Shown one piece after another: positions 1 to 64,000 of a stretch of DNA of 64,000 nucleotides. The stretch is from the NCBI GenBank assembly GCA_950295325.1, contig OX485809.1, forward strand, positions 39,215,081 through 39,279,080, read 5' to 3'. The position numbers and the translations under genes are program-made. The notes beneath the pieces are model-generated. The model searched no databases, was not told the origin of the DNA, and saw nothing but the letters and a program-made list of their open reading frames with translations. The stretch comes from Polytrichum commune. Lineage: Eukaryota > Streptophyta > Polytrichopsida > Polytrichales > Polytrichaceae. Position 1 is the stretch's first letter; each line of letters opens with the position of its first letter.

Positions 1-723
1 TGTGTGAAGTGGCCCTAAACCATGATATTCAATACCAACTTCTAAATTGGATTAATTTTAGTCAATTGAGGCAATAACTCATCCAATCCAAATACATTCA
101 TTGAGCCTCAAATAAATTCTTCCTTCATCCAAATATTACATACCCTTCTTTATTAATAGATTTTCTAATGCAATACAACTTTTGGTGTGCATATCTAATT
201 GGTAGAAAGTGGAGAACATGAAAAACAAACTAAATGATAACCACATACCTTAGACTCCAAAAGGCAGTGCATCGAGGTCTTGCCCAAGTGCCCTTGCATG
301 CCAAATACACTAGGGCCAATGCAATTCACCGTATATTGCATTGATATTGGTGTGTTGCGTACAAGAGAATGCATTGGCTCACATCAATGGATCTCAATAA
401 ATATCTCAATTCATGTTGTTGTAGTTGTATGTTGCGCTTTCTAAAGTGTTGCACTTGTATGATTTTGCAATGATATGTATGAATCACACCTTTTTGTTGC
501 CATGCTTTTTACACCATTTTTTTTAGTGTATCTACTTTTAGATTATTTTTTATTTATTCATAAGGAGTGTAGACTACCAAAAATTGCAATAATATTGGAT
601 ATTTAACTAATGGAAGGATGGAATCAAATAGGTCATTTTAGTGAATTATTTAAATATAAGGAGCTTTTAAATCATGCCATAGAGGTAAATAACCCTTAGA
701 CAAATAACCCTCAGCTACATGTG
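1..723. other. AT-rich intergenic DNA, no gene seen
   Basis: No open reading frame with coding character and no RNA gene is visible. Short homopolymer runs and AT-rich sequence predominate. Nothing here could be tied to a named repeat family. Confidence 0.6.
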
Positions 724-1146
724 GTGCACCCGGGGAGGGCACTCCATTGTCAAGTTGAAAACCATGTGCAACGGAAGTTTGCTACCCCTATATTATATGC
801 CATAGATAATTTTAAAAATTATGATATTTTTCTATATATACATATCCATTGATAATATCTTTTGTATATTTTTTTGAAATTTTTAGTCATCTCCATTTTT
901 TCTAGTAATTTTTTAAGATCAATTCTGCGTCATTCTAGTTAGAAACGGTATGTTTTTTAGAAAAAAAAATTATCAAATTTTGTTATCAAATTTTACTATG
1001 TAATAGATACCATGTATATGTACTCATAAATTTTTTTTGATAAAAGTTTGACCCATTTTGTTGATGCTTTTTAGACAAAGTAGATTTTTTTCCATTGCAC
1101 ATGGTTTTCAACTTCACAATGGAGTGCCCTCCCCGGGGTGGTGCAC
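724..1146. mobile_element. MITE-like element with about 48-bp terminal inverted repeats
   Basis: The left arm (724-771) and right arm (1095-1146) are inverted copies of one another. Both contain CGGGGAGGGCACTCCATTGT and end inward at a GAAAACCATGTGCAA block, with one mismatch and a 3-4 base indel near the outer end. The 320-bp interior is AT-rich and has no reading frame, which fits a non-autonomous DNA element. I could not identify a clean target-site duplication, so the superfamily is not assigned. Confidence 0.7.
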
Positions 1147-1194
1147 AAAAATCCTATAGAGTGACCTACCCCAACGCATGGGTGATTATGAAAT

Positions 1195-1450
1195 AAACCC
1201 CCCATATATACAAGAAATTTATAGAGAAAATTTGTATATGTACTAATGGTAGGCTAGAAATTACGCTCATATGATTATACTAAGTTTTTTCACTCTAATG
1301 TGATATATGCCTACCCTACATACATTATATATAAATCATGAATTAATAGGCCTTTCTTACATATACAATCCACTTTCACATTCCAATGAGAAAGCCATTG
1401 AGCATTTTTTTCATCCATAGCTTGCAATTCATAATAATCTATCCCTAAAA
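1195..1450. repeat. Dispersed repeat family, copy 1 (partial)
   Basis: This segment is similar to 5580-6190 and 8105-8945. Shared landmarks are a run meaning 'TAATGTGATA...GCCT', a CACTTTCA...AATGAGAAAG block, and CATTTTTTTCATCCATAG. It carries the empty version of the site in which copy 3 holds a fold-back MITE (here 1411-1430). The nature of the family, LTR or otherwise, is unknown. Confidence 0.7.
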
Positions 1451-3734
1451 CACAAACCATTAAAGCTAAGGTAATAATAGCATCTAAATTCACCATCATA
1501 TGATCAGTTAAACCTTAAGTATATGTGCATGCTCTCCTACCATGTCAAAGTTTTGCTCTTCCTCCTCATTCTAGGAAGTTTGCAAATGTGTGGTCCCTGT
1601 TTTCCTCCCTTTGGCCTCTTCACATTTGAACACTAAGGTAGAAATACCATAATCTCTTAACTACCCTCTACCCATGCAGTAGACTTCGTCATAATAGTGA
1701 AGTGCCAATTCTGAAACCAGTAATTACGAGGCTGACAACTTGATATGCGTGGACAATCAGTTAACCAAATTTAGTCAAATTTGACTATCATCAATCATAA
1801 TTTAATGTACTCATGAGTTAACTGGTGTAGGTGATGTTCTGTGTGGAAATGAGCATCACTATGTTCGGTTTAAGGAGAATCTAGTGAATTAAAAGGGGAT
1901 TTGACAAACTTTTCACTTTGAAAAAATGTAATTTTTTTTACAGGGAAGAAATATAAGAAAAAACTTGCATTCTTCAGTAATCCTTCTCTTCTATCTTGGA
2001 ATATTATCTCATCATTTTAAGACCATATCTTCAATGCAAATCACCTTATTTTGGTCCCTACCTGTAACTCCGGGCTTCCGTAATTGTGCTCACATGGACT
2101 CCAGCTTGGCCTCATTTTTCTTCTTCGAATCCTTTTGGACACACCTGTCACTGTTGACATTCTTTGTGGGTTAACTTGGTTAAGTGCCTCTAGATTGATG
2201 AATATGCTATACTCCATGTCTTTTCTGGGCTGACGAATCTCCTTGGTATAGTTTTCTATAAAAACTTTGCACAGTAAAAGTAATTTCTTCCTTCAGTACA
2301 ACGAGCTCTAACTTATGAAATGGGGGAAGAGGGTATAATTGCTTCAGGTCCTTTATATGGCCTACAATGTAAAACCATTGCCATGTAGCCAATGATCGTT
2401 TGTATAGTCTGACCCAAACACAAAAAATGGCAATCATTTCACCTATGCAGAATTCATGTGGTTTCTTACAAGTTTGTACATGTGGATTTAGGGTATGCAA
2501 AACAAAACAAACCTATGTAACTATGTCCCATACCTTAGTGCCTTATCATGCACCAAAGAAACAAATGATTTACGACAAAAAACCATACAAATGTCAAGAT
2601 TTAAGAATAGGGGTTACCGAGACTCCCACATTGTCAACCGAACCATCACCATAATGGACAAAGTATTCTTGCAACCAGCTTGACTTGAGGTGTAGACGGG
2701 TTGCATAGAGGTTCATTGCATCAAGGCGTGCAAAAGAGCTCGTGTGAAGCGGTTGGGCATCGGGTTATTCAAAACCCATGACTTACGCAACAACTCTATG
2801 TGGGCGTTGAAGCTATTGACGATTGCTAGCCCTCAAAATGCACGCCGGCGTGAAGGAAACGCAACGACATCGTGCAAGCTGAAATGCACCAAATTCCACC
2901 GTGTTGCCCACAAATTCTTTCGTGCGGTTGTTGATGATGGCCAAATGCGGGGGAAGCTTCAAATTGGAGGCGCGCTCCTCATTGGCAAGGGCTGTAAACA
3001 CCAACATAGTTGCCCCAGCAGAAGCACAACAATCAATCACATGCCACGCACGGAAACTCTAAACCCTAAACCGCCTCCAAAACAACCATAAAACCTTCAA
3101 CCAAGAAAATTGAAACCCTATATGGAACTTCACGGCCACCCCTAATCCTAATGTAATTACAAAGGAGACCCTACAAAGGACTTCTTAGACCAATTACAAC
3201 AAGACATACTTGCTGGACTTTGTTACTATAAGCTTCAACAAGGAGGAGCTTTAACAAAAAGTTGCCCAAAACACAACGGACTCAAGGAAGAAACAAAACC
3301 CTAAGTGTTTTTTACAAACGGCAGTGCTGGAAGACGACCAATAACAGGCACTGCAATTTTCATTCATTTTTGGGCATACGGTGAGTCATTTTCATCCATC
3401 CCTCATGAGGCATGCGTACAAAATTGATCCTACTAAACATACATCCTAGGATCCTTATTTTCAACCCCTATATCATTTTTACAAAAAATGAATGGCCCAC
3501 ATTTTAAACTTATCTACCTTACTTGTAATGGGCTTGTCAACTTTAAATGGACCCTTCATTATTTGGAATTCTTATATAAATTTTATCTGAAGCAAATTGA
3601 ATCCTCCTTATATTATGCCACACGTCACTTTTAAAATACACTAAGTGAACTACCCAGGTTTGTGGTCAAGGAGTATTGGTTATCATGATTGTTTCATCTT
3701 GAATTGTAGACCATTATAGTATCTAAAGATGTAG
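1451..3734. other. Intergenic DNA, no supported gene
   Basis: Only short open frames occur. The longest (about 2744-3091, plus strand) starts at GTG, has no recognisable domain, and ends in a low-complexity Pro/Lys tail, so I do not call it a gene. No RNA gene or clear mobile element was found. Confidence 0.5.
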
Positions 3735-3739
3735 TGGGT

Positions 3740-5524
3740 TGTGAGCCAGGATCGCCCCCACCCTTAATTGTGCGGTAGTCCAGGTGGAGCATCCCCCTTA
3801 CACACTTGAGACTAGTCGTTCTCAAGAGAGTATGGTCTCTCTCCACATCAGTAATGAATTAGTGCCTTGGCACTTGCTCTTTATTATTTCTTTTCATTCC
3901 CAAGTATTCACAAATACTGGGTTTTATGCCACACAAATCACAATGAATTACAACTCTTTCTCTAAGAGGTCCTAACCTAATCACTACACTACCCTCCTAC
4001 CTCTAATTCCACTTCTACTCCTTGCATTTGATGCCACTGTTATTAGGGCTGGAGTGTGAACTGTAAGCCAGTTGCACCCTTTCAATTTTCGATGAGGCTT
4101 TGCCTTCAACTTATCACCAACCGGCTGGGCCAAGGAGTTTCCTCCATTCACGAGGCTCCCCTGGAGTTCCTTCATACATCTCTCATAGCAGTGACTGTGC
4201 CGGAATCCACTACGCCAACGTCATACCTTGCCTCTGTGGCAGCTCATGGATGTCGTTCCTCCTCTGTAGATAGCGCGCAATCACTCCCTTCTCTGGCCGA
4301 GGTTGGCCTACTAGCCGAAAACTCCTCCCTCTATTCGGTACCCTCTGTTATCTATCCCTCCCATACTACCTCTAGCTGCCAGCGTTGTATTGACTCCTGG
4401 GTTCGCTCCTTCAACCCAACAATACCTAGAATGACTGAACCTCCGGTTTAAATTGGCAACCAAGCTCCTCCTGCCGCAGAGCTACAATCACGGCAGGAGT
4501 GCAAGAGCTCGATGCAGCCGAGAACACCAGCAGATAGAAATGCGGCGGCCTCACGTAATGGCCTGGGCTGAATTCCACAGCCAGCTACGCATTCTTTGGG
4601 TAGCTCAGCTGCTACTCCAACTTAAGAGGCACTTAGCATTGGCAGCCACCCTGTATAATTGGCATTGGCATTTTTGTGAACGGTTTATGTTGAAACTTAC
4701 TCTGCTCTGCAGGAACCACCTGTTTTCACACAGATGCCTTCGTCATTTTTTATTATGCCTTCGCCCTTGACTGAATCCCCTTCCAGCTGCGTAGTCAATC
4801 CAAATCTCCACCTAGCTTTGCAGACTGCCCTTTCTAGTCCTTGCTCGCTGCCGCTCCCATTTTCACCGACCGGCTTCCCTATGTCGAATCGCTCATCCTC
4901 TACGTTGCCACCTCCTCATTTCTCTCCGTGCAGCACTTCCATCCTCAGCCCCCAACACGCTCCATCCCGCTTCCACTGGCCTACTGCCAAAGTGCAGCTC
5001 AAGCCGCAGACTCAACGCCCACCCCTCCTCTGGGGACCTTCCCAGTCACGGTTGCATTTCAAGAGAGCACCCTCCCTCGCCGAACAGGGCTTCGCCCTCC
5101 TTCGCTGTGCAGACTCGTCTACCTGTTCTCACCGCTGCATACACTGAGAGCCTTCCACCTCAACTCAACCGACCCCCTCAAGCCCTAATGACAATTCAGC
5201 TGACATTCTCCACCGGTTGGCTACCACAAATCCTTAAGCCCCATGCCCCCATCCTAAAACAACACCAACCTAAACCATAAACCAACTAACTCTAAGCCTC
5301 ATGTAAATACTTTGAAAACACTTTACTATTTTCTTTTGGTTTTTATCTTTTAAAACTAAACCTCACCACTTAACTCAACGATTTCTAACTTAACTCACTA
5401 CGTCTAAACTTTAACATATCTCTCTTTTCTATCTCTTTACAATTCAAGCAAGTTGAACATAAATTCTAAGGTTTTCTTGATTCTTAACATTAAGTTGACA
5501 TGTGGGCACAATCTTGGGCTCACA
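3740..5524. mobile_element. Solo LTR of the TGTGAG...CTCACA family, TSD TGGGT
   Basis: The element begins TGTGAGCC, ends GGGCTCACA, and is flanked on both sides by the perfect 5-bp repeat TGGGT (3735-3739 and 5525-5529). Its first 60 bases resemble the start of the LTRs at 52818 and 61999, and its last 25 bases (GTGGGCACA...TTGGGCTCACA) match their end. No gag or pol sequence is present, so it is a solo LTR left by LTR-LTR recombination. The open frames inside it (around 4056-5188) are CT-rich LTR sequence, not genes. Confidence 0.85.
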
Positions 5525-5579
5525 TGGGTCCCACTAGAAACATTTATGGTACAAACAAACAAACAAATGCATACATACT

Positions 5580-6190
5580 AACAACATGTAGAAAATGAAC
5601 TCATGTATTTATATGAAGATTTTTAGTTTGATGTGATTAACGCCTCCACTATATACACAAAATATATATCATCAATTAAATAGGCATTTATTACATTTAA
5701 AACCCACTTTCACTTTCAAATGAGAAAGTCGTTGAACATTTCATCCTTAGCATGTAACTCAAGGAACGCAATCAATCAAATAAAGACAAGAGCATAATAA
5801 CTCAACCATAATCTAGAGAGTGAAACTCAAGAGAGGCCATGCGCACTTCACGAGCCTCCAATTTGTAAATACCTAGAACTCAAATGCAAATCATAACAAG
5901 ATTAGAAACAAGAGTCATTCCTTAGTCATTGAGGACTATTACCATATGAAAACAATGGATGAAATATTAATTGGATGAAACTAACATAATTATTGTCAAA
6001 AAAATTCTAAACCTTTGGGCCCCTTTTGTACATCTTCCTTTATTTAAAAAATCTTGATAGCCTTTGCAATGTACACACTAGAGATAAATAATACCTCTCC
6101 CTTGTATACACTATGTATGCTATTGCCTTAATTAATACCCCTTTTTACACTCACGTTAGTTTATATGTGGTATGAAGAGTGCACCCCTTG
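5580..6190. repeat. Dispersed repeat family, copy 2
   Basis: This copy aligns with 8105-8945 over most of its length, including the CACTTTCA / GAGAAAG block, a stretch around AACCCTAACAAGA-like text, and GTTAGTTTATA...ATGAAGAG near the end. At 5742-5760 it holds CATCCTTAGCATGTAAC, the pre-insertion form of the site occupied by the fold-back MITE in copy 3. Confidence 0.7.
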
Positions 6191-8104
6191 GGATTGTGCC
6201 CAATCCTAATGGCCATGATGGGGTAGTGAGAATCTTGTCATTGGTGGAGATGTTGAAGGAGACTCAAGCTTGTGGCCAAAAAAATTTCATCAAGCACTTG
6301 AATTATTTATTTATTTTTGGCATAAGTTGAAAATTCAACTGCGAAAATAACCCAAAATACAACCAACCCGGTTGAAACAACACAACCCGAGTGGAAATCA
6401 AGAAATCAAGTACCTGAATTTCAATATCCTTCCACAACAGTCTATCAAGTTTTTGCCACATGAGTTCGACGGAGATATCATGTTTGAATTGCCCCCCGAG
6501 CCCTTAGAGTACCACTCACTTATTGTTTCCATGAATTTCTTGTCCGGGATGGATAGATGTAGGCAAATCTGGTTGTGACCAAGTCGAGCAACATTAAGAG
6601 CAACCACAACGACAACCTTATCTTTCAATTTGCCACTTGTGTTGTTGACTTGGTCTATCCCAACAATTCTTACACCTACCTTAAGTTGCATAGTTCACTA
6701 AATATGAGTTTGTGGGTGGGTGCAACAAAAAAACTAGCCTCACAATGGATCCGGGGATTTGGTGAGGAATTCAACCCTTGCTTGTAAGCATTGTTTTGAT
6801 GAAGCCTAAGTGTATTTAGTCCTTGTTTTGCCATAATGTTCTACACTGTCCAATACATGCAATATGTCATTAGGGTTTGTGTTCATTTGGGTGAACACAA
6901 ACACGATGTGGCCCAGGGAGAATGTAAGGAGACCATGGATATCATGAAAAACTTGGTCAAGGAGGACGTCCAACGTTCCCCTAGTTTAAAAGTGTTTGTC
7001 ATTGCTTTGGCTGTAGAAAAAACATGGATGTCTTGCAAAATTTTGGTACTTGAGGGCCAAACTGCCCAAAAGTTTGACGAAAATGCCATGTAGATTTCAT
7101 GTCTAAGTTTAGAGCAAAAACCTCTCCTAATGTGAGTAACTAGGTGGCATTCTTTTGGTCTCAATATGCTTAGAAGGAAAACATTGTTAGGATTTTGGAG
7201 TTTAATCGCACCAACAAGGTGAATTACTTTCAAAACAACTCATTCCCTAGCTAGGGTCGCAGGTGGTATATCATTTCAAGATGAGTAGCACAGGGTTTGG
7301 CTTTGGGGTGGACTAGGTCAAGTGCATGCAACTTAGAGGTTATTTGGGGGACGCATGATTGATGTTTGACCACGTGAAGAGGGTTGAAGGATAAACAACC
7401 ATGGTTTGCTATGTTTACGGTCCAACCATCAACTGGGTGATCATGACAATGGCGATTTGCGACATGCACTCTAAAGACACCGAGTCACAATGGTGCATGT
7501 GGTACTTGATGATTGTAATGTGCATGTGGTACCTAGTTGAAGAAGGACATGTCACATGGCACAAAACAATAACTATATTTGGAAAGTATCATGGGTTCTA
7601 TTGTAATAGGAAACCCATGACAACCCAACACCATCAAGAATAACATTTGTAGCTCTCAAGCATGCCTTTCTCACTAAAGAGGCGATATCTTTCCACCCTC
7701 ATGGAAACAAATTAGATTAGGTCTTTCACCTCAAGGACTTTCTCAAGTATGAATGTAAATCTTACTTCAAGCAATCATTGACAACATCCCAATGTAAAAT
7801 CATCGTTGCTTATTGCACCTCACATCATAGACTTGCCATTGAAACTAGCTAGTAGTCGACTATTCCTAGAGATAGCAGATTATGCCACTTCCACAAAACT
7901 ACTCTTCCAATGTAGTTGAAAATAAAGTATATTTTGCATTAAAGTGTCCCTTCTTTTCACTCTCTTGATGTACCATTTTTAGTCTCACAAGGCTAAATTT
8001 GGCTTTGAACTTTTAAATCAACTTCATTTCATTTCATTTTGAAACTTAAAATTGCTTTCTTTGAGCTTGGGGGATGGACTTGTCATTGGAAACCTAAATT
8101 ACAT
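6191..8104. other. Intergenic DNA with short unsupported frames
   Basis: Frames of 60-116 codons overlap on both strands between 6372 and 7643. None shows a recognisable domain or consistent codon bias, and many begin at GTG. Decayed retroelement sequence is possible but I cannot show it. Confidence 0.45.
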
Positions 8105-8945
8105 GAGTGGGTGACAATGGAATTAAATCCCTATATATGAGAAATTTATAGACAAAAAAAATTATACTTACCAACGATATGCTAGAAAAATACTCATGTA
8201 TTTATACTGAGCTTTTCAATTTAATGTGATAAATGCCTCCAATCCAAATACAAAATATAAATCATGAATTAAATAAGCCCTTAATACAAATACAATTCAC
8301 TTTCACTTTCCATTGACAAAGTCATTGAACATTTTTTCATCCATAGAACACCATATTCGAAATTTTGGGAGATTTCCAGTCTCCCAATTTGATGACAGTT
8401 TAGGTGGAGTCGACCTAAAATGTACCCACTGGGTACATTTTAGGTCGACTCCACCTAAACTGTCATCAAATTGGGAGACTGGAAATCTCCCAAAATTTCG
8501 AATATGGTGTTATAGCATGTAACTCAACGATTGTATCAAACAAACAAAGACAACAACACAATACATTAAGCCACAATCTAGAGAGACAAAAAGCCCATGA
8601 GTGGCTCCAAGAGCCTCTAGTTTGTAAAACCTAGAACCCAAATGCAAACCCTAACAAGAATGTACATTGTAGTCATTAAGGATTGTTACCATATGATAAA
8701 AATGCATGAAATCATGAATTGGATGAAACTAACACATCTATTATCAGATTTGTTCTCTAAACCTTAGGGCCCCCTTTTGTACAATATCTACCTTTACTTG
8801 AAAAACATTAATAGCCTTTCTAGATGTACACACTACAGAAAAGTAATACCTCACCCTTATGGTATAATGTGTACTACACTAACACCTCCAATAATACCCC
8901 TTCTTACAGTTTTGTTAGTTTATACGTGATATGAAGAGTCCATCC
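8105..8945. repeat. Dispersed repeat family, copy 3, split by a fold-back MITE
   Basis: Third copy of the family seen at 1195-1450 and 5580-6190. It is interrupted at 8347-8511 by a palindromic MITE. Removing the MITE and one ATAG repeat restores CATCCATAGCATGTAAC, matching the other two copies. Confidence 0.75.
8347..8511. mobile_element. Perfect 165-bp fold-back MITE, TIR AACACCATATTCG, TSD ATAG
   Basis: Two 82-bp arms are perfect reverse complements around a single central C at 8429. The terminus AACACCATATTCG differs in one base from the terminus of the 17.6 kb transposon at 17175 (AACACTATATTCG). The flanks are the 4-bp repeat ATAG (8343-8346 and 8512-8515), the same duplication length as that element. 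Empty paralogous sites at 1411-1430 and 5742-5760 confirm the insertion. It is therefore a probable non-autonomous relative, mobilised by the same kind of transposase. Perfect arms suggest a recent origin or arm correction. Confidence 0.9.
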
Positions 8946-10235
8946 CATGGGGTTTCAGAGACAAAAAATGAAAATCACTCTCCTTGCTAGAACCCCCAAC
9001 ATATGGAAATGTGCCTGAAAAGAAGACCTCCACATGTTGGCTAGTATGTTAAAGCAAAATACGCTATGTCAATATTGGCAAAGCTCTAGCCGATATCACC
9101 GAGCATCTTGTTGATTACAATTAACACATGGAGGTATGTAAAAAAATTTAATTTAAAAAAAATAAAACCCCGGCCCTTTCCTAATGGAAGATTGTTTACA
9201 TTTTATCACCAGAGAACATGAATTGATGGCCAAGCTAATTGTAGAGGGTAGTTGGAGTTTAAGGACGGGCCCTGGGCAAGTTCACTGCCTCTCTATTGTG
9301 GAATAAGAAAAATTGGACTTTCATGCAAGAGGGGTTCCTGATACTAGTTTGTGTATCAAAATTTTGAATGAAAAATGATGTTTGTTTAAAGACTGATTTG
9401 TGAGTGGACATTTTGAGTTACATAGATAGTGATGATCAAGGTCTATGTGTCATGTTTCATTCATTTGAAATTTGATGGATTTTGATGTGCAGATTGAGTA
9501 CCATAATTGAACTTGCATTGTGTATTGGGATCCATCAAAATGTGACCATTATTTGTAATTGGTGGAGTGTGGATCTATCCATTTGCGAAGGTTGGAAGAA
9601 CAATGTTCACCCTTAACCCTTAAGTGTCCAAGATGTCTTGTCGTGGCCTCTCCATGCACAAAAACACGTATTTGCTCATTACATACTTTCATTACTTTGC
9701 TAATTGTGTCAAAAGTGGCCCTATCTATAATTCACTAATCCTTCAAGTGTAATTTTTAATTGGTTGAAATATTTATTTTATTGAAGATTTGGGTTCTCTT
9801 GCACATCTTGAGTATCCTTGGATACAACTATACAAACTTAGTATTCTGATGAGATCATTGTCACATATGAGTATTATTTTATTTTATCCAACACAAGATA
9901 ATGTACTAATCCCAAACATGGCCAATATGATTTAGAACTTGGTGGGGCTTGTAAAATATTTGAATAGTTGTCGTACATTAAGCCCCAATACACGGCCAAT
10001 ATACACCACCAATACACAGTTTCTATGAGCCTACCTACTCACTTGCTTAATATGTCGTGGTGTGCTACGTGATAAACTTGCCTTATGTGGAAATAGATCA
10101 CTCTATGCCTCCACTTGATTTTCATTGTTTGGAGGACCAAGTAAAAGATGCTCTATGCCCACTATACCCTAAAAACTTACGTGTTTGTAAATAGTTGCAA
10201 ACCAAAACATGTCCAACTAACCTTAAGATCAATTC
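8946..10235. other. Intergenic DNA, nothing recognised
   Basis: AT-rich sequence without a convincing reading frame, repeat boundary or RNA gene on either strand. Confidence 0.5.
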
Positions 10236-10477
10236 CACTTACCAACTACACTACATATACTATTTAGTGTCACTTACTATTTCGAATTACATAATGCTAT
10301 GATTCCTAACTGTACATCTCGTGTTTTACCAACAAAAGTTGAATTAGATGTTTGGACATTGTAGAACATCAACATCTTTACTTGGTAGAAAATTTACATT
10401 TATAGTAAAAACATGTAGGAATGTGTAATTCCGAATAGTAAGTGACACCAAATGCCATATTTAGTGTAGAAGTACTT
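10236..10477. mobile_element. Inverted-repeat (MITE-like) element
   Basis: Left arm (about 10236-10292) and right arm (about 10419-10477) are imperfect reverse complements sharing TAGTGTCACTTACTAT or its variant and a GAATTACA block. No target duplication was clear. Related ACACTAAATAT fragments occur near 41810 and 42165. Confidence 0.55.
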
Positions 10478-11070
10478 GCCTCCCACTAACTTGATGGAAT
10501 GTGGAAGCTATCCTTGCCACCGGTATCATCAAACTTGAAGCGTCAAATGATTAAGTAAGCAATCACTGAAAATTTGGCGCTTAGAAACCAAGTTCCACCA
10601 GATAGTTTCCAATTTCTTTCCACTGACACAAAAGAATGCAAATTTTGCTTCTGTTGAACCTCAAAGGCCGAATGACACATTGGTTGGTCTTGTGTGGATA
10701 GGACTTAACCACAGTTACAGTAGAGGTGCCTATTCCCAATCGACACCCCATCGCCAATCTATAGGGTACGAGAATTTCGATCAGACTAGAACCAATAATG
10801 TCATCACACATGTCTTGGTTTTGAGTGTTAAAGTGAGGAGGAATGAGAGGTTATGACAAACTTTTGACATTGGTAATATGTTCATATCAACTTTTGACTT
10901 CAAAAATATTACAATAATCTCAATTTAAAGAATCAAATTATCAAACTTTTTTTGCAGTCCTGGTGATTTCTATCTTCCTACACGGGAAAAAATTGCACCA
11001 CCTTACACTTCTCAAAATTTGGTGCAGAATCTCGTAAGTGATCGGTTCTGCATGAGTCCATTTGATCATC
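10478..11070. other. Upstream flank of the lectin pseudogene
   Basis: No gene is visible. This stretch would contain the promoter of the jacalin-like gene that starts at 11071, but I could not point to a convincing TATA box. Confidence 0.4.
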
Positions 11071-13941
11071 ATGGCCGCATCAGTGGCGACTGATCCCAGC
11101 GAGATTGTGGTCCCCCAGGGCCCTTTTGGGGGTCCATGCGGAGTTGATGCTTTCTACGATGGAGTGGGTGACATTGTGCAATCACGGTAACCTATTAATT
11201 CCGACCTAGTCGTCTATTCCGTGCAGACCACCTACCAGCAAGGAGTCGCAAAATTCATGACCGATCAACACGGGAAATGCGGGCCAAGCACTTTCACGGT
11301 AGGTAAGGTAGAGGGGCCCTTTCCCGCTCGAATTTCAGATTGGCATGTTCATTGGGGAGTTATTAAGGGGGAATCAATCTTGAAAGATGTGCAAAGTACA
11401 TTGGAAATTGGACCAATTGGAATAATTAATTTTGGATTAATATTGAATTAGTTATGAATTTTGGAAGGAGAACTCATAGGGGTACCCAAAACCACTCACC
11501 CCAAAAATGTACACCATGATTACATAGAAATTTGAGGTTGGAAGCTATAATGTACCTCTTGTTTGGATAGGTCTAGTGAGCAGTTTAAGGACCCAAGCGG
11601 GAAAGGGCCCCTCTACCTTAGTTACACCTCTACAGATATAAACTTGCAGACATTATCAACTTTTGATTTTCCTCATCATCTTCGTCGATCTTGCTCACAA
11701 GTCAGACTGTTCAGCTTGTAATGCCATGAGCGGGGGTGCACCTAATACCTACTTAGAGAAGACCCAGGTTCATGAAGCTAGCTGAGTACTTGGTTCAAGT
11801 TTATATTACTATACAATCATTTCCTGCTGGATCAATTAACGAAGCCAGATGTTTTTTTTATTTCACATTTTATTTCAAATTTATTTGAGTACAACACCAA
11901 CCGTGGTTGCAACTTTCCCTGCTTGCGCACCTAAGTAGGTTGTATCGTCGAAGTACGTAATTAGCTGCTAATCGACAATGCCACCAATGGATCTCCCTTG
12001 ACATCCGGCAATCAAATTCTAGCCTACTTTCGAAATGCAATGTCATTGTGATTTTTCCAATTCACACAAGAGGGTACTGAATTAAGCTTCTTTTATAACG
12101 TCGCGTTTTAACTTTGAGCATGACGTACTGTTGTAACGGTAGATTACATTGGACTTCCCAGCGGAGTACCTGGTGCAAGTGAAAGGAGCGACCGCTCCTG
12201 CTTCCGGCCTGGCCTATGATGTCGTCACTTCGCTCTCCTTCATCACCAACGACAAGACCACCTACGGTCCCTTTGGAGCGGTGGAAGGCCGCCAATTCCA
12301 GAGCTCCCCACACAGCAAGGTGATGGGATTCTTTGGCAAGACTGGCAGATTACTGGACAGCATCGGCATTTTCACCGATTTTTTCGATCCATACAACAAC
12401 TTGTCAGCTGAGGGGCCATGGGGAGGTGCCGGAGGGGACATGTTCTACGACGGGAGAGCCGACAAGATCGTGGCAATCGATGTGGAGCATGAGTATGCCA
12501 TCATCTCTCTCAACGTGAAATACGCTCAGGGCAATCAGGGCTTTTTGTCCACTAAAGATGGTGGCGGCGGAACAGTCAAAGGTGTCGTTGATAAGGTAAC
12601 ATAACTTAATAATCCTGTAAGTTGGTCATGTATGCGTGTGTAACATTCACAGCAGTCTCCTCGTTGGATTTGTACAGTAGCCTGCTTTGCTGACTAATTC
12701 ATCACAGGGCAAGTTATGTGCCAAGATTATAAAGTGCGACAACGGACTACAAATTACAGACGCAACACGGCCAAATGTTGGCCGCTTGCTGAACATGCCT
12801 GTGTGTCTAGTATTAAATCCATATTCTTGAGCGACTCGTGCAGATTGTATTCAAATCCGACAAATACCTGGTGCAAGTGACGGGAACTCAAGGCATAGCG
12901 TACGGCACGCTCACGCTGGTGACCTCGCTGACACTCATCAGCAACAAGAGAAGCTACAGGCCGTATGGCGATGTGTCTGGAACTAGGTTCCAGACGCTCC
13001 CGAACGCCCAGGTGTTGGGATTTTACGGGTGTTGCGGTTGGATGGTGGATCAGCTGGGCGCCTTCGTGGCACAGCCCTCACTACTGCTAGTCTTTGTGGG
13101 CGAGGCCTGGGGAGGAGGCGGAGGCTCTGCCTTCTACGAGGCCGTGGCGAGATCGGCCAAATCACGGTCGTGTACACCGGCGAATTCATTTGCAGGCTCC
13201 AGGTCACCTACCTCCAGGGCGGCGAGAGCTTTGAGGCTCCCACACATGGCACCGCACAAGGCCGAAATGTGGTGGTAGGTGTCTCACGAATATGATTAAC
13301 TCGGTACAAATTTTGCAACTAATCTGATAGCTGCTACATTCATACACAAATTGTTATATTTTGATGGTTGTCTCCTCAGTCATCTGTAGAGACCAATTTT
13401 GATTATGTTGAGTCAACCAGTGTGACATGTGTAGCTGCATATAATATGTCAATGTCGACATGGCTAAGTATGTCTGCGAACAAGGAGTCCCGATCAAGTC
13501 ATGTGCAGCCATGTCCACTTGTCGCACTTCGGGTTGGACCAACTAATAGTGTGCGATAATTTATCAATCGCCATGTGATTACCATCACGTATGATCTGAA
13601 ATTAGATAATCTGACATACAATAGATACTTTGTTTGACATGATGATTATATATCTCTGTTTCGCTCCACATGCAGATCAAGCTGAAGGCCGGTGAGTACG
13701 TGGTGCAAGTTCTGGGCACACACGGGCAAGGAGCACATGTGGCCGACTTGATTCAATTCCCCCAGTTCAATCCCTCTATGTCACCAACAAGAGGACCTAT
13801 GGGCCTTACGGCGACACTGTGGGAGGAGCCTCTTTTGCTTCGTCCACAGAGGGGCATGTTGTGGGCTTCTTCGGACGCTCTGGGGATCTTCTCAGCAAGC
13901 TGGGTACCATCGTGGCCCCAACCAACAACTTCCAGGCGTGA
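11071..13941 (+). pseudogene. Decayed gene for three tandem jacalin-like lectin domains
   Basis: Jacalin-related lectins are mannose- or galactose-binding beta-prism proteins; plant members are often cytosolic or vacuolar and stress related. Four exons can be traced, all in phase 0: 11071-11298, 12143-12595, 12844-13274 and 13676-13941. Each of the inner exons holds the second half of one domain (EYLVQVKG, YGPFG, GFFGKTG) followed by the first half of the next (GPWGGAGG, FYDG), so introns cut each domain at the same point. Exon 1 gives GPFGGPCG...FYDG and then an in-frame TAA at 11188-11190, after which homology continues (VQTTYQQG). Exon 3 lacks one G near 13140, shifting the frame after SAFYE. 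Exon 4 is also off by one near 13755-13770 before resuming VTNKRTYGPYG and stopping at 13939. Exon 2 alone is clean. With three lesions the locus is probably non-functional, though exon 2 could be part of a shorter product. Confidence 0.8.
11302..11622. repeat. Inverted repeat in lectin intron 1, possible MITE
   Basis: Arms at 11302-11328 and 11596-11622 are near-perfect reverse complements (GTAGAGGGGCCCTTTCCCGC). The left arm abuts the predicted 5' splice site of lectin exon 1 (GTAGGT at 11299), so the insertion may have supplied or damaged that site. The interior carries no gene. Confidence 0.6.
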
Positions 13942-16900
13942 TTGGCTTTATCAAGAGCCGCTACCTATCTAGGCCTGCACAATGCTGTCGAGTATTGGAG
14001 TATAGGTATACAAGCTTGTCAGGCGGCCGGGGATTCGTGGCACTCATGTATTCTCATTAGTGAGAGTTCATTCATCTTTGCAGATGAGATGAATCACTTT
14101 AGACATTTTCATACGTCATCGGCTCCTTGTCTCAAGGGTTTTAAAAACACCAAGTTTTAGTAGTTTTACAAATCCTAGTCTAATCTAATACTTAAGGCAC
14201 CAATATAAAGGGGTATAGACCATAAAAATAAATAATGCCTCATATAGAAGCAAGTGGGGCCATCTTGTGTTGCCAACCTATCACTATTAATCCGGTTATT
14301 TTAAAGAAAAATTAACATGGGCGGACGTTAAATACCCCCTCACGAACTTTCGGAGGTATCAAATCTGGGTTGGGGCAACCTTCTAGAGAAATTTTCTAAA
14401 CCCAACCGAAAATTGTTGTCCGCCTTGCCCAACTTCGAAAAAATCATTGCCCTTGCATTCTTGAAGGCCGCTTGACTACAAATCCCATATTGAGTGCACT
14501 TCACCTTCAAGGTCTAAAATCCAATATATATATGTGCACTTCCAATTAGTAAATAAGCAATTGATTGGGATTTCATTCCAGAAGTGAAATCATCAATGAA
14601 GCACGTAATTAACTTGGAGGTCAAAAACATTACAAAATACTCATTAACATTGAGGTTATAATTTTGTGACTTACCATTTAAAATTATCTTTGTCATTCTA
14701 ATGATAGATTAGTGCAAGTATTCATAAGATGACCAAAATGAAACAATGAGGATAGAATATAAAACATATAACCAAAATATATAAATATAAATTTTATTTT
14801 TTTAGGTAATATAATTTAAGGTATAAATAAATGATATGTTATTTGGAATTAGACTTGTGGGACAATGTTATGGATGGGGTATACTCAAAAAATCATAGGT
14901 TTTTGACTATAGCCTATTTGAATTATTGTAATAATTTATCCTCATTACATATTGTATTATCTTTTAAATCATATGGTGTATATTAGTTATTTTAAAAAAA
15001 AATAAAAAAATATTGAATTGATTTTTTTAGTTCACCAATTTATCATAAGGTGATATATATTATTTTGACATATTACAAATGTTTGAGCAATCACACCCGT
15101 GCAAAATAAATAAATTATGAAAAAAAAAATGTCTATGACAACTTGTCATGATTATATATTGCACACGTTGATATCTTGCGATATTTATCAAAATAACCAT
15201 GTGGAATTCAAAGCCACATCATGGCCTTGGAAACAACTCATGGGAGGTTAGAAAATAGGCATAGAGCATCCAAGGTCACATCATTGCCCCTTGCCAACTA
15301 ATTAATATTTATAAAATAATTATGAGGGAGAAAATAGGTCTTACATGCCAACTCAGAGGTGTTTCACTAAAATAAGCTCCATCCGAGCTTCTTGATGGAC
15401 TCATCCGATTTTCATTACCGGATGACTTTACTTGAGTGCCACAAATCCCTGGCCCGTGACTGTGATGATCTATGATTGTATATACTATACTACTGCACTT
15501 GTGCGCGTGGGATGGACTTTATGAGCAGTGGAATTTTCTCGGCTCTTAGATGGATAACATTAATTAGTGAAATTACACCAAGAAAGATCAAAAACTTTTA
15601 AGATCTTCTTGGATTGTGCATGCAAGTAAGCAAGTATATGTAAGACTGAATTTGTGTACATTGCAGCAATGGCTTGTTCTCTTGTGTTCAAGGAAATTTA
15701 GCCAAACCTGTGAGACTTGTTGATTCTATAAAGCGATGTGTCACAGATTTCCAAACCATTTATTTTCAGACGGCACTGGCCACGAGGTGTGGCTTTGGTT
15801 TACCATGCTTGAATGGAACAAGTCCATGCAAGTTTATGGATATATGTAGATAAAAAATGAAGGTGTTTTATATACTTTGTTCTATATTACGTAAGTCACG
15901 CGTGATCTAAAGAGATCTGCTACTGTGCGTGTAACAAATCTCTTTCTCTGTGTGATCTTTGCTTTTGTCTGAACCCTGCTAGAATTCTTGGACTCTACAT
16001 GTTTGCTACTGTCTTGCAGAATCTAAAATTCTATCCGTAGGAGCCTATACTGGAGCTCCGTCATCAACTGATTAAAACAAATGATGTTTATCACAACTCC
16101 TGTATTCGGACTGACCTTATTTAACCTACGGTAAAATGGACTTCAAAATTGACATTGATCTCATTGCCAAGGAGCGGTTGCCAGTGACTAGTTGTCAGCA
16201 GCGTCCTTTTCTTGGAAGACCAGGTGTGTGCCAAAAGATATGGAGCAATTTAAGTGATTCTCGAGAGGATTCATCCGAGTCGAAATATAGGGAAGGAATT
16301 GTGCGGAGCCGGAATTATGCTTCAACCCATTCGGCCCAGATTCGAGATGCTTTGGCCTTATATATGTACAGGGGGCCCACTCATTGGGATTTTTCTACCC
16401 GTTTTATATTGCGAGCCTACGCCATAGCCAGCAGTCGAATGTTGGGCTATTCAACTTGCAGTTGGAATTAGAATCTGATAGCAGGATGAAGGCAAGGGAT
16501 GGCTCCCAATCCGTTCGGAAATCACCAAGTTATCAAAAAGCACAGGGCTGTGTATTAAGTCCCACAATGAATAATTAATTTTCAAGCGATATGCGTGTGT
16601 TTTGATCAATCAGATAGATGGGGTCCCATGTTTTCCCCACGTCCCGGTCTTCCAAAGCTCGGTTTCCTGGTGATCCACCTTGGCAGAGAAGATGACAAAC
16701 TCTGCAAAGAGACGATAAAGAGGCTGAGGAATGACCTCAATGTTTTCGGAGCAACTGACCAAGGTATTGTTAGACTTTAATCTGCTGCCCGCATTCGGGG
16801 CAGAACACAGTGCTCCAGAGTAACTCTTGGATTCACAAATATATCCTGTGACCAACCTGCGGTTTGTCAGACTGGATATGTACAACAAACACACAAGCTG

Positions 16901-17170
16901 CCGCGAGCGTATATTCCAAAAATAAACGTCCACTTTCCTACCCTCAATCCACATTGTTCCTCATATGGCTCGCACAGAGTAGTACATAGAATACCTATGA
17001 AAATCGTTCTTCTTTTACCAGTGCATTGACTGGAGAAAAAACTTACAGTAAAATGATTGCATTCATGGTTTCCCAAAATACAAACTGATCCGGCACAATG
17101 CTTGCCATCGGATTTCTGATGCATTCAAAGCTTGTTACAGCATGGCGCCACAATTGATCTACTACCTAGC
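13942..17170. other. Intergenic DNA between lectin pseudogene and giant transposon
   Basis: AT-rich from about 14500 to 15150. Between 16136 and 16954 there are short overlapping frames on both strands with no recognisable domain. I see no gene, RNA or repeat boundary that can be supported. Confidence 0.45.
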
Positions 17171-17174
17171 TAAG

Positions 17175-17203
17175 AACACTATATTCGTTAATCGGAGACT
17201 TTT
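17175..17203 (+). repeat. Left terminal inverted repeat of the giant transposon
   Basis: Begins AACACTATATTCG directly after TAAG and continues to GGAGACTTTT. It is followed by a small hairpin, GAGACTTTTGAAAGTCTC (about 17194-17211), which recurs in slightly altered form at the 42570 end. Confidence 0.85.
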
Positions 17204-17580
17204 GAAAGTCTCAAAATAAAATATGCCCATGGTTTGGGATGCCAATATTGTGGGCATACGGAATATTGGAAACATCAAGAACATGACGATTTGAAATTTC
17301 GCACGTAAAGCATATTCTTATTACTAAAAATAGAGAATTTCAATTAAAATGAAAATGTGAGCTCTTTGTGGAAAATAACAATCAACTCTGAAAAAACAAT
17401 TGGTTTATGTCATTATAGAATTTGGGGTGCGCATCCCATAAGTAAGGCTCTTATGAATTTGGATGGCACATCCCAAACGTATACAACAATGGAGTGTGAC
17501 AAGTCCACTAAGTCTAATAAAAACCAAGTCTACTAAGCGCCCATGTTTTTCGCCATTAACTCCCACCTAATATGTTATGT
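17204..17580. promoter_or_regulatory. Left subterminal region with repeated GGGATGTGC-like motif
   Basis: Between the left terminus and the candidate transposase stop codon, variants of GTGCGCATCCCA / GGCACATCCCAAAC recur on both strands (around 17247, 17430 and 17463). The same motif recurs next to the related end at 42570 (around 42625, 42890 and 42920). Clustered subterminal motifs of this type are the usual binding sites of transposon-encoded proteins; that role is inferred. Confidence 0.5.
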
Positions 17581-20500
17581 TTACACATCTCCATCTTCCG
17601 CTTCATATCCATTCTCGGCGTCATTCACCGCAGCTGCAATACGTGCCAAGTTGTCTTTGGCAAAATCTATATGTTTTTGGGGGATGGTCATTGTTTCTGT
17701 TTTGGAACCTTTGCGCGGCTTCCAAGCACAAAGTATAGTATCCGTGTTTATCCAAACCGGTGTGTACGCTGAGTCCACTGTCCACTTAAAATTCTTTTTG
17801 GTGTCCCAACCTAAATAAGTGCGTAGCACGTTTTGGTCTTTAGTGCTTGGACGACAATATTCCACCTCAATTTGACGAAAGTTGGGGCTAGTTCGAACAA
17901 AATTGGGTGAAGACAATGCTTTCACCAACCAAATTGGCTTGGGATGCTCCTCATCCCCTGCTCGTACGAGGACCAAATAACCTTCATGGCAATCAACACC
18001 TACACGAAACGACGGTGCCGGTCGATCTCGGGCAGGGCCAACGTAATGCTCGTCCATTGCGAACTCTTCACGAACGTCTCCATTGCTAAAAAACATGGTG
18101 TCGGACTCGACAACCGTTAAACGGCTTTGTGGCCAAAATCCTTGTGTTAAAGTTGTACGGGTGTCGCCACCAAGTGTCATTAGGGCCGAGCGAATGCGAT
18201 CCCAATACGCAATCAAAGGTTCATGAGTATCTCTAACACGTCTAGTGATGTCCTCCTCACACAACTCTTTCCAATATTCAATGAATCCGGATATGCCTTT
18301 GATGATTTCCGGCCCATTCCTCATGGGGTCGGGTTTGCAAGGCTTTGGATCCCCATCCGGGAGCAAACATTTCCCATCATTGTCTTGACGCCATACGAGT
18401 ATACCATCATCCGGGCCCCAATTAGGAGATGTGCACAAAAGCTTAAATTGCATGGCCGGGAGACCATCATCCCTTATAAAGAATCGGAATTGTTGTGCTT
18501 TGGTATGTCCCACCAAACAGTCCCCTCCCTTCAACATGTATGGCTTGATGAAGGCCTTGAAATCTGGTACTTCCTCAATCATGTGCGGAATTACCGGCAT
18601 ATGGTCCAAATCCATATACGATTTCATAAGAAGTGGTATGGTTGGAAAATCTTCTTCATGCAACTTCATGCTCCACCGTCCGAAAGACGCATCAATGTCA
18701 TCGTGTGTGTGTCCCACCATCAAGAAAGACACAAACACCTCCTTGAAGATTCCTTTCGCCACAAGCAAGGACCAAAAACAAAATACATATCGACATTTGT
18801 TGTCCTTCGCACAATTATCAAGTTGAACGTGGAGAGTTGGAGGCAAAGGTTTCGTACAAAGAGGTTCTCCGGGTGGCTCCGGCAATGACGACATACAAAC
18901 CTCCTTCCCCGCAAGCAGTGCTTCGTAAAGGGGTGTCGTTCCACAACCATCAAACAATGCACGTGATGAATGTACCGGTGGCTTCTCAAGATTGCGCAAG
19001 AGTTTTGCAAATGATCCCACCGTGTGGTTAGCATCGCCAGGGTAAAAATCCAGACCATAATGGGCATACTTAACGTCTCCATGTCCGTGGGCAATCATCC
19101 CTGGGAAAAAACAAACGATCCATGAATGACAACAATAACAACAACAACCCTAAACGGATGTGTGAAGTTGAAACCTAACGCAAACACATCTAGTAAAATT
19201 GGATAGAATTTGAACACATATTTGTGATTTCCTACAAACCTGTGACAGCTACGGGCAACTTGAAGAGTCCATCCGTGGCCTTTATTTTCCGTGCATAACA
19301 AGGGCATGCGGTCTTGGCGTGGTCCATTTTGTCATGGATGATTGTTAGAACCTCTGTAGGCCTCATTATGGATAGAGCACGGTTCTTGTAGTAATCTTGA
19401 CGGTGAGCCTCTTGGTTGTTGACATGTTCAATATATTTTGCTTGGTGTCTGGAGTGGGATTCGGTGCCTATGGGGTGGGCGTCTCGAAGACCTTTGTATT
19501 TTTCACACGTCGTACACCTAGCGAATTTGTCCCCATGTCTCTTCAAAATGTATTCAGCAAACTGTTGGTTTTTAATTACATTCAACTTGGACAAAGAAAT
19601 GGGACCACATCCCGCTATGCGACCCACTTCGTTAATGTCCGTTAATATGTTTTTCCATTTTGTACCTGTGGGCAACACCATTTGTACAACTTTCTCCCCT
19701 GACGACAATGTCCTCGTCTTGTGGGGCATTGCATCGGCCAATGGGACTATGATGGTGGAGAGTGTCGCGGAGGCTTGGAGTGTAGCCTCCCGAGGTTTCT
19801 TTGTGCCCGAATTTCCATGAAATCGTGAGCGGCGACCCAACGATGAATACTTTTGAAACCTATAAAAGTCAGCCTTTGACACGGCATGGATGGTATACCA
19901 CGCGGTACAACACACATCCACATTCTCAAGTGTGACCACCTTATGCCCATGGGTGTCAATGTGCACATTTCTATGGACCTCGAGTTTCTTTGCCGATCTC
20001 ATACGGAAATCGGCCAGCCACATCTCTTGACGTAGGGACTTAATTTTCTCCCGTGGGAAAAACTGGCAACATTTCCGATAGCAACAGTCTTTGGCGGACA
20101 CAAGACGGATAGATTCGTCTCCCAATATGCGATCCCGTCGACGCTCCTTATCTCCTCGAGGCACACGGTTCGAATCATATTTGCGTAGGCCTTTGCGAGG
20201 ACGTATTTTGGCCAACAAAGCTAATTGTGTTTGCTTATGACGCCGCTCATGGTCCAACAAGCTCACTCCGTCATGAAGAACCCGACAAAAAGGCCATCGA
20301 CGCAAGGAAAATCTCCATGTCACCGGGACCTCAAGTGGAAGCAATGAATTCAAGATACACACACCAACATCGTTCGGACCAAGGGGGTTGGCATCCACAC
20401 AATCACGGGGATCAGAGTTTCTACATATGCCATCTGCCACAGGGACACCAATGTCGTTGAGTAGGACGACATCAAGGCCAACCCATTGCTCCCTCCCGAA

Positions 20501-20716
20501 ACCAACACACAACGGAATGTCATCGTGGTCATCCCTGGAATGTAGAGATTGTTCGTGCACTTCTAAAGATTCATGGGAGGATGTATCCACAAACTCCCCC
20601 ATCACGTTTGGCAGACCATTACAACCCGCCGAAGGGGAAGAAAGTTCACACTCACCATCGAAGGAGGAAGAAATTGGGGACAACTCCAATGAACTATATG
20701 CCACGGGCAGCGCCAT
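17581..20716 (-). CDS. Two-exon DUF7869-like candidate transposase, intact
   Basis: Exon 1 runs 20716-19240 and exon 2 19100-17581; the 139-bp intron has GT (19239) and CCCAG (19101), and joining keeps the frame, giving about 998 residues. The first ATG is at 20716, just inside an upstream in-frame TGA. Residues 1-180 look disordered and acidic. A cysteine cluster (KDCCYRKCCQFF, about residue 225) and a second set (CTTCEKYKG, CPCYARK) may bind zinc. Three conserved acidic sites suggest an RNase H-like DDE/D core: KMDHAK (D about 465), VQLDNCAKDN (D about 587) and HTHDDIDASF (about 626-629). The QLDN...GHTHDDID pair is what I recognise as the DUF7869 pattern found in plant and other eukaryotic repeat proteins. 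Its place beside a terminal inverted repeat, and broken copies at 43184 and 46650, support a transposase. Catalysis itself is inferred. Confidence 0.75.
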
Positions 20717-22390
20717 CCAACCTAAGCAAACCACTAATCAATGACCAAAACAAGAAGCACCGCAATGCACACAAAAGCGAAAACGAGAGCTGTGTAGATA
20801 TATGGCTAAAAAAACACAAACAACTCTCGCAGCACCGTTGGGGGACCTCACATATGAAGACGAACGTGCGTTCGAAAACAACGCCATGACAAGCAAATAC
20901 TACGTGGGAGTCACACACCAATGGACAACGGCATGCAATTGTGGTACATATTAACCGTGAAGGGTTTTGGGTCGATTTGCTAATAAAACATGGGAAGTGT
21001 TGCCAACCAACAAAGGAGAGCATACGCACATATATTCACGAACGCGCGGACGAGAACATCAACCCAACAAACAATGAATTGTAAAAGGGATAAGCAACGT
21101 GCATTGCTCAGGAGCACCTAAAATGCACCTGCATCATTATCCACATGCAACAAGCATCGTAATTGAAGGGCATGTCTTTGACGGGTGTGTATCTAGGAAC
21201 GACCGAACCCAAGGTAGAGCCTAAACTCAAGGGTGTATGTATACGAACGATCGTTCGTAAGTCCTGGCCGAAACATATGGGCGTATGCATACGAACGATC
21301 AATCATGTGTTCTAGCCCTAACCGTGTTTGTAAAAATGTTGACCCATCAGAAGAAACATCTATAGCGTAGTAGTAGGAGGCATGTGCATAAATGAACGGA
21401 TGTTTCTGTATAATTGCAAAATAATATCAATTGATATTTATGAACGTACGTTCGTGAATACCAGACCATCATATGTTCAGTTGGACATAACAGAGTCACG
21501 GGAGCGTAGGTGTCTTTGAGGGTTAGGAGGAAAATAAACGAATGCACGTTCGTATATCATTGAACATTTTAGCGCCCACGACTACCTATAAGTAGGTCAA
21601 CGTGGAGTATTATCGAATGCTCTACTTACGAACGCACGTTCGTAAACCACTCGCATTACACGAACTTACATGCGCCTATATCTCCAAGAAAATATATAAC
21701 GCACGTTCGTATATAATTGAACATTTTCGTGCCTATGACTACCTGTAAGTAAATCTACGCTGAGTATGTCCAATGCTCTACTTACGAACGCACGTTCGTA
21801 AACCACTCGCATCACAACAACTTACGTGCACCTGTATCTGGAAAGAAATATATACGAACGCACGTTCGTATATAATTGAACATTTTCATGCCTATGACTA
21901 CCTGTAAGTAAATCTACGCTGAGTATGTCCAATGCTCTACTTACGAACGCACGTTCGTAAACCACTCGCATCACAACAACTTACGTGCGCCTGTATTTGG
22001 AAGGAAATATATACGAACGCACGTTCGTATATAATTGAATATTTTGTGCCTGTGACTACCTGTAAGTAAATCTACGCTGAGTATGTCTAATGCTCTACTT
22101 ACGAACGCACGTTTGTAAACCACTCGCATCACAACAACTTACGTGCGCCTATATCTGGAAGGAAATATATACGAACGCACGTTCGTATATAATTGAACAT
22201 TTTGTGCCTATGACTAGCTGTAAGTAAATCTACGCTGAGTATGTCTAATGCTCTACTTACGAACGCACGTTCGTAAACCACTCGCATCACATGTCTGAAC
22301 CATTCGTCTATACCACTCGTCTAAACTACATGTCTAAACCACTCGCATCACATGTCGCTACCAAGTCATCTTTACGAACGTGCGTTCGTA
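20717..22390. promoter_or_regulatory. Divergent intergenic region rich in palindromes
   Basis: This region lies upstream of the minus-strand transposase and far upstream of the plus-strand gene. It holds about 13 copies of the ACGAACGNNCGTTCGT palindrome, the first at 20860 about 145 bases from the transposase ATG and the last at 22374. Degenerate half-sites occur near 21040, 21195 and 21287. No reading frame here looks coding. Operator-like or anti-silencing control of the transposase promoter is a reasonable inference. Confidence 0.55.
21620..22290 (+). repeat. Tandem array, five units of about 157 bp, each with two palindromes
   Basis: Units begin with CTCTACTTACGAACG at 21620, 21776, 21935, 22094 and 22251, so the period is 156-159. 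Each full unit contains one palindrome in a CTTA...TAAACC context and one in a TATA...TATATAATTG context, about 70 bases apart. Alternation of the two contexts shows that the unit was amplified as a block. Confidence 0.9.
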
Positions 22391-24779
22391 AAAGTCCGGT
22401 ATTTGCGGCGGTATATGCGGGTATGTGCAACCTATTGTGTACCTGGGAGGTATAGGGTGGGCGCACAAGAAAATGGTTTGCGCTCGTTCCAGTTAGGTCT
22501 GTGGAGCGCACACTTGGTTGTGCCGCAGAAAAGAGCTCTGATGTGGGGGGAAGAGCTTTAAGTACCTCCCCCCTGATGGTTCAAAATCCCTTGGATGCTA
22601 TTTAAAAAGCGGATTCCCGCCGCCTACTTTGACCTAACAATATGCCATTCCATCCATGCGGAATAAATAAATAGCATTATGTATGGAACATGTCTTGCAT
22701 GCACGCAACATATTGTAAATATGTCAATCGGTCGCACACCTTAGTTGTCACCAAGGTCTCACGTGAATATATATCTATATTTATATGTATATATGAATTT
22801 CATATTGTATATTATATTATATTATATTATATATACACATATATATAATATTAGATTTATAATGTCTATATAGGTTTATGGTTAACATTGAATTTAAATG
22901 ATTTGCAACTAAGGTGTGAAGTCCAAGTTAATTGACGATTGATTATACCTAATAAAGTGATGAAGGGTTTAGGGTAATACATATTCACACACACAATGAG
23001 GTAAGAGTAGCTAAAAACATGTTGTGGAAGCCCCTAAAATTGTAGGTATCACATGATTCACATAAAAAAAATGCCCGTAATATGGTCACCAACTGCATGA
23101 ATACCAATAAAAAGTCGCTTAATCCATAATGGTTTGTACTAGGTAAATTGAGGACATTTTGAAGTAATCATACCCAATATATGTAGGTAAGGTCTTCATT
23201 CAAATGTAACACTAGGTTTGAAAATAATGAATTAAAATGGCATGATTGGAAATGATCAATCACTTTGGAACGGTGCATACGATAATGATAAGAATTGAAA
23301 CCATGCCTACGTGAAGTCATACTTACAATTATTAATATCATGTGTTTGACGTCCTATGAGAAATAGAATTTCCTCCACCTTTTGTAAAGGTTTAGGATAG
23401 CGCAGGCTCGCCACAATATGAAATTGAGTCCTTTATCCAATAATTTTTTTTTAAGGAACCATTGAACACCTTGAAAGACATATTGTCCATGAAAAATTTA
23501 TATTTTAAAACACCATATACACATGCTTGCGGGTGGATTTTTCATTTGAATCCACCCCCTACACTTGAGGCTCGCCAAACATCGGACCATATTATGAACT
23601 ACAAGTTTAAATGCAATTGATCATTGGTGAAATTTAAAGTTGATGGCACTAGTATTCGTTTGTTAGTTCAAGTCGACAACTAATTAAATGACTTGACCTC
23701 CTAAGAAGGGTTGGTAAGATAAAAAGATGTAGGGTTAGGGTTTAGGGTTTGGGGTTTGGGGTTTGGGGTTTGGGGTTAGTGTATATGGTTTGTGAAAGTT
23801 GTCTAATATGTGGTTTGCGGGCTTAGGGTTTAGATCGTTAGTGATACTTAGGACGGGTTTAGACTTGGAGTCAAGGCTCAAAAATGGGTTGGGGTGAAAG
23901 AAATCCACGCCTCTCATTGGTAGAAAGGCTAGGATTTTCTTCTTCAAGTTTACACCATGAGTTGGGGCCAATCACAAATAAATTATTTTATTCATCATGA
24001 CAATGGCCTCAAGCCTTGGAAAAGAGAGCTCCCAACATTGTGGACTCTTTCCCTCTTGTTGAGGCCATTGTTAGAGCTTTTATTCGCTTATAGTAGTTTA
24101 TTCTTTGAGCATTGAGTAGGAGGGGAGAAATTCTAAATTTATTATACTTTAATTATTATCCATAGAATAGTTCATGAGTACGTTGGAACCTCTCATAACC
24201 CTCTCATAATTGCAACCTCCAAATGGCCCCAACCCCACCTAAATAGGTTTACACATGAAAGCAATGAATGGAGTTAGGTTACTTTCTTATTAATGGCCTT
24301 TGGGGCCCATTTGCATGCCACATGGGACATATTGGCCTTCGTTCACAATGGCCTTGGCCCCAAGTCTAAACAGGCCCTTAGTGTACTATGCGTTCGTATT
24401 TAGAGTATCTAATACTAAATATCATATTAAGGGTGGGTCAAGCTAACACCTCATGAAATTAATGACATCGTATTGAAAAATGAATTTTCCCCCACCTCTT
24501 GAGGAGAATCTGATAGCCCCTCTCCATAATTCAAAATGCGTCCTTTATGTATGTAAAATTTGTTTGAGGAACCATTGAACAACTTTAAGGATGTGTGGTT
24601 CATGAAAACTCTATTTTGCAAAACACCATACACACATTGGGGTGGATTCTTCATCGAAAACCTACTAAATGACATGCATTGTGTTGTACAAATTAACTGA
24701 ACATACTTTTCTAAAATATGTTTACAAGGAATCCAACTGTAGAGGTATTCAGGGGATACGGAATGTAAAATTCATGTCC
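22391..24779. other. Palindrome-free AT-rich spacer within the giant transposon
   Basis: No gene was found. The stretch holds an AT dinucleotide run near 22760-22860, a telomere-like run of TTTAGGG/TTTGGGG units at about 23731-23776, and a direct duplication described separately. The abrupt lack of palindromes here suggests sequence added later or under different constraint. Confidence 0.45.
23370..24660 (+). repeat. Direct duplication of about 180 bp within the spacer
   Basis: The segments 23370-23550 and 24480-24660 are diverged direct copies. They share a CTCCACCT...start, GAGGAACCATTGAACA-like text, a CATGAAAA block, and AACACCATA(T/C)ACACAT...GGGTGGATT. Between them lie about 930 bases with no coding sequence. 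They could be the remains of an older insertion, but no TG...CA ends were evident. Confidence 0.5.
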
Positions 24780-26551
24780 CCGAACTAAGCTCCCACCATT
24801 TCGTATTTCTTAATTCGTAAACCCTCATCCCTCCCTATCCCCATTCCCCTCCCATCCATCCCCATCCCCATTCCCTCCCCATCCCCTCCCCTCCCCCATC
24901 CCCATCCCCATCCGCATCCCCATCCCCTCCCCCATCCCAGCCCTGGCCAATGGCTGTCAGCCACGTGGCAGCCGCCAGGAAACCCTAGCGGTGCCGGCTA
25001 CCTCCCCGCGCCTCTTCCTCTCCTCCTCATTTGTCATTTGGAGCAGAGGAGGAGGGGAGAGCTTAGGTGCGGCGAAGCCCTGGCCATTTGTATAGCCGCA
25101 TTTTATGTTTATTCTTGGCGCGTATTGTCAGAAGCTTGAGAGTAGGATCGCTTGAGAGGTTGATATTTGTAGAAATCTTGAGAAGGTTGAGAGTTTTGGA
25201 AAGCTTGAGAGGTTTAGAGTTTTGGAAAGCTTGAGAGGTTTAGAGTTTTGGAAAGCTTGAGAGGTTTAGAGTTTTAGAAAGCTTGAGAGGTTGAGTGTTT
25301 TAGAAAGCTTGAGAGTTTTAGAAAGCTTGAGAGTTTTAGAAAGCTTGAGAGGTTGAGTGTTGCAAAAAGCTTGAGAGCTTGAGAGTTTCAGAAAGCTTGT
25401 GAGTTGTGTTTACATCAGAATATTTGTAGGATTTGTAAATAAATTCTGAAGGCTTGAGAGTGTGAGAAAGGAGCGAGGGTAGAAATTGCATTTGAAAGCG
25501 AAATCAGTGCATTTGTCAGGTTTCTGGATTTCTGAGTAGCAGGCAGCAGGTTTTGGGTTTGCAACAATTCAATGTGAGTACAGGTTTCCTTTTCAAAACA
25601 CTTCTTTGCAATCTGAAATTGTTCTTTGTTGAATTCCATGTGTCATGTTTTATGCATTATGAGCTTTGTCATGTTTTGTATGAATTAGGACTTTCCCCTT
25701 CATTATGAATTCTTAATCACTGAATCTCAATGTTGTTGTCATTACATATTTCACTTTGTGTTTCATCATTCTGATCAAGAGTTGCAGGCAGAAATCCAAG
25801 CAATGTCGATAGCAACATTCATAAACCCATACATACGTATACGTATATGTACGGAAAGCATTTATTATCATACACAGACGACCACATTTACGAACGATCG
25901 TTCGTAAATGTGGCGTTTATACATCTAATACACCAAGCCCTTTACTTTTACGAACGCACGTTCGTAAAATACGCACTCACCTTCTACTTTTACGAACGTG
26001 CGTTCGTAAAATACCCACTCACCTTCTACCTTTACGAACGTGCGTTCGTAAAATACCCACTCACCTTCTAATTTTCCGAACGTGCGTTCGTAATTGATTA
26101 AATAAGGAACATCTTGTATTTGCGAACGTCCGTTCGTGAACAAACACTGAATCACATCAATATCCTAGATTTACGAACGATCGTTCGTAACCAGGGATCC
26201 AAACACACCCAAGATTTGCGAACGCGCGTTCGTAAATCTACACAAAGGCATGGACACAAATATGTGTACCCAAAAACTAATAAAAATGAGCCCAAAAAAT
26301 GAAAATAAAAACGAACCCTACACCTTTTGATTACTCCATATGAACATCACAACACTCAAATACGACCGCGCGTTCGTATTTATTGAAAATGAATAACACC
26401 TTGGAAATCAAACCAAATTTGCGAACGAACGTTCGTAAACAAGAACCAACAGATGTCTTGCCAATAATAAATAATTTATTGATGACCTGCAAATGCCAGT
26501 AACGAACGCGCGTTCGTAAATGCAATTCTGAATGTGTCTGTTACATTGCAG
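24780..26551 (+). promoter_or_regulatory. Promoter, 5' leader and palindrome-rich leader intron of the large gene
   Basis: A CT-rich tract of CCCCATCC units (about 24830-24935) precedes GC-richer sequence to 25080. A purine-rich leader of repeated CTTGAGAGGTTTAGAGTTTT units follows. A plausible splice donor GTGAGTACAG is at about 25574, and the acceptor TTACATTGCAG at 26541-26551 sits directly before the ATG. Eleven palindromes fall in this putative leader intron (25890-26518), eight of them spaced 42-60 bases apart. Transcript data are needed to fix the start site. Confidence 0.5.
25160..25400 (+). repeat. Short tandem repeats in the leader, GCTTGAGAGGTTTAGAGTTTTGGAAA type
   Basis: About nine degenerate units of 17-27 bases, each containing AAGCTTGAGAG. 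They lie in the putative 5' leader of the large gene. Confidence 0.75.
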
Positions 26552-29500
26552 ATGGCTAGACCAATCAGGAGCGCAATCGAAATGTTCGCGGTTCAGTTGG
26601 ATCGGCTTCCGGAGTCAGTGACAGATGACAATGGGAACGATAATTACGTCCCCAAAGATGACTTCATGGGGGAGTGGACGGCGCTCCCGGAGAAAATCGA
26701 GGGCGGATTGTTCGCCTTGAGATTCACATACGAGTTGGAGACAAGGCCAGACCAGCCGGAGCAGTGGGTGCAGATGAAGACATGGGAGATAGAATCCATA
26801 GAGGCACAGGGTGATTTTGTTATCTTGGATTTGAAAAACAAAAAAGACCACATCAACCTCCTGCTGGACTTCAGGAGGCACCCTTTCTCCCATACATACG
26901 CACAGAATAATGTTGTAGAGGATGCCAAGCATTTCGACCTCGTGAACCTTTTCACGAAGTACAGCCTCAGCCAGCATTGGACAGCCAGGAAGTTGACTGC
27001 ACTGGCCCTAAATATGTCCAAGTATAACAGTGCCGTCGTGGAGGCCAACAAGAAGAAGAAGAGTCCCAAAAAACCTACTGCATCCGGAGCAGGAGGTTCT
27101 AGAAGTGCGCCGCGGCCAGTGCCTTCAGCTAGCAGATTGTCAGAGGGGCCAAGCAGACACTCCACGCCATCTAAAAGAACTCGGGACGATATGGAGAAGT
27201 CTAGTGTCACGGAGACAGCTGAGGTCAACTTGCCGCCTGTCATGCCGACCCCTTTGAAGAAGGGGGAAAATCCTGATGCGGCAAAGGCGACTCGTATCCT
27301 TCGCGACTTCAACAATTACTCGAAGGATTGCTGGCCCATGGGACGGCACTTCACCTTCAACGTGGACTGCTTCAAATGCGAGAAATCCCCCAACAAGTGG
27401 GTGGTGAGGTCACGTGAAAGCGGAGGTGTGAAGTGGCAAATCAACAACTTGATGAATAACGTGAAGTGGGATAGGCAAACTGTGTGCGTTATGCCAAAGG
27501 GTTTCACTTCCCGTCCCACGGAGAAAGATTGGGCAAGAATCCAGAATGGGGAGTTCTGGATTATTGATGGACAGTACAGCCTGGAGGCATCGCAGATCAT
27601 CCTCAAGGATGATAACTTCCAGCATGAGCTGAAGGGGGACCTGCGCTACTGGAAGGCGTTCCTGGTGTGGTCAGACGACTGGGACAAACTCCGGAAAATT
27701 TCGACATTTTTAAATTATGGGAATAAGATCAAAGCGTTTGAGGCATCATGGGCAGTAAACATAGTGGCTGCGAGAGACGTGTGGGTGGCACACGGGTGCC
27801 CACCAAAGGAGAGGGAGAATGCGAAAAACCAGTCTCCACAATGGAAGGTAAGTTTACGAACGAGCGTTCGTAATTCTCAGGTTCCTTTAGAACATTCCTG
27901 ATCATTTTATTTACGAACGTGCGTTCGTATTTGATTGACCGATGACATTCCTTTCTAATGCAGGCGTTTTGCGATGCGATGGTGGACAAATTCTCTTCCA
28001 TCGACATGAAGTCCACTTCAACGAAGTCAGTGCTTGAGCTGAAGGGTGAGCTCCGGCTTATTTGTTGCAACAGAGACACCTGGGATTTGTGGACCCAATT
28101 TTTTGATGCTCACAGTGCGGGGGATCTCGTCAACCCCGACACTGAAGAAAAATATAATCAGGAGAAGACTGGGGAAGTGCCTCTGCTGCTGAGGGAATTT
28201 TTTAGGCCGCTTCAGGGGTTGACGGAGTCGGAATTGCAGAGATGTGCAGTTCATGCTCTTGGGAACACCGTCGGGAGAACAATCCCCTACCCGAAGATTT
28301 TTTTGAAGAGGCCAAAGCACAGGCCCGGAACGTACTCCATCAAGGAGTGGTGCAAACATCGCAAGTTGAAGACCAACGCAATGAGGGAGTTGGGCGCACT
28401 AGTCCCGGAGTACAAACTCTTCCAGGCCGACGGGGACATCAACTGGGCTGGATGGAAGGAGTTCAAGGTCGGGTATAACATCAACGGCTCTTCCATGCGT
28501 AGGCTAGTTAAGGAACACGCCTCCGTCTTGAAGCTGAAGGGGAACAAGCGGACCAAGAAAGCAGAGACAGATCCCCAGGAGGTGGAGTTGTATATAAAGT
28601 TTTTGGAGAGGAAGCGGAGGGCCACATTCGAGGGAGTGGCCAGGTTTTGTTTGGTAACCACCGGGCTGGAGAGGACCACTTTTTCTAAGTGGGACGGCAC
28701 CATCAGCAGGGCCAAGGTGAGGGAGGACCGCAGGGGTTGCCCATTTGCCCTGATTGATTTCAGGGGGATCCCAGGAGGTGCGAGGCAAGGGGCAAAGGAT
28801 TTTCCCTTCTACAACCCTTTCATGGCAAAGTTTCAAGACTACAGATCGCCTGAAATGAGGGAGCCTCACGTATGGCTTTGGATAGTGGAACATGAGAAGC
28901 TATCCATTGTCACTGAGCTGTACGAAAATACCATCAAATTTGAATACAGCATCTACCACAGCACCTACGTGCCCGCAAAAACGGAAGGGATCGTGGCCAT
29001 CAACGAGGCCAGGGGCAACAAGCAGGTGGGAGCTGTCAGCTTGATCTTCTTAATGTACAATGCTCTCAGAAATGGGAGAGCGCCTGTGAAGGCAAACAGT
29101 ACTTTCAAGAAGATATACAGCATCCCTCACCCCCCTCCCAAGGAACTGTTGCAGGAGACACTGTACACGGTTTTCCCCGCGTTGGAGCTCAGGTTGGAGT
29201 TCTACGTGTCAGTGTTGCAGAGTTTGGCAATCAGTGGAGAGACTGTCTACAACATCTTTGGAGGCAGCAAGTTCATGTACGCGGCCATGGTAAGCTGTCA
29301 TTCTTAGATTTACGAACGCTCGTTCGTAATTGTCATTGATTCAAATGTTATAATAGTTGTGGCATTTTTTCCCTTTGCGTTGATCTGGCCTTGTCTCAAT
29401 GTTGATGTTTACGAACGCACGTTCGTATATGCTGACATGTTTGGAACGTTGGTACAGATGCTGGGGTTGGTCGTCAATAACTACGTTGACGCCCAAGACG

Positions 29501-32266
29501 AGGATGAATACCAGGTCCACAGGGTGAAAACATCCACAATGGACCTCGATGACATGTGTGTCCCCAGGGAGGACTTCAGCATGCCCGTCGACGAAGGCAT
29601 GCCGGGCTTGGAGACAGACGAGGACGAGCCCGCCCCCTCCGTGGACGTGGACGCTATCTTGCAGTCGTTCAACATCACTCCTTTACGGATGTTGGCGCCA
29701 GCGGGTCACCCGTCTGACCCCCAAGGGACACCGGGGGGCTATACAGGATCCTCGGCTGGGACAACCCAGGATGTCCTCCCCGCTAGAGTGTCGGGTGCGG
29801 AACCCTTCGGCACACCTGGCGGCTGTTCGACGTCAGTGTCTCCCAGGCCCGTCGTGGTTCCGAGGATGGAGACCCTCGACCTCCTTGACCAACGCTCGCG
29901 TCCATCTTTGGACCACTTCCGGAACACGAGGAGGAGGATGAAGAAGACGCCATACGTGGAGTTGCCGGAGGGAGCAATCATCGAGGTGTCCGACGAGGAC
30001 GAAGGGGACATGGACATCATGGCGGAGCTGGGGGTGGATTACGACAAGAACAAGCGTGTGAAGGAGGAGGCGTTGACGGTTGCCGAGCTGAATGCCAAGC
30101 TAGAGCAAAAAATGAAGGAGGAAATGGTGGCTGCGGCAGAGGAGAGTGCAAGAAATATGGCCCGCATGCAGGAGGCGCTGCGGGAGTCCGCAGCAAAGAC
30201 GGACGCCATATTTGAGATGCTCAGAAATATGCAGAGCTTCTCGGCGCCAGCACAACAGCCTTACCCCTTCCCTGGAGGATACCCCTCCCATACCCCCCTT
30301 CCAGGCCTGTTCCCCGGAGGACCTTGGCACCCACCAGCACCACACCCAACGCCAGCTGGGAGTCCTCCGCCCCTTCAATTGACTGCCACCCCCTTCAACT
30401 CGGACGATGCGATAAGGGCTGCCATACGCGAGGACGAAGATTTACGAACGCGCGTTCGTGAATCTTCAGGTCCGGCAGTCCTAACCCCTCCCCCTCCAAG
30501 GGTAGGACTGGCCTCAGTCACTGCCACCGCCTCTTTGACAGTCGTCCCGAGGGTAGTGCATAGGCAGGGCGATGAATCTGCGCAACACACTGACATGGTC
30601 ATTGTGGAGGAAACGCAGGGGAGCCCCAATGACGCGGCAGCTGTCCAAGGAATGGACGTTGAGAGCCCTGACCTGGAACGGCATCCATCCGCGGAGATGG
30701 AGGATGTCCGCATGGACACTCTCGACCTGGGCGGAGATGACGACGACGACGACGCGGATCACATTGTGCAGACCCAGGCGTCACAGTCGGAGCGTGCCAC
30801 AGACGCCATGGAGACAGAGGCGGCTGGCCCAATGGGGATTACGAACGCGCGTTCGTTAATCGAAGAGGAGGGAACTGCTCGGTCCACCGCCGCTGCCCCT
30901 CCCCCCGATGACGAGGTAACTCTCCTCTGAGAATACCACTCATTTGACGAACGCGCGTTCGTAACCACTAACCCATGCGCGTTGTGTTCTTGGCGGTTCC
31001 TGTCCATCAGCATCACGAGGCGTGCGAGGACCCTTCTCTACGTGGACCCTTAGCCCGATAAATTTTGACCCTTAGCCCGAGAAATTTTGTAGAACACGGC
31101 ATGCATTTGCCATAGGAAACTGTGAAAAATTATCACGTGAGACAATTGTAAATATTCACCGAATTAATATATGAGCAGATGATCTCTGCGTCGCATCTCC
31201 CAAACTTATTATATCGTATCGCATCTTGTATTATGTATGTTCATGCGCATCATTACACTTTCACGCCCACTTTCACCCTCCTTCACGAACGAGCGTTCGT
31301 ACATGTGCTTCTATCCGCGCTCACGAACGAGCGTTCGTAAATGATGCGCCACCCCAGCCTTCATTCACGAACGCTCGTTCGCAAGTCTGCACTTGACCAC
31401 ATTCTCCTTGCACTATTTTCCTCGCATAATCGTCTTTTCCTCAATGCAATGTTGTTTATTGGATCATAGAATTAAACTAGTCGAGTTGTTAATCACAGGA
31501 TCCCCCGGAGACAGGTCGGAAACCCTCGACCAGTGGACGTCTTACCAGAAACAAACCGTTCGTCGTGTTCGACCTGAACGGGGTGTTGTGTCACACCGAA
31601 CACATCCACCGGGTCCCCACGCGTCCCTTCCGTCACCCCGACGAAAGGGACTACGACGGAGAGCTCGACACTCTCATTAACCGCAAGGCTGTCCGCGCCC
31701 GTCCCGGCCTGCGTGACTTCCTTCGAGAGGTGCTCGATGTAGCTCACGTCATTGTGTGGAGCTCCATGGTCATGGAGAACACCGAGCCAATCGTCGACTT
31801 CCTCTTCCGCGATCTTCCGAGCCCTTGCCTCATCCTCGGCCAAGAGGATTGCGATGAATTGCTCGACGAAAAGGGTCTGCCGGTTCCAAAGTTCGGCGGT
31901 CGTGGCGGAGGACAACAATTCCTCAAGGTCTTGAGGTCAAGACTGTGGCGGGGCATCCCCCGGTTGCAGGGGGTACCCCACGGGTGGTGGCCGACCCCCG
32001 AGAACACCGTCCTCGTCGACGACAGCCCCACCAAAAGCGTTTTGAACCCCCCGGGGAACGTCATCTTCCCCGCCACTTGGACCGGCGATAGGAACGACAC
32101 GTTTTTGGTCGATACGCTAGCGCCTTACCTTAGAAGGCTTGTTGTCCACGCCGGTAGCATACCATTTTTTGTTAGGTCCAACCCCATAGGCAATGTGGGT
32201 TTAAGCCCCCGTGATAATGTATTCAAGAGCATCATGAGGCTCGCCAAACTCAATAAATTGATTTGA
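26552..32266 (+). CDS. Four-exon giant-transposon gene: ParB-like, methyltransferase-like and FCP1-like HAD regions
   Basis: Exons 26552-27847, 27964-29289, 29458-30915 and 31499-32266 join in phase 0 across GT-AG introns, giving about 1615 residues. Residues 1-160 are unrecognised; a basic, probably nuclear-targeting segment (KKKKSPKK) follows near 165. Residues 258-400 contain FWIIDGQYSLEAS and ISTFLNYGN, resembling the DGQHR/ParB-Srx pattern. In exon 2, ALIDFRG (about 694), HVWLWIVEHEKL (about 735) and YNIFGGSKFMYAAMMLG (about 864, across the exon 2/3 join) match in order the motif IV-to-motif I layout of permuted beta-class amino-methyltransferases, but DFRG stands where DPPW/Y is expected. 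A coiled coil lies at about 1074-1134, then a Pro-rich stretch. The last exon is an FCP1-like HAD domain (FDLNGVL about 1385, LVDDSPTKS about 1533). If intron 3 is retained, translation stops at 30930. Domain calls before the HAD region are inferred. Confidence 0.7.
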
Positions 32267-32471
32267 AATGCCTCCATGTCTTTGCTTTGTATCAAGTGGT
32301 TCACATTTACTAATGCTTGCTTCGTTTTTGGATGTCTTTTGTTGTTGTGATTGTTGTTGTGATTGTTGTTGACCATAGTCTGCCCCCATATGCGACGCCC
32401 CTGTGGTCGACGGCCCTTCCCGTCCCCTCTCGCCACCTGCCTCCCCTTCCCGCGACGTCACGGACTTCCAA
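32267..32471 (+). other. Short spacer between the two plus-strand genes
   Basis: Contains a TTGTTGTTGTGA microsatellite (about 32335-32372). No promoter element is obvious, so the downstream small gene may use a promoter in this spacer or share a transcript with the large gene. Confidence 0.4.
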
Positions 32472-34354
32472 ATGCCATCCCTCTACCAGTTCTCGGCGGT
32501 CGACGCGGCCTCGGCCGTGGATTACTCCCGCGACGTCGGCATCGACGACGGCGTCGTCAACAACCCGCCCCCCGCACTTGTCGCCCGCGCCTACGCCCCG
32601 TCGCCCTCCCCCCTCTCCAAGGAGAAACGGACGCTCGTTCGTTTGGGGCACCTCTCGCCGTCTAAGGACGACGCCGTCGCTCGTCGCGGGCCGAGCCGGC
32701 GTCTCCGCATGGAAGGCCCCCGTTGCCACACCTCCCCCGCCGACTCCGTTCCTCCCCCCGCAACGTCCTCCGCCATCGTGGGCCCTCCACGCCTCGACTC
32801 CCCCCCGCCATCCAACAGTGCAATAGTTCCATCGGCTCTGGATGCTCCCGTCGACGCCCCCCTCGTTGTCGCAACCCTTGCTAGGTCCCTTAATAATCTT
32901 GCCAATTTTCAATTCTAGCAAAGGTTACGAGTCGCTAACCCTTCGCATTCCGCCATGCTAATGGATAGCTCCTCTTACCCCGGACCAATAGTTCATAGGA
33001 GGGAACCAACCCTCCTACTTTGCTTTCGGGACTCACCCCTTAATCGGTAACCCATTTCCCCAATGTGGACTTCCATCCATGGAAGTCCAATCCTATGTTG
33101 ATCATCGCGTTGCCGGAGCAACACTACAACAACCCGAACCATACTAGGCAACTATGGCCTCACAATAGGCCAAAGCCCATGGAGGCCTTGCCGTTCGGCC
33201 TCGGGTGGGTGAGGCCACACCACCTCACCCATATAAGCCTCTAGGACTCTACGCGGGGCCCCTACCCCACCGTCAACCAACCTCTTGTCTCTCTACCAAG
33301 AGTTGGGGCCAAGTGGACATTTTCCTTTAGCTGCTGGGCCTAGAACCCCCCAGCAGCTTCAGACCATCATAACTTCCTTGTATGATGTCTGATCATAACA
33401 ACCAACCACTCCATCTTCATCTACGCTTCACGTAGATGCCGATGGACTCCTCACTTGCCCCATTCGGGCAAGTGGTGAGGAAGTTATGCCTGTTTGAACC
33501 TTTGCAGTCCCGGGAATCACTCCCAGGCACTGCTGTACCAGGGCGCTGTCCCGGGACAGCGCCCCACTCAAATGGCCATAACTCCTAGCTCACACCTCCG
33601 ATTGAGGTGTTCTTGAGCTTTCTAGAATCACCACGCCATGAGCTACGCATAGCTCATGGCCTTACCCTTGTGCCTCCTAGTCTTCGTGGGTGGGAGGCGT
33701 TCCCAACGCCCGGGGCCCTCACCCACACTAGGATCACTTGGGCCCTGTCACCAACGGCGCCACAAGTCCTGGGTGTCACTCCGGGGTCCCCCTTGTGCCC
33801 ATGGTGTTTCGGGCACTCCTCATGGAGAGGTGCGCGACACTCGTTCCCACCGTTCCCCGCATGGACGTCCCCAAAGCCAAGGTGCCCTCCTCAACCCTAA
33901 ACCCCTTTCCCGCTTTTGCTTCCCTTGTCTTCCGTTTGCGTGCCGTTCTCTTTACGAGCGCCCATCCCAAACCGCCCTCATTATTGTCCCCACTCCATTC
34001 CTATTCTTATCTTCCTATGACGTTGTTTCGCAGGTGGCTACCCGCTCGCTTGGTGCCCGGCCCTCCTCCACGTCCTCCTTGGATAGGCACGCCCTCAGGG
34101 CCGCATCTTCCGAGTCCGATCGTTGTCTGGCCCTCCGGAGAAGCGCAAGACGTTCCCTTTCGCAAACACCCTCGCATTCTACTTATAATACCACCTCTTA
34201 CAATTCGGGAGCGCGTCCTGAAACATGCAAGAACGACACATATTCCTGTCCAGGCAACACACAAGGATACAGTCGTGGGCCTGAGATTTTTAGAGCCATG
34301 GAGGCCGCCAAAAAAAAGGACTTAGCCGCAAAAAAAAATAGTGGGTCGGACTAG
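32472..34354 (+). pseudogene. Small basic Pro/Ser/Arg-rich gene interrupted by a solo LTR
   Basis: I do not recognise the product. An ATG at 32472 opens a GC-rich frame (MPSLYQFSAVDAASAVDY) that runs to a solo LTR at 32867. Beyond the LTR and its 5-bp duplication the same frame resumes at 33845 (PTVPRMDVPKAK). A likely intron, GTGCCC at 33882 to TTTCGCAG at 34033, then leads in phase 0 to an exon ending at 34354 with a lysine-rich tail (AAKKKDLAAKKNSGSD) that looks nuclear. Without the LTR the product would be about 250 residues. The frame also holds a degenerate copy of the transposon palindrome at 32627, read as RTLVR. The gene lies last before the right end of the transposon. The insertion probably inactivates it in this copy; alternative exon structures are possible. 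Confidence 0.5.
32867..33839 (-). mobile_element. 973-bp solo LTR (TGTCGC...GCGACA), TSD CTCGT
   Basis: Perfect 5-bp repeats CTCGT (32862-32866 and 33840-33844) flank a segment starting TGTCGCAACCC and ending GGTGCGCGACA. A second copy in the opposite orientation occupies 47240-50894 and has ends of the same type. No internal retroelement sequence is present. The overlapping open frames here (33607-33839 region) are LTR sequence. The orientation given is relative to the copy at 47240 taken as plus. Confidence 0.88.
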
Positions 34355-34716
34355 TGTGACGTCTAGAAGCGTACTAGTGGGACGGACTCCCTAAATGGGC
34401 TTAGGTGTAGAACATATTTAAGTGCTTACTTTCTATGCTATTGCAAGTTACTCAAGACATTGATGGTATTTCCATTATAATTGTATTTCAATCCCAATTA
34501 ATTCATTCAACTTCCATTCATTCTTCGCATCTTCCCTTCCATTCATAACGAGTTGTCTTTCATACGCAACTATTTTCATGTATGCCTCACATTTTTGTTC
34601 ACTTCCATGCCTTTATGTATAATAATAGTAGCATACCATTATACATATGGGATTTTTAGTCGTCATTACTGGTCCAATTTTGAAATGTGCATCCTTATAT
34701 AGTCTCATAATCAACA
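34355..34716. other. Right subterminal region of the giant transposon
   Basis: AT-rich, no coding sequence. Apart from GTGCATCC near 34688, clear copies of the left subterminal motif are not evident, so the two subterminal regions appear asymmetric. Confidence 0.5.
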
Positions 34717-34745
34717 AAAAGTCTCCAAATACCGAATATAGTGTT
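34717..34745 (-). repeat. Right terminal inverted repeat of the giant transposon
   Basis: On the minus strand it reads AACACTATATTCG, GTATTT, then GGAGACTTTT. It ends at 34745 and is followed by the target repeat TAAG. Confidence 0.85.
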
Positions 34746-34749
34746 TAAG

Positions 34750-35489
34750 ACTCGGAGAAGAACAATCTGAAGAAACTATGCAGGCCAACAACAGATTTTG
34801 CAACTCTAATGTGGACGGACGATCAGGTGTGAAGTGACGAGGTGACACTCTTGAGGAATCCAGGTCAGCATGCAAACTTGGCAATTGAGATGACGTGTCA
34901 ACCTCCAAGGAACTTCAGAAAGCTTCGAAAAGCATTCGAAATTTACCGATTCTCGCCAACTAGTTCTAGGACCACACATTAGTCGGGAATAGTGGATTCG
35001 GCAGTTAGTTATCGTCGCAGCATTTACAGTTCATTAGTCGTAGCAAGAAGAGCAAGTTGCAAGCATCTTATGCAGTTCTATCTCGAGAGCAATGAACGGG
35101 GAGATCCGGCCGCTAGTTGACACTTTGGGAAACAACCGGTTGAAGTTCAAGGCTTCAGGAAAAGTACCGATCGTTTTAGAGGAATTTACAGAATAATATA
35201 CCTCAAATTAATAAAGAAACGGATAGATGTCAACATGTAAAACCGGTTGGACTTGGAAATCTCGAATGGTTATGCCCAGAATTCTCCCTGGACACTGCTT
35301 GAGAGCTCATTTAAAGAATCCGTGCATTCAAATATTCAAGATATATAGGCTCTGTACAGTGTTTTTCAACAGACATTGGCTAGTGAGCATCAGCAACTGT
35401 CTCCAAGTTCCTACCTGCAGAGCAGTCCAGAGCAGAGCAGAGCAGGGCAGAGCTACTTCAATGATATTGCCCTAATTTTAACCGATCGC
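34750..35489. other. Intergenic DNA right of the giant transposon
   Basis: No gene is supported. A short AGAGC microsatellite lies at about 35420-35452. Confidence 0.5.
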
Positions 35490-36137
35490 TCACTCCGAGA
35501 ATGTCTTGTCACTTCCGTTGAACGATATATTCCCATTCGGAATGAGCTTCCCTAGGTTCCGTGCGGCTGTGTCGTGGATTTTCTTCCTCCACTGCTTCAC
35601 AAGGCCATGGTTGAGATTATTGGTGGTGAAGTGCTGGTTCAGTACATACAGCATGTCCGCTCTTGTGGCAGGTGCAATCTTGACAGCAAGTGCGTCGATC
35701 TCGTCCTCTCGGCCCCAGTCTGTGTTGCGGTTAAGGTGGATGGCGAGTGCTGCCGTGAGGCTGGAAGGGCCATGGGCATTGATGAGATCTTGGTCCTTGA
35801 CTGCTCTCGCTGTGATGTGGAAATGCTTGATCCTTAGGGTAAGCCGATCCTGGCTGAGGCTGTGCGTGCACACGAAGTTGAGATGCAGGGACAATTTGGG
35901 GTCGTCAGCTTAGGCCTTCACAGAATCGGTTCCGAAGGCTGGCCTCCCATCGCAGCCAGGTGGGACAGAAATAACGAAGGGTGCCGAAATGCAATTGTCT
36001 CCATTGAAGCTGTAATTCTTCAGAAACCGAAAGTCGTCGCAGATCAAACCGTCAAAAACCGTTTCAAGGAATTCCTTCGGGTTGTTCTTTCTTGCTAAAT
36101 CCTGGATGGTAACCGTCTTGTCCCCGCTAGACATCAT
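35490..36137 (-). pseudogene. Unrecognised gene of about 215 codons with one in-frame stop
   Basis: From ATG at 36137 the frame reads 75 codons (MMSSGDKTVTIQDLARK), meets TAA at 35910-35912, and continues in the same frame without another stop for about 140 codons to 35490. Composition stays coding-like on both sides of the stop (GREDEIDALAVKIAPATRAD; WRKKIHDTAARNLGKLIP), and no GT-AG pair that would remove the stop is obvious. I do not recognise the family and see no signal peptide or membrane span. It may be a recently broken gene, a readthrough product, or a sequencing error at one base. Confidence 0.55.
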
Positions 36138-36442
36138 GGCTGCACAACATCAAGGTGTTGCCAACTTAGCGGAATTCTCAACCAGATGAGTGTCACTTAA
36201 AACAATTAAACTCGCCGACAGCTGAGGAGGACACGATGATCTATCGGATCAAGTGCCTGCTCCACATTTGAATTACATACTTGTAGCCAAGCATGGATTC
36301 TTCATCGGGGAGAAGCGGTAGCATTCGAATTAGCACGTGACTGACAGATATGAGCTGACCACTTGGAGCGAGGTATATTTTTGGCCGCTAGAGCATCTTC
36401 TCAAAAACCACCGAGCTTTTACTCACTGTGAGGCACGGGAAG
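36138..36442. other. Spacer, upstream side of the minus-strand broken gene
   Basis: Would contain the promoter of the 35490-36137 gene. No other feature was recognised. Confidence 0.4.
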
Positions 36443-36696
36443 CCGTGTCACTGAGGCGCTGTGAATGAGCCTCTTGATTTCACGAGCATGGTGCATCCGG
36501 ACCGTTGATCCACCAAGGCCCATCCAAGGGTCTCAATGATCCTAGGTGGCGGGGGTGGGGGCGGTGCTTGCCACCAAGGCGGGGTGGGGACGTGAGCCTC
36601 ATGTCTTTTTTCGGGGAGGCCGGCTTTAGGGTGGTGTCGGGCCTAGTGGCTAGGCGGGCTCAGTGGGCTAGGCAGCTAGGTAGGCTAGGCCTACTT

Positions 36697-36835
36697 ACTA
36701 AATAACTAGTTGGTTGGTTACCCTTACTCTACTTACTAAATAACTAGTTGGTTGGTTACCCTTACTCTACTTACTAAATAACTAGTTGGTTGGTTACCCT
36801 TACTCTACTTACTAAATAACTAGTTGGTTACCCTT
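36697..36835 (+). repeat. 38-bp tandem repeat in the fold-back arm
   Basis: About 3.5 units of TACTTACTAAATAACTAG followed by TTGGTTGGTTACCCTTACTC. The opposite arm (37485-37545) has fewer units, so copy number changed after the arms formed. Confidence 0.85.
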
Positions 36836-37793
36836 ACTTGCTAAGTGGCAAGGGACGGCTAAGGCTGGGTCACTTCTTTTACATACTCACACATGAATTT
36901 ACAACTTCAAAGCAATGTGGGCACTTCCAACTTCCCCCCAACATTGTAAGGTTTAGGGTCTTAAACGGACATTTTCTTTTTTCATCCACTTGTACTAAGA
37001 TACTAGGATGCCCAACATGCAATTAGTGCGAGATGATTAGCACATCCAATTTGTGCCTGTCCAATAAGTATAGAAAATGGTTTCCTACACTTATTTATTG
37101 TGAGCATTTTCATTTCAAGTTTTCAAATACAAAAGTGATAATAGGCCTAAATGGCAACTCCTTGTCTCTTTATAAAATAAAGTAAATCCTCCCAATCGTG
37201 CCAAATGGGCTTAAATATAATCATGTTATACTTGAAGTACATAGTGTAATCACGGGCACAGGCACAAATTGGATGTGCTAATCATCTCGCACTAATTGCA
37301 TATTTGGCATCCTAGTATCTTAGTACAAGTGGATGAAAAAAGAAAATGTCCGTTTAAGACCCTAAACCTTACAATGTTGGGGGAAGTTAGAAGTGCCCAC
37401 ATTGCTTTGAAGTCGTAAATTCATGTGTGAGTACGTAAAAGAAGTGACCCAGCCTTAGCCGTCCTTTGCCACTTAGCAAGTAAGGGTAACCAACTAGTTA
37501 TTTAGTAAGTAGAGTAAGGGTAACCAACCAACTAGTTATTTAGTAAATAGGCCTAGCCCACCGAGCCCGCCTAACCACTAGGCCTGACACCACCCTAAAG
37601 CTGGCCTCCCCGAAAAAAGACATGAGGCTCACGGCCCCACCCCGCCTTGGTGGCAAGTACCACCCCCACCCCCGCCACCTAGGATGTCACCAAAAATTCC
37701 CCACCCATCGATTTCGTCCTAGCCCGAGTAGAAAAGTTAAATTGACACGTAGAAAATCCTCCCTCGGTAATTCAATGTATGATTCCAATATAC

Positions 37794-39480
37794 TGTGAGG
37801 CCAAATCCACCACCCTTTAGCGTCCTAGTCCGGGTGATGGCTTTGAACATCACATGCATCTATTACAATCTTGAAACATGCGTAAGGTAATTTTCATATT
37901 CAAATGAACACATTTTGTTTCACTCCTTGTGCTTTATTAATATTAGCCTCTTGGCTTGTGGTAAAATGGTCTTTATCAAGAGTCCAACCCGTGGCTTTAG
38001 CCACGCATGCCCTTAAGGACACTCCCCTCATTCTTTTAATCTTCGTCTTCTTGCTATTGCAAGAATCCTCCACATTCTCCATTAACTGTGCACCTAATTT
38101 ATGGGGACTTGAGAGTGTGCAAGTGTTGAAAAACACTTTACTCCATAGTCAATGTTACATTCACTCACATGTGACCTCCACATACACATCTCCTATCCTA
38201 TTGAGCTTAACACTTGTCTAAGGACTACTTTAATCTATGATTGACATAACACCCTCATGGCTAGTTTAGTGGCACCCTCTACACAATCTCAGCCTTAGCT
38301 TGCTAAACCCACCAACTGTCTAATTAACCTGTTGGTACAACTCTGGCCTGGTTACCGGCAGTCCCTTGGTTACCCGAGTCCCAGCAGCCTAATCCCACAC
38401 AGTCCAGCAGTCTCGGCTACCACAGCCTAATCCCACACAGTCCAGCAGTCTCGGCTGCCACAGCCTAATCCCACACGGTCCAACAGTCTCAGCTGCCAAG
38501 CCTAATCCCACACAGTCCAGCAGTCTCGGCTGCCACAGCCTAATCCCACACGGTCCAGCAGTCTCGGCTGCCAAGCCTAATCCCACACAGTCCAGCAGCT
38601 CGGCTGCCACAGCTTAATCCCACACAGTCCAGCAGTTCGCCTGCCACAGCTTAATCCCACACAGTCCAGCAGCTCGTGGTAACCCCAGCTACTAGCTACC
38701 CTTAATACAAGCCCTTTCACCCATTAATCAAATGTTTCCTAGGTAAACCCAGCTACTAGCTACCCTTAATGCAAGCCCTTTCACCCATTAATCAAATGTT
38801 TCCTAGGTCCTTCCTTCTTTTCTTTTTCTTGCCCTAAGTCATGAACTAATCTAACACACTACTTTCACTAACTACTACCTAATCACCACATGCAATCTTA
38901 AGCTCTAAAAACTCACTCCCTTGAGAGGCCTTGAGAGAGAGAGCTTAACTAACTAACTTCACTAAAAACTAATAACCCACACACGTGGCTCAAGCTCTTA
39001 AGAGTTTGCTCCCTTGAGAGCGCTTGATGGAGAGAGAGGTAAATGAGAGAAAAAACACCTTAAGTAGCAAAGAAGGAGAGAGGGAGAGAGGGAGAGAGGG
39101 AGAGAGGGAGAGAGAGGTGAGGATAGGGTGAGAGGATTAGCACCCCCAATCACAATCCTTTAACCTTCTCCTCCAAAGTAGGGACTAATCCCCATTCACC
39201 AAGCTTCCTTCTTCCTAAACTACCAAGGTGGATCCAAAAGTGGGCATTTAACCCACGGAGCTCACCTTGATTCACCTTACCCCCTACTCACATTATCAAG
39301 GCATACTCTTATTGAATTCAACCTTGAAATAATCACACAACACCACCTAGTGCCTAAAGTTAAATACACACTACACTTCACTCTTTTTATGTTTTATGAA
39401 TAATCATAATACATCAAAGTCAAACTAAAATTGGTTTCGAAGAGTTAATCACCACATGTGGGCACCATTTTGGGCTCACA
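37794..39480. mobile_element. Nested solo LTR (TGTGAGGCC...GGGCTCACA), TSD TATAC
   Basis: Perfect 5-bp repeats TATAC (37789-37793 and 39481-39485) flank a 1687-bp LTR. It is closely similar to the solo LTR at 44425 in its opening, its central GAGAGAGGG tract and its end. It inserted into the solo LTR that spans 37685-40831. Confidence 0.9.
38385..38690 (+). repeat. Minisatellite of about 39 bp in the nested LTR
   Basis: About eight units built on TAATCCCACACAGTCCAGCA followed by GTCTCGGCTGCCACAGCC. Frames read through it are repeat artefacts. Confidence 0.85.
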
Positions 39481-40943
39481 TATACCCTTGGAATATATAC
39501 AACTTGACTAATCCCACACTATGTCATCTTATATTCCTTAATTTCGGGTAAGGTCACATCCTTAGCCTTCTCCAATGTCCACCCGGCCGCCTTGGCTACG
39601 CCTGCCTTCAATGATGTCCTTCGTGTGAATCGAGTCCTCGCCGTTGATTCCACACTACTGCACGAACCTTCGCTTGTTGATTCCATGAAGCACATAAATT
39701 TAAGTATTAACAAATACTTGTGTAACTTATGGTGGCCTCTCCTTTACAGGCCTTCACATTCCATTACTAAGTTCAACCTCAATGGTCAATCACCAATACA
39801 TTAAAAAGTTACACACACCCCTTCCTACCTAATGAATCCAACACTTTAAGTCTAAACATCATAAGTCAAAAACTATAAGAGTGTGTCACTATTTTTTTGG
39901 AAGTTTGGACATAGTTTCGGTTTTTTGGCTATCAAAAATTCATATGAAGTCCAAAAAATGAGTTCTTGGTATCCATGGATAGGTAATGAAGTCCTCTACA
40001 TGAATATGCAATAATATTTCTACTGCCAGAAAGTATATGGTCGCAATTCTACGCTGTTCCCTTTAAATCTGCATTTTTTCACTAGTTTTTGGAAGTTTGG
40101 ACATAGTTTCGGTTTTTTGGCTCTCAAAAATTCATATGAAGTCCAACAAAACTAAATGCTCCAATAAGAGACTTTGCACATCCGCATAAGTATAAGGCTA
40201 ATCAATGTAAATCCAAGTATTCAAACAAAGCCATAAATTGAACTTTAAATCATTCACGCCCAACTATTACTAACAAGAGGTCAAACCCTCTTCAAGGCCA
40301 ACTAGCCTTGGCTCCTAACCTTACACCCATGTACACACACGTGCTCCTATCTTGTTTCCCACGCACCCACACTTATAACACGTGGGGTGCCAAGGAGCAC
40401 GAAGGAAAGAGATGATGAGTGAGGGAAGAACGAGGTCTTAAATAGCAAAGAGGAGGAAAGGACATGAGGTAAGGATAGGGTGAAAGGATTAGAGCCTCCA
40501 ATCACAACCCCTTAACCTTCTCCTTCTAAGTAGGGACTCATCCCATCCACAAGGCTCTTCCATTCCTAAACCAACAAGGTGGATCCTAATGTGGGCATTT
40601 AATCCGCAGATCCCCTCTCGCCTCACCTTACTCCATACTCACCTAGTCAAGGCATTACCTCATTGAACTTAAACCTTGAGACAATCACACAACACCCCTT
40701 AATGTCTAAACTTAATCCACACCACATTTTACTCTTTTTATATTTTTATGAATAATTAATAACCGTTAAAACATAACTTCTAATGGTCTCAAAGACTTAA
40801 GAACACATGTGAACACCATTTTGGGCTCACATAGGATCATTGAGGCCCTTGGATGGACCTTGGTGGATCAACGGTCCGGATGCATCATACTCGCGAAATC
40901 AAGAGGCTCATTCACAGCGCCTCAGTGACACGGGGACGGGAAG

Positions 40944-42565
40944 GGTGATGAGCAGTGGTGATTCTTCACAAGGTCCCTAACATGTCCAAGGACATGTTCA
41001 TAAAAAAAAACATTTCCAGTGGACAGGTTCTTAGAAAATAAACCAGTTTTTGGACGTGTCAAATTCATTTTAGACGGGTTCTAAAAATAATAATTTTTTT
41101 GATAATTTTTTTCCAAAAAAATGGTACAAATATTAGTTACATTATATCATACATGAGATGTGAATATAATCATAATGCAATCAAACCACTAATACCCAAT
41201 CAAAATATCAATCTTGAAGTGCTTGATTCACCTGCATACATTAATTCATCAACCACAAAATTTAGAATGGGGTGGACTGGAAAGATGAGAATCGACAACA
41301 AAAGACAGATAACAAACAAATACTGAAGGCAAAATTTGTCAAGATCCTATTGTTTCTAAGTGCAACCAGTTACATGTCGACATCTTTCGGTTTTTTTGTT
41401 TTTTGTTTTTTTTCTAATTTTTTACCAACATTATAAGAGACTTATTTATACCTCTTGCGGGACGGGTATTTTCATTTTCAAACCGGTTTTGGGATGGGTT
41501 GTTTTTTCTTTAACCTTTCCATGGACGGGTTGATTTAAAAATTACCGGTTTTGGGACGGGTTGTTTTTTCTTTAACCTTTCCATAGACGTGTTGGTTTAG
41601 AAATTACTGGTTTTGGGACGGGTTGCAATTTTTTTGCCTTTCAATTCAAGGTTTTTGGATGTGGACATGCAAAAACTTTGTGAAAAATCAGACCTGGTGA
41701 TGAGTCTCCATGTAGGCCGATCGGCCTCCAAATTCTAGTGGGATTAAGATAAATTCTCCCAAATGTAGATGGAATATGACGGGGTAGGTTTTGTAGTATA
41801 TGTGCCAAATACACTAAATATGATATTTAAGGTCACCAATTCTAATTGTCTTGTTCAATATTAATTGTAAACCGCGGTGTAGTGTCACCCGTACTAAATG
41901 TTAACCCAAGATTGGTTGTCAGTCCTTGCAAAAAAAATTCAGGGATTGTAGATTTACAATGTTGCAAACTACTGTCACTTACTAAGTGATTTTTCATCCA
42001 AATTTCAATCATCCATGACTATATTTTATCACAAGTTGCTGACTAGAGAAGGTAGGGTTTTGGCCAATGCGTGAAGTCGTCCATCATCCATGACAATATT
42101 TGTTCACTTATTCAGAAGAAGTATCATCCGGAAAGTTACTATAGTGACATAAGTACCAAATGACACTAAATATCATATTTGGTGTAGCTACTCTCATCTT
42201 TTCAAATTTGGTCCCACCACGTCCTCCCTCATGTCACTAAAGATGGATTCTAAACTGCATTCCTTCAGTGATCGGCATTTGTAGGTTAAAAATTTGCTTT
42301 AGTGGACGCATGAAAGTCTTGCGGTCCATGTCCACGGCCCTCCACATTCTAGTTGGTCACCAAATGTGATTAGTTGGTGGCTTGTGCTTTTCCACATGAT
42401 AAAGGTAAAACAATTTGTGGACTGCCCGCCCAAAATCTAGCATGAATAAGGACAAATCCACCCAAATGTAGAGAGAATTCGGTGAGGTAGGGTTCGTATG
42501 TGCCATTTAGCTACTCTCATCTTTAGCAATCCTAGCCCACCTACTAACCTCCCCCTCCCGGTTAC
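40944..42565. other. Intergenic DNA with short tandem repeats
   Basis: No gene was seen. At about 41485-41640 a 62-bp unit (GGTTTTGGGACGGGTTG...TTTAACCTTTCCAT) is repeated two and a half times. Fragments resembling the inverted-repeat element at 10236 occur near 41810 and 42165. Confidence 0.5.
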
Positions 42566-43183
42566 CAAGAACACTATATTCGTTAATCGGAGACTTTGGG
42601 AAGTCTCAAAATAAATTGGACCCATAGTTTCGGATGCGAATATTGTGAACGTAGGGAACATCGGGATCATAGGGAACAATGGCAACATAATGTTTTGGAA
42701 ATCCATATGCGATGAATATATATGTTTCTAAATATAGTAATTCTCTAAATGATAATCAAAACTATGCCAGACTCGATATTTCAATGACACAAATTCACAA
42801 TTATTTTGTCTTGTTGGTTTTGTATTGAACAAAATTATTGAATCCATAAATAACCATTTGTTTTTATAACTATAGACTCTTGGATGCGCATCCCAAATAT
42901 AACGATCTTATTGAATTGGACGGCACATCCCAAACCTACCAATACTTAGAATAATTTGACAGTGTTAATAAGAATTTGCAAATTTGCATCTGGAATATAT
43001 AATTTGGATTCCACATCCGTAACAAAACATATTAAAAACATTTGATAGCGCATGGGAAGGTGGTTTCCACATCCATAAACTAATATAATCATACAATATA
43101 GTTGTAATCTATAAAATTTCTATAAAGTGTATTTAAAATAGTATTCGACCCCAATGTCATATATTTCATGAAAAAACGAATAC

Positions 43184-44170
43184 CTATTTCAAATAAATTT
43201 GGTCCCAACCTACATCAATATCATTCCCCATCTTCATTTTCAACTTCATTTCCATTCTCAAAACCGCGACAGCAATACGTGCCAAGTTGTCTTTGGCAAA
43301 ATCTATATGTTTTTGGGGGACAATCATTGTCTCCAATTTAAAACCTTTGCGTGGCTTCCAAGCACAAAGTATGGTATCCGTGTTTATCCAAACTGGTTCG
43401 TACGCCGAGTACATTGTCCACTTGAAATCCTTTTTGGTGTCCCGACCTACATATGTGCGGAGCACATTTTGATCTTTGGTGCTTGGACGGCAATATTCCA
43501 CCTCAATTTGTTGAAAATTAGGGCTAGTTGGAACAAAATTCGGTGACAACAAAACTTTCACCAACCAAATCAGTTTAGGGTACTCATCATCTCCAGAATG
43601 TACAAGAAGCATATACCTTTGTAGCAATCAATAGCCACACAAAATGATGGAGTCCGATGATTACGAGCAGGCCCAACATAATGGTCGTCCACAACAAACT
43701 CTTCACGGATGTCTCCATTGTTGAAGAACATGGCCTGAGACTCCACGATTGTCACTCAACTTTGTGGCCAAAATTCTTATGTCAAACATGAATGTGTATC
43801 GACATCGGATGCCAGCAATGTCGAGCGAATGTGATCCCAATATGCAATCAATAGTTTGTGGGTATCCCGAACGTGTCTTGTAATATTTTCACACAATTAT
43901 TTCGATGATTAAATGAATCCAGATATACCTTTGATGATTTTCGATCCATTCCTCATGGGTTCGGATGTGCAAGGCTTTGGCTCCCCATTGGGTAGCATAC
44001 ATTTGTCATCTTCGTCTTGGTACCAGACAAGTATCCCTTCCTTTGAACCCCAATTCGGTGAAGTGCACAAAACCTTGAACTACATGGCCGGTAGGCCATC
44101 ATCACGCATATAGAATCGGAATTGTTAAGCCTTGGTATGGCTTACTAAGCCGTCACCTCCTTCACAAGCA
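43184..44170 (-). pseudogene. Fragment of DUF7869-like transposase exon 2
   Basis: The minus-strand translation matches the C-terminal third of the intact protein at 17581-19098, for example VEYCRPSTKDQNVLRTY, NTDTILCAWKPRKG and PQKHIDFAKDNLARIA. Frame changes near 43630 and 43760 and in-frame stops break it. The segment with the VQLDN and HTHDDID sites is missing. A CACTA-type MITE sits 13 bases beyond its broken end. Confidence 0.8.
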
Positions 44171-44182
44171 AATTCCAACCGT

Positions 44183-44301
44183 CACTACAACAAAACGCAT
44201 GTTTTATGACTACAATTTATGATTGCACTCAATCATAAATCCTAAATATGACTGAGTGCAATCATAAATTGTAGTAAAAAAACATGCGTTTTGTTGTAGT
44301 G
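44183..44301. mobile_element. 119-bp MITE, TIR CACTACAACAAAACGCATG, TSD CGT
   Basis: The ends are reverse complements (CACTACAACAAAACGCATG and its partner), and most of the interior folds back. A 3-bp repeat CGT flanks it (44180-44182 and 44302-44304). The CACTA tip with a 3-bp duplication is the classical EnSpm/CACTA pattern, distinct from the 4-bp AACACTA elements elsewhere in this window. Confidence 0.85.
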
Positions 44302-44424
44302 CGTGTCCCATGGGAAGAGCATGGAGCATATCCCTTAAATTTCATGAGTCACAATATTAAAAATGGGAAGTTTGCATGTTCCATGATAGAGGGGAATCAT
44401 GATGGAACAAATCAAAGTGAGATG

Positions 44425-45928
44425 TGTGAGGCCAAACCCACCACCCTTAAGCGTCCTAGTCCGGGTGATGGCTTTGAGAATCACATGTATCTCCTACAAC
44501 CTTGAACCATGTGCAAAGTAATTTTCATGTTCAAAGGAACACATATTGTTTCACTCGTTGTGCTTTATTAATGTTAGCCTCTTGGCTTGTGGTAGAATTG
44601 GTTTTCTCAAGAGTCCAACCCGCGGCTTTAGCCACACATGCCCTTAAGGACATTCCCCTCACTCTTTTAATCTTCACTTCCTTTTTCTTGCCATTGCAAG
44701 AATCCTCCACATTCTCCATTAATAATGCCAGTGAGTTATTTTGACCAAGAGGTGCAAGTGTTGAAAAACACTTTTCTCAATGGTTAAACACACTCATACA
44801 AACCCACGCGTGGCACCAACTAGCCTAATGAATCTAACTACTTGGCCACCACTAAAATGGCCTAATGTGATTTAGTTTTTAATGTGCTAACACCCATTAA
44901 TTGGGCTTAGCCTTGCTAACCCCTAGACGGCCTAATTATGGTTTGTTACTAATCAGCTCGGCTGCAGTCTCATCCCACAGTCTCGGTGCTGTTAGCCCCT
45001 CCAGCAGCTCAGCTGCAGTCTCATCCCACTGTCTCGGTGTTGTTAGCCCCAGTAGCTCAGCTGCAGTCTCATCCCACTGTCTCGGTGTTGTTAGCCCCAG
45101 TAGCTCAGCTGCAGTCTCATCCCACAGTCTCGGTGCTGTTAGCCCCAACAGCTCAGCTGCAGTCTCATCCTACAGAGTTCCAATACCCGAATAGGCAAAC
45201 CAGCTACTAGCTGCACCTTAATACGAACCCTCTCATCCACTAATCCAATGTTTTCTAAGTTCTCTTATTCTTTTCTTTTCTTTGCTCCTAAGTAATGAAC
45301 TAATCTAACACACTAATTTCACTAACTACTACCTAATCACCACGTGCAATCTTTAAGCTCTAAGAGCTCACTCACTTGGGAGGCATTGAGAGAGAGAGCT
45401 TAACTAACTAACTTCACTAAAAACTAATAACCCACACACGTGGCTCAAGCTCTTAAGAGCTTGCTCCCTTGAGAGCGCTTGATGGAGAGAGAGGTAAATG
45501 AGAGAAAAAACACCTTAAGTAGCAGAGAGGGAGAGAGGGAGAGAGGGAGAGAGGGAGAGAGAGGTGAGGATAGGGTGAGAGGATTAGCACCCCCAATCAC
45601 AATCCTTTAACCTTCTCCTCCAAAGTAGGGACTAATCCCCATCCACCAAGCTTCCTTCTTCCTAAACTAACAAGGTGGATCCAAAAGTGGGCATTTAACC
45701 CGCGGAGCTCACCTTGATTCACCTTACCCCCTACTCACATTATCAAGGCATACTCTTATTGAAATCAAACCTTGAACTAATCACACAACACCACCTAGTG
45801 CCTAAAGTTAAATCCACACCACACTTCACTCTTTTTATGTTTTGTGAATAATCATAACACATCAAAGTCAAACTAAAATTGGTTTCGAAGAGTTAATCAC
45901 CATATGTGGGCACTATTTTGGGCTCACA
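44425..45928. mobile_element. Solo LTR (TGTGAGGCC...GGGCTCACA), TSD AGATG
   Basis: Perfect 5-bp repeats AGATG (44420-44424 and 45929-45933) flank a 1504-bp LTR. Its second half is nearly identical to that of the LTR at 37794-39480. It carries no retroelement genes. Confidence 0.9.
44950..45180 (+). repeat. Minisatellite of about 46 bp in the solo LTR
   Basis: Five units of CAGCTGCAGTCTCATCCCAC followed by a GTCTCGGTG(C/T)TGTTAGCCCC block. It occupies the same relative position as the different minisatellites at 38385 and 53270. Confidence 0.85.
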
Positions 45929-45933
45929 AGATG

Positions 45934-46640
45934 CATCAAATATGAGAATTTGTTTCATCTCACAATTGTCCCTTTTAATCAAAGGAACAATTTCAATTTT
46001 TCAATAATGAGAATACAATAATTTTATTTCAAAACATGATGGCCCCTCCATACTTGGCTATATCTCCGCCGGTTTAGGGTTTATATTTTGACAACGAATA
46101 ACGTGTCATTGTGAGCTTCATAAATCGTCGGGAACTGACTACAACTTTCATTTGGATCTGCTAATTATCTCATACTAATCACATGTTTATTATTGAATGT
46201 CCATGAAATAATGTTCTATTTTTGTTTTATTTTAGAAATATTGTAGATCTAATCTAGATCTAGATGTGAGTCACCTTCGTAAGTAATTACCTATGTGTAT
46301 GAGAGAGAGAGAGAGGGAATTACCGCCTACAAATGTTTTTCATTCATCCAACAAGAAGCCTTGAAATAGTAACCAAGCCTCAACCTACTATCTTTAGTCA
46401 TTAAGACATTGGATCTAGGTTCACAGATCCCCAATCAGTCTAGTCCAAATTATTTGAGATGAATCTGCCAAAAATCTATAAGGGACAAATCTATAAGGGA
46501 CAAGTTTTTATGTTGGATGGAGGAGAGGTGTATTAAATTTTACATTCTTACATTACAAGGTAAATGCCGGATTTACATATAAAGTGCTTAAAAACCCTTC
46601 AAATACACATATAATGTGCAATGAGTCAGTGTCACTATTG
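45934..46640. other. Intergenic DNA, no gene seen
   Basis: AT-rich with a short GAGAGA run near 46300. It precedes the broken plus-strand transposase copy and may be its former 5' flank. Confidence 0.45.
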
Positions 46641-47239
46641 ACAGGACAAACGTGGTGGGTGTGTCTGTGGATACATCCTTCCACGAATCTTTTGAAGTGC
46701 ACGAACAATCTCAACATTCCGGGGATGACCATGATGACATTCCATTGCATGCCAGTTTTGGGAAAGAACAATGGATGGGTCTTGATGTTGTATTATTTAA
46801 CGAACTTGATGTCCTGGTGACAAATGTCATATGTAGAAACTCCGATCCCCGTGAATGTGTTGATGCCACCCCTTGGTCTCGATGATGTTGGTGTGTGCAT
46901 CTTAAATTCTTTGCTTCCGTTTGAGGTCCCGTTGACGTGGAGATTTTCCTTGCATTGATGGCCCTTCATTGGGTTCTCCATAAAGAAGTAAGCTTGTGGG
47001 ATCATAGGCAGCAGCATAAACAAACGCAGTCAGCTTTGTTGATCGCATATTGGGAGATGATTCTATTCGTCTCGTGCCCGCAAAGGATAGTTGCGCGAGG
47101 AAATATTACCAATTTTTTTTGCTCGAAAAAATTAAGTCACTTCGTCAAGAGATGTGGCTTACGGATTTTTGTATAAGGTCAACAAAGAAACTTGGGGTCC
47201 ATAAAATTTTGTACATTGATACCAATGGCCATAAGGTGG

Positions 47240-50200
47240 TGTTGCGCACCTCTCCATGAGGAATACCCAAAACACCATTGGCACAAGGGGGACCCCGGAG
47301 TGACCCCTGGGACTTGTGCCGCCATTGGTGAGAGGGCCCAAATGATCCTAATGTGGGTGAGGGCCCCGGGCGTTGGGAACGCCTCCCACCCATAGAGATT
47401 AGGAGTCACGAGGTTAAGGCCATTAGCTATGAATAGCTTATGGTGTGGGGATTTTAGAGTGCTCAAGAACACCTCAATCAGAGGTGTAAGCTAGTAGATA
47501 TGGCAATTTGAATGGGGCGTTGTCCTGGGATAGTGCCCTGGTACAGCAGTAGCCTGGGAGTGGCTTCCGGGACTGCCAAGGTTTGAGCATGCATAATTTT
47601 CTCAATCCTTGCCTGAATGGAGCCAGTGAGGAGTTGTGGTACAACTTTTTGGTCTCAGAATAGTCATTTTAGGATTTTGATAGGATGTGAATTCATATCA
47701 ACACTTGAAATGTGAAATGGACACTAAAGTAAGTTATTAGTGATCAATTATCCGAAATGAGCTAAGGGTGAGACATTTAGTTCATATGAAACAGTTTCCA
47801 AGAGGAAGAGTCTTTTGGGCAGGGCAATAGACATGTGACCAAGTCGAAGAGCCTTATGAAATCTGGCCCCAAGAGACAAGGAAGCTAGTTCAGGGGATAT
47901 AGAGGAGAAGAGGGGGAGGAGAAAGTAGTTCCTCTCGAGAAGAGAGTCTCCCTCGTCTTGCAGTTTTTGAGCGAGTCTAACTTGGGTGTGAAGCCCTTTT
48001 TGAATGTACATTTCACTTTACATAATATATTAGCGTGAAGCTATTTCGTCAATTCTATGTGAGAAGATTGAATTTGTTGTGTGGGTATATGTTGTGAATT
48101 AATTGAGTCAGAGTATATTTCCTGGTTTTGGGAAGAATCCAGAGTGAAGTTGCGACGTCTTACTTCTGTGAAAGAAGTAAATTAATTGTCGTGTGATTTC
48201 AATGGTGAAAGTCTATCAGTCACCGGGTTTGAATGTGAAATTCCAACGTGACTGATTGGTAGTGGTCCTCTCGGGAAGGGAGAGACAATCTCTCTACAGT
48301 TGCTGGAGTCTACCTTGTTTAATTACTCTTGGTGTGAAGCCTATTGAAGATTGTAAATCGTGTCTTATGATTCACTCCCGGTAATGGAACTGTAAGTTCG
48401 CATTGTGAACTCATCATGTCGTCATCGGGTGAATGTGAAATTTGTCCCTTCAGTGTGTATTCGGCCATGAGAATTGATTGGATTAATCCCACTCTATCTG
48501 ATGTGAATTCATGGTAGAAGTCTGAGAAACATCTTGTCTTCTCTTTGGAAATTCCTATACAGGTGCAAGTTGAAATCAAGCACCGGTGAAAGAAGTGGAT
48601 TCTATTTACCTTCTTCTTGTGATTGTCTGAGGGGAAACTGCGCCAAGCAGTTTAATCATATTAAATCCTTTGGGCTCATTTATGTTCTTGAGTGGAATGA
48701 GGAATGCGAAATTCCTCACGGTCAAGTTTATGTATGAGTTCTACAAACTTAATCGGGGGATCCCAAGCCGATAAGTAAGCTTGTATGATCGGTTTATGTG
48801 AGGAACGTTTAAGTCGAGGGAAGAATGACGTTCAAGTAATTTAATTGAGTACTGAAAAATCATCGTAATTTTCTCCTGTCTATCGTGCCCTGGCAATGAT
48901 TCTGCAAAGCAGTTGAGGGTAAGAATTTATCTTGGAAAACGATTCCTCTTTCTCTCATGGTTGCTATGGTCGTAGTTACTTTTCATTGAGTGAGTAAAGC
49001 AAGATTCTCAGTCGCAGTGAGGATACAATGTTGAAATTCCTCAGTGTAGAGAGAGAAAGGGAGAGTGAACCAAATTTATCAAGACCTGAACCATTATCGA
49101 AATCAGGAAATGTGATTCGGATTAGCCTCTCGTCATTGTGATGTTTGAGGGAATTCGATCCATTTTGAAATCGACTATTGCAACTATAATACTTTGCGGA
49201 TGCGAAGAGGCTGGGTGAGATGACCAGGTAGCAACTTAATCTTGTGAATCTTGAGTTTAGTTAAAGAAGAAGATGGAGGAATGGTGAGAAGAAAAGGAAC
49301 AGCCACTGTTGATTGGAGACGAGGAATGTGCCGCGCGGGCGTGGAGTCTGCTAAAGAAGGAGTCGCATAAGAGGAGGAAGCAGTCGGGCGCGAAGAGACG
49401 ACGGAGTAGCTAAAGGAAGCGTGTGCATTTAACCCATAAGGTTTGGGTGTGAAGAGGAAGGCAAGCATATAAGGAGAAGGCGCCTGCTCCAAGTCCGAGA
49501 ACAAGACGCTGACTGGTTACTGGCTACTGTTACTGGTTACTGGTTACTAAGACTATGGCCCTCTCTATGAGACGTGACTTGACACTGGTTACTTGTGACT
49601 GTTATTGGTGACTAGACTATGGCCGTGCCGTGCAGACTATGGTCCTACCGATTAGACTCTTACGGTCCCGGTCCGGTTCAGTTCGCTTTGCTTAGACTCG
49701 GTCACTAGGTTACTGTCACACGTTAGACTTTTGTTAATTTCAATCATTTATTTTAATGCATTCAATTCCACTGTGATAGTGTTAAGTCTAAAACTGACTA
49801 AGGAAATAATTCATTTCTGTGGTCTTTATCTAATTTAATTAAATCAATCACTTAACCATAGGAGGTGTCAATTGTGAACATGATATCCTTACTAACTGTG
49901 GTGTGGCCTTTTGGTACTTGGTTACTTTACTGAAGAGACTATGGTTCACTCAAGGAGTTCATGCCTTGGGTTTACTAAGACTATGGCGTAACCAAATGAC
50001 AATTGCTGAGCTGTGACTCCCTGAATTGCAAAACACATTATAAGAGTGATGTTACTGATGAGAGTGGGTTGTGAGGGAGTGACTGATCAATTGCATGTAC
50101 TGCTGTGAGTGACCCTCAACCTTAATTAAATCAATCCTAAAACTCACTCTAGAAGTCTTCTTCCCTGTGTTTGTTGTCCTAAATACATCTTAATTCTCTT

Positions 50201-50894
50201 GTAATCTATCAATTAACTCAATGGTGATCCCTAGATGCAACACCTGACACTCATTTGGTCTTCCCTGTGTGGTTTTCTTAATTGGAACCCAATCTAAAAA
50301 ACCTATCTACAGGAGTCCATCAACATGTACATGAAATGTAGATGATGATGAAGTGGTCACTTGTTAGCATCAGACATCATACAAGGAAGTTATGATGGTC
50401 TGAAGCTGCTGAGGGCTTCTAGGCCCAGCAGCTAAGGGAAAATGTCTACTTGGCCCCAACTCTTGGTAGAGAGACAAGAGGTCTCTTGGCAGTGGGGTAG
50501 GGGCCCTGCGTAGAGTCCTAGAGGCTTATATGGGTGAGGTGGTGTGGCCTCACCCACCCCCGGCCGAACGGCACGGCCTCCATGGGCATTGGCCCAATGT
50601 GAGGCCATAGTTGCTTAGTATGGCTCGGGTTGTTGTAGTGTTGCTCTGGCAATGCGATGATCAACATAGGATTGGACTTCCATGGATGGAAGTCCACATT
50701 TGGAATGTGGTTACCGATGAAGGGGTGAGTCCCGAAAGTAAAGTAGGAGGGTTGGTTCCCCTCTTATGAACTATAAGGTCCGGGGTAGGAGGAGCTAACC
50801 ATTAGCATGGCGGAATGCGAAGGGTTAGCGCTCATGACCCTTGCTATAAATGAAAATGAGCAAGATTATCAAGGGGCTAGTAAGGGTTGCGACA
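47240..50894 (+). mobile_element. Solo LTR (TGTTGCGC...TTGCGACA) carrying a nested insertion
   Basis: It splits the transposase copy between HGHKVV and TLENV. Flanks are GGTGG (47235-47239) and GGTTG (50895-50899), 4 of 5 identical; the intact gene reads GGTGG here, so the right copy has mutated. 47240-47634 plus 50317-50894 together correspond to the reverse complement of the 973-bp solo LTR at 32867-33839. Confidence 0.82.
47635..50311. mobile_element. 2677-bp nested insertion (TGTGGTACAAC...CTATCTACA), TSD GGAGT
   Basis: Perfect 5-bp repeats GGAGT (47630-47634 and 50312-50316) flank a TG...CA segment that is absent from the sister LTR at 32867-33839. It has no gag or pol sequence and no internal direct repeat of its ends, so it is most simply a long solo LTR of a different family. 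GGTTACTGGTTACT-like repeats lie at about 49505-49560. Confidence 0.8.
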
Positions 50895-52817
50895 GGTTGT
50901 AACCCTTGAGAATGTGGAAGTATCTTGCATAGCGTGGTATATCATCCATGCAATCTTCAAGGTTGATTTTTATAGGTTTCGAAAGTATTCTTCGTTGGGT
51001 CGCCGCTCTCGATTTCATGGCAACTCAAGCACATAGAAACCTAAGGAGGCTACACTCTAAGCCTCCGCAACACTCTCCACCATCATAGTGCCAACGGCTG
51101 ATGCAATGCCCCACAAGACGAGGACATTGTCATTAGTGGAGAAAGTTGTTCAAAAGGTGTTACCCACAGGCACAAAATGGAAGAACATCTTAATAGACAT
51201 CAACAAAGTGGATCGCATAGTAGAATGTGCGCCCAATTTTTTGTCCAAGTTGAATGTAATTAACAACCAACAGTTTGCGAAATACATTTTGAAGAGACCC
51301 GAGAACAAGTTCGTAAGGTATACGGCGTATGACCACCCTATATGCACCGAATACCATACTAGACACCCGAAAAAATACATTGAGCATGTCAACAACCAAG
51401 AGGCACACCGTCAAGATTACTACAAGAATCGTACACTATCCATAATAAAGCCCGCGAAGGTTCTAACAATCATTCACGATAAAATGGACCATGCAAAAAT
51501 TGCATACCCTTGTTATGCACGCAATATAAAGGCCACAGATGGTCTCTTTAAGTTGCCCATAGCTGTCACATGTACGTATAGAATCACAAATGTGTGTTGA
51601 AAGGCTCTCCAATTTTGTTCGGTGTATTTGCCAAATGTCCAATTTCATCCATCCGCTTAGTAGTTATTTCATATTTTTGTTGTTCACGCATCGTTTTTTT
51701 TTTAAGTTTGATCGCCCACGGCCATGGGGACGTTAAATATGCCCATTATGGTTTGGATTTTTACCCTGGTGATGATAACTACACGGTCGATTCATTTGCA
51801 AAACTCTTGTGTGATCTTAAGAAACCCTCGGTACACTCTTTCCGTGCCATTTTTAATGGTTGTGGAACAACATCCCTTTATGAGGCAGTGCTTTAGGGGA
51901 AGGAGGTTTGCATGTCGTCATTGCTAGAATCACCCGAATAACCCATTTTTGCAAAACCATTGCCTCCAACTCTCCACGTTCAACTTGATAATTGTGCTAA
52001 AGATAACAAATATCAATATGGGTTTTGTTTTTGGTCATTGCTCGTGGCAAAAGACGTCTTCAAAGAGGTGTTTGTGTTTTTCTTGATGGTAGGGCACACA
52101 CATGACGACATTGATGCATCATTCGGTTGTTAGAGCATGAAGTTGCATGAAGAGGATTTTCCCACCATACCACTTCTCATGAAATCATACATGGATTTGG
52201 ACAATGTGTCGGTAATCCCGCACATGATTGAAAAAATATCAAATTTTAAGGCCTTCATCAAGCCATACATGTTGAAGGAAATAGACCGTTTGATGGGACA
52301 TACCAAAGTACAACAATTTTGCTTCTATACAAAGGACGATGGTGTTACCGCCATGTAGTTGAAGTTTTTGTGCACATCTCCTAATTGGGGCCCAGATGAC
52401 GTCATGACAAGGATGGGAAATGTTTGCTCCCGGATGGGGATTCAAAGCCTTGCGAACTCGACCCCATGAGGAATGGGCTGGAAATCATCAAAGGCATATC
52501 CGGATTCATTGAATATTGGAAAGAATTGTGTGAGGAAGACATCACTAGATGTGTTACGGATACTCATGAACCGTTGATCGTGTATCGGGATATATTCGCT
52601 CGGCCTTGATGTCACTTGGTGGCGACACCCGTACAACTTTGACATAAGGATTTTCCCCACAAAGTCTTTTGATGGTTGTGAAGTCCAACACCATGTTCTT
52701 CAATAGTGGAGACGTTTGTAAAGATTTCGCAATGGACAAGTATTACGTTGGCCCTGCGTACAATCGGCCGGCACCGTCGTTTTGTATGGATGTTGATTGC
52801 TACAAAAGTTATATGGT

Positions 52818-54788
52818 TGTGAGGCCAAACCCCCCACCCTTAAGCGTCCGTAGTCCGAGTAGTGGGTTTGGGCTCACATTCCTCCGCGGTATTGGATTTG
52901 GACTTGGATGAGTCCATAGTGCAAGGTTCACCCTTCAAGTGGTCTTGGATTTAATTGGTGTCTCCATACCGTACATAAGCCTTTAAGTATTAAGAAATAC
53001 TTATGTGACTTATGTCAATCTCTCCCTCGCACCTTTGGTCTTTGCTTCCTTTGTCTTGCCATCGCGAGAGTGCTCCACATTCTCCATTAAGTTGTGCACG
53101 TGGTTTATTTTTAAAGAGAGGATGCAAGTGTTAAAAAAAACACTATTCTCTATAGTCAATCTCAAATACATTTACTTGTGAAAGCCACACATAACACTAA
53201 CTAGCATAATGTAACTAACTACTTGTCTATGAGCTAATTAGGTAGGCTATCTACTAAGCTCCTTCATGAACCCATCTCTTTACTTTCTAATTACATAAAC
53301 CTAGCTCCTTCATAAACCCAGCTCCTTCATAAACCCAGCTTCTTAGCTTCTAACTAAACAAACCCAGCTCCTTCATAAACCCAGCTCCTTCATGAACCCA
53401 GCTCCTTAGCTTCTAACTAAACAAACCCAGCTCCTTCATAAACCCAGCTCCTTCATGAACCCAGCTCCTTAGCTTCTAACTAAACAAACCCAGGTCCTTC
53501 ATAAACCCAGCTCTTTACTTTCTAACTAAACAAACCCAGCTCCTTCATAAACCCAGCTCCTTCATGAACCCACAACTTTGTAGTTGTAATCCCCAACTAC
53601 CTCACTAATTATTCAAGCCCTTAACTAATCTTCCTACCTAATTTCCCTAATTCTACTAACAACCCCTTTCTAATCACACAATTCTTCTCTAATCCTAAAA
53701 TCCTAAAATCCTAGAGAGGAGAGGGGGAGAGAGAATTTCCTAACTTCACTAAGACTAACTAATCCACACAAGTATATTTTTGCACTCATCACAACATCAA
53801 GTGCTCAACTCTTAAACATGGAACTTGCAACCACGTGTATTCAAAACATGAACTTAAAGTACCACAAATTGGAATCATGAATTAACTTTAAAATCCTTCA
53901 CGTCAACACTAATTCTACCAAGAGGTCAAGCCCTCTTCAAGGCTAACAAGCCTTGGCTCTCAAACTAAAAACTAAGCACACACATGTGCTCCAATATGGC
54001 TTCCCACACCCACACTTATAACTCGTGGGGTGCCTTGGAGCACAAAGGAAAGAGAGGATGAGTGAGGGAAGAATGAGGGATTATATAGTAAGCTTGAGGG
54101 GGTGAGCACCCTCAAGGCTCACGATAAGCCCTTGAGATTTCCTCCTACTTAGTAGGCGCCAATCCTATCTTCTAAGCCTTCCTCCCTCAAATGATCAACA
54201 AGGATCCTAATTCGAACATTTAACTAGCCTTGGCTTCCTACCTACCACACTTTACCAAACTTGGGATGCTTCAACCCAAACTTAGCCTCCTTCGCTTTCC
54301 GCCGCCATAACTTTCTCCCCTTACTTTTCCAAATCGTCGCTCACCACTTAATTCAAACCACGATGCTTAACTCGTGATTTGATTGGTGCTTTGAGAATTT
54401 GCTTATCCTCCACCTTGTATTCTTCCTTGGGCCTTCCCCATTAAGTGGCCATGATGAGGTGGTCCACTTGTGCGCTCCATGTGATCCTCCATTCATCCCA
54501 ATTCGAATGCACTTGCCTCTTGAGTCACTTTGGTTGTCTCCATCCATTTGTACTAGCCTACTCACTAACTACTCAATCCAAGTTCTCCTTACCTATCCTC
54601 ATTCACTCAAATCCTTCCGAAGGTAAAAACACAATAACAACTCACATCCTAGCCTCTTACAACATGGTACTTCTAAGACTAACATTTCACTCTTTTTATA
54701 TTTTTGTGAAGTAACATGCTACTTCAAAGTGCATCAACTAACGTTTCAAGGGTCTAAGACTAAATGTGGGCACCCTTTTGGGCTCACA
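52818..54788 (-). repeat. Left LTR (3' LTR relative to gag-pol)
   Basis: Begins TGTGAGGCC and ends GGGCTCACA. It contains a CCAGCTCCTTCATAAAC minisatellite. Candidate TATA boxes exist on both strands: TATATAATCCC on the minus strand (about 54090) overlaps TTATATAG on the plus strand, and TATAAAAAGAG lies on the minus strand near 54695. Confidence 0.92.
53270..53570 (+). repeat. Minisatellite in the left LTR; same array at 62450-62750 in the right LTR
   Basis: Alternating units of AACCCAGCTCCTTCATAA and AGCTTCTAACTAAACAA. The two LTRs have the same array, so it predates this insertion. Confidence 0.85.
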
Positions 54789-54849
54789 TAATTGGCGACC
54801 ATCGGGGGATGAATCCAAACATCTCTTGCTCCAAGGGTAAGTTGCCTAG

Positions 54850-57800
54850 TCAAGCTCGGTACTCCTTACATCTACTTCCCGATGTACGGGTAGGAAAGAG
54901 CTCACCATTCAACGTTTCCAATTGAATTGAATTATTAGGAAAGACCTCATAGACAAGGTAAGGTCCTAACCATACCGCATTGAATTTCGCCGGAAATTCA
55001 AGCTTTCGTGCGTCTTGAATCATGACCATCATTCCCGGTGTTAGGGCCCTTCTCTTATGTCGTTTGTCGAAAGTAATCTTTCTCCTTCTTTGGATTGCCT
55101 CAATATGTTGAGCCGCCATTCTCCTCCCTTCGTCAAGTGCTTCCAAATCGGTTAGTCGATTTCGTAAGGATTGACTTTCGGTAAGTCTCGTACTCACGGC
55201 CACCCTAAGTGACTCGACTTCATATTCGATTGGTAGTGTCGCTTCAAGACCATAGACTAAGGAAAATGGTGTAGCACGCGTAGTTACCTTATAGGTTGTA
55301 CGGTATGCCCAAAGTGCCGCCGTTAGTTTCGTATCCCAATCCCGCTTCGAGTCTATAACCGTCTTGCGTAGTATACTCACCAAAATTCCGTTAACCCTTT
55401 CCGTTTGTCCATTGGTTTGTGGGTGGTAGGGAGTAGTCTTCCGGTGATCAATTTTAAATTTCTCTGTCATCTCTCGAATCAAGTCATTCAAAAAGTGAGT
55501 ACCCCTATCGCTTACTAGGATCTTCGGCACCCCGAACCGCGAAATTATGTTTTCGTACATAAATGTTGCCGCGTGTTCCGCCGTGTCGGTCTTCACCGCT
55601 TTGGCTTCCGCCCACTTGGTGAGGTACTCGGTTGCCACCACAATATATTTCATTCCTTTTGAAGATTGGGGATGGACCTCACCCACATAGTCGATGCCCC
55701 ATTTTTCGAAAGGAATTAAGGGTAATGATACATGTAAAGGCATCTCCATTCTAAGGTCGTCTCGGGCATACCGTTGGCAAGCGTCGCATTTCCTTACATA
55801 GTCATGGGCGTCCTTAAATAGTGTAGGCCAAAAGTAGCCCGCTCTAAGTATTTTTTGCCCGGTGAGTTGACCCGAGAAGTGACCGCCGCAAGCGCTATCG
55901 TGGCAAGCGATTAAAATCGCTTCAACCTCCGTTTTTGACACGCATCGTCGTAAAATACCATCGGACCCCCTTCTAAACAACCTATGGCCCACTACAACAA
56001 ATTGCCTACTATTTACCCTCACCTTCCTTCTCTCTTCTTTTGTCCACTCTTTGGGCAACTTGTGGGTTGTTAGAAATTCCACTATGCCCGCATACCACGC
56101 CGGTGTAGAAGTGACCACAAAGAGGCTATCATCTACTAACATATCATTTACCGGATTTTTTCCTATCTCCTCCGACAACCTAGACAAGTGGTCCGCTTGT
56201 AAATGCATACGACCCGGTTTATATTCCACCGTGTAGTCGAATTCTTCTAATAACAAAACCCACCTAGCTAACCTACCACTTAACTCCGCCTTGTTAATTA
56301 AATACTTGATAGCCATGTGGTCAACAAAAAATACAACCGGGTTGCACATGAGGTAATGCCTAAACTTTTTAACGGAAAACACCATGGCTAGGCACTCCCT
56401 CTCCGTTGTAGAGTAGTTTCTTTCGGCGGGGGTCAATTGCTTACTCGCATAAGCTATAGGTTGATCCTTCTCTTTTTCTCCCGTTGCTTGACAAAGCGCA
56501 CTCCCTATTGCCACATTACTAGCATCACAATAGACGTGAAAAGGTTTACCCCAATTGGGTGGTATCAACACCGGATAGGTGCTCAACCTATCCCGCAATT
56601 CCTCAAAGGCTTTTTGACAAGCATCCGTCCACTCGAATTTGACATCCTTTTTGAGCAAATGGGTAATGGGCACCGCTATCTTTGAAAAATTAGGAATAAG
56701 TTCCCGGTACCATCCCACATGTCCTAACAACTTAGAGATCCCCTTGGAATTGGTTGGAGTTGCCAAGTCGCTTATGGCCGCAATCTTATCCGGATCGGGT
56801 TCTCTACCTTTCTCACTAACAACATAACCCAACAACACTCCCTTATTCACTCCCAAAAATGTCTTATCCGGGTTCAATGCTAACCTCATCTTCCTACACC
56901 TAACCAATGCCTCCCTAACACAATGTAGGTGATCATCCACATTACTTTGTGTGCTAAAATCGTCCACAAAGACGGTCATGGATTTGAACAACAAGTCGGT
57001 GAAGATATACATTACTAATCGTTGGAAAGTAGCCGGGGCATTACATAACCCAAATGGCATCACTACCCACACAAAAGTACCCCAAGGTGTAGTAAAAGCC
57101 GTTTTATGGATATCTTGGAGGGCTATGGAAATTTGATTATAACCCGCATACCCATCCATAAAGGTATATCGCGAATGACCTCCAACCTCCTCAAGCAACA
57201 AGGTGATAAAAGGTAAGGGGAAGTGATCCTTTTGTGTGCACGAATTCAATTTCCTATAGTCGACACAAACCCTTAATTTCCCATTTTTTTTCTTCACTAA
57301 GACCATAGGAGAAACCCAATCCGTGATTTCCACCGGCTTGATAAACCCGGCCTTCAATAACCTTTCCAATTCCGCTTTCACCAACAATTGCAATTGAGGA
57401 TTCATCCTCCTCTCCTTTTGTCTAATTGGCCTCGCCCCCGGAATTAAAGGAATCCGGTGCTCTACCATTTCCCTAGGAATTCCCTTAAGCTCATCGTAGG
57501 ACCATGCAAAAGTATCACTAAACTCATCCACCAAATTGCTATACTCCCTAACCTCTTTCTCCCCCAATTTGGAGCCCATCTTCATTTGTCGGGTTTTTCC
57601 ATTCTTTAATTTCACATCCACGTACCGCCAATCCGCTTCCGACACATGTGCTTGTTCCTCTTTGTTCCGATACCAATCGGAAGGCACATTGGGGTAATCT
57701 TTCACATCTTGACCTACAACTATCCCCGTAGACGTGGTCTTGAAATGTAAAGGCTCCTCCAATTTCGATGACTCAATAATCACATCCTCCTCTTGAGTCC

Positions 57801-60800
57801 CATCTACATGAATTAAACTAACCTCACCCTCTTCCACGTCATCTACCCAAGGTGTTAACCCACCGCTAATCCACTCTTCCTCGGTGAGCACCTCACATGA
57901 CTCCAACAATGAGCCCTCTCCTAAACTAACACTAGGAAATTCACTCCCTAAGCCTACTTGGTGAAATGTAACCATTACATCAACCTCGGACTCGGGGTAC
58001 TCCCTTAGCCATTGGGCATAATCCCCATTATCCCCATAATTGTAAAAATTAGGACCTAGACTTCCCGAGCCCGAATCTATAACAACCCTTTGACCTTCGG
58101 GATGGACGACTCCCACCAATGCCTTGCCAATCTCATTCTCGTTTAAGTCATCAATTTCCTTCTCCAATGGCAAATACATCTCCTTCTTCATCCATCCTTC
58201 TAATGAACCAATGGACACTATGACCCTATTACCCTCCGGACCATAAGTGATGGATGGTTTAGGTCCACCCCAATTGACCATAGCATTCGCCATCCGCAAC
58301 CAAGGCCTACCTAGCAAAATGGGGAAGGTGTCCTTGTTGGAGTGCATTTTAATGACATGGAAGGTGACCAAGTACTCCTCACCTCCCGTAGTCATTCTAC
58401 AATCCTTGATCATCCCCAAAGGCGTAGTCGAACTTTGATTTGCCATATTTATGACCAAAGGTGAAGGCCCCGTGAGTCCAAGTCCCAATTTTTTCATAGT
58501 ATCCTCCGGTAGTATATTTAGACTACTCCCTCCGTCGACTAGCACATTAGGAACCACCTTATCTACTATAACAACTTCTATTTCTATAGCTTTCACGTCT
58601 CTTCCACCTTGTGATTGGATCCTAGCGGCTATTTTAGCTTTCGCCTTCCTCATCCTCTTGTGTACCGGCATTCCCTCCTTTAATGTTTTCCTTGCCGTGG
58701 GTGAAATTTCCAATAGTTGGCCGAAAGTAATATCCGCCTTGAGTGTACTAAGGTCCGCCCACAAGTCGTACCCGGTAGATCTTTCCACCTTAGAATTACC
58801 CACTACGTCGAATTCGTCTACGGGAACCCCCGGTCCTTCCCATTCACCCACATCGCTATTATCCAAGTCATGTACCGCATTAGTCCTCTCCCTATCTTGT
58901 AAAATTATATTTTCCCTCTCCACATCCTTAGTAGCTCTTCTAGCTACCCTATCCAACTCGGAGAGATTAATCTCTTCATCCGAAGAGTAATTTCCTTGCT
59001 CTCCTATTCCTACCTCCAACGGGGCATCCCCTCTCCTAGCCCTAGTAGTTACCGCTAGTGCAGGTGCTTCTTCAACCACACCCTTACCCTTCACTAACTC
59101 ATATGTAATAGCATTGGTGTGAGGAGGCCATTGACTTTGCTCCTCTCCAATTCTCGTTGGGAGAGGAAGCATGTCATCACATGTGGCCTCCAACACTCCA
59201 TCCATGAACCTAACATCTTGGGAGTGAGATGGTCCCGGATCCGTTGGAGGCGCTTGTCTCCCGTTACTACCATTAGGTGGAACTCCTTGTCTATTTTGTA
59301 TTGGAATGTAACCGGTTGTAGTTTGCAAGCCCGCCGGTGGATGAAAAGTTTGCCTAGCATTACTATGGTCATAGTATAAGTTAGGTGGCCTAAGTTCATT
59401 GGCCGGTACTCCTTGTGGCCTAGCACCTCGCATATTATCCCTTGCTTGTTGTTGTGGATTAGCCACCGGGTAAGGGACATTAATTATTTTGTCCGGTTGG
59501 CGACACGTATCCGAGGGATGACTTCCTCCACAATTGCTACAATTAAACTCTTGACCTTCGGACCAACATTGTCCTTGAGCGTGCCACCTTCCACAAAAGG
59601 GATGAAATTCCTTCTTCTCTAAATTTTGGCCACCTTGCCCTCTAGGTTGTGGTCCTCTATTGCTTCCATTTCCATAGTGAGGTGGCGCTTGACCTCGTTG
59701 ATTTTGTTGAGGTGGGTTACCGTTTCCTCTTTGGTCACGGTTTTGTCCACTTCTACAAAATTGACGCGTGTGGCCCGGTTGGCCACATTGGACACACCAT
59801 AATCCGGAAGAATGCCTACCCGACTCAACCGGGGGTGGAGGCCCCGGTTGTTGACTCCGGATCATTAATGACATTTGATCCGTGAGGCTTTGCATTTGTT
59901 TTATCATAGCCTCTTGGAATCCTAGTTGGCTAGCACCTAGTCTTCTCTCAACCTCCTCCAAGTGTGGATCCGTTCTAGGGGCCGGTAGTGCCAAAAGAGG
60001 TGCCGGTTCCCTAACCGCTAAAGGTCGGGGACCGGTGTCCACAATGGCATATGGAATTTGGTTCTCATACTTAGCGGGTTCTACCGCTACCACCCTAGGG
60101 CGTATGGGGATGAATTGTGGAATCAATTCATCCTCCCTTCTCCATAGCCTTTCGTGATCTTTATCCAAGTTTTCAATATCTCTAGCCGCACGCTTGGCAT
60201 CCGCCAAGGTCAAGGGATTCCTTTCTAGAACACCCCTAATAGTTCCGGACTTAAAAAACCCTTGAATGAAAAATTGCTTTAGCGTGTCGTCGTTGAGCAT
60301 GGTACCCACAAATCTAGTGCACACTAAATCAAACCTCCTAATGTAAGCCGAAATTTCTTCCTCCCTTCCTTGCTTCAATGACGACAATGCCCTTAATGCG
60401 GTACTTTGACCCACTTCCGGCCTAAATTCGTTAAGAAACTCCCTTTGTAATTGTTCCCATCCCCTAAAATGTCCCTCGGCATGATCCCGATACCATTCAT
60501 AGGCTTCCCCCTCTAGAGTGGTAGGAAACCACACTAACCAATAACCCGGGTCGGTTATGAGGGAGCTAGCCAACCGTTCGATATACCGTTCCATGTGCCG
60601 AGAGGGGTCCTCATCCTTGGTCCCATAAAATTTAGGGAGATAAGATGGCATATCCATCGCCGCTAAATTTTGTGGAACCACAATTGGTAGGCCTCTTGGC
60701 CTAACCAATGGGTCTATTGGAGGTATAGGAGGTATGGGCGGAATTGGGGGTATGGGTGGTGGATCCATCCCCCGTTCCTCGGCCATGGTGACCGGTGAAC

Positions 60801-61089
60801 TATTCAACAATCCCCTATCAACTTCTACCGGGAATTCTTCTCTAAGTGTGTAATTTTCCGAAGAAGTTTCACCACTCAATTTGGAGGGAGTGATCTCCTC
60901 TTCAAGTTGAGCTCCAAGTTCTAAGGTGTCTAGAATTGACCTAGTCCTAGGTTCGACGTTCAAACAACTCTCTATTCTAACATTATCTTGTTCTAATCTA
61001 TCACTGATTTTAGAGGACCGCCTCTTTCGAGTAGATTTCTCTAGTCCTACTATCAAACTTGGTTTTTGTGAGCGAGTCCTACCTTGCAT
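54850..61089 (-). CDS. Intact gag-pol polyprotein of a Ty3/gypsy retrotransposon
   Basis: A single 2079-residue frame from ATG at 61089. Order, with approximate residues: gag (150-310, with YEWYRDHAEG); zinc knuckle CX2CX4HX4C (431-445) and a second Cys/His knuckle (514-528); aspartic-protease-like region (835-890) with VLVDGGSS, where DGG replaces the usual D-S/T-G as in several plant gypsy lineages; reverse transcriptase (1215-1420) with FVDD; RNase H (1510-1640) with YCDAS; integrase (1720-1960) with an HHCC zinc region ending CDACQRY, then the D-D-E residues in IDYVGEV, SDRGTHFLND and QTNGQTERVNG. The order RT-RNaseH-integrase defines Ty3/gypsy. No chromodomain is seen after the integrase, so it is probably not a chromovirus; an Athila/Tat-type lineage is possible. 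No frameshift or stop interrupts it, and with near-identical LTRs the element could be autonomous. Confidence 0.93.
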   Translation of the reverse strand: MQGRTRSQKPSLIVGLEKSTRKRRSSKISDRLEQDNVRIESCLNVEPRTRSILDTLELGAQLEEEITPSKLSGETSSENYTLREEFPVEVDRGLLNSSPVTMAEERGMDPPPIPPIPPIPPIPPIDPLVRPRGLPIVVPQNLAAMDMPSYLPKFYGTKDEDPSRHMERYIERLASSLITDPGYWLVWFPTTLEGEAYEWYRDHAEGHFRGWEQLQREFLNEFRPEVGQSTALRALSSLKQGREEEISAYIRRFDLVCTRFVGTMLNDDTLKQFFIQGFFKSGTIRGVLERNPLTLADAKRAARDIENLDKDHERLWRREDELIPQFIPIRPRVVAVEPAKYENQIPYAIVDTGPRPLAVREPAPLLALPAPRTDPHLEEVERRLGASQLGFQEAMIKQMQSLTDQMSLMIRSQQPGPPPPVESGRHSSGLWCVQCGQPGHTRQFCRSGQNRDQRGNGNPPQQNQRGQAPPHYGNGSNRGPQPRGQGGQNLEKKEFHPFCGRWHAQGQCWSEGQEFNCSNCGGSHPSDTCRQPDKIINVPYPVANPQQQARDNMRGARPQGVPANELRPPNLYYDHSNARQTFHPPAGLQTTTGYIPIQNRQGVPPNGSNGRQAPPTDPGPSHSQDVRFMDGVLEATCDDMLPLPTRIGEEQSQWPPHTNAITYELVKGKGVVEEAPALAVTTRARRGDAPLEVGIGEQGNYSSDEEINLSELDRVARRATKDVERENIILQDRERTNAVHDLDNSDVGEWEGPGVPVDEFDVVGNSKVERSTGYDLWADLSTLKADITFGQLLEISPTARKTLKEGMPVHKRMRKAKAKIAARIQSQGGRDVKAIEIEVVIVDKVVPNVLVDGGSSLNILPEDTMKKLGLGLTGPSPLVINMANQSSTTPLGMIKDCRMTTGGEEYLVTFHVIKMHSNKDTFPILLGRPWLRMANAMVNWGGPKPSITYGPEGNRVIVSIGSLEGWMKKEMYLPLEKEIDDLNENEIGKALVGVVHPEGQRVVIDSGSGSLGPNFYNYGDNGDYAQWLREYPESEVDVMVTFHQVGLGSEFPSVSLGEGSLLESCEVLTEEEWISGGLTPWVDDVEEGEVSLIHVDGTQEEDVIIESSKLEEPLHFKTTSTGIVVGQDVKDYPNVPSDWYRNKEEQAHVSEADWRYVDVKLKNGKTRQMKMGSKLGEKEVREYSNLVDEFSDTFAWSYDELKGIPREMVEHRIPLIPGARPIRQKERRMNPQLQLLVKAELERLLKAGFIKPVEITDWVSPMVLVKKKNGKLRVCVDYRKLNSCTQKDHFPLPFITLLLEEVGGHSRYTFMDGYAGYNQISIALQDIHKTAFTTPWGTFVWVVMPFGLCNAPATFQRLVMYIFTDLLFKSMTVFVDDFSTQSNVDDHLHCVREALVRCRKMRLALNPDKTFLGVNKGVLLGYVVSEKGREPDPDKIAAISDLATPTNSKGISKLLGHVGWYRELIPNFSKIAVPITHLLKKDVKFEWTDACQKAFEELRDRLSTYPVLIPPNWGKPFHVYCDASNVAIGSALCQATGEKEKDQPIAYASKQLTPAERNYSTTERECLAMVFSVKKFRHYLMCNPVVFFVDHMAIKYLINKAELSGRLARWVLLLEEFDYTVEYKPGRMHLQADHLSRLSEEIGKNPVNDMLVDDSLFVVTSTPAWYAGIVEFLTTHKLPKEWTKEERRKVRVNSRQFVVVGHRLFRRGSDGILRRCVSKTEVEAILIACHDSACGGHFSGQLTGQKILRAGYFWPTLFKDAHDYVRKCDACQRYARDDLRMEMPLHVSLPLIPFEKWGIDYVGEVHPQSSKGMKYIVVATEYLTKWAEAKAVKTDTAEHAATFMYENIISRFGVPKILVSDRGTHFLNDLIREMTEKFKIDHRKTTPYHPQTNGQTERVNGILVSILRKTVIDSKRDWDTKLTAALWAYRTTYKVTTRATPFSLVYGLEATLPIEYEVESLRVAVSTRLTESQSLRNRLTDLEALDEGRRMAAQHIEAIQRRRKITFDKRHKRRALTPGMMVMIQDARKLEFPAKFNAVWLGPYLVYEVFPNNSIQLETLNGELFPTRTSGSRCKEYRA

Positions 61090-61998
61090 TCCATAAGAAT
61101 CGATCGACCCTCACTTGACCACACATAATCCTAGCAATTCCCCTCTTAATATTTTCACTTGTCTTGGTGTGGTTATAATTTTTTTAGGAGGTGAGGAAAA
61201 GAACCTGCAAGCCCACTTAGGTGAAAGAATCCCAATAGGGGATAGGCATGTTCATGTTAATTTTTTGGTTAAGTCGGAGCATCACCTCCGCACCTTCCCG
61301 CAAATTAACACTCACCACAATACCGATTGTGAGGGGGTGACCTTCCGAGTAGATTATGTTAAAAGTCGAGGCTTCACCCTTCAACTTCTCACACCATCCA
61401 CAATTCGGGAATTACCCTCTACAACGGATAACAACAATCACGAGTACAAAAGGCATTCCTTAATTAGTTAATGAGTTCACTTTGAAGAAATAAACATACC
61501 TTGAGCAATCGCATCCCCCTGTGAGTTAGCACTCCCCTCAATCGTGACTCAATGTAACAACACCATAAACTTTGTGAAATATTAATTTAATCTAGAGCAT
61601 GAAATGACAACTCCCAAAACTTTGAGACTCACCCCGAGGTGAGTGTCAAAGTTCAATGTCCTAAGGTGAATTTACCCTCTAATGTTTTAATGAGCTACTC
61701 GGTTATAGGTTCCTTTTAAGTTCTTAGCAAATCCCCAAAAAGGTTGAGGACGCACCTTCGCCGCGCTCCTTCCTAAAAAATGAATTTGCGTAATTGACAA
61801 TGCAATTCATTCCAAGGAATAGTTGAAATACAATGAATTCAAATGTAACCCAAAGAGAGAATACTTACCGAGTTTCGGGTGCTCCTTCCCTTCTCTCAAG
61901 TTTGTGTCTCCAATTTTTCCTAGTTGCCTCCAAGTCTCCTAGTCGCCTCCAAGTCTTGTAACTACCTTCCGCTTCGCTCCCGGCGGACGAACCAATTA
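61090..61998 (-). other. 5' leader and putative primer-binding site of the retrotransposon
   Basis: On the minus strand the right LTR ends CTCACA and is followed by TAAT and TGGTTCGTCCGCCGGGAG, in the position of a tRNA primer-binding site. The 3' end of the tRNA it would imply could not be matched to a specific plant tRNA. About 900 bases of leader without coding sequence precede the gag ATG. Confidence 0.55.
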
Positions 61999-63969
61999 TG
62001 TGAGGCCAAACCCCCCACCCTTAAGCGTCCGTAGTCCGAGTAGTGGGTTTGGGCTCACATTCCTCCGCGGTATTGGATTTGGACTTGGATGAGTCCATAG
62101 TGCAAGGTTCACCCTTCAAGTGGTCTTGGATTTAATTGGTGTCTCCATACCGTACATAAGCCTTTAAGTATTAAGAAATACTTATGTGACTTATGTCAAT
62201 CTCTCCCTCGCACCTTTGGTCTTTGCTTCCTTTGTCTTGCCATCGCGAGAGTGCTCCACATTCTCCATTAAGTTGTGCACGTGGTTTATTTTTAAAGAGA
62301 GGATGCAAGTGTTAAAAAAAACACTATTCTCTATAGTCAATCTCAAATACATTTACTTGTGAAAGCCACACATAACACTAACTAGCATAATGTAACTAAC
62401 TACTTGTCTATGAGCTAATTAGGTAGGCTATCTACTAAGCTCCTTCATGAACCCATCTCTTTACTTTCTAATTACATAAACCTAGCTCCTTCATAAACCC
62501 AGCTCCTTCATAAACCCAGCTTCTTAGCTTCTAACTAAACAAACCCAGCTCCTTCATAAACCCAGCTCCTTCATGAACCCAGCTCCTTAGCTTCTAACTA
62601 AACAAACCCAGCTCCTTCATAAACCCAGCTCCTTCATGAACCCAGCTCCTTAGCTTCTAACTAAACAAACCCAGGTCCTTCATAAACCCAGCTCTTTACT
62701 TTCTAACTAAACAAACCCAGCTCCTTCATAAACCCAGCTCCTTCATGAACCCACAACTTTGTAGTTGTAATCCCCAACTACCTCACTAATTATTCAAGCC
62801 CTTAACTAATCTTCCTACCTAATTTCCCTAATTCTACTAACAACCCCTTTCTAATCACACAATTCTTCTCTAATCCTAAAATCCTAAAATCCTAGAGAGG
62901 AGAGGGGGAGAGAGAATTTCCTAACTTCACTAAGACTAACTAATCCACACAAGTATATTTTTGCACTCATCACAACATCAAGTGCTCAACTCTTAAACAT
63001 GGAACTTGCAACCACGTGTATTCAAAACATGAACTTAAAGTACCACAAATTGGAATCATGAATTAACTTTAAAATCCTTCACGTCAACACTAATTCTACC
63101 AAGAGGTCAAGCCCTCTTCAAGGCTAACAAGCCTTGGCTCTCAAACTAAAAACTAAGCACACACATGTGCTCCAATATGGCTTCCCACACCCACACTTAT
63201 AACTCGTGGGGTGGCTTGGAGCACAAAGGAAAGAGAGGATGAGTGAGGGAAGAATGAGGGATTATATAGTAAGCTTGAGGGGGTGAGCACCCTCAAGGCT
63301 CACGATAAGCCCTTGAGATTTCCTCCTACTTAGTAGGCGCCAATCCTATCTTCTAAGCCTTCCTCCCTCAAATGATCAACAAGGATCCTAATTCGAACAT
63401 TTAACTAGCCTTGGCTTCCTACCTACCACACTTTACCAAACTTGGGATGCTTCAACCCAAACTTAGCCTCCTTCGCTTTCCGCCGCCATAACTTTCTCCC
63501 CTTACTTTTCCAAATCGTCGCTCACCACTTAATTCAAACCACGATGCTTAACTCGTGATTTGATTGGTGCTTTGAGAATTTGCTTATCCTCCACCTTGCA
63601 TTCTTCCTTGGGCCTTCCCCATTAAGTGGCCATGATGAGGTGGTCCACTTGTGCGCTCCATGTGATCCTCCATTCATCCCAATTCGAATGCACTTGCCTC
63701 TTGAGTCACTTTGGTTGTCTCCATCCATTTGTACTAGCCTACTCACTAACTACTCAATCCAAGTTCTCCTTACCTATCCTCATTCACTCAAATCCTTCCG
63801 AAGGTAAAAACACAATAACAACTCACATCCTAGCCTCTTACAACATGGTACTTCTAAGACTAACATTTCACTCTTTTTATATTTTTGTGAAGTAACATGC
63901 TACTTCAAAGTGCATCAACTAACGTTTCAAGGGTCTAAGACTAAATGTGGGCACCCTTTTGGGCTCACA
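61999..63969 (-). repeat. Right LTR (5' LTR relative to gag-pol)
   Basis: 1971 bp, identical in length to the left LTR, with two substitutions noted by eye. Confidence 0.92.
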
Positions 63970-64000
63970 TAATTGGCGACCATCGGGGGATGAATCCAAA
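63970..64000 (-). mobile_element. Start of a second internal region beyond the right LTR
   Basis: These 31 bases (TAATTGGCGACCATCGG...) are identical to those directly right of the left LTR at 54789-54819. In a simple insertion this position would hold the target duplication ATGGT. The array therefore continues past the window. Confidence 0.8.

Follow-up and report, generated by a model that had tools for sequence, protein, structure and literature searches.

Clade-specific palindromes dispersed in a DNA transposon of Polytrichum commune, and a candidate element-encoded protein for their recognition

The window analysed here, a stretch of 64,000 nucleotides from the moss Polytrichum commune (assembly GCA_950295325.1, contig OX485809.1, positions 39,215,081 to 39,279,080 of the forward strand), contains a complete DNA transposon of 17,571 bp at 17175..34745, which is bounded by the terminal inverted repeats AACACTATATTCG (17175..17187, plus strand) and CGAATATAGTGTT (34733..34745, minus strand) and is flanked on both sides by the 4-bp target site duplication (TSD) TAAG. 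The left end recurs exactly at 29 of 30 loci with the transposase-like open reading frame (ORF), and with one difference at the last; the flanks of these 30 copies are of 29 different sequences, one flank being common to two copies. Four copies were read through to both termini; a 4-bp TSD flanks three of them (TAAG, CAAT, ATAA) and is missing from the fourth. The termini of CACTA/EnSpm transposons begin with CACTA, and membership in that group was ruled out, since the TSD here is 4 bp and not 3 bp and the termini read AACACTATATTCG. Elsewhere in the window, a 2,079-aa ORF on the minus strand (54850-61089) resembles by eye the polyprotein of a Gypsy-type LTR retrotransposon, exons at 12149-13290 look by eye like those of a jacalin-like lectin gene whose domains are repeated, and a long inverted repeat recognised by reading at 36570-37700 is possibly a foldback element.

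Two minus-strand ORFs constitute the transposase unit. The one at 17581..19098 carries DUF7869 (PF25273; Pfam E 2e-38), the sole family above the cut-off in a Pfam profile scan of both ORFs, and is probably the transposase; Pfam assigns no function to the domain, and a literature search on DUF7869 found no publication. Copies of this ORF in the same genome are 95-100% identical among the 85 scored of 1863 candidates. The second ORF (19232..20734), upstream of the first, has no Pfam family above threshold. In the copies C1_5.7M and C2_3M, dS is 0.18 and 0.14 for the transposase ORF versus 1.14 and 1.01 for exon 2 of the plus-strand gene described below, and these values (about 0.15 versus about 1) suggest that the elements are mosaic, with a younger transposase half. 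The corresponding figures in C6_26M (0.009 versus 0.10) and C1_63M (0.15 versus 1.49) come from broken frames and were not leaned on; dS of exon 1 is undefined in C1_5.7M, C1_63M and C2_3M.

The plus strand carries a gene whose reading frame stays open for 1615 codons across four exons (432 + 442 + 486 + 255) and then ends in TGA, the splice sites being deduced from the sequence. Exon 1 (26552..27847, 432 aa) is followed by intron 1 (27848..27963), exon 2 (27964..29289, 442 aa), intron 2 (29290..29457), exon 3 (29458..30915, 486 aa, mostly of low complexity), intron 3 (30916..31498, with limits deduced likewise) and exon 4 (31499..32266, 255 aa), downstream of which lies an additional plus-strand ORF of 171 aa (32403..32918). 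Exon 4 contains a NIF/FCP1-type phosphatase domain (PF03031; E 5.9e-15; 55.7 bits against a curated cut-off of 21.8). The motif of NIF/FCP1 phosphatases is DxDx(T/V); both the window's copy and the clade B copy introduced below read DLNGVL, so that the second Asp is absent.

Exons 1 and 2 gave no family in a Pfam profile scan, and what is proposed for them comes from structure prediction. Exon 1 has an N-terminal beta barrel and, at about residues 265-395, a predicted ParB/Srx-like fold corresponding to the N-terminal fold of ParB, with the box DGQ[HY]S. The GxxRxxA box of ParB CTPases has a conserved Arg, and the equivalent position, in a register set by the predicted fold, holds Ser in 25, Thr in 1 and a gap in 1 of 27 rows. 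Less surely, residues 221-442 of exon 2 are predicted to resemble beta-class amino-methyltransferases; the mean pLDDT is under 60 in three of five models, DFR stands at the expected place of DPPY in 39 of 40 alignment rows, and GG[ST]K at that of GSGT. Foldseek matches for both predicted folds stayed short of E 0.001, hmmscan against Pfam and NCBIfam found neither a ParB nor a methyltransferase relationship at the sequence level, and hmmsearch against PDB sequences gave no sequence-level support for either fold. An hhalign comparison with eight methyltransferases (one from E. coli and seven from phages, one of the latter a partial CDS) reached a probability of 0.4%, its best local match lying on the SAM motif. 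Both predicted folds, if correct, are of kinds known from DNA-acting proteins.

The most conspicuous property of the transposon is a set of palindromes of the form TACGAACGNNCGTTCGTA, with 8-base arms around a 2-bp centre (8-NN-8). The original prediction, made from the sequence of the window, had described about 35 such palindromes with nearly invariant arms and a free central dinucleotide, confined to one transposon; a motif scan allowing up to 3 mismatches counts 35, all at 20859-32643, and 0 in the remainder of the window, while 100 dinucleotide shuffles averaged 0.05 matches, with at most 1 in any shuffle. Thirteen, partly in a tandem array, lie between the divergent genes, upstream of the minus-strand transposase-like ORFs (20859..22390), and eleven directly precede the first ATG of the plus-strand gene (25889..26518); between these two arrays, a short tandem repeat (about GAAAGCTTGAGAGGTT) was noticed by reading at 25130-25400. 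The remainder, placed with respect to the deduced exon limits, fall in intron 1 (27855-27872 and 27912-27929), intron 2 (29311-29328 and 29410-29427), exon 3 (30443-30460 and 30840-30857), intron 3 (at 30946, 31284, 31322 and 31366) and the downstream ORF, where a single weak site with 3 mismatches (32626-32643) has its 18 bases present in three of the five elements examined in total. Eighteen of the 35 are exact. The centres take nine values, but over 169 sites in five elements G comes first only twice and C second only three times, and the centre is thus not wholly free. The same 169 sites show 55 mismatches at the outer base, 18 that are CpG transitions and 30 of other kinds. A separate cluster at C1:640646-646097 has 33 exact sites of the same type with many GG and some CC centres, unlike the five examined elements, and is possibly a sub-lineage with a different spacer preference.

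Conservation of the arms was assessed against four further copies of the same clade (clade A), which have 39, 30, 31 and 34 sites, so that copy number differs among elements; introns 1 and 2 each hold at least two sites in all five aligned elements. One of the four, C6_26M, does not differ from the window in these two introns and was left out there. In introns 1 and 2 of the three diverged copies, the arms (positions 2-8 and 11-17) agree at 165 of 168 positions, versus 186 of 358 for the rest (positions outside the motif and its 10-bp flanks, gaps set aside) and 18 of 24 for the centres. At fourfold degenerate sites of exon 3, the two palindromes are conserved at 23 of 24 and the remainder at 316 of 563 (Fisher p 3e-5, from three related, non-independent copies), and arms in the leader reach 81-82% identity versus 50-52% for the rest, a comparison in which an alignment pulled to the motif can favour the motif. 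The short introns are less prone to this effect, because they are fixed by their splice sites. The arms thus do not drift as fast as their flanks.

Confinement to a single transposon holds within the window and fails beyond it. Across 408 Mb in 64 contigs, exact copies of the clade A word number 4,680 and copies with at most 2 mismatches 9,483, versus 0 and 338 for the reversed pattern. A hand count of the 100 exact places listed first, which span the initial 2.5 Mb of C1, puts 98 in 6 clusters, not all of which were checked for the element's genes, and leaves 2 isolated. As far as these data reach, the word is not equally frequent outside the elements: the 46 kb of the window beyond the transposon are devoid of it, and the reversed control is empty genome-wide.

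Relatives of the plus-strand exons in protein collections (54 for exon 2, 30 for exon 3, 30 for exon 1) sit nearly all on single short contigs and are presumably stray eukaryotic contigs in metagenomes. Metagenome relatives of exon 2 read beyond the exon into the intron and thereby show peptides encoded by the palindrome in three frames. Among 49 proteins at least 66% identical to exons 1 and 2, A peptides numbered 32 and B peptides 0, whereas 31 proteins at 42-58% identity gave 10 B peptides and 0 A peptides; the reversed control gave 1 and 0, and the 3 proteins at 36% identity or less showed neither form. A third peptide form fits A and B alike. With such ambiguous and variant forms included, some palindrome peptide is present in 33 of 49 clade A and 16 of 31 clade B proteins and absent in 16 and 15, respectively; the 30 exon 3 relatives were kept out of this tally and examined separately. 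The B word had been predicted from these read-through peptides before clade B DNA showed TACGGACG-NN-CGTCCGTA. Seven IMG/VR contigs contain one exact palindrome each, with no second copy at up to 3 mismatches in the stretches examined; these single copies were taken as chance occurrences.

In 12 clade B loci, TACGGACG-NN-CGTCCGTA is the only recurrent exact palindrome, with 19 copies in 10 of the 12, and genome-wide it has 1,382 exact copies; three sites in the complete clade B element carry TACGGCCG on one side. A clade C locus, whose exons 1 and 2 are 35-37% identical to those of the window, contains 19 copies of a third word, TTGGGTCG-NN-CGACCCAA, which has 10,011 exact copies in the genome; the clade C DNA is this single locus of 6.8 kb, with the right end and the NIF part lying outside it. 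Reversed controls gave 0 for both words. The CG-NN-CG middle is common to the three words, which differ outside it. No exact word of another clade occurs in five A elements, one B element with 11 further B loci, or the one C locus, and 118 hybrid sites that join an A arm to a B arm exist in the genome.

The complete clade B element spans 16,273 bp, with terminal repeats as in clade A and the TSD ATAA. Between A and B, identity is 85.5% in the transposase ORF, 81% in the ORF upstream of it and 61% in the NIF part, versus 40-51% in exon 1 (two pieces), 53% in exon 2 and 32% in exon 3. In clade C the transposase ORF was found at its predicted place, 54.5% identical to that of A over 277 residues, versus 31-37% for exons 1-3. 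A and B have identical terminal repeats at both ends, and C matches AACACTATATTCG at the left end. The word therefore changes while the terminal repeat stays, and the protein part encoded by exons 1-3 is the most divergent part of the element, which points to, without proving, that part as the reader of the palindrome. The link between word and protein is not exclusive, as the whole element diverges between clades, the transposase too, though less.

Several other explanations may be weighed against recognition by this protein. The palindromes could be accessory sites of transposition, on which an element protein brings the ends together, in the way that TNPA acts on Spm ends. Their number in each element and their element specificity would suit such a role, but no palindrome comes closer than 3.7 kb to the left terminus or 2.1 kb to the right one, palindromes are kept in place inside introns, and the word changes while the terminal repeat is constant; we regard this reading as unlikely. 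That an active methyltransferase places 6mA or 4mC on the element's own palindromes as a permissive mark is quite unlikely, given the DFR and GG[ST]K replacements noted above. We likewise give little credence to a host factor that binds the palindromes, these being kept since they help the element. The coexistence in this genome of three words, each of which belongs to a single element clade among the copies examined, fits an element-encoded reader better.

Selection on symmetric arms had originally been attributed to dimeric recognition or to RNA hairpins, as opposed to simple copying. As RNA, the extended site can fold into a stem of 10 bp (-9.7 kcal/mol), and the retention of at least two sites in introns 1 and 2 would also agree with hairpins or splicing elements. 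However, 24 of the 35 sites lie upstream of coding units, in DNA that may be partly transcribed, and the paired changes that keep complementarity in clade A number 7, all at the outermost position, versus 89 other changed cells. It is thus base identity that is kept and not pairing, and the hairpin alternative becomes very improbable. Copying by tandem duplication or small-repeat insertion does contribute: sites 21627-22275 form a tandem block with a unit of about 158 bp (spacings of 70 and 88-89 alternating), so that part of the palindromes were made by simple copying, and copy number varies among elements. As a full account it is hardly credible, since only about half of the other positions in introns 1 and 2 are still identical where the arms have been kept, and since centres differ between copies. 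Dimeric recognition is favoured because both arms switch symmetrically in clade B and the same design recurs in clade C.

We consider it probable that the 1615-residue protein binds the element's own palindromes. Somewhat less firmly, though still as the likelier course, we propose that it does so as a dimer and thereby maintains the activity of its own copies or prevents their silencing. Points that weigh against the proposal are the lower identity of the leader arms, the relatives that show no palindrome peptide, the hybrid sites and the TACGGCCG arms of the B element, the altered ParB-like and methyltransferase-like motifs, the low fold scores, and the divergence of the entire element between clades. 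According to this proposal, each transposon lineage would encode a sequence-specific DNA-binding protein (exons 1-4), a dimer of which would sit on the 16-18 bp palindromes scattered in the promoters and introns of its own lineage; the lineage-specific word would limit its action to its own copies, and these would most likely be kept transcribed, or be shielded from host silencing. A more far-reaching version, in which the protein derives from a phage-type ParB-methyltransferase fusion, spreads as a clamp element-wide from the dispersed palindromes and has switched specificity at least twice among co-resident lineages, seems to us rather doubtful.

The nearest known system, on our best reading, is VANC/VANDAL, which would work alike but from probably unrelated parts. 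In the cited accounts of VANDAL elements of Arabidopsis, which are of MuDR type, the protein encoded by the element binds the 9-bp motif YAGTATTAY, which is arrayed in one orientation and is dense both in introns and in noncoding regions of the same family, and both the binding by VANC and the loss of methylation were demonstrated (PMC5735166, PMC10398659). As far as these accounts go, both systems have other motifs in related families and tandem growth of their arrays, and the moss motif is likewise dense in its own noncoding regions and absent from related clades in the copies examined. The moss element differs in having a DUF7869 ORF and not a MuDR-type transposase, a word that is a 16-18 bp palindrome with a 2-bp spacer and is also conserved within exons, and a protein that combines predicted ParB-like and methyltransferase-like parts with an NIF part. 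The parS sites of ParB systems are palindromic as well. Fusions of the ParB fold to N6_N4 methyltransferases are described from phages (PMC12704722), and the predicted order of a ParB-like and then an amino-methyltransferase-like fold in the moss protein would resemble them. The moss system differs from what is described there in being a eukaryotic DNA transposon with sites by the dozen and an added NIF domain, and its protein has Ser for the box Arg and lacks DPPY. Fungal DNA transposons are described that carry TET/JBP dioxygenases (PMC12730594) and so share with the moss element, as we interpret it, a gene aimed at epigenetic control; the latter would be recognised through a dispersed palindrome, and a Pfam scan of seven pieces of it gave no dioxygenase family. 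A literature search found no publication on palindrome-binding transposon proteins, and no element of such a kind is described in the titles and abstract openings that it covered, a statement as strong as that search.

If the proposal is true, self-recognition specific to a lineage would have arisen a second time in transposons, from parts other than VANC. At least three words with thousands of exact sites in one genome constitute a natural data set for the co-change of a protein and its sites, and the same data set bears on the separation of transposons from host genes and from one another.
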